This document shows, piece by piece, positions 1 to 40,117 of a stretch of 40,117 bases of DNA. The notes beneath the pieces are model-generated. The model saw nothing but the letters and a program-made list of their open reading frames with translations. It was not told the DNA's origin and did not search any database. How positions within the stretch are numbered: position 1 is the stretch's first letter; every line of letters starts with the position of its first letter. The position numbers and the translations under genes were made by a program. This stretch comes from Deltaproteobacteria bacterium (GTDB lineage Bacteria; Desulfobacterota; DSM-4660; Desulfatiglandales; HGW-15), in the NCBI GenBank assembly GCA_019313825.1, contig JAFDAM010000018.1, positions 1 through 40,117 of the forward strand, written 5' to 3'.

Positions 1-30
1 ACGCCTCAGTCGTCGCTCCTCGGCGCCTTG

Positions 31-111
31 CATCTAATACCTTGCTGGTGCCCAGGGACAGACCAAAATCCTTTATCCGCATTGATGATGTGGAAATTAG
101 ATGGTGGATTT
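31..111. repeat. 81-bp direct repeat, copy 1
   Basis: This 81-bp block recurs at 38545-38625 in the same orientation with one mismatch (ctggtg against ctggcg). It begins with catctaat and carries the complement attagatg at 96-103, so it can fold. In the other copy ccaaaatcc also pairs with a downstream ggattttgg. It lies in the gene-free leader before the FmdB-type gene. It is probably a small dispersed element; its function is unknown. Confidence 0.85.
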
Positions 112-182
112 GGGCCGTGCACTTATAAAACATTTGACTGAAAATGATTTATTTTGTATTTCAATGAATAGAAGGACTTACC

Positions 183-671
183 ATGCCGATATATGAATTT
201 TATTGCAAAAATTGCCACATGATATTCAATTTCTTATCCAGTTCGGTCAATGTGGATAAAAAACCTGACTGCCCCAAATGCAAGAAAACGAAACTGGATC
301 GCCGTATGTCAACCTTTTCAACACCTCGAAACAGGGGAGAGGAAGAAGATATGCACATGCCGGACATCGACGAATCCAAGATGGAGCAGGCCATGAACCT
401 CCTGGCAAAGGAGGCTGAGCATATGGATGAAGATGATCCGAGGCAGGCCGCCAATATGATGCGGAAGCTTACTGATATGACAGGGCTCAACCTTGGTCCG
501 GGGATGGAGGAGGCCCTGGCCAGGATGGAGACGGGTGAAGATCCGGAACAGATTGAGGCGGAGATGGGAGACCTCCTGGAAGAGGAGGACCCATTCAGCT
601 TTAAAGAAAAATCCCACAAGGGCCCTAAAAAACGTCCGCCAAAAGTGGATGAAAAATTGTATTATCTTTAA
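183..671 (+). CDS. FmdB-family zinc-ribbon protein with acidic C-terminal extension
   Basis: The N-terminus MPIYEFYC is characteristic of the FmdB/CxxC zinc-ribbon family. Cys8/Cys11 and Cys30/Cys33 form the two CxxC knuckles that should bind one zinc. Family members are small putative regulators, and the exact role is usually unproven. After about residue 50 comes an acidic, Met- and Glu-rich stretch (about 55-140) and a basic tail, so at 162 aa the protein is longer than the common 70-110 aa forms. The start has an AAGGA-like site about 8 nt upstream. It stands alone on the plus strand, facing the minus-strand UPF0280 gene. No regulated target can be inferred. Confidence 0.85.
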   Translation: MPIYEFYCKNCHMIFNFLSSSVNVDKKPDCPKCKKTKLDRRMSTFSTPRNRGEEEDMHMPDIDESKMEQAMNLLAKEAEHMDEDDPRQAANMMRKLTDMTGLNLGPGMEEALARMETGEDPEQIEAEMGDLLEEEDPFSFKEKSHKGPKKRPPKVDEKLYYL

Positions 672-722
672 AAAAATTCGGAATCCTGACTTGGTCCCGC
701 CTAGGTATAGAATCAAAAACTG

Positions 723-795
723 GATGCTGGATGCTGGATACCGGATGCTTGAACTGGTTCTTATATCTGCCATCGAGTATCCAGTAACCAGCATC
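723..795. repeat. GGATGCTGGAT-type inverted repeat
   Basis: Arms 723-741 and 777-795 are complementary at about 16 of 19 positions and consist of gatgctgg/ctggatac units. A related tactggatgctggat unit lies at about 27458-27475 between livM and livH. It sits between the convergent FmdB-type and UPF0280 genes and could act as a bidirectional transcript end, but it lacks a clear T-tract. It is best described as a dispersed hairpin repeat. Confidence 0.6.
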
Positions 796-868
796 ACAAG
801 CAATATAGTGCAATTAACAGTGGTCATTGAAAAAACCTTCTGAATAATCCGGATTTGATTTAATGCGA

Positions 869-1597
869 CTACAGCCCCACCAGCTCTATATCCCCCCATG
901 TGGCCATGCTGTCACCCAAAATCACGACGCCTCCCAGAAGATCCGTTATTCCATCGGCCCATTCTTTAACTCTCTCCAGGTCCTTTTTCTCCCTTATCCT
1001 GTTTCCCAGGGCTGTTGCCGCGCCGTCCGCCAGGAGAGCGGATGGGGATAGGAGGCAGACCACATCAGCCGCGCCCATGCTCAGGGAATGACCCACGGTC
1101 CCGGAAGATGAACATATGCCCAGAGGCATCTGTCCTGTGGGGATCATAAGGCCGATCTTTTCACTCAATGGAGACTCTCCCGCGAAGACAGAGACAGTTA
1201 CCGGCCTATTAACCCTTAAAAAGATATCACCGCCGTTCTCGACAATAACCTGATCCGTCGATCCGAGAAGACCCTCTGCAACAGACTGGGCGACGGCCCC
1301 GGCTACAGAGGCCATGGGCCCCACTCCCACGGTCCTTGTGGCCCGGATCATCTCTTGCACCATGGGCGGAGCATATGGGTCTTCCGGATATGGTTGAAGG
1401 GTGTTTTTAAATTCCGGATTGGACCGGATATAGCTTTCAAGATGGTTCCTGCAGTCAAAGACCAGGTCTCTTGTCTCCTTTTCAAGATCCCGGTCAGAGC
1501 TTACCCAAAGATCCGTCTCTTTAACCGCCACATTAAAAGATACCAGGTCTCCGGCATTGACCCTTTTCCTGTAAATACGTTCCTTATATTCCGTCAT
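869..1597 (-). CDS. UPF0280 family protein (ApbE-like fold)
   Basis: The 242-aa protein has full UPF0280 length. It has the conserved RATRTVGVGPMASVAGAVAQ segment (about residues 85-104), then ENGGDIF and SSSGTVGHS motifs typical of this ApbE-superfamily group found in archaea and anaerobic bacteria. The ApbE superfamily relates to flavin transfer, but UPF0280 proteins have no settled reaction. No signal peptide or membrane segment is visible, so it is probably cytoplasmic. It lies downstream of the acyl-CoA ligase gene on the same strand, but 445 bp of repeat-rich DNA separate them, so a shared transcript is doubtful. Confidence 0.85.
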   Translation of the reverse strand: MTEYKERIYRKRVNAGDLVSFNVAVKETDLWVSSDRDLEKETRDLVFDCRNHLESYIRSNPEFKNTLQPYPEDPYAPPMVQEMIRATRTVGVGPMASVAGAVAQSVAEGLLGSTDQVIVENGGDIFLRVNRPVTVSVFAGESPLSEKIGLMIPTGQMPLGICSSSGTVGHSLSMGAADVVCLLSPSALLADGAATALGNRIREKKDLERVKEWADGITDLLGGVVILGDSMATWGDIELVGL

Positions 1598-1778
1598 GAA
1601 AATAACCCTTAACTACCGCGGATCTTGCGAGCTAGTGTCTTGTAACGCATCTTTATACACTTACTACAGGTTTGTAGGAATATTGATAAATCCATATCCA
1701 TCTAAGTTTCCCCCCGCACCACGGGGTAAGAAGGACGTGGTATTTTAAACAACCCAAAGGAGTGTGTTTGCCAAAGGA

Positions 1779-1960
1779 GGTAATGGCTGTCTCTTCAGGG
1801 TGATATCTTTTTGAAAATCCACTCTCCTCTGCAGTGGTCAAATATTTGGGTTTTATGCCTCTGAATCCCTTGAAATCTGCAACTGACTTGGTAAAACCCA
1901 AATATTGACCACTTCCTCTAAAGGTAGTAGATATCACCTTGAAGAGATGGGCATTGCCGG
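1779..1960. repeat. Large imperfect palindrome (MITE-like)
   Basis: Two nested pairs of arms are visible. gtggtcaaatatttgggtttt (1834-1855) pairs with 1892-1912 (one base gap), and tctcttcagggtgatatct (1790-1808) pairs with 1929-1947 (one mismatch). The element fills most of the 445-bp gap between the acyl-CoA ligase and UPF0280. The 94-aa minus-strand ORF across it (1653-1937) shows no recognisable family and is taken as spurious. Confidence 0.75.
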
Positions 1961-2042
1961 GTTAGATTGCTCCTTTCAGGCAATACCCTCTAACTCTCCC
2001 CATAGGATAATAAATGATACGAGGCTCAAAGCAGGGGCGAGA

Positions 2043-4169
2043 TTACGCGGGGACCTTTGTCAAAAGGATCCTGCTGTCAGCCACCACACACCCATCCCCC
2101 TCAGGATAGACAATCAGAGGATTGATATCCATCTCCGCGATCTCCGGGTGGTCGCTGACCATCTGGGAAAGTCTCAGGAGACAATCCCGGATTGCGTCGA
2201 CATCTGAAGGGGGAGCACCGCGGACCCCCTTGAGCACACTGTATGCCCTGATGCCCTTAATCATTAGCTCCGCGCTTATTTCCCACATGGGAGCCAGCCC
2301 GAAGGTCACGTCTTTCAAGATCTCGACAAATGTTCCGCCAAGTCCGAACATACAGACCGGACCAAACATGGGGTCTCTGGTGGCCCCCAGGATCACTTCC
2401 ACACCGCGTCTCGCCATCCTCTCCATGATGACACCGTCAATCCGTGCCGAGGGATTATATCTCCGCGCGTTTTCAGTAATCTTTTCATAGGCCTCTTGAG
2501 CTGCTTCTTTTGTCTTGATATTCAGCAGGACGCCTCCCGCGTCAAGTTTGTGGACAATGTCAGGAGACGATATCTTCATTACCACCGCAGATCCTATCTC
2601 ATCAAACACCCTATCCGCCTGTGTTAAATCTTCAATAAGAAGATTCTTTAAGACCGGAAATCCGTAACACTGAAGAAGATCGTTTGCCTCTCTTTCAGAC
2701 ATGAAATAGGTATCCCTGTCCTTGAGCCTCCTTTTTATGATCTCAGAGGCGGTATCCCGGTCAGCAGCCATTCTTCGCACCTTTTTCTTGTCGAGACCCA
2801 TTAGTTCTCCGTACCTGACCATCGCGGCCATGGCCCTTACGGCTGCTTCGGGAAAGGGATAATTGGGGATGCCGTGCTTCTCCAGATATTTGACGCCCTC
2901 GGACACGTCCAGAATACCCATAAAAGAACAGAGTACGGTTTTATCGATGCCCTCCACAACACGAGGTACGATCTCGGCCGTCTCCAACGGGGCATACATG
3001 GCCTGGGGACTCAGGATCACGATGGCCCCGTCCACGTTCTCGTCCATAAGGGTACAGCGAAGAGCGGCCTCATAACGCTCGTATGTGGCATCACCGATCA
3101 GATCAACGGGATTATTTATACTTGCGGTCGGCGGAAGGTTCTCTTTCAGCTCCTGTTTTGTCTCTTCCGACAGGGATGCGATTTCCAGGTTATGCCGGAT
3201 GGCCGCGTCAGTAGCCATTATGCCCGGTCCTCCGGCATTAGTGACTATGGCTATACGGTTTCCCTTGGGTACCGGCTGCTTTGAAAAGGCGACGGCATAG
3301 TTGAAAAGCTCGTTAATCCCTTCCACCCTCTGGATACCGCTCTGCCTGAATATGGCGTCATAGGCGTTATCAGAACCTGCCAATGAACCGGTGTGCGATG
3401 CAGCAGCCCTTGCCCCCTCGGGAGAACGGCCGGACTTGATGGCGAGCATGGGTTTATGGGACGTCCACGTGATCTCCCGGGCGGTCTCTAAAAACTCCCG
3501 GCCGTTGGTGATGTCCTCCAGATACATGAGGATAACGTCCGTATCAGGATCTTTTTCAAGATAACGCAAAAGGTCAATCTCGTTCACATCGGCCTTATTC
3601 CCGAAGCTGATAAATTTCGAGAATCCGATATCCCTTCCCTCCGCATAATCGAGAACCGCGGTACAAAGGGCTCCGGACTGTGAGATAAACGCGATGTTTC
3701 CGCTCTTCGGCATCTTCTGGGAAAAACTTGCGTTCATCCTGACGCCTTCATTATTATTGATGATCCCGAGGCAGTTGGGGCCCACCAGACGAATACTATA
3801 CTTCCGGACTACATCCTTCAGCTCGTTTTCCCGCTCTATGCCATGACCGCCGATCTCCTTAAAGCCGGCAGTAATGATAATGGCCCCTTTGACCTTCTTC
3901 TTACCTGCCTCCTCCATGATCCTGGATACCATATCAGCAGGTACGATAATGATTGCCATGTCCACTTCATCCGGTATCTCTTGCAAACGTGGATACGCCT
4001 TCACGCTCTGGACCGACCTTGCCTTCGGATTGACAGGATAGAGGACCCCCTGATACCCCGCGTCAAGGATATTTCGAAACACGGAACGCCCGACGCTACT
4101 GGGCCGGTTAGTCGCCCCTACCACGGCTATTGACCTCGGACTCATAATAGATTCGATATTTTTGATCAT
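2043..4169 (-). CDS. ADP-forming acetate/acyl-CoA ligase, fused alpha-beta subunits
   Basis: The 708-aa protein has the full layout of single-chain NDP-forming acyl-CoA synthetases. A CoA-binding Rossmann domain begins at SPRSIAVVGATN. Succinyl-CoA-synthetase-like domains carry GPNCLG (about 130) and SHTGSLAG with the expected phospho-histidine at His259. A C-terminal ATP-grasp domain covers about 480-705. The family interconverts acyl-CoA, ADP and Pi with the free acid, CoA and ATP, conserving energy in anaerobes; some relatives instead carry an acetyltransferase domain, which is absent here. The substrate acid is unknown. The gene is monocistronic by position, with repeat-rich DNA on both sides. 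The Shine-Dalgarno (GGGGTCG) is modest. Confidence 0.9.
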   Translation of the reverse strand: MIKNIESIMSPRSIAVVGATNRPSSVGRSVFRNILDAGYQGVLYPVNPKARSVQSVKAYPRLQEIPDEVDMAIIIVPADMVSRIMEEAGKKKVKGAIIITAGFKEIGGHGIERENELKDVVRKYSIRLVGPNCLGIINNNEGVRMNASFSQKMPKSGNIAFISQSGALCTAVLDYAEGRDIGFSKFISFGNKADVNEIDLLRYLEKDPDTDVILMYLEDITNGREFLETAREITWTSHKPMLAIKSGRSPEGARAAASHTGSLAGSDNAYDAIFRQSGIQRVEGINELFNYAVAFSKQPVPKGNRIAIVTNAGGPGIMATDAAIRHNLEIASLSEETKQELKENLPPTASINNPVDLIGDATYERYEAALRCTLMDENVDGAIVILSPQAMYAPLETAEIVPRVVEGIDKTVLCSFMGILDVSEGVKYLEKHGIPNYPFPEAAVRAMAAMVRYGELMGLDKKKVRRMAADRDTASEIIKRRLKDRDTYFMSEREANDLLQCYGFPVLKNLLIEDLTQADRVFDEIGSAVVMKISSPDIVHKLDAGGVLLNIKTKEAAQEAYEKITENARRYNPSARIDGVIMERMARRGVEVILGATRDPMFGPVCMFGLGGTFVEILKDVTFGLAPMWEISAELMIKGIRAYSVLKGVRGAPPSDVDAIRDCLLRLSQMVSDHPEIAEMDINPLIVYPEGDGCVVADSRILLTKVPA

Positions 4170-4239
4170 AACGACCCCGCTGAAATATGATTAAACGCGC
4201 AGTTCGATCTTCTTTTTAATAAAGACATCATATCATTTC

Positions 4240-4409
4240 GTTATTCAGCCTCGTTCAGACCGGATAATATCCGAGGAAGCCCCCCGTCCGCCTCCTCCGG
4301 CTCCATGTGGATGCACTGCACATAATGGCAGTTCGACCATGAAAAGAGACCCCCACCGGCCATTAACTTCCATATGCCGGCATTGCAAAATCCTAACCGG
4401 ACATTACTG
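4240..4409. repeat. Half copy of a TIR element (related to 36082-36388)
   Basis: The right end gcaaaatcctaaccggacat matches the terminal inverted repeat of the 307-bp element at 36082-36388. The remainder is roughly the reverse complement of that element's left half, including the cctcgttcagaccgg and gtccgcctcctccggct blocks. The opposite terminus is missing, so this is a deleted or half element. It starts about 70 bp upstream of the acyl-CoA ligase start codon. Confidence 0.75.
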
Positions 4410-4468
4410 ATTATGGGTTATTCTATCGTCAAAACTGTGCTATCTGAATAGTATATAATTAGTGACTA

Positions 4469-4668
4469 TTCATGTTCAAGGTTCAAGGTTCAAGTTAAAC
4501 TGTTGAAAGAGGGGTTGAATTCAGAGACGAATACCGATTTCATCCGGTTTTTACGATACACCAAGCGGTTTTGCACGGAAAAGCAACAGCATACTCTATG
4601 TCGCTCTGGAAATATGAAAAGCGCAATGTAATCAACCGTGAACTGTGAACCGTGAACCGTGAACCTGA
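4469..4668. repeat. Inverted GAAC-repeat element
   Basis: The left arm contains tandem gttcaag units, and the right arm contains tandem gtgaacc units reading as its approximate complement, ending atgaat/ctgaat. The arms bracket about 140 bp without a recognisable gene. Such gaac-rich tandem arms look like a non-autonomous mobile or slippage-prone element; no transposase is present. Confidence 0.55.
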
Positions 4669-4679
4669 ATACACAATTC

Positions 4680-4854
4680 TAATTAGTGTTCATCCAAAAA
4701 CATTTGTTTTTAGATTCATGCTATCAGTCCCGCTACAGCGGGACATTCAGCCGTCAGCAAAAAGCATTTCATTACAAGGGATTTGGCTGATCGCTGACCG
4801 CTGAGAGCTGAACGCTCCATCCAGATTTTATTATTTCTGGATGGACACTAATTA
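4680..4854. repeat. 175-bp MITE-like element, TIR TAATTAGTGTYCATCCA
   Basis: taattagtgttcatcca (4680-4696) is the inverted match of 4838-4854 with one mismatch. The interior has a tcccgctacagcggga hairpin and no ORF. Its size, perfect-ended TIRs and lack of coding capacity fit a miniature inverted-repeat element. Confidence 0.7.
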
Positions 4855-4929
4855 ACATGATATGTTTAATTTTTCAATTTAGATCCAACCCGCAGGATCA
4901 TGGCCGACATTATATTGCAGAAATTATAA

Positions 4930-5202
4930 TACCTTAATTTTGCACCAAGTATCGTAGCGAGGCGCCGAAAGCCTTGTATTTAAAGCGAAGTTGGAGTGAT
5001 TTTGACCCGCAAGCATATTATCCATATGGTGAGGATCAAAATCATGAAACGAGCTTTAAAGATAAGGCGCTTCAAGCCGCAGTAGATAGTTGATTTTGAC
5101 CCGCAAGCATATTATCCATATGGTGAGGATCAAAATCATGAAACGAGCTTTAAAGATAAGGCGCTTCAAGCCGCAGTAGATAGTTGGTGCAAAATTCAGG
5201 TA
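4930..5202. repeat. 273-bp TIR-bounded element with a perfect 94-bp tandem duplication
   Basis: The termini taccttaattttgcacca (4930-4947) and 5185-5202 are inverted copies with one mismatch. Inside, 4998-5091 is repeated without change at 5092-5185. Each unit can fold, because gattttga near its start pairs with tcaaaatc. The right end stops about 22 bp before the enoyl-CoA hydratase start codon, so the element separates that gene from any older promoter. Confidence 0.85.
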
Positions 5203-5224
5203 ATATACTTAAAGAGGGAGATTA

Positions 5225-5590
5225 ATGATGGCTGAACCTGTTAGGTTAGAGATTACCGAAGGTATTGCCAGGTTAACACTGAACCGGCCGGAGGTATATA
5301 ACGCGTTAAACATGGAGCTGCTCAATTCCCTGTCAGAAAGGCTCATTGAGCTTACAGGGGACCGGACCGTTATTGCCGTCGTCATTACTGGTGAGGGCAA
5401 GGCATTCTGTGCCGGAGGCGATCTAAGATGGGTGTCTGATTCCGACAAGAATAATGGCGCCGCGCTATATGACCTGGCAGCAAAATTCCATCAGTCCATA
5501 CTCGAGATACGCCGTATGCCTAAACCTGTAGTCGCGGCCATTAACGGCTTTGCGGCAGGCTCAATTATTTTATCGTCCAAGCGGCGATGA
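5225..5590 (+). pseudogene. Enoyl-CoA hydratase/isomerase, C-terminally truncated
   Basis: Residues 1-113 are a normal crotonase N-terminus: LTLNRPEVYNALN, the first oxyanion-hole segment GKAFCAGGDLRW, then KPVVAAINGFAAG. The family continues with a Gly-rich turn and about 145 more residues, but here the frame runs into SIILSSKRR and stops at 121 aa. The missing part includes the second oxyanion-hole region and catalytic acid, so activity is not expected. The break falls where the antisense nucleotidyltransferase fragment begins. An AGAGGGAG site precedes the ATGATG start. It is probably a relic of a beta-oxidation gene. Confidence 0.8.
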
Positions 5591-5802
5591 TATGCATCGA
5601 TCGACTTGAGGAAGGCGAGCAATTTGCCAATATTATCGGCTGTTTGGCGATGAACGATGTCCACGTCAATTGTTGTGATTGGTGACCCTCGCACGACGGC
5701 TGCAAGGCCGCCTACTAAAATAAACTCAATTCCAGCATCGGTAAGACCTTCAAGAAGTGCGCTTAGGCCTGCGTTTTCGGGTTTTTCTTTGTCGGAAGGC
5801 AC
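5491..5802 (-). pseudogene. Nucleotidyltransferase-fold protein, C-terminally truncated
   Basis: The GIEFILVGGLAAVVRGSP and TIDVDIVHR motifs match small minimal-nucleotidyltransferase-fold proteins (GG followed by an acidic D-x-D pair). Homology ends at RRLDDKIIEP; the last 20 or so residues are the reverse strand of the enoyl-CoA hydratase. The start is GTG, with a good GGAGCTGAGGG site directly upstream. It overlaps the end of the 104-aa ORF by about 50 bp, suggesting translational coupling. Catalytic residues of the N-terminal lobe remain, but the C-terminal half is gone. Confidence 0.7.
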
Positions 5803-6064
5803 CCCTCAGCTCCTGAATTGTATGCACAGCATTATCATTGGCCAATAGGCGTTCCTCGGCTGACATCTTGAGAAACATGGCAATCAAACCTTTATCGACC
5901 CCTGATTGGCGTTTATCCTCTTTTATCACTATTAAACCTTTACCTCTTCGCCTAGCATATGCTGACATGTCGTTGAGAAACACAACAGGGCAATGATCAA
6001 TGTCCAGCGCTTTGTTGGGAGCGGGATTCAGGTAATAGATATCAAATCCCTGCGCACGTTTCAA
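5750..6064 (-). CDS. Hypothetical protein upstream of the nucleotidyltransferase
   Basis: I do not recognise a family. The 104-aa ORF has a basic tail and a helical C-terminal segment (SAEERLLANDNAVHTIQEL). It overlaps the nucleotidyltransferase start, so the two are probably one unit. The ORF opens with TTG and lies only 23 bp from the MFS stop codon; its own 5' end may also be cut. The overlap with a strongly Shine-Dalgarno-led gene supports real coding, but function is unknown. Confidence 0.5.
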   Translation of the reverse strand: MKRAQGFDIYYLNPAPNKALDIDHCPVVFLNDMSAYARRRGKGLIVIKEDKRQSGVDKGLIAMFLKMSAEERLLANDNAVHTIQELRGAFRQRKTRKRRPKRTS

Positions 6065-6087
6065 CTCTCAATCCCAGGCCTCTTTCT

Positions 6088-7326
6088 CTATCCGGCAGAG
6101 CAGCGCCGTATGGGTCCTAATATGGAGCTTAATATGACGCCCATGACACTGATTGCCAGGCATATCAGAAAGGCCCCCTGATAGCTGCTGGTCAGGTCAA
6201 ATATCCATCCGGCCACGAAAGGGCCTATGGCCTCTCCGATAGTTCCCCAAAGAAACGTAACCGCAAAGATGGCCCCGTGAGAACTGAGGCCGAACAGTTC
6301 CGCCACCGCGGGTGATACAAGGGGCGACAAGGAACCGTAGCTGAAACCGAATACTATGCCGAACAGATAAAGCATCCAGGAATTGCCCGATATCATGAGC
6401 CATACGATGGAGGCCGCCATAATGGCGAAACTGAGCATAAGGGCCTTCCTGTTCCCTATCATGTCGGAAAAACCGCCCATAGCGGCCCTCCCCACGATAC
6501 TTGCACCGCCGATAAGGACAAGGATGCGTGTGGCGCTTGAGGCAGGCATGCCCATCCCTGTGGCATGGATCACTATATGAACCATGATGACACCAATAAC
6601 GAGCCATAGACAGAATGAGACGCCGCTCAGAAGCCACAACTGCATTGTATGTATGGCCTCCTTAAGAGAATACCCGCCATTGTTCATGACAACGCTCTCG
6701 GCCTCATTATCAGCCCCATACGGCAGTTGACCCACCTTGGCCGGTTCCGCTTTCAGAAACTGGGCCGCAAGTATGATCAATACAAAGGCTGCCATACCCG
6801 TCACACCATAGGCAAGGCGCCAACCGTATGTCGCTATGAGCCATCCGGCAATTGGGGGAATGATTAATGTGCCCATGCCGTTACCGTTTAATACGATGCC
6901 GGTCATCAGGCCCCTTCTCTTGACAAACCACCTGGGTACGATGGAGTTAGCTGGTACCCAAGTGGCGCTCATGCCGATACCTATGATTACGCCGTAAACC
7001 AGATACAGCTGCCATAGGGCACTTATCCGGGTCATCAGGAGGAGGCCCGTGCCTAACAAAAGGCCGCACCCGGATATGACGACCCTGGGTCCATACCTGT
7101 CCGTGAGCCGTCCCACACCAAGGCCGAAAGGCCCCATGACCAGGAATGCGATCGAATAGGCCCCGGAGGTCATGGCCCTTGTCCAGCCGAATTCCTCTAA
7201 CATGGGCTCAAAGAAGACCCCAAAGCTCAGGAATATGCCCCACGAGAGCAGCATGACAACGAATACGAGAACAACAATCACATAGCCATAGAAGAATCGC
7301 GGATCCTGCTTTTCTATTGTCTGCAA
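6088..7326 (-). CDS. MFS transporter, monocarboxylate/oxalate-formate antiporter type
   Basis: The 412-aa polytopic protein has about 12 predicted membrane segments. It has the MFS loop motif GRLTDRYGPRVV between helices 2 and 3 and an IVPRWFVKRRGLMTG segment typical of OFA/MCT-like carriers, which move small carboxylates such as oxalate, formate, lactate or pyruvate. It sits in the inner membrane. The start is TTG, supported by AAGGAGGG 8 nt upstream; the nearby ATG is out of frame. The C-terminus (GPIRRCSAG) is short, and the next minus-strand ORF begins 23 bp later at a possible junction. Substrate is not deducible. Confidence 0.85.
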   Translation of the reverse strand: MQTIEKQDPRFFYGYVIVVLVFVVMLLSWGIFLSFGVFFEPMLEEFGWTRAMTSGAYSIAFLVMGPFGLGVGRLTDRYGPRVVISGCGLLLGTGLLLMTRISALWQLYLVYGVIIGIGMSATWVPANSIVPRWFVKRRGLMTGIVLNGNGMGTLIIPPIAGWLIATYGWRLAYGVTGMAAFVLIILAAQFLKAEPAKVGQLPYGADNEAESVVMNNGGYSLKEAIHTMQLWLLSGVSFCLWLVIGVIMVHIVIHATGMGMPASSATRILVLIGGASIVGRAAMGGFSDMIGNRKALMLSFAIMAASIVWLMISGNSWMLYLFGIVFGFSYGSLSPLVSPAVAELFGLSSHGAIFAVTFLWGTIGEAIGPFVAGWIFDLTSSYQGAFLICLAISVMGVILSSILGPIRRCSAG

Positions 7327-7493
7327 GTCATGCCCTCCTTATGCGGGCTCGTCCGCCTCTGGCGGATTAAAACCCAGTCGTAGATTTCAACGTAATCACA
7401 TATTACCCAGCCACAGTTCCAAAACCATAAATAATATCACAAGCTTTCAGATAACACTCATTATTTCAGATATCTGCAAAGTATCAAACCCGA

Positions 7494-8816
7494 CTATCTC
7501 ACTTGCAAATCAACCTTACCTCCGGTTGCAGAAAAAGCATAATATAACGGCACAAAGGAGATACGCTCTTCAGCTAATTCCCTATAGGGCCCTGTGGAAA
7601 AAACGATCCCCTTCGGGCAGTTCTGATAGGTCTTTAAAAAGAGGTGCAGGCTTTTAAGTCTCCCGGAAGGTCCGCTTTTTACCTCAACCGGATAGATTTT
7701 TCCGTCAATAATAGCCAGATAATCGACTTCCGCCGAACTGCTTTTTGCTCGTCTTGACCAGTAATAAAGGTTGTCATTTTGGGACAAAAGCATCTCCTGG
7801 CCGACAAATTGTTCTGCCATACCGCCTTGATAAATACCGAGTAATTCCGCTTTTTGGTATTCGACATCTATAGGCATCCCTGTAAGATAACGCATTAGAC
7901 CTATATCCACCATCAGGCCTTTGAATACTTTATCGGAAGATGAAGCGCCAAGGGGAAGGCCTGAAGGGTCAGCAGAAGGGATCTTCGTAATAATCTTTGC
8001 CATGGTAAGCAGATCAAATGCTTTTTTTAAAGTCGGGTTTGAAAAGCCCGTAGTGAGTCTTGAATATTTTATCTGCTGTCCCACGTTTTGTGATATGGAT
8101 GTTAATGCTGAGTTCAGACAATCTTTGTTTACCTGCGGACGGTATTTCGCGAAATCCATACGATAGGTTTCACAGATCTCGGCCTGAACCTCAAATGCCT
8201 CCTGCATGGATCCTGATTCTACAAAAGAGAGGACACTTTCCGGCATACCACCAATAAAAAAATATCTCCGGAGTTCTTCACACAGAAACTCATGCACTGA
8301 CTCTGAAACCGCTTTTGGGGGTTCAAGAAGGATTCCTGCTGCTTCGTTATGACCGATTGCTAAAAGATATTCAACAAAGCTAAGGGGGTATAGTTGGACG
8401 AACTGTATCCTTCCAACAGGGAATGAGATATCTTTCATGGCAAATTCAAGGAGAGAACCCGCTGCAATCACATCCAGATCAGGCATCTCCTCATACAAGT
8501 AACGAAGGGCGGTAATTGCCCTTGGACATGCCTGAATTTCATCGATAAAAAGCAGGGTTCTCCCAGGTTGAATTTTCTGTCTGAGGAGGATTTCCAGATC
8601 TGCGATGATCTGCTTAGCGTCTAATTTGCCGCTAAATATGCGATGCAACTCCGGGTTTCGTTCCAGATCCGCCAGCACGAACATATCGAAATGGTTCTCC
8701 CCAAAAGACCTTATTGAATAGGTCTTACCAACCTGCCTGGCGCCACGGACTATAAGAGGTTTTCGTCGCTTACGATGTTTCCATTTTAATAATTCCTGAT
8801 CGATGAAGCGTTTCAT
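7494..8816 (-). CDS. AAA ATPase with DUF4143 and C-terminal nuclease-like domain
   Basis: Walker A GARQVGKT (residues 25-32) and Walker B LLFIDE (88-93) lie in an N-terminal AAA_14-type domain. The middle is DUF4143, and the C-terminus carries EVDYLAIIDGKIYPVEVKSG, which resembles a PD-(D/E)xK core. Length (440 aa) is typical for this widespread family, which is often scattered in accessory DNA; its role is not established, and stress, defence or mobile-element links have been suggested. The stretch 7327-7493 upstream of the MFS holds only a short hairpin (tccgcc/ggcgga). It appears complete and single-gene. Confidence 0.9.
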   Translation of the reverse strand: MKRFIDQELLKWKHRKRRKPLIVRGARQVGKTYSIRSFGENHFDMFVLADLERNPELHRIFSGKLDAKQIIADLEILLRQKIQPGRTLLFIDEIQACPRAITALRYLYEEMPDLDVIAAGSLLEFAMKDISFPVGRIQFVQLYPLSFVEYLLAIGHNEAAGILLEPPKAVSESVHEFLCEELRRYFFIGGMPESVLSFVESGSMQEAFEVQAEICETYRMDFAKYRPQVNKDCLNSALTSISQNVGQQIKYSRLTTGFSNPTLKKAFDLLTMAKIITKIPSADPSGLPLGASSSDKVFKGLMVDIGLMRYLTGMPIDVEYQKAELLGIYQGGMAEQFVGQEMLLSQNDNLYYWSRRAKSSSAEVDYLAIIDGKIYPVEVKSGPSGRLKSLHLFLKTYQNCPKGIVFSTGPYRELAEERISFVPLYYAFSATGGKVDLQVR

Positions 8817-8922
8817 TTAGTCAAATATCCTTTAACAATATGAAGAAATACGGGAGATTAATAGATAGATTAAAAATTACAAGGGTAGTATAAAGGAAAT
8901 AATTTAAAAAGGAAAGGTTTAT

Positions 8923-9156
8923 TTACAAATGAGCTGAACTGTTAATCCGGTTCTTTACCTTGCCCTTTCCAGAAGGGGCTCTTATCCCACCGGGGTATAG
9001 TGGGCAAAAGCGATAGATGTATTTTGTAATGTTAGACATCTTTATCAGAACTCCTGAGAGGGGAATTCTGATAATAAATTCTCTATGAGCTCGATAGATC
9101 AGAAGCGCCACTTCGTCAGCCAATTCAAACGCTTTGAGCGACCTATGATCACGCAT
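8923..9156 (-). pseudogene. Four-helix-bundle protein (23S rRNA intervening-sequence type), truncated
   Basis: The first 27 residues, MRDHRSLKAFELADEVALL..., are the start of the four-helix-bundle/IVS protein family (usually about 115-130 aa). After REF the frame continues into unrelated sequence, so only helix 1 survives. The leader gtaactgctcaggt...ctgtaggagagaatc is nearly identical to the one before a second broken copy at 11641-11733. No left-hand counterpart of the GTAACT end is seen here. Confidence 0.7.
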
Positions 9157-9178
9157 GATTCTCTCCTACAGCCTATCT

Positions 9179-9192
9179 ACCTGAGCAGTTAC
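9179..9192. repeat. GTAACTGCTCAGGT end motif
   Basis: acctgagcagttac is the complement of gtaactgctcaggt. The same motif ends the 211-bp element at 11574-11784. It lies just upstream of the truncated four-helix-bundle gene, as in that element. Confidence 0.6.
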
Positions 9193-9352
9193 AATTTTTC
9201 AACACTTAATTTTCAAGACCCTGTTGTTTTTTGTAAGTTGTTTTGGAACCGATGCCCCCCCCCTTATGAAATTTGACAAATAGAAGACGACAGTGAAAAG
9301 TGAAGACGCGACCCCTCTGTTTTTACGGCGTAACTACTGTCGCATCATACGA

Positions 9353-9391
9353 AGTCAAATTACCACCGCCTGAGGCGGTGGTAATTTGACT
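9353..9391. repeat. Perfect 18-bp stem, 3-nt loop hairpin
   Basis: agtcaaattaccaccgcc, loop tga, then the exact complement. There is no T-run on the right-hand side, so it is not a standard terminator. The upstream flank contains cgacccctctgttttt, which recurs next to the phage relic at about 11378. It may be a REP-like or transposon-end structure. Confidence 0.8.
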
Positions 9392-9413
9392 GTTTATCTC
9401 AATAGCACCATAA

Positions 9414-9619
9414 TAAATCCGAATCGACCTCAAGAACAACTCAAAACTTTGCGTTACAAGTATTTTATTCTTCCCGGGTTATTGGGAGGTGCCGGCCGTA
9501 AAAAGATATTACGTCTGTCTGTGCAGGAAAAAAGGCTGAGAGCAAAAATAATCTCAATGCTCAAACGTATATGCTTGATTTCTCATAGTCTGAACTGCAA
9601 TGCAGTAGATCAGAGATGA
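9414..9619 (+). pseudogene. Possible transposase C-terminal remnant (IS1380-like)
   Basis: Within the 77-aa ORF, the segment from NRPQEQLKTLRYKYF through GRKKILRLSVQEKRLRAKI to NCNAV resembles the C-terminal tail of DDE transposases of the IS1380 kind. No upstream catalytic part is present, because the 18-bp hairpin lies directly before it. The family call is from memory of tail motifs and is tentative. Confidence 0.35.
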
Positions 9620-9853
9620 GTTATGAAATTTCAATTTTCAGGGAAAATAGCCTGAGATTGGCCCCGGGAAACCATATATTACTGATGCTTTAAAATGTTA
9701 ACTCTGGGAACCCCTTTCATTACAGGGGGAAAGGGTTTACTGTTCTCTAATGCAAAATGTGGGTTTAATAGCCTTCAGATAAAGAAAGATCCGTTAAGAT
9801 AGATAAAATGGGGTTCAAAAGAACAACGTTGCCAATGCCAACGAGCGGAGAAC

Positions 9854-9909
9854 GTAAGCAAGAAAAAATGATTTTCTTGTCAATGTAGAGCTGTTTTTTC
9901 TTGACTTAC
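9854..9909. terminator. AT-rich hairpin downstream of the cNMP/FHA gene
   Basis: gtaagcaagaaaaaa pairs with ttttttcttgacttac across about 26 nt. It lies 18 bp beyond the stop codon of the minus-strand cNMP/FHA gene and may end its transcript. From 9620 to 9850 I see another weak inverted repeat (aacccctttc/gaaagggtt near 9710) and no gene. Confidence 0.4.
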
Positions 9910-9926
9910 TTTCTCATAGGCGATAG

Positions 9927-10691
9927 TTAAGGCACACTGATCTTAAATTGGAATGGAGCCTCGTAAGAACCTAAAATAACTATATTTTCTCTATTTCTTA
10001 ACAGTTCTATCTCATGTCTTTTAACCGGCCCACCTATCCTTGTTTCATTTACAATAGTTCCCAGCATGCTTCCTCTGTCTCTGATATGAAACTTTTCTTG
10101 ATAATATTGTATCGATAAATGATTTCGAGAGACATTGTATGGTCGAGTATCTCGAAGATATAAGTCATTATGTGAAAACAAATCATTGTAGAAATTTTCA
10201 GTCTTCCTTCCTATTTTAAAAGGGAACTTCTTGATCTCCATAGCTGTATTGCCCAATGCTTTCTTTGCAACGGGCGTAATACCAGAAAGAACAACTTCTC
10301 TCCCGAAATAACTTGATGCGGTCTTGCCAACTATCATATCAATAACAGTCTGGTCAATATTTCTTAGTCTTTCAAAAATATCTTTCAAAAATGCCCTTAA
10401 CCCTTCAGGATTAGAATAAAATAGCTCATTGAATCTTTCAGGCTCGATAACAGTAACTTCAACATCGGTAATAGCTACAATGCTTGCAGAGCGAGGTCTA
10501 TCATCGATCATACTCATTTCACCAAAAAATTGGTTCTCCCCAAGGGATGCTATAACAATTTTTTTCCCTTCGATAGTACGAAAAACCTCAACCTTGCCGG
10601 AATTGATCATATAAGCCGCGCTTCCAGATGTCCCTTCTTTTAATATCAATTCCCCTTTCTTATAACTTTTTTCCATTTGCCTATTTATCAA
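9927..10691 (-). CDS. Cyclic-nucleotide-binding domain plus FHA domain protein
   Basis: Residues 1-115 form a CRP-type cNMP-binding domain with the phosphate-cassette motif FGEMSMIDDRPRSAS (56-70). Residues about 152-250 form an FHA domain with GR (161-162), SRNH (188-191) and a late Asn (215), the usual phosphothreonine-reading signature. There is no DNA-binding helix-turn-helix, so it is more likely a signalling adaptor that joins nucleotide sensing to Ser/Thr phosphorylation than a CRP-like regulator. The start is TTG behind a strong AAAGGAGGG; Met6 is an alternative. It is monocistronic by context. Confidence 0.85.
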   Translation of the reverse strand: MINRQMEKSYKKGELILKEGTSGSAAYMINSGKVEVFRTIEGKKIVIASLGENQFFGEMSMIDDRPRSASIVAITDVEVTVIEPERFNELFYSNPEGLRAFLKDIFERLRNIDQTVIDMIVGKTASSYFGREVVLSGITPVAKKALGNTAMEIKKFPFKIGRKTENFYNDLFSHNDLYLRDTRPYNVSRNHLSIQYYQEKFHIRDRGSMLGTIVNETRIGGPVKRHEIELLRNRENIVILGSYEAPFQFKISVP

Positions 10692-10998
10692 TTTGCCCTC
10701 CTTTAAACGATTTAATGGAAAATCAGCGGTTGATTAAATAACAAAAGGCTTCTCAAGTAAATGAAACCGGTTATCATAATCACCTCAGAATCTAAGATTT
10801 TAGCCTGATGAAAGGGGGAAGGTAAATCCCGTATATTGTATTGACCCTCTCGCCCCTTAGGCTTATGCTTACTTGCCAAAGTCATATTTTGCAGTTTAAA
10901 TGATTTTTATATTGATTACAAACAATAATCCTTATTTTCCCCCTCCCAAAAACCCGTTTTATAATCTGGTAGAGGTCTGCTTCATACCTCGATACCTC

Positions 10999-11207
10999 CT
11001 ATATTCGGATCTTGCTAGCGTAAAGGCGGCCGTCCTGGCATTGGCCACAGGGACCGGGTTGTCACGGTTTCCCTTCCAGGCCAGAAGATTGAATACGGCC
11101 AGGCGGATCTAAACGATCTGAGGTCGTTACAGGCAGAGATCCAGAGGGATCTCCAGTCAGGCACTTCCACCAGGGTTTATGCCATAAAGACGAGCAAGGG
11201 GTTATGA
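10999..11207 (+). pseudogene. Phage head-tail joining protein (gpW-like), frameshifted relic
   Basis: One frame reads YSDLASVKAAVLALATGTG and a second frame then reads GQADLNDLRSLQAEIQRDL, ending SKGL and a stop. Together they give the normal order of a gpW-family protein of lambda-like phages, with a frame change near 11060-11100. The stop overlaps (TTATGA) the start of a portal-like frame, the arrangement expected in a phage head operon. No other phage gene is nearby. Confidence 0.6.
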
Positions 11208-11382
11208 GATAATCCGCATACCTGAATATCGTTGACTATAACGGCAATCCTATCCCGAGCGCCGCATTCAGCGCCGATTATGAAGGCGCCACATTTGGTA
11301 GAAGGTTGAGTACATGGGGCACATCCGCTTCCGGCCCGAACACCGCCCTTTTCGGTTCATTAAATACCTTGAGATCCCGACC
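11204..11382 (+). pseudogene. Phage portal protein (lambda-type), N-terminal relic
   Basis: From the ATG overlapping the gpW-like stop, the frame reads M-R-stop and then continues IVDYNGNPIP, SADYEGATFGRRLSTW and GPNTALFGSLNTLRSR. The GRR...W...GPN...L..LR pattern is the start of lambda-family portal proteins (full length about 500 aa). The early TAA (11210-11212) and the abrupt end at cccgacccctctg mark it as dead. Too broken to appear in the ORF track. Confidence 0.6.
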
Positions 11383-11573
11383 CCTCTGTTTTCGTTCTGG
11401 CCTCGTATCAGGGAAAAAGCCGGAAACTTGAAAACTCGAATTATTAGTTTGACATTTCATATTTTATGAATAACGGGGTCGGGGCTCGACATGGGACAAA
11501 AGGGAAGTATTGGACACCTTATATTTTAAGCAATCATCCTTCAGTCTTGCGCTGTTATATATCAAAATTTTTC

Positions 11574-11784
11574 GTAACTATTCAGGTTGTTTAGGCTGTA
11601 GGCTAAAGGCTATCTGGTTTAGGCTATAGGCTGTAGGCTATTAGTTTTTGCGCATTGATCGAAGCTGGGCACCAAAAACCTTCTCCGTCTCCATAGCCAA
11701 TTCAAACACTCTGAGCGACCTATGATCACGCATGATTCTCTCCTACAGCCTAAATGCCTACAGCCTATCTACCTGAGCAGTTAC
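11574..11784. mobile_element. 211-bp element with GTAACT...TCAGGT ends carrying a broken four-helix-bundle gene
   Basis: Left end gtaactattcaggt (11574-11587) and right end acctgagcagttac (11771-11784) are inverted with two mismatches. Inside each end lie taggctgtagg units. The interior holds the 30-codon remnant at 11641-11733. Ends plus cargo look like a decayed small mobile unit. Confidence 0.55.
11641..11733 (-). pseudogene. Four-helix-bundle protein remnant, 30 codons
   Basis: MRDHRSLRVFELAMETEK... repeats the first 13 or so residues of the family seen at 9156, then drifts and stops after 30 codons. The gagagaatc leader is shared with the first copy. The ORF is below the track cut-off. 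It lies inside the GTAACT-ended element. Confidence 0.6.
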
Positions 11785-11937
11785 TATTTATTGAAAGTGG
11801 TTGCGATTACAAAACGAGATTTTGATAAAAACTCCTTTAAGGCATAGTATCGATTTTGGCGAAGAGGTAAAAGATAGGATCATTCTCTATCCCACTAAAA
11901 GATGAGATAATATAGATACAAATATCCCTATTATTTG

Positions 11938-12582
11938 ATGGCGGTATCAAAATTGTGGCCATTTAAACAAAGTAGTAAAGATCATTGGGAACGTGTCTAT
12001 AAAAAACACGCGTCCACTGAGGTCGGCTGGTATCAAGTCCATCCTGAAAACTCCCTAAAACTTATCAATAATACGGGTACGGGGACTGACTGCAGGATTA
12101 TCGATGTTGGTGGTGGAACCTCAAAACTGATCGGACAGCTTCTTGACCAAGGGTATAAGAAACTATCTGTTTTGGATATTTCTGGAATCTCGATCGAAAA
12201 AGCTAAATCACAACTTGGAGAAAAATCCAGCCTAATTGAATGGATAGAGGCTGATATAACAAAATTCAACGTCGTGGAACAATATGATGTCTGGCATGAT
12301 CGAGCTGTATTTCATTTCCTTACAGAAGCTGGAGACAGAAAGGGATACATAAATTCTCTTAATCAAGCTTTAAAACTAAACGGTCATCTAATCATTGCGA
12401 CTTTTAGTTTAGATGCCCCACAAAAATGCAGCGGTCTTCCTGTCGTAAGATATTGTTCTGACACTTTGCATGATGAATTGGGAGATAATTTTAATTTGGT
12501 AGAATCTTCCGAAGAAGATCATGTGATACCCTCAGGTGTAAAACAAAATTTTATCTTTTGCAGATTTATAAAACAAGCATAA
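11938..12582 (+). CDS. Class I SAM-dependent methyltransferase
   Basis: The protein has KDHWERVYKKHASTEVGWYQ (about 15-35), a hallmark of a small-molecule/thiol-type methyltransferase group. SAM motif I is IIDVGGGTSKL (about 54-64), and an acidic residue follows at LDIS. A YDVWHDRAVFHFL segment holds the post-I motifs. At 214 aa it is full length. The track starts at TTG (11935); the adjacent ATG at 11938 is preferred, though no clear Shine-Dalgarno is present. The substrate is unknown. It lies between decayed mobile DNA and a run of hairpins, so it may be an accessory gene. Confidence 0.8.
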   Translation: MAVSKLWPFKQSSKDHWERVYKKHASTEVGWYQVHPENSLKLINNTGTGTDCRIIDVGGGTSKLIGQLLDQGYKKLSVLDISGISIEKAKSQLGEKSSLIEWIEADITKFNVVEQYDVWHDRAVFHFLTEAGDRKGYINSLNQALKLNGHLIIATFSLDAPQKCSGLPVVRYCSDTLHDELGDNFNLVESSEEDHVIPSGVKQNFIFCRFIKQA

Positions 12583-12585
12583 AGT

Positions 12586-12617
12586 GAAGAACCCCGACCA
12601 AAGGTCGGGGCTTCTTC
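12586..12617 (+). terminator. Terminator-like hairpin after the methyltransferase
   Basis: gaagaaccccgacc, loop aaa, ggtcggggcttcttc, starting 3 bp after the stop codon. The stem is long and GC-rich; the 3' side is pyrimidine-rich but without a clean T-run. Confidence 0.6.
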
Positions 12618-12676
12618 TAAGGAAAAAGCCTGTTTGATTTTAGAGGCTCCGCCCCCAAACCCCTACGGCCATTCAT

Positions 12677-12695
12677 CCCCGTGCAAAGCACGGGG
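12677..12695. repeat. Short perfect hairpin
   Basis: ccccgtgc, loop aaa, gcacgggg, followed some bases later by ctttttc. It may be a second terminator or a REP-like unit; it lies 95 bp past the methyltransferase. Confidence 0.45.
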
Positions 12696-12797
12696 CATTC
12701 TGGCTTTTTCACGTAAAAAGATATTGCTATAAGTGGAAAGGATTGAAACGGTAGAAAATAACAAGAATTGCATTTGAAAGTTTGAGGTTGTGATAGC

Positions 12798-12832
12798 GAA
12801 AGGCCTGATGCTTGGTTTACATCGGGCCTTTC
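12798..12832. terminator. GAAAGGCCTGATG hairpin
   Basis: gaaaggcctgatg pairs with catcgggcctttc (one G-T pair) across a 9-nt loop. There is no T-run. No gene is visible between it and the creatininase gene; the 70-aa ORF at 12990 looks spurious. Confidence 0.4.
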
Positions 12833-13032
12833 AATGAAACACTGACAAAGGTGAGGGACGAGAAAGAGTTTAGGTATGAGAAGTGGAAAAATTAACCTTA
12901 TATACCTTTCCCGGCAAAGGCCGTCTTAAACAGCCGGATGAAGAGATCTGAGATTTTTTCCTATAAGAAAGGAAGAAAAATTATATATTGTGGTTAGTTG
13001 CTGCCTTCACAACATCATAAGCTGTATTTTGA

Positions 13033-13061
13033 TTGACCCGCAAGGGGAAATTGCCTATATT
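13033..13061 (+). promoter_or_regulatory. Candidate sigma70 promoter for the creatininase gene
   Basis: TTGACC and TATATT are separated by exactly 17 bp, about 155 bp before the start codon. It is found by eye only; the long leader is unexplained. Confidence 0.35.
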
Positions 13062-13215
13062 TCTTCCTGCAAAAAGCGAGTTCTTATCGACTCCATTATC
13101 GAACCTTTTCATATAATCAATTCAGAAATCCAATTTTTTATGCTCAAATCGTTCATAAAGAAGCAAAACCATATATTTAGGCCCGGGCATCCGGGGATAT
13201 GAAAGGAGGGTTAAA

Positions 13216-14034
13216 ATGAAAGTAAGATTTGAAGAGATGAGATGGCCGGAAATTGCAGATGTATTAAAAAAAACCAATGTGGTTATCCTGCCCATAGGCG
13301 CCACGGAACAGCACGGAAGACATCTCCCGGTTAATTTCGATACCCATTCCGCCGTTCATTACGCTAATGAAGTGGCCAGGAGGGTTAGCGAGAAACATGA
13401 TATCCGTGTACTGGTTGCCCCCACCATCTCATACAGTGAGGCATCGGGTATACCACCGTTTAAAAAGCTTTTGCCGGGGACCATTTCCATCAGTGCCGAA
13501 ACTGTAATGAGGTTGATTGAGGAGGTTGTAAGGAGCCTTTGGACGCAGGGGTTCAAAAATGTTCTTGTGATTAACGGGCACAGAGAAAACACGGAAGCCA
13601 TCGCCATGGCCCTCAGGAAAGTGAATCTCGAATTCACGGATGCCGGTTTATTCGCCACAAGTTCACTTCTACTGGCTACTGATAAATGGGCCGAGATAAA
13701 AAAAGGAGAAATACACGATCAGGGACACGCCGGTGAGAGAGAAACCGCCATTGCCATGGCGCTACAACCGGAGAATGTCAAAAGCGATGAATGTTACTCA
13801 GGGTCTCATCTCTTTCCTTTACCCCCTAAATACGTTATGCCGTTGTGCCGGGAGCAGGTGTTTTTTTATTCCAGAATAGGAGGGGTCAGGGATAGCGGTA
13901 TTCATGTTAAAAATCCGTGCGTAGCCACTAAAGAGATCGGTGACGAGATCATAGAGGCGGTCGTTGAAGAACTTATAGAAATTGTAATCGCTATCGCAAA
14001 ATCCGAAAGCATTACACATGAAGAGCAAGTGTGA
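13216..14034 (+). CDS. Creatininase-family metal-dependent amidohydrolase
   Basis: Motifs in order are ILPIGATEQHGRHLP (Glu31, His33), FDTH (Asp42), INGHRENTEA (His122, Glu124) and GHAGERET (171-177), the metal-binding set of creatininase-fold enzymes. NGH-x-EN resembles true creatininase more than the NGHGGN of generic members. Family enzymes open cyclic or linear amides in the cytoplasm. The start has an ideal AAAGGAGGG site. At 272 aa it is slightly longer than creatininase. It converges on the minus-strand catabolic run, which has two further amidohydrolases, so a shared degradation route is possible. The exact substrate is unknown. Confidence 0.88.
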   Translation: MKVRFEEMRWPEIADVLKKTNVVILPIGATEQHGRHLPVNFDTHSAVHYANEVARRVSEKHDIRVLVAPTISYSEASGIPPFKKLLPGTISISAETVMRLIEEVVRSLWTQGFKNVLVINGHRENTEAIAMALRKVNLEFTDAGLFATSSLLLATDKWAEIKKGEIHDQGHAGERETAIAMALQPENVKSDECYSGSHLFPLPPKYVMPLCREQVFFYSRIGGVRDSGIHVKNPCVATKEIGDEIIEAVVEELIEIVIAIAKSESITHEEQV

Positions 14035-14184
14035 TTTTTTTTAACAGCTTTTTAAATTCTCTCTCCGGGCAACGGGTGTTTGTAGGAATTGCTGCCTTAT
14101 ACCGGTTTCGCTGATTTTCTTAGATCCGCAGCCTTGTTGACGAATATTATCTTATAACCTGGAGTCAAGTTCACTGTAATGATG

Positions 14185-15351
14185 TCAAATACCGTCATTT
14201 GCGATTTGGGGCCTGGTTTTTACCATGGCTGCCAGAAGAGCCCCGAGCAAAGAAACGAGTGTCAGAATCCAGAAGGTCGTATAAAGGCCGAACATATCCG
14301 AAAGATAACCTGAAAGGGCCGCACCAAGACCCCCTGTACCAAACCCCAGCCCCAGGGCCAATCCTGAGGCCAGTCCCAGGCGATGAGGTAAAAGCTCCTG
14401 GGCCATAACAATAGTCACCGAAAAAGAGGCCAGGAGTGCCGCCCCTGAGGCTCCAACCAGTACCCACAATAAAGGTCCGCTTGATATTAAGAATAAAGAT
14501 GTGATAACGGAAAAGAGAATCATGCTTACCGCAACCACTTTTCGCCTTCCTATCTGATCTGAAAGGTGACCGCCATAAAGCCCGGCTATGGCCCCGCCTA
14601 TTAAAAAGGTGGTCAGCATCAGACTCCCGGTTTTTAGATGGACGCCCCGGGTCTGAAAGAACATGGGAAGGTAGGTGAGAAAGCTTATGTAGATCCATGA
14701 ACGAATGGTAATAATGAGACACACTATGGTAATCGAGATATAGGGAACGGTATAAGGTCCCTTTCCGGAATCACTGCCGGAATTGGACTTAACAACCTCT
14801 TCACGGTGCAGCAGATCTCCTGAATAGAAGAAAATAAAGAAAAATAACAGCAAAGCAGGGAACATGAGTCCTATTGTCCCGTGCAGACCGAATCTAAAAA
14901 TCAAGAAACTTCCAATCACGGGCCCCAATGCAAATCCCAAGTGACCTCCGGTGTTGAAAACGGCAGATCCCAGCCCGCGATGTGTACCGCTTACAAGGTA
15001 GACAGCCGTCATGGCACATGGGTGAAAAGCCGCGGTTCCGAAGCCTGATAATCCCACTATGATCAGTGCGGAAAGGTAGTCCGGTGACCAGCCTATAAGG
15101 CCTATGATAACCGATGTCCAGAGCATACCAACCGGAATAAACCATCCCAGTTTAAAACGATCCGTGATATATCCAAAACCGGGCTGAATCACTGAGGAAG
15201 TAACATTCATGATGGTCATAAAAAGACCGGCCTGAAGATAACTCAGGCCAAACACCTCTTTCATTTTGGCAATAATGACGGGAAGAATACCTAAGGAACC
15301 ATCCACCCATAAATGGCTGAGAAATAGTATTATAATAGGAAGTTTTTCCAT
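14185..15351 (-). CDS. MFS transporter, Fsr (fosmidomycin-resistance)-like
   Basis: The 388-aa protein has about 12 membrane segments. HLWVDGSLGILPVIIAKM at the N-terminus and GFGTAAFHPCAMTAV in the middle match Fsr-type exporters and related carriers; the MFS signature GGHLSDQIGRRKVV is present. It is the last gene of the minus-strand run. It overlaps the preceding 101-aa ORF by 22 bp, which argues for co-translation. In a catabolic setting it may import substrate or export a product; the Fsr resemblance alone does not show drug efflux. Confidence 0.85.
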   Translation of the reverse strand: MEKLPIIILFLSHLWVDGSLGILPVIIAKMKEVFGLSYLQAGLFMTIMNVTSSVIQPGFGYITDRFKLGWFIPVGMLWTSVIIGLIGWSPDYLSALIIVGLSGFGTAAFHPCAMTAVYLVSGTHRGLGSAVFNTGGHLGFALGPVIGSFLIFRFGLHGTIGLMFPALLLFFFIFFYSGDLLHREEVVKSNSGSDSGKGPYTVPYISITIVCLIITIRSWIYISFLTYLPMFFQTRGVHLKTGSLMLTTFLIGGAIAGLYGGHLSDQIGRRKVVAVSMILFSVITSLFLISSGPLLWVLVGASGAALLASFSVTIVMAQELLPHRLGLASGLALGLGFGTGGLGAALSGYLSDMFGLYTTFWILTLVSLLGALLAAMVKTRPQIANDGI

Positions 15352-15635
15352 TTCTTGGATGACCTCATGAGGTGCTTTTCCATTGACTCTAGTGTGGCCA
15401 AAATGCGCTTCTCATTAAACTGCTCGACGATCACGACAACATAGACCATGTTCTGGATTTCGGAGAAGAATTCAAGTACCTTTTCAAGGAACCACTTCTT
15501 CAATCCGGCAAAGTCTTTTCGCCTGATGTCGAATCCACCCTGCAATTTAAGCCCCTGGGATCCGATCCATTGTGATGGATTCGAAGCCCTCTGGTCGCGG
15601 ATAAGGTTTCTCACAGGTTCATCATAAAAAATCAT
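15330..15635 (-). CDS. Hypothetical protein between flavoprotein and MFS
   Basis: I do not recognise a family. The 101-aa ORF begins with ATG 3 bp after the flavoprotein stop and runs into the MFS gene. It has no cysteines, no membrane segment, a charged helical C-terminus and a hydrophobic strand (NMVYVVVIVEQF). Tight packing on both sides suggests a real gene whose product may assist the flavoprotein, although its Shine-Dalgarno is weak. Confidence 0.6.
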   Translation of the reverse strand: MIFYDEPVRNLIRDQRASNPSQWIGSQGLKLQGGFDIRRKDFAGLKKWFLEKVLEFFSEIQNMVYVVVIVEQFNEKRILATLESMEKHLMRSSKKWKNFLL

Positions 15636-15638
15636 TTA

Positions 15639-17285
15639 TCATCGCTTTATGTCTATCCATCGTATCACAGGCTTGTTGTCAACCCTTTTAACCAGTAAAA
15701 ATTTTTCAAGCAACGGGTTGGTAAACGGATAATCCGAACGGACATGCATCCCCCTGGTCTCTTTTCTTTCTTTGGCTCCGACAAACACCGTCTCCCCAAT
15801 ATCAAGAAGATCCAGCACCTCAAGACACCGCAATAACTCGTGCTGATTTTTTGCCGTCACTGTTGAAAGAGTTTTATCTTTTAATCTTTGAAGATGGCCA
15901 TAACCTGCATTCAGCAAGGTCTCTGAACGGTTCGAGCCCGCATAATCCTCCATGATCTGTTGAAGCGCTATATTTACCTCCTTCCAGTCCGGCCCGGCCT
16001 CCCTCATCCTGATATCTTCAACCATGGCCTTCTTTGCGTTTACCTCTTCTTTAGCGATATCCTTGTCGGGAGATTCCGAATCCTTGGCATACCTCACAGC
16101 ATGCTCACCTGTGAGCCACCCGTATGTGGATGCCATGGAAATCCCCATACTGGCGTAGGCCTCATCCCCAACGGAAAAAAGGCCCTTGATCGAAGTCTCT
16201 CCTTTCCCGTTATGATAGAGACCGCCTTTTGGCATCATTTCGTATGTCGCAAATTCAATCGGATTTTTTCTCAGATCGATCCGCTCGTCCTCCAAATGAT
16301 GCACAAGCGAGCTAAGGCCTTCGTTTTTAAAGAAGTACATCATATACTCATGGTCTTCATCTGAAATTCCCCGGCAGTCCATGTAAACCGGTCCTTTGCC
16401 TGATCTGTTATAGTCTTCAAATACCTTCGGATATATATCAGAGGCCACGTCTCCGTATTTTCTTTCGGGCCGGGTAACGAATGGACCAACGGGACTTCCT
16501 TGGGAATCGCGCAAAACACCAATCCAGGTCGCTTTTCCGCACCTTGCAAAATACCTCGGGCCTACCCACCGCAAGGGTATCTCCATATTGGTCAGTTCCG
16601 CCCCCGCCCTGTATGCCATGGCCGGACCATCTCCGGTAACCCCGGGGGAGTATGCCACATTAAACATGGAAGCCGGATTAGGCGCCGGGTATAACCTGAT
16701 GCAGCTGCCTGTTCCCAAAATCACGCTCCTGGCTCGAAACTCGATAAGCCTTTCCTCTCTGGTATCCGTTCCAAGGGCCCCGACCACCCTGTTTTCATCC
16801 GTGATCAGATCAAATACCATGACCCTGTTGATGATCTTTACCCCTCTTTTAAGGGCCTCTTTTGTCAGGACTTTTTTCTGGTGCTGTCCGCTGTAATGGA
16901 TGAACAGGAGTGGTTTTCCGGGATACCCATGCCCGGCGAATTCGTATCTCCCGTTATACTTCATGGGAATGCCCCAACTGTCCCACAGCTTGATGATGTC
17001 AAATGTTCTCTCCAGCCATATAGGCACAAAATCACTGTGGGTCATGCCGGCCACGAGCGACCGCTGGACCTCTTCGATAATCGGTCTGATATCAGGGCCA
17101 TGAATCTCGGGTATGTAACACATGAAATGGTCATTGCCTGCGCCACTGCTGCCGCTATACCTCGTATTGGCCTTGTCAGCCACGATGACGTCAGCCCCAA
17201 GTTCGCTTGCCCGTATGGCAGCCATCAAACCGGCTATACCTCCGCCCACACACAGAATATCTGTCCGGACCTTCTCAACGAACAT
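15639..17285 (-). CDS. AprA-like FAD-dependent flavoprotein (fumarate reductase/succinate dehydrogenase superfamily)
   Basis: An FAD Rossmann motif VGGGIAGLMAA (13-23) is followed by TRYSGSSGAGND, a flavin-contacting turn typical of AprA and fumarate-reductase flavoproteins. Mid-protein segments GDGPAMAYRAGAE and GLFSVGDEAYASMG also fit. At 548 aa it is shorter than dissimilatory APS reductase alpha (about 650), so it is probably a different dehydrogenase/reductase. There is no signal peptide. It has a strong AAAGGAGG site. A partial 4Fe-4S protein lies directly upstream, as in AprBA-type pairs; because that gene is truncated, the electron partner may be lost or supplied elsewhere. Confidence 0.85.
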   Translation of the reverse strand: MFVEKVRTDILCVGGGIAGLMAAIRASELGADVIVADKANTRYSGSSGAGNDHFMCYIPEIHGPDIRPIIEEVQRSLVAGMTHSDFVPIWLERTFDIIKLWDSWGIPMKYNGRYEFAGHGYPGKPLLFIHYSGQHQKKVLTKEALKRGVKIINRVMVFDLITDENRVVGALGTDTREERLIEFRARSVILGTGSCIRLYPAPNPASMFNVAYSPGVTGDGPAMAYRAGAELTNMEIPLRWVGPRYFARCGKATWIGVLRDSQGSPVGPFVTRPERKYGDVASDIYPKVFEDYNRSGKGPVYMDCRGISDEDHEYMMYFFKNEGLSSLVHHLEDERIDLRKNPIEFATYEMMPKGGLYHNGKGETSIKGLFSVGDEAYASMGISMASTYGWLTGEHAVRYAKDSESPDKDIAKEEVNAKKAMVEDIRMREAGPDWKEVNIALQQIMEDYAGSNRSETLLNAGYGHLQRLKDKTLSTVTAKNQHELLRCLEVLDLLDIGETVFVGAKERKETRGMHVRSDYPFTNPLLEKFLLVKRVDNKPVIRWIDIKR

Positions 17286-17376
17286 TTAAACCTCCTTTAG
17301 ATTAGGCGCACAACTTAGAGCATCATGCTAAATAGTGATTTTCAACAAGGTGAATCAAAGCCTCGGAATTGACAGG

Positions 17377-17514
17377 TTACTTGTAAAGTATCATTGCCGG
17401 CAAAGGGATTCGCAGTCTTACAGCCCCTTCAACAGGGCAGTTCAAAACACATGCGTCACAGTGCCAGCATTCCTCGGGAATTGTGACAGAGCAGCGTCCG
17501 AAATGATCGGCTCT
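17377..17514 (-). pseudogene. 4Fe-4S ferredoxin (AprB-like), N-terminus missing
   Basis: Below the ORF cut-off, this frame encodes DHFGRCSVTIPEECWHCDAC then VLNCPVEGAVRLRIPLPAM and a stop. CxxCxxCxxxCP is an intact second cluster motif. The first cluster half that normally precedes it is absent; an in-frame stop lies just upstream and the amidohydrolase ends 12 bp away. Order and sequence match the small ferredoxin partners of AprA-like flavoproteins, here the gene at 15639-17285. It is probably a deletion scar. Confidence 0.75.
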
Positions 17515-17525
17515 TTAAAAACCTA

Positions 17526-18512
17526 TTATGAAAGATGAAATAACTTTTTCGCGTTATCCTCAAATATCTTCTTCTTATCGACATCCGGGATATCCATCTC
17601 TTCAACCGATCTGATGGTTCTTCCTGTGGACCTGTCACCAAGCGCATTGTCAAACGGCATGTCGGTTCCGAACAGGATCCTGTCAACTCCAAAAAAAGCA
17701 TAACCGCACATCAAGGCGGGCGTACTTCCCGAGACCGCGGTGTCTGCATAGAACTTTCGATAATAGTCCAGTGTGACGTTACCCTCGTATCTGAACCCCT
17801 CCCTCGTCCCATAGATATCGTTTTCCGATGCGATCCTGTCTGCAAAAAAGGACACAATGGCCCCGCAATGATGGGTGATGATCTTCAGGTCGGGAAATCT
17901 TTCGAATAGACCGCTATGCACTAAACGGGTCATAGCCAGGGTAGTTTCATACGGCCAGCCGAATATCAGGAACGCCTCATATTTTGAATCGCTTTCCGTG
18001 GGGTAGTCGGATACGTTACGGCCCCTTCTGGGATGGAGAAGGATAGGGAGATCATATTGGGCCATCTTTTCAAAAAGCGGTTCAAACTCAGGGGAGTCCA
18101 GTGGTTTTCCATTGATGTCCGTATAGATCTGTATCCCTTTGAGCCCAAGATCATTGATGCTTCGATCGATCTCTTCAAGGGAGGCATCCATGTCATTAAG
18201 GGGCAAACAGGCAGCGGCCCCGACAAATCTGTCCGGATATTTATGGATCAGTTCAGCCATCTCATCATTCGCCATCTTTGATAATTCGATGGCATCCGCC
18301 GGTCCTACAAGGTCCTGTATGGGCGGCGAAACAAGGTTGATGACCTGCGCCAGCCCCTCGTATTTATCCAGAATCCGGAATCTTGCGTCCAAATCACTGA
18401 GTGTGGGAAAGTCTTTGGCGTTCTCTATGGCCTTGGAGTCCGAAGAGATCTTTTTAAATAAGGCCTTTTCGTAATTTGGTGGCATGATATGCGTGAAGAT
18501 ATCAATCATCAT
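17526..18512 (-). CDS. Amidohydrolase family 2 (ACMSD-like), copy 1
   Basis: The 328-aa TIM-barrel metal hydrolase/decarboxylase has His160 (ILLHP), His214/215 (ITHHCGA) and the late Asp in FGTDMPF, as expected metal/catalytic residues. The opening motif is IDIFTH instead of the usual HxH, so the first His is Phe6; the second copy at 22176 has the same change. Family members remove CO2 from aromatic acids or hydrolyse C-N bonds. It begins ATGATG, overlapping the end of the truncated flavoprotein, and is followed by the ferredoxin remnant. About 40% identical by eye to the second copy. Confidence 0.85.
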   Translation of the reverse strand: MMIDIFTHIMPPNYEKALFKKISSDSKAIENAKDFPTLSDLDARFRILDKYEGLAQVINLVSPPIQDLVGPADAIELSKMANDEMAELIHKYPDRFVGAAACLPLNDMDASLEEIDRSINDLGLKGIQIYTDINGKPLDSPEFEPLFEKMAQYDLPILLHPRRGRNVSDYPTESDSKYEAFLIFGWPYETTLAMTRLVHSGLFERFPDLKIITHHCGAIVSFFADRIASENDIYGTREGFRYEGNVTLDYYRKFYADTAVSGSTPALMCGYAFFGVDRILFGTDMPFDNALGDRSTGRTIRSVEEMDIPDVDKKKIFEDNAKKLFHLS

Positions 18513-18979
18513 TTTTCATATCCTCTCTGATTGAATGGAAGCTTCCATGCATGATGTGATTCGCGGAAGCTTGATCTTTTACATGCAGTCGCCTGACAGC
18601 CTATTATGATGTCCCAGAAATAAGTTGAATAATTAAATGTGAGGAAAGCAATGCCCCAGCTATCCCATATCTTCACCAACTCAAAAGACCGCTCAAGCCA
18701 GATCTGCATATAGGGAAGACCGCCAAAAAATTTCACAAGTGACCGGGAAACCTCTTTCAGTATACTTTTCGTATCATTTCCATGGTATTCGGGAATATAG
18801 CATAAGATATCGTCATTACCCATGGAGCCGCTGCCGCTCCGTCTGGTATTGCTCTTTTCAGCAACCACGATATTCTTGACACCCAGATCGGCTGCCCTTA
18901 TGGCGGCCATCAACCCTGACGGTCCACCGCCGATGATCAAGATATCTGTTTTAACGATCTCTTTTGGTATTTGCATCAC
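18509..18979 (-). pseudogene. AprA-like flavoprotein, C-terminally truncated
   Basis: Residues 1-112 parallel the N-terminus of the 15639-17285 flavoprotein: IIGGGPSGLMAAIRAADLG, NTRRSGSGSMGND, YIPEYHG, IWLERSFELVKIWDSWGI. Similarity then stops and about 40 unrelated codons lead to the amidohydrolase start. Roughly 430 residues are missing, so the product cannot bind FAD and substrate normally. The start is GTG (18979) or, more likely, the ATG at 18976. It is a paralogue, not a copy, of the intact gene. Confidence 0.8.
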
Positions 18980-19018
18980 AAGACTGTCCTCATGCCTATT
19001 TTACCCGCGCCCAATGAG

Positions 19019-19672
19019 CTATCCCATCCTGCTCGGAAGCCACAGGGCCAGGGCCGGCAATGCCATGATGCTCGCCATTACAAAGGCATCACATATCAGA
19101 AACGGGAAACCTGCTGTATAGATATCCCTCATTTTTGTATCAGGTGATGTTACTCCTTTCATTACAAATAGGCACATCCCAAAAGGTGGAGTCGTAGCTG
19201 CCATCTCAAGATTTAGAAGAAAGAGTACCGCAAACCACACCGGATCATAGCCAAGGGCTTTTACAATTGGTAAAAAGAGAGGTAGGGCAACCATTATTAT
19301 GGCCGCCGCCTCCATAAAGGTCCCAAGTATAAGTATGACGATCATTATAGCTATCATGATACTTATGGGTGTCACTTGAAGGCTAGTTGTGAATTCGGCA
19401 AGACCTACGGTTGCCCCCGAAATAGCCAAGAGCTGGCTAAATGCCATTGCCCCGGTCAGTATCATATAGATCATGACGGCAATCCGTGCAGTACCGTAAA
19501 GTGCATTCTTTAATGTCTTCCAATTCAGTCGTCCATAGGCTGCAGATAAGATAAAGGAGCCAAGGGCTCCGGTGGCCGCTGCCTCGGTCGGGGTGGCAAT
19601 CCCCAAAAATATTACTCCCACAACGAGGAATACAATCAATCCCAGAGGCATCACATACTTCAGGGTAGCCAT
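19019..19672 (-). CDS. dctM: TRAP transporter large permease DctM, C-terminal part (frameshifted gene)
   Basis: The 217-aa fragment has IATPTEAAATGALGSF and TPPFGMCLFVMKGV, conserved in the second half of DctM. Upstream of its ATG the same frame continues in the expected way (PLTEKL then MATLKYVMPLG), so the ATG is internal to a longer protein. The N-terminal half ends 11 bp earlier in another frame. Combined length (about 435 aa) matches intact DctM. This is either a true one-base indel or an assembly error. The protein forms the 12-helix proton/sodium-coupled channel of the TRAP importer. Confidence 0.8.
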   Translation of the reverse strand: MATLKYVMPLGLIVFLVVGVIFLGIATPTEAAATGALGSFILSAAYGRLNWKTLKNALYGTARIAVMIYMILTGAMAFSQLLAISGATVGLAEFTTSLQVTPISIMIAIMIVILILGTFMEAAAIIMVALPLFLPIVKALGYDPVWFAVLFLLNLEMAATTPPFGMCLFVMKGVTSPDTKMRDIYTAGFPFLICDAFVMASIMALPALALWLPSRMG

Positions 19673-19683
19673 GAGTTTTTCAG

Positions 19684-20331
19684 TCAGAGGGATAATGGCA
19701 CATTATATGCCGGGGCAAGGTGGGGTTGAATTGAGCATCTCAGAATTATATAGCCTCCATAGAGTAAGGTCATTATAATACCAGGGATTATAATTCCAAT
19801 TAAAATTCCCCCAATTGAGATCTCGCCCACAGCGCCTAAAAGGACAGCAAGACTACTTGGAGGAATCATAATTGCCAGACCGCCACTTCCCAGAATAGGA
19901 CCGAGACTCATTGGCTTTTTATAGCCGTGTTTCTCCATCTCCGGTACTAATGTAGATCCAAGCATTGCAACGCTGGCCATGCTGGCTCCCGTTAATGTGG
20001 AAAAAAGGGCCCCTGCTCCAAGCGCCATCAGCCCCAACCTTCCCGGTAAACGGGGCAGCCACTTCCCTATGGAATCTATTAGATTAAAGGAGATTCCTGA
20101 ATGAAACATGGTCTCTCCCATGAGTATGAACAGAGAAAGGGGTAAAAGGGTAAAGGTGGTCACAGATCCATAAATACTTACTACAAGTTGCCCTAAACCG
20201 ACTTCTCCACCCCACAATAGATATGCCCCTACTACATTCACCAGCATAAAGCAGAAGGCCACAGGCATGCCTGAAGCCATTAGCAGCAGCAGGACCACTA
20301 AAACACCAATAAGCGTATAATACCATTCCAC
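19684..20331 (-). CDS. dctM: TRAP transporter large permease DctM, N-terminal part (frameshifted gene)
   Basis: The 215-aa fragment has MASGMPVAFCFML, LFILMGETMFHSGIS and the family motif LTGASMASVAMLGS followed by IMIPPSSLAVLLG. It ends AYNVPLSL and a stop exactly where DctM should continue with PLTEKL, which is present in the next frame. The frame change lies within about 20 bp around 19690. A 67-bp gap separates it from dctQ. Confidence 0.8.
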   Translation of the reverse strand: MEWYYTLIGVLVVLLLLMASGMPVAFCFMLVNVVGAYLLWGGEVGLGQLVVSIYGSVTTFTLLPLSLFILMGETMFHSGISFNLIDSIGKWLPRLPGRLGLMALGAGALFSTLTGASMASVAMLGSTLVPEMEKHGYKKPMSLGPILGSGGLAIMIPPSSLAVLLGAVGEISIGGILIGIIIPGIIMTLLYGGYIILRCSIQPHLAPAYNVPLSL

Positions 20332-20398
20332 GTTAAGCCAACTCTCAATATAAAAGTTTATCCTTTTGAAATTGACAAAATGGTGCTTGCTGATAGTG

Positions 20399-20911
20399 TC
20401 ATACGTTCTTCTCCTTTTCCCTAAATTCTCCCAGGTACCTATATGCCCTTCTTAAAAACTGAATGAATAGCATAAAACAGCCTATGGGTATTATGCACAC
20501 AATGAGGTATGATGGGGGTCTAAGAATTGTTGGAAGAAGGTAATTAGTCTGAAAATGGTTCCATGTTACTTTCACTCCAAACCAAACAACTATCAGGCAG
20601 ACGACCGCGCATGCAACAGAAGTAATAGTGTTTAAAATGGCCTGGGTCCTTGGTCTCAAACTAGATATAACAAGGTCCATTTTCACATGTCCCTCTCCCT
20701 TCAGCAGCCAGGCTGCTCCGAGAAAGGTTATATAGAGAAGACTGTACTCTGTAAACTCTATCACCCATGTCGGCGCTCTTTTCAGGATATACCTCATGAC
20801 TACCAATGCAGATACTATCAGCATGTCAAAAGTGATCAAAATCACTGCCAACGTACCAAAAAGGCTAAGCACACCATCGAAAATATCAGATATTTTATGT
20901 ATTAACTTCAT
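20399..20911 (-). CDS. dctQ: TRAP transporter small permease DctQ
   Basis: The 170-aa protein has four predicted membrane helices (about 15-38, 50-70, 92-112, 135-155). The RAPTWVIEFTEYSLLYITFLGAAW block and GHVKMDLV fit the DctQ signature (W...E...FLGAAW...H..MD). It partners DctM in an inner-membrane, ion-gradient-driven importer. It lies in transcription order between dctP and dctM, as usual. Confidence 0.9.
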   Translation of the reverse strand: MKLIHKISDIFDGVLSLFGTLAVILITFDMLIVSALVVMRYILKRAPTWVIEFTEYSLLYITFLGAAWLLKGEGHVKMDLVISSLRPRTQAILNTITSVACAVVCLIVVWFGVKVTWNHFQTNYLLPTILRPPSYLIVCIIPIGCFMLFIQFLRRAYRYLGEFREKEKNV

Positions 20912-20929
20912 ACTTTAACTCTACCTGAT

Positions 20930-21040
20930 TACACGGTCTTAGAGTAAGGTCTATCTGAGTTTTGTGAGGGAAAAAGCAGGGTAAGGTACGAGCGTGGCAT
21001 TCACGCCCTATACCCTACCTCTGACCCGTAAAGAATGTCA
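20930..21040. repeat. Inverted-repeat stretch between dctP and dctQ
   Basis: gggtaaggtacgagcgtg and cacgccctataccctacc form an imperfect stem around gcatt. It may set relative mRNA stability of dctP against dctQM, as hairpins after binding-protein genes often do; that role is inferred. Confidence 0.35.
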
Positions 21041-21079
21041 ATTATCATCAGGGAATGATACAGCCCTATGATTAATCTT

Positions 21080-22069
21080 TTACTTCTTCACCGCTTTCAA
21101 AAGCCTGGGACCATATTCGGGGGCCATTTTCAGTTGTCTCTCAGTCTCTATCCTATAGATGGTTTTGACATACCTTTCCGCATCAGACGGTGAGAACTCG
21201 AGTAACTCAACACCAGCCTTCTTAAGTATCTTTAATGGCCTGTCCCAGTATATCTTCGCACGTTCATCTTTTGCTCGTAATGATTCTGTCGCGGCCTGGG
21301 CTTCAAGTATTATTGTCTGGAGTTGTTTAGGAAGGCTGTTCCATTTGTCCAGATTAATAATAGTCAAAGTATCAGCATAAAAGAAAGGATGGTGGATGAC
21401 ATACTTTGCCACTTCATGCACGCCAAAACCAGTGAAGGTATTAAAAGGCATAACATACCCGTCAACAACACCGCGTTGAATGGCAGTAAAGGAATCCGGC
21501 AAAGGTATTAGGGTAAATCCCATGTCAAACCCTTTTGCAACACCACTAAATAACATACCGCTTGCACCAAGGATTTTTCCGTCAAGGTCTTTCAGGGTAT
21601 TAACTCTCTTCTTAAGCACAATATGAAATTGACGTCGATTCTGGCAGACCCCTCTTCCTATTGGAAAAAGACCGGCTTTCCTGTGCATCTCTCTCAATAT
21701 TCCAATCGCGCCACTCTCCCGCTCCTCCTGAGGCGTAAGTTCAGAAAGCTCGATTATACCGGCCCCCGGCACCAATCCTTCATAATAGGTTGCGGGAAGA
21801 TGGCCTATGTCAACAACACCGTTCTTCACTGACATGGCCAGATCCATGGATTTGATCACCTCAGGACCACCCGCAAATTTCATAACCAGCTCGCCCTTGG
21901 CCAGTTCATCCACCCTTTCGGTAAAGATTTTATAAATAGTTGTGGAAGGATGCGGTCCGGGTAAAAAATTCACCCATCTAAGCGTTATAGTTTTGGAATT
22001 GGCATCGCAAATGGGCGCTAAGGCCAGTACTATTGCCAGAAAAATGAGTAATAATCTGATTCTCTTCAT
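21080..22069 (-). CDS. dctP: TRAP transporter periplasmic solute-binding protein DctP
   Basis: The 329-aa protein starts with a clear signal peptide (MKRIRLLLIFLAIVLALAP, cleavage after about residue 24). The DctP fold is seen in WVNFLPGPHP, the GVVDIGHLPATYYEG motif and LDGKILGASGM, and IQRGVVDGYVMPF marks the ligand-clamp region. DctP proteins deliver carboxylates or similar anions; the usual ligand Arg may lie in GRGVCQNRRQFHI. Good AAGGAAG Shine-Dalgarno. It opens the TRAP block, 106 bp after amidohydrolase copy 2. Confidence 0.9.
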   Translation of the reverse strand: MKRIRLLLIFLAIVLALAPICDANSKTITLRWVNFLPGPHPSTTIYKIFTERVDELAKGELVMKFAGGPEVIKSMDLAMSVKNGVVDIGHLPATYYEGLVPGAGIIELSELTPQEERESGAIGILREMHRKAGLFPIGRGVCQNRRQFHIVLKKRVNTLKDLDGKILGASGMLFSGVAKGFDMGFTLIPLPDSFTAIQRGVVDGYVMPFNTFTGFGVHEVAKYVIHHPFFYADTLTIINLDKWNSLPKQLQTIILEAQAATESLRAKDERAKIYWDRPLKILKKAGVELLEFSPSDAERYVKTIYRIETERQLKMAPEYGPRLLKAVKK

Positions 22070-22175
22070 TGTTCATCTTCCTTATATTAAGATTAAAGGT
22101 TATCATTTACTCCAAGCCTGATAAAAACACAGGAGCCAAAGCTTAACGTAAGGTTGAAAGTTGGATGCCTACATG

Positions 22176-23132
22176 TCAATCTATCTTGAGAAGCCTTTTT
22201 GCGTTTTCTCCAAGGATTTTATTCATATCCTCATCCGGTATATCCATTGCCTTTACTCCCTCAAGATTGTCCCTGATGAAACCGTGTCCGTCTCCAAGCC
22301 CGAAAGGATAATCCGTAGCGAACACCATTCTGTCGGGACCGAAAAAGGCGTACCCGCATGGATATGCCGCGACTGTGCCGTCTACGGCCGTATCGCCGTA
22401 AAGATGAGGCCAGTACTCAGATATATGCTTCGGCAGCTTATCACTTAAAAATTTCTCGAAATTGACCTCGACCCTTCGAGCGTAAAAAGGGAGCATACCC
22501 CCGAGATGGTGCATGACTATCTTCATGGTAGGGAATCGGTCAAAGACCCCCCCGAATATCAGCCTCCACACTGCCTGGGTGGAATCGAAAGGCCAGCCGA
22601 AGATGTGCATCATCCGCCAACCTTCAAACATGTCGACCAATGGGTAAGATTCCCAGTTGACTGGGTGAATCAAGATGGGCAGGTCGTTTTCGACCACCTT
22701 TTCATAGAACGGAAAAAATTCGGGCGAGTCGAGACCTTTTCCGTTCTGGTTTGATGAAAGGGTCACACCTCGACAGTCCAGCTCATTAATGGACCTATCC
22801 AGCTCTTTCATGGCGCCGTCCATATCAAAAAGCGAGATCATGCAGACGTTCACGAATCTGTCGGGATAGGTCTTGCAGAGTTTATAGTTGTCATCATTGG
22901 AGATCCTGCAAAGTTCAGCCGCATCCTCGGCATTAAGACCCATGAGAAAGGGGGTTGACTGGTTCAATGCCTGCATGTCCACGCCATAATCATCCATATG
23001 TCTTAATCGAATCTCCGGGTCGGCATTATTCCTCGGCCAATAAGACTGCTTATCCCCATAATATCCAACCCTCTGCCCCATGAAGTCGGCCGCACGCTCT
23101 GAAATCAGATGTGGAAAAATATCAATAATCAT
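22176..23132 (-). CDS. Amidohydrolase family 2 (ACMSD-like), copy 2
   Basis: The 318-aa protein has His156 (ILIHP), His208/209 (VMHHLGG) and the Asp of FATDYPFG. The N-terminal motif is IDIFPH, where the first His of the family HxH is Phe, as in copy 1. It is probably a metal-dependent decarboxylase or hydrolase acting in the cytoplasm. It lies between Mo/W oxidoreductase 1 and dctP and has a GGAAGGAGG Shine-Dalgarno. The substrate is unknown; pairing with an importer suggests it acts on the imported compound or its product. Confidence 0.87.
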   Translation of the reverse strand: MIIDIFPHLISERAADFMGQRVGYYGDKQSYWPRNNADPEIRLRHMDDYGVDMQALNQSTPFLMGLNAEDAAELCRISNDDNYKLCKTYPDRFVNVCMISLFDMDGAMKELDRSINELDCRGVTLSSNQNGKGLDSPEFFPFYEKVVENDLPILIHPVNWESYPLVDMFEGWRMMHIFGWPFDSTQAVWRLIFGGVFDRFPTMKIVMHHLGGMLPFYARRVEVNFEKFLSDKLPKHISEYWPHLYGDTAVDGTVAAYPCGYAFFGPDRMVFATDYPFGLGDGHGFIRDNLEGVKAMDIPDEDMNKILGENAKRLLKID

Positions 23133-23262
23133 ATAAACTACCTCCTTCCATGTTCCTGGTTCGAAAATACCGATTTATCGTGATATATAGGCCCTTACGC
23201 CTCGGCCCTTTAGCCCTATGCCATGTGGCCGTATACCCTGATATGATTTAATGAAATGATTT

Positions 23263-23287
23263 AATCCACATCTCTAAGATGTGGATT
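23263..23287 (-). terminator. Hairpin at the end of Mo/W oxidoreductase 1
   Basis: aatccacatc, loop tctaa, gatgtggatt forms a 10-bp stem beginning just beyond the stop codon. It lacks a strong T-run, so it may be a processing or stability hairpin. 23150-23260 has no gene. Confidence 0.45.
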
Positions 23288-23288
23288 G

Positions 23289-25502
23289 TTATTCCTTATA
23301 AATCTTGCAGAGCAATCCCCTGTTACACCAGCTGCCCACCAAAGGATCGCAGAGATCCGGGTCATCTATAGTCAGGATATTCGAATTGGACTCAAGGGCG
23401 CCGAACAGCGAAGGCGCTTCCGCCTGTTTTTCGGGGAACCACCAGCTCGCCTCTGAAGCGACCACGTCAGGGCGTATGTCTTCGGTTAAATTGGCCTTCT
23501 GTTTTATCCTGCCCCTGGCGGTCTCTATATAGACCCAGTCCCCATCCTTGATTCCATGATTCCGGGCAGTTTCAGGGTGGATATGCACCAGAGGATCGGG
23601 GTGCTTCTCTCTATGTCCTATCCCGAGCTGCCTGTGCTCGGAATGAAACATGGGCATGAATTTAATACCCGTCGTCAGTACGAGGGGATATTGTTCAAGA
23701 AGCTCCGGTGTTCTAACGGGGCTCTCCGGAGGTTCCTCATAATATGGAAGGGGGTCGTAACCCAACCTTTCAAATATAGTGGAATAGAGCTCCACCTTGC
23801 CCGTGGGCGTGGAAAAGCCTGTCTTTTCATACTTGCGAAATTCAGGTTCCGGCAGCAAACCGCCCCTGTCGATAAACTCCTCATAACTGATTCCCAAACG
23901 GCTTATGCGATATTCTGCGACCTCTTCAAGAGTCTCCCAAGGCCAGTATCCTTTCTGCCCCAGTCTCAAGCCCAGCTCCTTCCAGAAAAGATAGTCATCC
24001 CTTCGCTCCCCCAGAGGTTCAACAGATCTCTCCCCTGCCCAGGCCAGATCGGACCAGTCCTCGAAGGTGGTGCAAAGCGGCCTTTCAAGCCAGCTTGCAG
24101 AAGGCAGTACATAATCAGCCAGTTGGGCCGTAGGGGTCATCCAATATTCCAAAACCACATGCAGTTCCAGATTGGGATGGGTCAAAGCCTCATGAACCAG
24201 TTTGGTATTAGCCGCCCACATCATGGGGTTGCTGGCCCACGATATCATGGCCTTTATGGGATAAGGTTTCTCATCAATAATCGCGCGAATGGCCAGGGGC
24301 ATGGATACCAGAAGAGGGTGGTGCTGAGGATGAGATACCCCATAATGCTTTTTAAAATACTTGTCCAGAATCTCCCAACCGGGAAATGTCATCAATTTAT
24401 ATCGGTCTGCACCGATCTGCTTTTGTCTCTGCTCTGGCGGACATTTTTCAGCGAGTTCCAATTCCGAATCACAAACAAAACTCCCGCCGTTCATCTTAAA
24501 GGCCGGCCCTGTGACAGGATTGCCGCCCGGCACATCCATGTTCCCTGTTATGGCCTTCAAAATAACTCTTGCCTGTTCCACCCTTGTTGCGTTAAGTCCG
24601 ATCTGGTCCGTGGCCACGCCGCGATCGATACAGGCAGGTTTTGTTGTTGCATAAAGTCTTGCGGATTCGACGATCTCCTCTTTGGTCAACCCGGTAATCT
24701 CCGCAACCTTCCGGGGTGTATACGCCTTAACCCTTTCTCTAAGCTCATTAAATCCGTGGGTCCATTTATCAACAAAATCCTTATCATATAGATTCTCTTC
24801 AATGATGACGTTAATCCACCCCAATGCCAGTGCCGCATCCGTCCCGGGCCTCAACTGAAGACACATGTCGGCATGCTTGGCTGTCTTGGTTTTTATGGGA
24901 TCAATGACTATGGTCTTGACATCCTTATTACGGATTCTTCCCCTGAGTATCCTCCACCGGGTAAGGAACGTCTCAACATGGTTTCCTCCCCACAGTACGG
25001 CACACTTTGTATTAAAAAGGTCTGAGATAATATTCACAGAACCTATAAGGGCCAGATTGATCGTGTAGCAGTTCATGCTGCAGATAATCCCGGGGCACGT
25101 TATGTTCTGCGGATTGCCAAAGAGATTCAGAAAACGTGTCCTGGCCCAAAAATGATCGCTTCTATAAGTGCCTTCTGTTACCATCAGGGTTTCTGCACCA
25201 TAATCCTCCTTTAGTTGCGCCAGCTTTGAAGCGATCTCATCAAGGGCCTGGTCCCATGATATTCGCTCCCATTTTCCCTCGCCCCGTTTTCCTGCGCGCT
25301 TAAGGGGGTATTTCAGCTGTTCAGGATGATATAGCCATTTGGGCGCCTTTGTCCCTCGCGCGCAAATGTAACCACTGCTGATCGGATGATCCCTGTTCCC
25401 TTCCACTTTAACAACCTTGCCATCCTGGACATGGACGAGAAGTCCACAATTATTATGACAAAAGTGACAACCTGCTTTTTTTACCTCTGTTCTAGAAGCC
25501 AT
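23289..25502 (-). CDS. Molybdopterin (Mo/W bis-MGD) oxidoreductase 1, acetylene-hydratase-like
   Basis: The 737-aa DMSO-reductase-superfamily enzyme has N-terminal 4Fe-4S ligands Cys12, Cys15, Cys19 and Cys47. Cys141 (GIICSMN) lies where a metal-ligating Cys is expected. RISWDQALDEI, MTPTAQLADYVLPSASWLERP and a C-terminal MGD-binding domain are present. Layout and length follow acetylene hydratase and its many uncharacterised relatives. No Tat signal, so cytoplasmic. Residue 16, after the second Cys, is His, whereas acetylene hydratase has the catalytic Asp there, so acetylene hydration is not predicted. GAGG Shine-Dalgarno. Confidence 0.88.
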   Translation of the reverse strand: MASRTEVKKAGCHFCHNNCGLLVHVQDGKVVKVEGNRDHPISSGYICARGTKAPKWLYHPEQLKYPLKRAGKRGEGKWERISWDQALDEIASKLAQLKEDYGAETLMVTEGTYRSDHFWARTRFLNLFGNPQNITCPGIICSMNCYTINLALIGSVNIISDLFNTKCAVLWGGNHVETFLTRWRILRGRIRNKDVKTIVIDPIKTKTAKHADMCLQLRPGTDAALALGWINVIIEENLYDKDFVDKWTHGFNELRERVKAYTPRKVAEITGLTKEEIVESARLYATTKPACIDRGVATDQIGLNATRVEQARVILKAITGNMDVPGGNPVTGPAFKMNGGSFVCDSELELAEKCPPEQRQKQIGADRYKLMTFPGWEILDKYFKKHYGVSHPQHHPLLVSMPLAIRAIIDEKPYPIKAMISWASNPMMWAANTKLVHEALTHPNLELHVVLEYWMTPTAQLADYVLPSASWLERPLCTTFEDWSDLAWAGERSVEPLGERRDDYLFWKELGLRLGQKGYWPWETLEEVAEYRISRLGISYEEFIDRGGLLPEPEFRKYEKTGFSTPTGKVELYSTIFERLGYDPLPYYEEPPESPVRTPELLEQYPLVLTTGIKFMPMFHSEHRQLGIGHREKHPDPLVHIHPETARNHGIKDGDWVYIETARGRIKQKANLTEDIRPDVVASEASWWFPEKQAEAPSLFGALESNSNILTIDDPDLCDPLVGSWCNRGLLCKIYKE

Positions 25503-25634
25503 ATGGCAACCTCATCTAACTATAGTTTCATGTATAGTTGGTGGCACATTAACGAGCAGCAGCTTTCACTCTCTCCCCGTACTTGGTCCTCCTGCAACTG
25601 GGGCAGAATTGAATATAATCGACTCACCCATTAT

Positions 25635-26330
25635 CTATCTTCCTGTGACGCCGAGATACTTGCCCTTTGCCTCTACATCATCTTTTAACTCATCAGGCGT
25701 GGATTCATATACTATTAATCCCTTGCTTGTTATGTAGACGTAATCAGCCGCTTTCAAGGCGAAGGGCGGATTTTGCTCTACAAGCAGGATGGGGATTCTT
25801 CTCTTCTTAAGCCTGTTAATGACCTTTCCCACCTCCTTTACTATTATGGGTGCCAATCCCTCTGACGGTTCATCCAGCAACATAAGTTTCGGCTCCGAGG
25901 CAAGGCTGAAGGCGATCTCCAGCTTCCTTTGCTCTCCGTAGGATATATCTTGCGCCAAGTCTTCTCTCTTCTCCCATAAGGCCATTGTTTCCAACAATTT
26001 TTGGGCCTTAGTAATATGGTCATCATAGGAGGTTATTGATCGGAACATATGAAAGCGAGAAGGCTTAAGAACATGAACGGCCGGCTGCATATTATCAAGA
26101 ACGGTCAGGGTAGGGAAAAGCGTGTTCATCTGGAAGGACCGGGCCTGGCCAAGGTGTGCCCGGCGCTGTGTGCTTATATTAGTAATATCCTGATTGAAAA
26201 GATATATCCTTCCATCCGAAGCTTTAAATTGCCCGTTCAGCAAATTAAATAGAGTGGTTTTTCCAGCCCCGTTGGGACCGATGATCGCCAACTTCTCTCC
26301 GATCTCCACACTAAAGGAGACATCCTGCAC
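25635..26330 (-). CDS. Branched-chain-amino-acid-type ABC ATPase, LivG-LivF hybrid with 5' frameshift
   Basis: Walker A GPNGAGKTTLFN, LGQARSFQMNTLFPTLTVLDN and ISYGEQRKLEIA are LivG features. From LLDEPSEGLAPIIV onward, through ILLVEQNPPFALKAADYVY and SKGLIVYE to KYLGV, the sequence is of LivF type. No separate livF exists in the window. The track start (GTG) is internal: ATGs at 26392/26386 overlap the end of livM and encode EALKVAYLSKNFGG, but a single-base shift in the ggcggcgggg run puts them out of frame. The product would power the LivHM permease. Confidence 0.75.
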   Translation of the reverse strand: MQDVSFSVEIGEKLAIIGPNGAGKTTLFNLLNGQFKASDGRIYLFNQDITNISTQRRAHLGQARSFQMNTLFPTLTVLDNMQPAVHVLKPSRFHMFRSITSYDDHITKAQKLLETMALWEKREDLAQDISYGEQRKLEIAFSLASEPKLMLLDEPSEGLAPIIVKEVGKVINRLKKRRIPILLVEQNPPFALKAADYVYITSKGLIVYESTPDELKDDVEAKGKYLGVTGR

Positions 26331-26354
26331 CGCCTGACCCCGCCGCCGAAGTTT

Positions 26355-27374
26355 TTAGAGAGGTACGCAACCTTTAACGCTTCCATACCCATTAATCACC
26401 TTTTCCCAGAGTCTAACTAAGTGGATGCCGATACCTCCGCGAAGAAACATAACCGCTATTACAAAAACGGCCCCTAAGAGCATAGGCCATCGCGCCGGCA
26501 TATACAGACTGGCAAAGTATTCTAAAAGCACTATTACAATAGCGCCAATTATGGGGCCAAAGAACATTCTGGTGCCTCCGATTATTACCATAAGGAGCAC
26601 CACAGTCGACATGGCAACACCGGTATGATCCGGATGAAACACTCCCAGATATTGGCTGAATAACATGCCGGCAATACCTGCGAATATGCCTGCAATAATG
26701 AAGGCGATATATTTGTATAGCCAAGTATTGTAGCCCAGACAGCGCATTCTTGGCTCCTGATCCCGAACGCCCTGCAGGGCGTAACCAAAGGGAGATTTTA
26801 CTATTAGATATAAGAGGATATAGCAGATGATAAGCACAAACAGCACAAAGAAACAGAAATATGTGGCGTTCCATGTAAATCCAGGGAGACCAAGATTGGG
26901 GAGTGCTATACCTATTATTCCATCAGAACCCTGGGTCATTGACCGCCACTTTACTGCAACATAATAGACCAATCGCCCCAGGGCCAGTGTGACCAGCAAG
27001 AAGTATACACCTGTTACCCTGAGAGCTACGATGCCGAAAGCCGCAGCCACAAGCCCTGTGGCCAAGATACTGAGGGGCCCGCTCACCCAGAAGCTTTCAA
27101 TCCCATATCGCGTTACCAGAATTGCATAGACGTACCCCCCTATTCCGAAGTAAGCCGCATGGCCTAATGATGTAAGCCCCGTATATCCCCAGATAAGATT
27201 CAGACTCATGGCAAAGATAGCAAAAACAAAAACCTTGGTTATCATAGTCTGAAGATAGGTGGGTACCAGCAGAGGGAACATTGTAAACAGCAGCAGACCG
27301 AAAATATAAGGGAGAAGGCGAACAAGCTGTTCTTGTGATGACCGTTTTATTGGTTCCAGGGCTATTCCTCCCAT
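26355..27374 (-). CDS. livM: Branched-chain-type ABC transporter permease LivM
   Basis: The 339-aa protein has about 9-10 membrane helices. AMSLNLIWGYTGLTSLGHAAYFGIGGY is the LivM signature, and GVRDQEPRMRCLGYNT is the EAA-like loop that touches the ATPase. GGTRMFFGPIIGA completes the pattern. Its 3' end overlaps the true livG start by about 37 bp. It imports amino acids or other small carboxyl/amide compounds across the inner membrane together with LivH. Confidence 0.9.
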   Translation of the reverse strand: MGGIALEPIKRSSQEQLVRLLPYIFGLLLFTMFPLLVPTYLQTMITKVFVFAIFAMSLNLIWGYTGLTSLGHAAYFGIGGYVYAILVTRYGIESFWVSGPLSILATGLVAAAFGIVALRVTGVYFLLVTLALGRLVYYVAVKWRSMTQGSDGIIGIALPNLGLPGFTWNATYFCFFVLFVLIICYILLYLIVKSPFGYALQGVRDQEPRMRCLGYNTWLYKYIAFIIAGIFAGIAGMLFSQYLGVFHPDHTGVAMSTVVLLMVIIGGTRMFFGPIIGAIVIVLLEYFASLYMPARWPMLLGAVFVIAVMFLRGGIGIHLVRLWEKVINGYGSVKGCVPL

Positions 27375-27454
27375 ATTTCAATGGCTTTCACGGCTAAAGA
27401 TCCTGACAGTTTCGTCAATTTTTACTACACTTAGGTCCTGGAGGTAGTTAGACA

Positions 27455-27530
27455 TAGATACTGGATGCTGGATAAAACAGATAAATATTCTTATATATCC
27501 AGGATCGGGCATCCATTTTCCGGCATCGTT
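27455..27530. repeat. GGATGCTGGAT repeat between livM and livH
   Basis: tactggatgctggat and a diverged complement (atccaggatcgggcatcca) flank about 30 AT-rich bp. It belongs to the same family as 723-795. Its position inside the transporter operon suggests later insertion. Confidence 0.45.
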
Positions 27531-27558
27531 TCGCCAAACTCAGTAAAATGTTATTACA

Positions 27559-28419
27559 TCAAGCCATAGTTCGCCCCATCAGTCCGGTGGGTCTGAACAA
27601 TAACATTATTATAAGCACAATATAGATAGTAAATGAGGCCAGGTCCGGAATAAATGCCTTGCCAAGTGCATCGATCATCCCTATCACTAAGGCGCCAATC
27701 AGGGTCCCAAGCACGGAACCGGGCCCCCCTACTACGACCACGATCAGTGCATAGAGTAAGACCTCCATGGGCATGGAGAAGATGAAACTCATCATGGGAG
27801 TGCCGATAGCACCGGAAAATCCTCCTGCGAAGGCACCCAAGGCAAAAACAGCACCATATATCAACTCGTGGTTAATACCCAGGCCCCTTGTCATCTCGTT
27901 ATCGTCCATTCCCGCCCGGACAATTGCCCCGATCCGCGTCCTGTCAATCAACCACCACAGTCCAATAAATGCGATTAAACCAACAGCTATGACCCCAAGG
28001 CGATACCCAGGAAAGCTCCGCCCTCCGATATCTACGGTAAAAGCCATGAAAGGCGGGGGGTTGGTCATCCTACCATGCCCCCCGTATATCCAGAGAATCA
28101 CGTTTTCAAAAATATAGACAAGGCCAAGGGTCAGCAATACCTGGTCATCAAGTCGATTGTAGATACGGCGCAGGAATAATCTCTCAATCACCAGGCCGAT
28201 CAAGCCCGCAGCGATACTTCCCGATAAGACAGCTACCAAGAAGTTACCGCCGGCACCAACAACAGTATACCCAATAAAGCCGCCGACCATGAACATTGCC
28301 CCATGGGTCAGATTAAGAATACCCATTAGCCCAAGGGTCAATGAAAAGCCCATGGATAAAAGAAAAAGTATCATCCCGAATGAGATCCCGTTTAATAAAT
28401 GTATCGCCATCAGGGACAT
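27559..28419 (-). CDS. livH: Branched-chain-type ABC transporter permease LivH
   Basis: The 286-aa protein from the ATG at 28419 is preferred over the track's TTG at 28437, because GGGAG lies 6 nt before this ATG. NGISFGMILFLLSMGFSLTLGLMGILNLTHGAMFM is the LivH signature, and GINHELIYGAVFALGAFAGG the cytoplasmic loop. About 8 membrane helices. It partners LivM. A 139-bp gap (28420-28509 plus the repeat region downstream) shows no other gene. Confidence 0.9.
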   Translation of the reverse strand: MSLMAIHLLNGISFGMILFLLSMGFSLTLGLMGILNLTHGAMFMVGGFIGYTVVGAGGNFLVAVLSGSIAAGLIGLVIERLFLRRIYNRLDDQVLLTLGLVYIFENVILWIYGGHGRMTNPPPFMAFTVDIGGRSFPGYRLGVIAVGLIAFIGLWWLIDRTRIGAIVRAGMDDNEMTRGLGINHELIYGAVFALGAFAGGFSGAIGTPMMSFIFSMPMEVLLYALIVVVVGGPGSVLGTLIGALVIGMIDALGKAFIPDLASFTIYIVLIIMLLFRPTGLMGRTMA

Positions 28420-28509
28420 CTTATTCTCCCACTCCAAAACTTTTCCACGCCTGAAAAACGCTATCTCTCAAGTTACTGCCCCCAATTACGTAAAAGCACA
28501 AAATGGGGA

Positions 28510-29733
28510 CTACTTCTTTGCTGCTCCTTTTATATCGTCAGGTTCACGAGCTTCCACCTGTTCATAAGTGAAAATGTCCTTATAACGATAAAAATCACCT
28601 TCTTTGATAATCCTGAGGATATAGCTGTTTGCGATTATAAGACCTTCATTTGTAAAGGATACAGGCCCCCAAGGAGTTTCAAACTTCGTCTTTTTCAATG
28701 TATCGTTGAGTACCTTCTTTGAAGTATTGCCCCCTGCGGCTTTGATGGCCTGTAAAGCTATTGACACCGAATTATATGCTGTTGCACCTTCCGCCTGGTA
28801 AGGGTGTTTTCCTTCTTTCTCACTTAAGTGGCCATATTGCTTCATCCATCGATCCCTCCAAGCCGCTGAACCTGAAGTATCTATACCTGCCTCGTATGCA
28901 TTGATAGCGATTATACCTAAACAGTTGTCACCTATCTCTTTCATGCTCATTGAGCCGAGGGTCGGGTCACCTGAAATAACAAGGGGCATTTTCATGCCAT
29001 AGGCATAGTACTGTTTTACAAATTGGACATTGTGGTGAGGCACCATCCAATATAAAACTACATCTGCATCTTTCATGGAAGAAAGATACGGTCCATAGTC
29101 CATTGTATCCATGGGCGCTCTTATTCGCTGAACGATCTTGCCTCCCCGGCTTACAAAGGCATCCATGGCGCCATCGGCAAAGTCCTCCCCTGAAGCAAAG
29201 TCATCATGAATTACAACAGCCGTTCTTGCTCCCATTTTATCATAGGCATAATAACCAAGCGGATAGCTTCGGCCACGGAGTGTTCCTTTGGGAAGATACA
29301 CATTTCCGCCACCGAGTCGAAGCATCTCTATACGGCCCTCAGCCACAAACAGGAATGGTATTCCGATACCTTTAAGATAAGACGCAACTGCTGAAGCGGC
29401 ATGAGAAGTTATGGGGCCTATAACAACATGGACCTTGTCGGCCTCAACCATCTTTCTGGCCTTATCCACCGCAGTTGCAGGTGCGCTCCCGGAATCCTCT
29501 ATGATCAGTTTTATGGGCCTGCCGGCAATTTCCCATCCGAATTCCTCGCAAGCCAGCTTTGCCGCATTAACCATCCATGGATTTTCAAGTGAACTCATGC
29601 CGGTATAACACGCCAGGAACCCCACTTTGATGGGCTCGGCGGCGGCTGTTGTTGAAGGTAATGATACCACAGGCAATACTGTTAAAAAAAACACCAAAGA
29701 AAGTCCAATCAATATTGTAGATATTCTCTTCAT
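28510..29733 (-). CDS. ABC transporter periplasmic substrate-binding protein (LivK-like)
   Basis: The 407-aa protein starts at the ATG at 29733, 8 nt after AGGAGG; the track's TTG at 29739 is too close to that site. A signal peptide (KRISTILIGLSLVFFLTVLP, to about residue 33) is followed by the type I binding-protein fold: KVGFLACYTGMSS, DSGSAPATAVDKARKMVEADKVHVVIGP. Ligands of this family include amino acids, amides, urea and aromatic acids, so specificity is open. It leads the Liv operon and is preceded by about 320 bp without a gene. Confidence 0.88.
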   Translation of the reverse strand: MKRISTILIGLSLVFFLTVLPVVSLPSTTAAAEPIKVGFLACYTGMSSLENPWMVNAAKLACEEFGWEIAGRPIKLIIEDSGSAPATAVDKARKMVEADKVHVVIGPITSHAASAVASYLKGIGIPFLFVAEGRIEMLRLGGGNVYLPKGTLRGRSYPLGYYAYDKMGARTAVVIHDDFASGEDFADGAMDAFVSRGGKIVQRIRAPMDTMDYGPYLSSMKDADVVLYWMVPHHNVQFVKQYYAYGMKMPLVISGDPTLGSMSMKEIGDNCLGIIAINAYEAGIDTSGSAAWRDRWMKQYGHLSEKEGKHPYQAEGATAYNSVSIALQAIKAAGGNTSKKVLNDTLKKTKFETPWGPVSFTNEGLIIANSYILRIIKEGDFYRYKDIFTYEQVEAREPDDIKGAAKK

Positions 29734-30060
29734 GTCCAAAGCCTCCTTTCTAAAGGTTCCATCATGCTCGGCATTACAGGCCTTCTCGAGCTTATCTTTA
29801 GTGATCTTTTCTGTCTCTCACCTCCCTTCCTATCTCTATTCATTGGCTTTTAAATGATTCTTGCACATACAATCTACTCTCAATAAATCAGGGGGGCAAA
29901 CATGAAGTTAGTGAGAAAAAATATCTCCCCCTGCGCCTTAAGTCTTGTGCCTTGTCAAAGATCCCGATTTGTCGGGGCGCCACTTGGCATCCCTGATCTG
30001 ATTACTAAAAAAGAGTTATGCCGTGCCTATCAGTGTATGGCCCCTTCACGCATTCTCACC

Positions 30061-32205
30061 CTATGCCTTATAGACCCTGCACAATAACGACCTTAAGGGA
30101 TTGCAGCTCATGGCCTCGTCAGCCTCCACCCAGTCCGTCAACACATTGATATTGGACTCCCACACGCCGTGCAGACTGGGCTCCGCCTCCTTATCCTCCG
30201 GGAACCACCAACCATGCTGCGCATGTACGACTCGGGGATCAAGCCCTGTTGTAAATTTAGCTCTCTGCTTTACCCTGCCTCTTGGCGATTCGATCCAAAC
30301 CCAATCCCCATCATTGATCGCAAGGCCATTTGCGGTTTCGGGATGAATCTCGATAATTGGGTCAGGGTTAAGTTTTCTTAGATTTTCTATCTGTCTGAAT
30401 TCGGAATGGAAAAAGCCTTTAATCCTGCCGCCGGTAGTGAGAACCAGGGGGAATTCTTTTGCCAATTCGGGCGAACTTATCGGGCTTTCCGGAGGTTCTT
30501 TGTGGTGTGGCAAGGGATCGTAGCCCAGGCTCTCCATAACATTGGAATAAAGCTCGAATTTTTTAGAGGGGGTTGAGAAGCCCACCTTCTCATACTTCTT
30601 GTATTTAAAAGAGTGCGGCAGGGACGCAAATCCCTTTTCCCTCATATCATCAAAGGTTATCCCGGCGGGCTTGAGTGATTCAGCCATATAACCTTCAACA
30701 TCAGAGGGATCGCTTTCTCCCAGCCTCTTTCCCAGTTCACAGTATATCCACCAATCGCTCCTACGTTCATCAATCTGCTCAACGGCCTTTTGACGAATCC
30801 CATACCCCCAATCACACTGGTTTAGATGGATTTCATCCTTTTCCAACCACATGGCGGCCGGAAGTACGATATCCGCCAGCTCCGCGGTAGGAGTCATATA
30901 AAGCTCGCTTATTGCCATGAATTCCACTTTCTTCAAGGCTTCATAGACCTTTTTTGTATTGGCGGCGCATACCATGGGATTATACCCGCTATAAAACAGT
31001 ACTCTCAACGGATAAGGTTTTCCGGTTATTATTGAGTTCAAAGCTATGGCAGGAATCATGGGCCAGAAGCCGGAGGTAATCAGTTTAAACTGATCGCTGG
31101 TCAGACGCTTCTTGACCATTTCAGGAGAAAGCCTGTCGTGGAGTTCAAGATAGCTGGTGGTGCCTTTCACTGTCCTGTCACAGACAACGTTTCCACCCGG
31201 GATATCAAAATTGTCTGTCAGGCCGATCATGCACAAGAGGGCTCTAATGGTCTGGGTGGTGCTCACAAGCTGTTCAATGGCTACGCCGGGATGGAGGATC
31301 GCGGGCTTTGAAGTCGCATACATCCTGGCCGCTTTTATAATCTTTTCGGAAGGAACCCAAGTGATCTCAGCGACTTTTTCAGGAGGGTACTCCTGCACCC
31401 TTTCCTTTAGCTGCTCAAAACCGAAGGTCCATTTTTCCACAAACTCCTTGTCATACAGCTCCTCATTGATGATGACATTAAGCATGCCCAACGCCAGCGC
31501 CGCATCGGCGCCAGGTCTTACCTTTAGCCATAAATGCGCTTTTGAAGCCTCCTCCGTATACCTGGGATCGACCACTATGAGCTTTTTTACTTTTTTTATG
31601 GCATCTCTAAAACCCACGGCGCATGGGTGGGGAGAATCATCACTGGTAAAAGATGCCTGACTCCCCCAGGAGAGGATGCACTCAGGGATAACATCATAAG
31701 GATAATACATCCTTGGAAACCAGCCTGCTTCAAAATGACCGCCCGCTGTGATTTCCAGGGTCCGTACTTTTGGCACATAGCAGACATGTCCTTCAGAGAA
31801 ATAGTTTGGTGTACCGATGATATTTGCCAGCCTGTAGAGTTGTGACATGATGTTCCGATCTGTTCCCACACCAACGGCTATAGCCTCAGGACCGTGCTCC
31901 TCCCTGACCTCTTTCATTTTATCTGCTATCGTGTCCAAAGCCTCATCCCAGCTTATTCTCTCCCACTTGCCTTCACCCCGCTCACCAGCTCTCTTCATGG
32001 GAAACCCTAATCGATCAGGATGGTAAAGATGATATGCGGATGAAAGCCCTTTAATGCACAGCTTCCCTTTGCTAATAGGGTGCTCTGGGTTGCCTTCAAT
32101 CTTGACCACCTTGCCTTCTTTCACATGAACCAACGCGCCGCATCCCCCGTGATCCATGCGGCAGGTAGATTTGAGTATGGTCGTATCTGATTTTTTTTCG
32201 TTCAT
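30061..32205 (-). CDS. Molybdopterin (Mo/W bis-MGD) oxidoreductase 2, Cys-to-Asp Fe-S variant
   Basis: The 714-aa enzyme has the same domain order as oxidoreductase 1: RISWDEALDTI, VCYVPK with Cys142 as likely metal ligand, MTPTAELADIVLPAAMWLEKD, and a C-terminal MGD domain ending CNPLRSLLCRVYKA. The N-terminal cluster motif is Cys15-x2-Asp18-x3-Cys22 with Cys50, so the second cluster ligand is Asp (codon GAT, two changes from any Cys codon). No Tat signal. Strong GAGGAGG site. It lies 32 bp after the Mo-hydroxylase large subunit, probably in one operon. The reaction is unknown. Confidence 0.88.
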   Translation of the reverse strand: MNEKKSDTTILKSTCRMDHGGCGALVHVKEGKVVKIEGNPEHPISKGKLCIKGLSSAYHLYHPDRLGFPMKRAGERGEGKWERISWDEALDTIADKMKEVREEHGPEAIAVGVGTDRNIMSQLYRLANIIGTPNYFSEGHVCYVPKVRTLEITAGGHFEAGWFPRMYYPYDVIPECILSWGSQASFTSDDSPHPCAVGFRDAIKKVKKLIVVDPRYTEEASKAHLWLKVRPGADAALALGMLNVIINEELYDKEFVEKWTFGFEQLKERVQEYPPEKVAEITWVPSEKIIKAARMYATSKPAILHPGVAIEQLVSTTQTIRALLCMIGLTDNFDIPGGNVVCDRTVKGTTSYLELHDRLSPEMVKKRLTSDQFKLITSGFWPMIPAIALNSIITGKPYPLRVLFYSGYNPMVCAANTKKVYEALKKVEFMAISELYMTPTAELADIVLPAAMWLEKDEIHLNQCDWGYGIRQKAVEQIDERRSDWWIYCELGKRLGESDPSDVEGYMAESLKPAGITFDDMREKGFASLPHSFKYKKYEKVGFSTPSKKFELYSNVMESLGYDPLPHHKEPPESPISSPELAKEFPLVLTTGGRIKGFFHSEFRQIENLRKLNPDPIIEIHPETANGLAINDGDWVWIESPRGRVKQRAKFTTGLDPRVVHAQHGWWFPEDKEAEPSLHGVWESNINVLTDWVEADEAMSCNPLRSLLCRVYKA

Positions 32206-32237
32206 TGTTTTTTCCTCCTCGTTCTTTAATTTTGGGA

Positions 32238-34529
32238 TCAGATCTTCTCTCTTTTCGCTTCCATTGACTTGAGTATCTTTTCAGGCGTTATTGGTAAATC
32301 CGTAACCCTGACACCTACAGCATCATAGACAGCATTTGCAATGGCCGGAGCAATGGGAACCATAGCTGCCTCTCCGACCCCCTTGGCGCCGAACGGACCG
32401 GTTGAAACAGGTTTTTCGTACTGTATGATCTCCATATCCGGCATATCTGCTGCTCCGGGAATCTTGTAGGTAATATAATTGTCGGCTTCAAGGTAACCAG
32501 TCTCAGGATTAATCGTGTAGTCCTCTGTTAAGGCATAACCGATACCCTGTGAAGCGCCTCCCTCAAGCTGACTCTCAACGGTTTGAGGGTTTATAGCCCT
32601 TCCCACATCGCAAACAATCACTAGTTTTATGACATTTACTTCGCCGGACTCAGTATCTACCCCCACTTCCGCAAAGCTTGCCCCCACAGGCGGCTGATTA
32701 TCTTCCGGTGAATACGACCCTTTGGCAGCCAAATGGTTGTGATCATCTTCGTAATTATAGATGGCATCCTTTGCCACGTCAGCCACAGACACCCCTTTAT
32801 CCGGGGACCCTTTCACACTGATCCACCTGTCTTTCACATCCAGGTCTTCGGGATGCGCTTCAAGCATCTTGGCCGCTCTTTCAAATAGCAGCTTTTTAAG
32901 CTCTGTCGCACCTTTTACGGTAGCGTTCCCAATCTGAAAAAGGCCGCCGCTGGCGTGCATCCCTTGATCGAAAAAGGTTGTATCCGTATCACCCGTATGG
33001 ATAATAATATCTTCATAACGAATCCCAAGTGTCTCTGCAGCGATCTGCGAAATAGTACCATGTATGTTCTGCCCTAAATCCACACACCCTGCAGCCAGGT
33101 TGACTGTCCCGTCTTCGTTAAATTTCAAATGCACATTTCTGTGCTGAGTAGCCCCAATGGAACCTGAAACATGCATAAACATGGCCATCCCGACCCCATA
33201 ACGTTTAGTCCCCTCCCTTCTTCCGCCTCTTTTCTCTTTCAAGCCGATTTTTTCTGCTCCCAGCCTAAGACAATCATCAAAGGTGGACGTCTCAAGGGCA
33301 TAATTGGCAGGGCCGAATTCGCCCACTTTCTTTGTATTTTTCAGTCGTAGCTCCAGGGGATCCATCCCCAGTTTCTCGGCGGCCATGTCCATAAGCTGCT
33401 CAAGCGCCCACATGGCAGGCGGATTGCCATACCCCCTGCAGCCTCCCGAGACCGGGATGTTGGTGTAAACAGCATCTGCAATTTCATATACGTTGGGACA
33501 AGTATAGAGACTGGCAAAGCATCCCATGGCCACGTTTGTGGCATTGGAGTTATGAGTAAAATAAGCGCCGCCTTGAACTACAACCTTGTTTTGGAGTGCG
33601 CTTATGGTGCCGTCTTTCCGCACTCCAATCTTGCCGGTCATGATATGAGCTTCTCTGGTCTCGGTCGTACGAAAGTCCTCCTCTCTCGAATACTCAAGCT
33701 TCACGGGCCTGCCCGCCTTTTTCGCCAAGGCGACACAGACAGGCTCAGCAACAAAGCTGCCGTATTTCCCCCAGCCCCCGCCAATATGAAGCGTTTTCCA
33801 CCTGATCATTCCCACAGGCATATCGAACAATTCCGCGAGTTTTCTCCTATGGAGAAAGGGATGCTGGCTCATGGACCAGATGGTTAATCTCCCCGAGGCA
33901 TCAAAGTCTGCCACACAGGTAGTCGGTTCCATCTGGCACATGTGTTGTTTAGAGGATTTGAAGGTCTGTTCAACCACAACATGGGCTTCCTTAAAACCCT
34001 CTTCCACGTCACCCCTGTTTGCAAGACAAGGGAAGGTCAAGGCAATATTGTTTTTGGCAAAATCATGAATCCTCGGCTGACCGGGGTTCGATGCTTCAAG
34101 AGAATCAAACACCGCAGGCAGTTCTTCATATTCCACCTCTATCAACACAAGGGCCTCTTCTGCAACGCCCGCATTGATTGCCGCAACGGCGGCTATCTTG
34201 TCTCCGACAAAGCGGGCCTTATCGCTCAAAACATACATATCCGGGAGCTCACCTGAGGGATCAAAGAGGCACATGTCCATCTTGTTCGGATTAAAAAGTT
34301 TATTGGGCACATCCTCAAAGGTGATGACAGCTTCAACTCCGGGAAGTTTTTCAGCTCTTGATGTATCGATCTTCAATATGTTGGCATGTGCAACCGGGCT
34401 GGTTAACAGCCTGCCTGCCAGCATTTCAGGTAGTTTAAAATCCACCGTGAAACGAGCTGCACCGGTCGCCTTCTCAAAGGCCGCCCACCGAGGAACTTTT
34501 TTCCCTACAATGGTTAATTCTTCACCCAT
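32238..34529 (-). CDS. Xanthine dehydrogenase-family molybdenum hydroxylase, large (Mo) subunit
   Basis: The 763-aa protein starts at the ATG at 34529, led by GGGGGGAGG and 1 bp after the small-subunit stop; the track start 17 codons upstream lies inside that gene. Motifs are KATGAARFTVD, HIGGGWGKYGS (249-258), GGCRGYGNPPA and, near the C-terminus, PFGAKGVGEAAM with the catalytic Glu. The CO-dehydrogenase active-site loop is absent. Family members hydroxylate N-heterocycles, aldehydes or hydroxybenzoyl-CoA using water. The substrate here is not determined. Operon order is FAD, 2Fe-2S, Mo subunit. Confidence 0.9.
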   Translation of the reverse strand: MGEELTIVGKKVPRWAAFEKATGAARFTVDFKLPEMLAGRLLTSPVAHANILKIDTSRAEKLPGVEAVITFEDVPNKLFNPNKMDMCLFDPSGELPDMYVLSDKARFVGDKIAAVAAINAGVAEEALVLIEVEYEELPAVFDSLEASNPGQPRIHDFAKNNIALTFPCLANRGDVEEGFKEAHVVVEQTFKSSKQHMCQMEPTTCVADFDASGRLTIWSMSQHPFLHRRKLAELFDMPVGMIRWKTLHIGGGWGKYGSFVAEPVCVALAKKAGRPVKLEYSREEDFRTTETREAHIMTGKIGVRKDGTISALQNKVVVQGGAYFTHNSNATNVAMGCFASLYTCPNVYEIADAVYTNIPVSGGCRGYGNPPAMWALEQLMDMAAEKLGMDPLELRLKNTKKVGEFGPANYALETSTFDDCLRLGAEKIGLKEKRGGRREGTKRYGVGMAMFMHVSGSIGATQHRNVHLKFNEDGTVNLAAGCVDLGQNIHGTISQIAAETLGIRYEDIIIHTGDTDTTFFDQGMHASGGLFQIGNATVKGATELKKLLFERAAKMLEAHPEDLDVKDRWISVKGSPDKGVSVADVAKDAIYNYEDDHNHLAAKGSYSPEDNQPPVGASFAEVGVDTESGEVNVIKLVIVCDVGRAINPQTVESQLEGGASQGIGYALTEDYTINPETGYLEADNYITYKIPGAADMPDMEIIQYEKPVSTGPFGAKGVGEAAMVPIAPAIANAVYDAVGVRVTDLPITPEKILKSMEAKREKI

Positions 34530-34530
34530 C

Positions 34531-35016
34531 TTACCTCCCCCCTTCCTTCCCCATACTCTCAGCCGCCGCCAAAATACCATCCACTATCTTTACATATCCG
34601 GTACAGCGGCACAGATTGCCCCCGATGCCTTCTTTAACCTCCTGCTCCGTGGGATCGGGATTTTCATCCAGCAGCGCCTTTGTCATCATTATCATCCCGG
34701 GAGTGCAAAAACCGCACTGGATAGCCCCATGGTCTATGAATGCCTGCTGAATGGGATGTAAACCCTCGCGTGTTGCCAAGCTTTCTATTGTCAATATATC
34801 CTTTTCCCTAACAGCTATGGCCAAGGTCGAACAAGAAAGAGTAGGTTTGCCATCAATCAGGACGGTGCAGGACCCGCATTCGCCTACCCCACAGGCGCAT
34901 TTTGTACCTGTAAGATCCAACTGCTCTCTCAACAGCTCCGCCAGAGTTACATTCGACTCTACTAAAAGTTCATAGGGCCTATCATTAATTGTAAATTTAG
35001 CGATCTCTTTTTTCAT
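34531..35016 (-). CDS. Molybdenum hydroxylase 2Fe-2S subunit (CoxS-like)
   Basis: The 161-aa protein has plant-type cluster ligands Cys42, Cys47, Cys50 and Cys62 (CGVGECGSC) and a second 2Fe-2S set Cys101, Cys104, Cys136 and Cys138 (CGFCTPG, NLCRCTGY). This is the complete two-cluster electron relay of the xanthine-oxidase family. A GGAGGAGGG site precedes the start, and it lies 20 bp after the FAD-subunit gene. Confidence 0.93.
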   Translation of the reverse strand: MKKEIAKFTINDRPYELLVESNVTLAELLREQLDLTGTKCACGVGECGSCTVLIDGKPTLSCSTLAIAVREKDILTIESLATREGLHPIQQAFIDHGAIQCGFCTPGMIMMTKALLDENPDPTEQEVKEGIGGNLCRCTGYVKIVDGILAAAESMGKEGGR

Positions 35017-35036
35017 AATGCTTTACCCTCCTCCCC

Positions 35037-35909
35037 TTATGCCTTTGCCCTTTCCAAGGTCTTGTTTAGTGCCCGTTTCACCAGAATCCCAGCAGCCTCC
35101 TTCCTGTATTCGGCTGTAGAGCGAAGGTCGGTAATAGGTTTTGTCTCTTGGGATGCTGCCTGGGATGCCGCTTCAATTACATCTTGATCAAGTTCCCGGC
35201 CATTAAGAAGGGCCTCTGCCTTCTTTGCCCTGAATACGGTCGGCGCAACAGCGCCCAGAGCAATCCTGGCCTGCTTACAAATACCATCCGTAATTGTTAT
35301 CCATACTGCCACGCAAACCTTGGAAATATCAGCCCTGGTCCTCACCAGATGCTGGTATGAACCTCTCGTTCCGGGCATGACACTGGGCAAGATCACTTCG
35401 GTGACCATATCTCCCGGCTCCAGAACAGTTTGCCCTACTCCAATATAGAAATCTTCAATGGGCAGAATCTTTTCACCGGATGTGTTAACGATTTTCAGTT
35501 CTGCATCCAAAGCCAGCAGACTTGTCGCCATATCGGATGCCGGCGTCCCCACACAGAGGTTTCCAACCATGGTGCCCATACTCTTGACCTGATGTGAGGG
35601 CAGTTGATGGGCAGCCTCATACAGAATGGAATAATCTTTCCGAATAACGGGTGAAAGCTCGATGGAGCGAATAGTAGTAAGGGCACCGAATCTTAAACCA
35701 TCGCCGCCGTTACCATCGATATAGTCCAGGCCCTGTATCTTTTTTATATTCAGTATGAAGGCCGGCTTGATTTTACGGTGCCTCAATCTCGGCATAATGT
35801 CTACGCCACCGGCAAGTAGTTTCCCCTTGTCGGCATAATCGGAAAGAAGACTTACTGCTTCTTCAATCGTCGCCGGTTCAACGTACTCAAAAGGCTTTAG
35901 ACTTTGCAT
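35037..35909 (-). CDS. Molybdenum hydroxylase FAD-binding subunit (CoxM-like)
   Basis: The 290-aa protein has the FAD motifs LLAGGVDIMPRLR (about 33-45) and GTMVGNLCVGTPASDM (about 112-127) of the CoxM/XdhB family. There is no extra 4Fe-4S insertion of the kind found in 4-hydroxybenzoyl-CoA reductase, which argues against that enzyme. It is the first gene of the minus-strand run and faces the sigma54 activator across 770 bp of repeat-containing DNA. Confidence 0.9.
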   Translation of the reverse strand: MQSLKPFEYVEPATIEEAVSLLSDYADKGKLLAGGVDIMPRLRHRKIKPAFILNIKKIQGLDYIDGNGGDGLRFGALTTIRSIELSPVIRKDYSILYEAAHQLPSHQVKSMGTMVGNLCVGTPASDMATSLLALDAELKIVNTSGEKILPIEDFYIGVGQTVLEPGDMVTEVILPSVMPGTRGSYQHLVRTRADISKVCVAVWITITDGICKQARIALGAVAPTVFRAKKAEALLNGRELDQDVIEAASQAASQETKPITDLRSTAEYRKEAAGILVKRALNKTLERAKA

Positions 35910-35991
35910 AACTAACCATCCTTTCTTAATAAAATGTATGGCTGCTCATAAGATAAAAAACTATTACAAATCCTGAAAGAATTACCCATTT

Positions 35992-36008
35992 ACTCAAATA
36001 GATTGAGT
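35992..36008. promoter_or_regulatory. ACTCAA dyad upstream of the Mo-hydroxylase operon
   Basis: actcaa-atag(a)-ttgagt is a symmetrical 17-bp site about 83 bp before the CoxM-like start. It could be an operator, but no partner copy or clear promoter was found nearby, including no convincing -24/-12 sigma54 site. Confidence 0.25.
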
Positions 36009-36081
36009 CCGTGGTCTGGGATAATCATCCTGCGAAACATCTTAACCGCCTTTCATTCTTCATTAAACAAAAGACGGTTAT

Positions 36082-36388
36082 CAGTAATGCCCGGTTAGGA
36101 TTTTGCACTGCTATAGCATGGACTTTGATGGCCTATGGGGGTCTCTTTTCATGGTCGAACTTCATTATGCGCAGTGCATCTGTATGAAGCCGGAGGAGGC
36201 GGACGGCGGGCTTCCTCGGGTATCGTCCGGTCTGAACGAGGCTGAATAACTGAGAAGCATTCCGTCCGCCCGGCAGGCGCCTTTTATAAAAGTTTTGCTT
36301 CTAACCCGTTCGCCATTGAAAAGAGACCCCCACCGACCATCTTTAGGATAAAATTTTATTTGCGCAAAATCCTAACCGGACATTACTG
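36082..36388. mobile_element. 307-bp MITE-like element, TIR CAGTAATGYCCGGTTAGG
   Basis: The left end cagtaatgcccggttaggat (36082 on) and right end (36364-36388) are inverted with 24 of 25 bases matching; gggggtctctttt / aaaagagaccccc blocks form a second inner pair. A half copy lies at 4240-4409. No ORF of note is inside. It occupies the divergent intergenic region between the Mo-hydroxylase operon and its likely regulator. Confidence 0.8.
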
Positions 36389-36575
36389 GACGGTTATATT
36401 AATTTGGTTTGGAGGTAATTTGTTGGATAATGTTTATATTTCCAGAGCGATAATGTTGATTATTGTAAGTTTTCATTATTACAAAAATATATTAAAGTTG
36501 CAAAAAATACACCAAAATAATGATCTAACCTTTAACTGTCTATAATGTTTTGTTTTTTATAAAGTGGGTTTTTTC

Positions 36576-36602
36576 TTGACACCAGAGAGTGTTTCATATA
36601 GA
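36576..36602 (+). promoter_or_regulatory. Weak candidate promoter for the sigma54 activator
   Basis: TTGACA is followed after 15 bp by TATAGA, about 80 bp before the preferred ATG. The -35 is consensus but the spacing is short, so this is only a possibility. Confidence 0.25.
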
Positions 36603-36680
36603 CACAATTAAGCGGTTCAATTTGATTCAGTTAACGTAGCCTGTATTATTTTGAAACAACCCAATTATAGAGGAAAGGCC

Positions 36681-38474
36681 ATGAATGATAAAAGAAAGAA
36701 TATTGTCTTAGTCAAATGGAGAGAGAGATATAAAAACCTGCTGGATACTCTTAATATTGGCTTTGTTCTCTTAGACAATACTGAAACAAATACTGTTTTA
36801 GATGTCAATAAAACCTATTCAAAAATGACAGGCATGTCGCGCGAAGATATTGTAGGTCACACCAGCCTTGAATTTTACGGAGAGGCCGAACTTAAGAGAC
36901 TAAAGAAGATTGTGTTGCCGTTAAAAAATAAGAATGACTATCAATTTGAGTTTACCCTGACCTCGTCAAGCGGTGAGAGGATCCCAGTGCTCCACAACGT
37001 ACACATAAGTAAGGATAGTGAAGGACATGATACATTGATCTATACGATGATCACAGACATTCGAGAACAGAAACAGATCCAGAAGGAATTGGAAGCGGCG
37101 AATCAAGCCCTAATCGCCAGTTTCGATACCATGGAAAAAGAGAAAAAAAAGCTGGAGGCTATACTTTTCGGAATCGGCGATTGTGTAACCATCTTTGACC
37201 CTGAAGGGACTGTTCTTCTCAGCAATCCAAAGGGGATTGAGATCAGGGGCAAACGCCGGACACCCCTTTGGCCACTTAAATTTGGGGGCCAAAAGCAGAT
37301 CACATTGCAGGTCGGTGACGAGCGTCGTCAATTTCTCGGGCAGGTTCAAGAGATCCGCGACCAACAGGGTGTTGTGTACGCCTATGTTGAGACGCTAAAA
37401 GATATAACGCCTCAGATAAGGCTTGTGGAACGGGAGCATGAGCTGTCTCGGATCAAGCGTGAGATGAGGCGAAAAAGAATTGAAACAGAGATGATCGGGG
37501 TAAGCCGGGCCATGCAGAATGTCTTTGAATTCATCCTTCGCTGTTCCGAAGTGGATTCTACCATTCTCATTCTGGGAGAGACCGGTGTGGGCAAGGAGGT
37601 GGCTGCTCGGGCCATCCACTCCCAGAGCAGCCGCAAGGACCAACCCTTTGTGGCGATTAACTGCGGGGCGCTCCCCGAGACGCTCCTTGAGTCAGAGCTG
37701 TTCGGACATGTAAAGGGTGCCTTTACAGGCGCGATATCAACACGTCCGGGCCTGTTTCAGGAAGCCCAAAGAGGCACCCTGTTTCTTGATGAGGTTGGTG
37801 ATCTAAATAGCGCCCTTCAGATCAAACTCTTGCGAGTTCTTCAAGAAAAAGAGGTTCGTCCTGTGGGAAGCGATCAATCATATTCTGTTGATGTGAGGGT
37901 CATCACTGCAACCAACAGGGATCTTGAGGAATTGGTAAATCAGAACCGTTTTCGTCATGATCTCTATTACCGTATTGCGGTGATACCACTCCTTATTCCG
38001 ACCCTAAGAGAGCGTAAGGAAGACATTATCCCGCTCGCAGAATATTTCATGAAGAAGTATAGAAAGAAAAACACCATATCTCCGAGGGTTCTCGACCACC
38101 CAGTACAGCAAATTCTGCTCGATTACTCCTGGCCTGGAAATATCAGGGAATTGGAGAATGCAATTGAACACTGTATAGCCATGTCGCATGGACCATTAAT
38201 CACGGTTGATTACCTGCCTGTTCAAATTTTAGAAAGCTATCAATCTGGGAAGAGTCATATCTGGCCCAAGAGACACTCTTCTATAATGGACAAGCAACCA
38301 CAAAATGCCAAAATTTCAGAAACAAACGCCCCGTTGAATTTATTAGAATCCGAAAAGGCGACTATCTCACAAGCCCTTCGCCGCCGTAATGAAAACCGAA
38401 CCCTTGCAGCAAAGGATCTGGGTATCTCCAGGTCCACAATTATAAGAAAAATAAAGAGATATAACCTGGCTTGA
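36681..38474 (+). CDS. PAS-PAS sigma54-dependent transcriptional activator
   Basis: The ATG at 36681 follows GAGGAAAGG by a good distance and is preferred to the track's TTG (36651), giving 597 aa. PAS domains lie at about 14-130 and 150-250, a linker helix follows, then an AAA+ domain with Walker A GETGVGKE (299-306), GAFTGA (346-351, contacts sigma54) and Walker B TLFLDE (366-371). A C-terminal Fis-type helix-turn-helix ends AAKDLGISRSTIIRKIKRY. There is no receiver or transmitter domain, so it probably senses a small ligand through PAS. It is divergent from the Mo-hydroxylase operon, its likely target. Confidence 0.9.
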   Translation: MNDKRKNIVLVKWRERYKNLLDTLNIGFVLLDNTETNTVLDVNKTYSKMTGMSREDIVGHTSLEFYGEAELKRLKKIVLPLKNKNDYQFEFTLTSSSGERIPVLHNVHISKDSEGHDTLIYTMITDIREQKQIQKELEAANQALIASFDTMEKEKKKLEAILFGIGDCVTIFDPEGTVLLSNPKGIEIRGKRRTPLWPLKFGGQKQITLQVGDERRQFLGQVQEIRDQQGVVYAYVETLKDITPQIRLVEREHELSRIKREMRRKRIETEMIGVSRAMQNVFEFILRCSEVDSTILILGETGVGKEVAARAIHSQSSRKDQPFVAINCGALPETLLESELFGHVKGAFTGAISTRPGLFQEAQRGTLFLDEVGDLNSALQIKLLRVLQEKEVRPVGSDQSYSVDVRVITATNRDLEELVNQNRFRHDLYYRIAVIPLLIPTLRERKEDIIPLAEYFMKKYRKKNTISPRVLDHPVQQILLDYSWPGNIRELENAIEHCIAMSHGPLITVDYLPVQILESYQSGKSHIWPKRHSSIMDKQPQNAKISETNAPLNLLESEKATISQALRRRNENRTLAAKDLGISRSTIIRKIKRYNLA

Positions 38475-38502
38475 TTAACCCAAGATTACGATTGGAAAGG
38501 GG

Positions 38503-38516
38503 CGTGTCCCGCTGAA
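38503..38516. repeat. CCCGCT-GAAGCGGG hairpin
   Basis: tcccgc, loop tgaa, gcggga, 30 bp after the activator stop. A close relative, tcccgctacagcggga, lies inside the 4680-4854 element. It may be a weak terminator. Confidence 0.35.
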
Positions 38517-38544
38517 GCGGGATTTCGCGGGCTCAACTTGCAGA

Positions 38545-38625
38545 CATCTAATACCTTGCTGGCGCCCAGGGACAGACCAAAATCCTTTATCCGCATTGAT
38601 GATGTGGAAATTAGATGGTGGATTT
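38545..38625. repeat. 81-bp direct repeat, copy 2
   Basis: 80 of 81 bases match 31-111 in the same orientation. It lies in the 345-bp gap between the sigma54 activator and the NfeD-like gene; the rest of that gap (38626-38819) shows no gene. Confidence 0.85.
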
Positions 38626-38819
38626 TGGTTGGCAAGGTTGCACAAACCGCCCGCTTGGGAAGCACGACGCCTTCGAACTGTAGCCCATAGGTTTTCGACC
38701 AGGAAAAGAGATTAACACTGCCCCTACATGCTTACAATTAAGCAATGTTGGTTTATCAAGGGCAACCTGAATTTTCGAATAAACATGTGTCATTATAAAT
38801 TACGGAGATCAGTGTCGTT

Positions 38820-39263
38820 ATGAATCAGCGCATGTGGTCAGTTAGAATCTTATTGAGGTACGCTTTGCTCCAATTGCCAGGGGTCGCTGTCCTGCTATTA
38901 TTCCTCATACTGGTTCAGCGATGGGTAATGATCCCCTCATGGTTAATGTGGGGTTTGCTTGGATTATGGATAGCCAAGGATATTGTACTTTATCTTTTTA
39001 CATGGCGATCTTATGATTGGGATGGCGCAGACGCTAATCATAAAATGATCGGTACAAGCGGAATTGCGAAGGATCGGTTAAATCCCTCCGGATACATAAT
39101 TGTCCGCGGAGAGCTATGGAAAGCTGAAGTTGCAGAAGGCGATGCTGTAATTGAAAAAGGTGAAAAGGTGCTTGTTCGTGGAATCCAAGGGCTCACACTG
39201 CTTGTTAAGGCTGAAACTGAAATGAATGCCCGGACACCCCTCAATCACGATCGAAAAACATAG
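38820..39263 (+). CDS. NfeD-like membrane protein
   Basis: Two membrane helices (about 13-34 and 38-60) precede a C-terminal OB-fold segment, GTSGIAKDRLNPSGYIIVRGE through KGEKVLVRGIQGLTLLV, the hallmark of NfeD domains. At 147 aa it is the short form. NfeD proteins normally pair with stomatin/flotillin-like proteins in membrane quality control; no stomatin gene is adjacent here. GGAGA precedes the ATG. It lies 53 bp before a leader ORF and the HAD gene. Confidence 0.8.
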   Translation: MNQRMWSVRILLRYALLQLPGVAVLLLFLILVQRWVMIPSWLMWGLLGLWIAKDIVLYLFTWRSYDWDGADANHKMIGTSGIAKDRLNPSGYIIVRGELWKAEVAEGDAVIEKGEKVLVRGIQGLTLLVKAETEMNARTPLNHDRKT

Positions 39264-39316
39264 ATTTGATCCCCTCACTTTAGTGAAAACCGGAAAGACT
39301 ATAAAAGGAGGAAACG

Positions 39317-39385
39317 ATGAGCAGAATGGGCTCAGTTTTATTGGATATCAATGACCGTTTTTCTTATACGAGGAGTATAAGATGA
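39317..39385 (+). CDS. 22-codon leader ORF coupled to the HAD gene
   Basis: MSRMGSVLLDIN... runs 22 codons and ends TGA overlapping the HAD start (ATGA). It has the strongest Shine-Dalgarno of the area (AAAGGAGG, 5 nt spacing). It may be a real coupling peptide or the remnant of a longer gene; no family is recognised. Confidence 0.45.
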   Translation: MSRMGSVLLDINDRFSYTRSIR

Positions 39386-39999
39386 TTGGTTTTGAAGTTC
39401 TCATGTTTGATCTTGGTGGTGTGCTTGTAGATTTCACAGGATTAGTGAATCTTTCCATGCTGTTTCCCTCAGTGGATATCGAAGAGATTCGACATAAATG
39501 GCTAATGTCTCCGGTGGTTAAAAAGTTTGAGACAGGTCGCTGTAATGCTGATGAATTCTCTTCTGAGTTCATTGAAGAATGGAACCTTGACATCACTCCC
39601 GAAAAGTTCCTTGCCGAGTTTAAGTCGTGGGCGAGTGGGCCATTCGATGGCGCGGTAGAATTGCTTGAGTCACTTCGATCTAATTATACTCTGGTGTGCC
39701 TTACAAATTCCAACGAAATACACTGGGATTGCATCAAAGATGTGATGGGATTTGATGTTGTTTTTCATCATTTATTTTCATCGCATATGATTGGCGCTGC
39801 AAAGCCTGATAAAGCCGCCTTCGATTATGTCCTGAATTGTCTTGAAGTGAAGCCTGAAAAAGTTGCTTTTTTTGATGACAATCATCATAACGTTGATAGT
39901 GCAAGGTCTTTAGGGATTAATGCATATGTGGTGCGAGGATTGCCGGAGTTAATCCAAAGACTGCAAAAGTTAGAAATTATTCCCTATCCTCGCCCGTGA
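39382..39999 (+). CDS. HAD-superfamily hydrolase
   Basis: The 205-aa haloacid-dehalogenase-fold enzyme has motif I MFDLGGVLVD (nucleophile Asp10; the second Asp of DxD is Gly12, as in the YihX-like phosphatase group), motif II LTNSN (about 112), motif III Lys in AAKPDKAAFDY and motif IV FFDDNHHNVDSA. It is probably a small-molecule phosphatase. GAGGAG lies close before the start, and the ORF is coupled to the 22-codon leader. The final 118 bases of the window show no convincing gene. Confidence 0.85.
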   Translation: MIGFEVLMFDLGGVLVDFTGLVNLSMLFPSVDIEEIRHKWLMSPVVKKFETGRCNADEFSSEFIEEWNLDITPEKFLAEFKSWASGPFDGAVELLESLRSNYTLVCLTNSNEIHWDCIKDVMGFDVVFHHLFSSHMIGAAKPDKAAFDYVLNCLEVKPEKVAFFDDNHHNVDSARSLGINAYVVRGLPELIQRLQKLEIIPYPRP

Positions 40000-40117
40000 A
40001 GCATGCGAACCCCGCAGTGAGACATAAAGTTAGGCGCAATTAGGAAGGAGCCTTTGAAAAAAAGCAATCAGAAGCCTAAACAGATGAACCACAAAAACAA
40101 ATACCAATAAGCTTGTC

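Follow-up and report, generated by a model that had tools for sequence, protein, structure and literature searches.

A livG-livF hybrid ATPase gene in a probably decayed Liv importer operon of an uncultured deltaproteobacterium

The Liv operon and its surroundings

The window, meaning the whole stretch of DNA that was analysed (40,117 nucleotides; contig JAFDAM010000018.1, positions 1 to 40,117), comes from the assembled genome of an uncultured Deltaproteobacteria bacterium (GCA_019313825.1; 158 contigs, 64.6% complete). On its minus strand livK, livH and livM are followed by a single ATPase ORF and then by a molybdopterin oxidoreductase. The features of the locus are as follows.

28510..29739, minus strand: livK-type substrate-binding protein, intact (ORF; PF13458, 2e-57)
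27559..28437, minus strand: livH-type permease, intact (ORF; PF02653, 4.8e-36)
26355..27374, minus strand: livM-type permease, intact (ORF; PF02653, 4.7e-43; 57% identity to the livM of L121)
26331..26392, minus strand: former livG 5' end (MGMEALKVAYLSKNFGG...), out of frame with the remainder, with a frameshift at ~26335-26355 (three-frame translation; intact relatives read through)
25635..26330, minus strand: hybrid ABC ATPase ORF of 231 aa, sole start candidate GTG (ORF, translation, comparison)
25875..26330, minus strand: LivG-derived part of this ORF, residues 1-152, which contains Walker A and the signature SYGEQ
25867..25876, minus strand: junction TGGATGAACC, covering the end of L152, D153, E154 and the start of P155, a stretch common to the livG and livF genes of relatives
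25635..25874, minus strand: LivF-derived part, which spans residues 153-231 and contains EPSEGLAP and VEQN
23289-25502, minus strand: molybdopterin oxidoreductase, the next gene after the hybrid ORF (ORF list)

No lesions were seen in livK, livH or livM. The presence in one operon of a periplasmic binding protein (PF13458) and two BPD_transp_2 permeases (PF02653 in both) is that of a HAAT importer. Such importers have two ATPases in the operon, LivG and LivF, and relatives carry both; here the hybrid ORF stands alone. As the original prediction held, the operon lacks a separate livF downstream of this ORF, where the molybdopterin oxidoreductase is found. The further statement that the hybrid is the only Liv ATPase holds for the operon but not for the genome, in which contigs C25 and C57 carry other Liv-type ATPase pairs. 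Within the 64.6% of the genome that is represented there is no second strong match to the hybrid, the next best having 32-34% identity.

Upstream of livK, at 30061-35909 on the minus strand, are genes for a three-subunit enzyme of the xanthine dehydrogenase type and for a molybdopterin oxidoreductase. Liv operons also lie near xanthine-dehydrogenase-type genes at L103 and L121. This proximity of molybdenum genes to Liv operons hints at a substrate that is not an amino acid. 'Liv' is used here as a family name, and the molybdenum enzymes, amidohydrolases and sigma-54 regulator in the neighbourhood suggest a different substrate, perhaps, as a guess, an aromatic or heterocyclic compound.

A LivG front and a LivF back in one ORF

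In the sequence as given the hybrid is real. The ORF changes from LivG-like to LivF-like at LLDEPS|EGLAP, and three lines of comparison (identities, separating sites and trees) agree with the predicted division into a LivG-like front and a LivF-like back. In comparisons with relatives of the same order that carry adjacent livG and livF genes, the pair of genome G038 (L019) gives identities of 58% (LivG) and 29% (LivF) for residues 1-150, and of 27% (LivG) and 64% (LivF) for residues 151-231. The split recurs across 14 livG/livF pairs. Separating sites were defined as the 29 positions at which the majority residue differs between ten LivG and ten LivF rows, and genuine LivG and LivF rows are almost uniform at these sites. 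The hybrid matches LivG over LivF 18:0 before residue 153 and LivF over LivG 6:0 after the junction (Fisher p 7e-6 for the two sides together).

Placed separately in trees, the two parts do not fall into one family. The front part lies within LivG (100/100, and 100/99 for the sub-clade that holds it); the back part lies within LivF (100/100). AU tests rejected trees in which the nearest LivFs were forced to group with the front (p 5e-6) or the nearest LivGs with the back (p 2e-4); a looser test, in which the ORF was moved only across the branch between LivG and LivF, gave no rejection (p 0.08 and 0.09). The highest-ranking NCBIfam models are UrtD and LivG for the front part, and for the back part UrtE and LivF. 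For the whole ORF the best models are LptB, UrtD, LivG and UrtE, with similar scores and none near its cut-off.

The ORF is thus neither a LivG nor a LivF over its whole length. It resembles the LivG of syntenic livKHMGF operons (HAAT importers, e.g. L019, L020 and L022) in residues 1-152, including Walker A, the Q-loop region and SYGEQ, and it occupies the place of LivG directly after livM. It differs from that protein in its LivF-type back third, in its out-of-frame 5' end and in the residue at the switch position, which is Gln (residue 186, in VEQN) instead of the switch His. In residues 153-231 it resembles the LivF of the same operons, sharing EPSEGLAP, VEQN and the C-terminal end, but its front two thirds are those of LivG and the canonical SGGEQ signature is absent. 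An origin of the ORF from two unrelated pieces was discarded: the same operon is the nearest to either part, at similar distances, and the other LivF and LivG proteins of the genome are much further away.

The junction and a frameshift at the 5' end

The crossover score is maximal, and flat, across residues 152-155, the L-D-E-P of the Walker-B motif. At this point the livG and livF genes of relatives share 4-10 identical bases in register, with all ten (TGGAYGARCC) shared in five of 11. In the six nearest relatives the Walker-B motifs of the two genes are 697-710 bp apart. The order livK-H-M-G-F with separate livG and livF occurs in G038, G052, G011 and G012, and in G052 and G012 the syntenic operon has close to it the same xanthine-dehydrogenase-type genes that occur in the window. 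Together, the syntenic relatives with both genes, the part-by-part matches and the shared junction stretch bear out the proposal of a deletion between adjacent livG and livF at Walker-B.

The hybrid can be explained by a deletion of ~0.7 kb between the short identical Walker-B stretches of livG and livF in an ancestral livKHMGF operon, which would have left the first two thirds of livG running on in frame into the last third of livF. Deletions between short repeats occur in bacteria. A possible route is slippage between such repeats at replication, although both this mechanism and the order in which the lesions arose are presumed.

The original prediction treated 25635-26392 as one ORF, which does not hold: this interval is 758 nt long, not a multiple of three. 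The ATG at 26392 is real and opens MGMEALKVAYLSKNFGG, with which the LivG of relatives usually begins, but it lies in another frame. In the ATPase frame there is a stop a few codons upstream (in the region of 26355-26357, at the end of the livM frame), leaving the GTG at 26330 as the sole start candidate. The first ~17 LivG codons are cut off by a frameshift near 26335-26355, and this would be a separate event near the former livG 5' end that removed the normal start. Because the frameshift adds to the fusion, the gene carries two lesions. Compared with the intact syntenic relatives its frame is disrupted and a segment is missing, as in a pseudogene formed by deletion.

ATP-site motifs

Motifs were tallied on an alignment of 66 relatives, because a tally by regular expressions had yielded some doubtful combinations. 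The signature is non-SGG (SYG, SHG, AYG or similar) in each of the 33 LivG rows, and each of them also has the switch His. All 32 LivF rows have SGG, and in nearly all of them Gln replaces the switch His. This complementary motif loss is seen across the livG/livF pairs of relatives L019-L047. The hybrid combines the non-canonical LivG signature SYGEQ with the LivF switch Gln, a pairing of LivG-type signature and LivF-type Gln that occurs in one chain in none of the 66 aligned relatives. Walker A, Walker B and the other parts of the fold are intact.

Each ATP site of an ABC transporter is built from the Walker motifs and switch of one chain and the signature of the other (PMC7756269). Given the motif sets of LivG and LivF, each pair should therefore form one canonical site, from LivG and the LivF signature, and one degenerate site, from LivF and the LivG signature. 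The hybrid joins the LivG signature to the LivF Gln, so both sites of a homodimer would be degenerate. In ABC exporters, hydrolysis is strongly impaired by sites of this kind (PMC7756269), and the switch His of LptB (H195) is essential (PMC6703430); by analogy, these rules may carry over to Liv ATPases. LptB, the homodimeric ATPase of LPS export, is the nearest well-studied single-ATPase relative of the hybrid and its best match among solved structures. LptB rows have SGG and the switch His in the same chain (SGGER and His in the genome's own copy), whereas the hybrid has neither. The product of the hybrid gene would be an ABC domain with both motifs non-canonical and with no partner ATPase, and the importer is predicted to lack coupling of ATP hydrolysis to uptake, a probable loss of function. 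The first strand is missing from the hybrid, which makes function less likely still.

Distribution among genomes

A DNA pattern specific for the junction matched the genome itself, as a positive control, and was not found elsewhere in 85 genomes of the order or 395 of the phylum. A short-peptide search of named genomes returned distant homologues only, a plasmid search gave best matches of only ~40% identity, and the searches brought up no genome of the same genus. No described livG-livF fusion was found in the literature.

Decay of the operon and alternative explanations

Two other broken genes lie at most 8 kb from the hybrid. A frameshift between 19681 and 19690 splits the large permease of a TRAP transporter (DctM type; 19019-20331, minus strand) into two ORFs, 19684-20331 and 19019-19672; the single 413-aa protein of a relative spans both. 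A flavoprotein remnant (18509-18979, minus strand) is 56% identical over its first ~106 residues to an intact paralogue at 15639-17285, after which it has an unrelated tail; about 440 residues are missing. Elsewhere in the window, stretches of 1-2 kb at 4170-6087, 8817-9926 and 10692-11934 contain no main ORF of 150 aa or more.

The favoured reading, with a probability of roughly 0.7, is a decayed Liv importer in which a deletion fused livG to livF and a frameshift removed the start, in an operon decaying beside two broken genes. An artefact of assembly or amplification is a distinctly less likely account, though the strongest of the others: the organism would possess intact livG and livF, the interval between the Walker-B motifs having been skipped and the 5' indel being an error. 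The fragmented, incomplete state of the genome speaks for it, and sequencing errors could account for the frameshift as well as for the split TRAP permease. Against it, a junction repeat of 4-10 bp, as found in relatives, is below the usual word lengths of assemblers, and the assembly does not look error-ridden in general. In a survey of the window and 384 kb sampled from the rest of the genome, frame breaks affected only three of 66 well-covered genes, so that local decay is favoured over a generally error-ridden assembly, on a small sample of 66 genes. These three include the window's split TRAP gene, and in at least one of the remaining two an antisense ORF appears to have caused a false alarm. 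We infer that the lesions are present in the organism and do not stem from assembly alone.

The original prediction left the choice between a broken importer and a natural single-ATPase Liv system. The broken importer is favoured because of the frameshift, the loss of the canonical ATP-site combinations and the absence of the hybrid from every other sampled genome. What counts against decay is that the fusion is in frame and the fold motifs are intact, so a product is conceivable, and that livK, livH and livM carry no lesion; the looser AU test without rejection also weighs on that side. A natural importer, using a homodimer of the hybrid or pairing it with an ATPase from one of the genome's other Liv systems, would also fit the same structural position of the junction, the intact livK, livH and livM, the further Liv-type ATPases on C25 and C57 and the existence of homodimeric relatives such as LptB. 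With the start removed and both homodimer sites predicted to be degenerate, it appears improbable. Slightly more doubtful still is an expressed hybrid that works as a homodimer with both ATP sites of the normally degenerate kind; if true, it would be a one-step natural conversion of a two-ATPase into a single-ATPase Liv importer. The similar whole-ORF NCBIfam scores could also point to a separate ATPase subfamily with a naturally LivG-like front and LivF-like back that arose without recombination. The two parts fall in different clades, each beside genes of the same operon, and the switch at the separating sites is clean. A natural mosaic subfamily was ruled out, for the sampled genomes, by the absence of the junction from all the others and of the motif combination from the aligned relatives, and the likelihood left to this explanation is minimal.

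Implications

As a case of gene decay the locus is ordinary; its value is as a clean natural case in which two tandem ATPase genes have recombined at a motif that they share. It also carries a warning for annotation, which would list a Liv importer here although the operon is probably dead. The motifs suggest a division of labour in these Liv importers, in which the switch histidine is predicted to come from LivG and the canonical signature from LivF, such that a single fusion would remove both.
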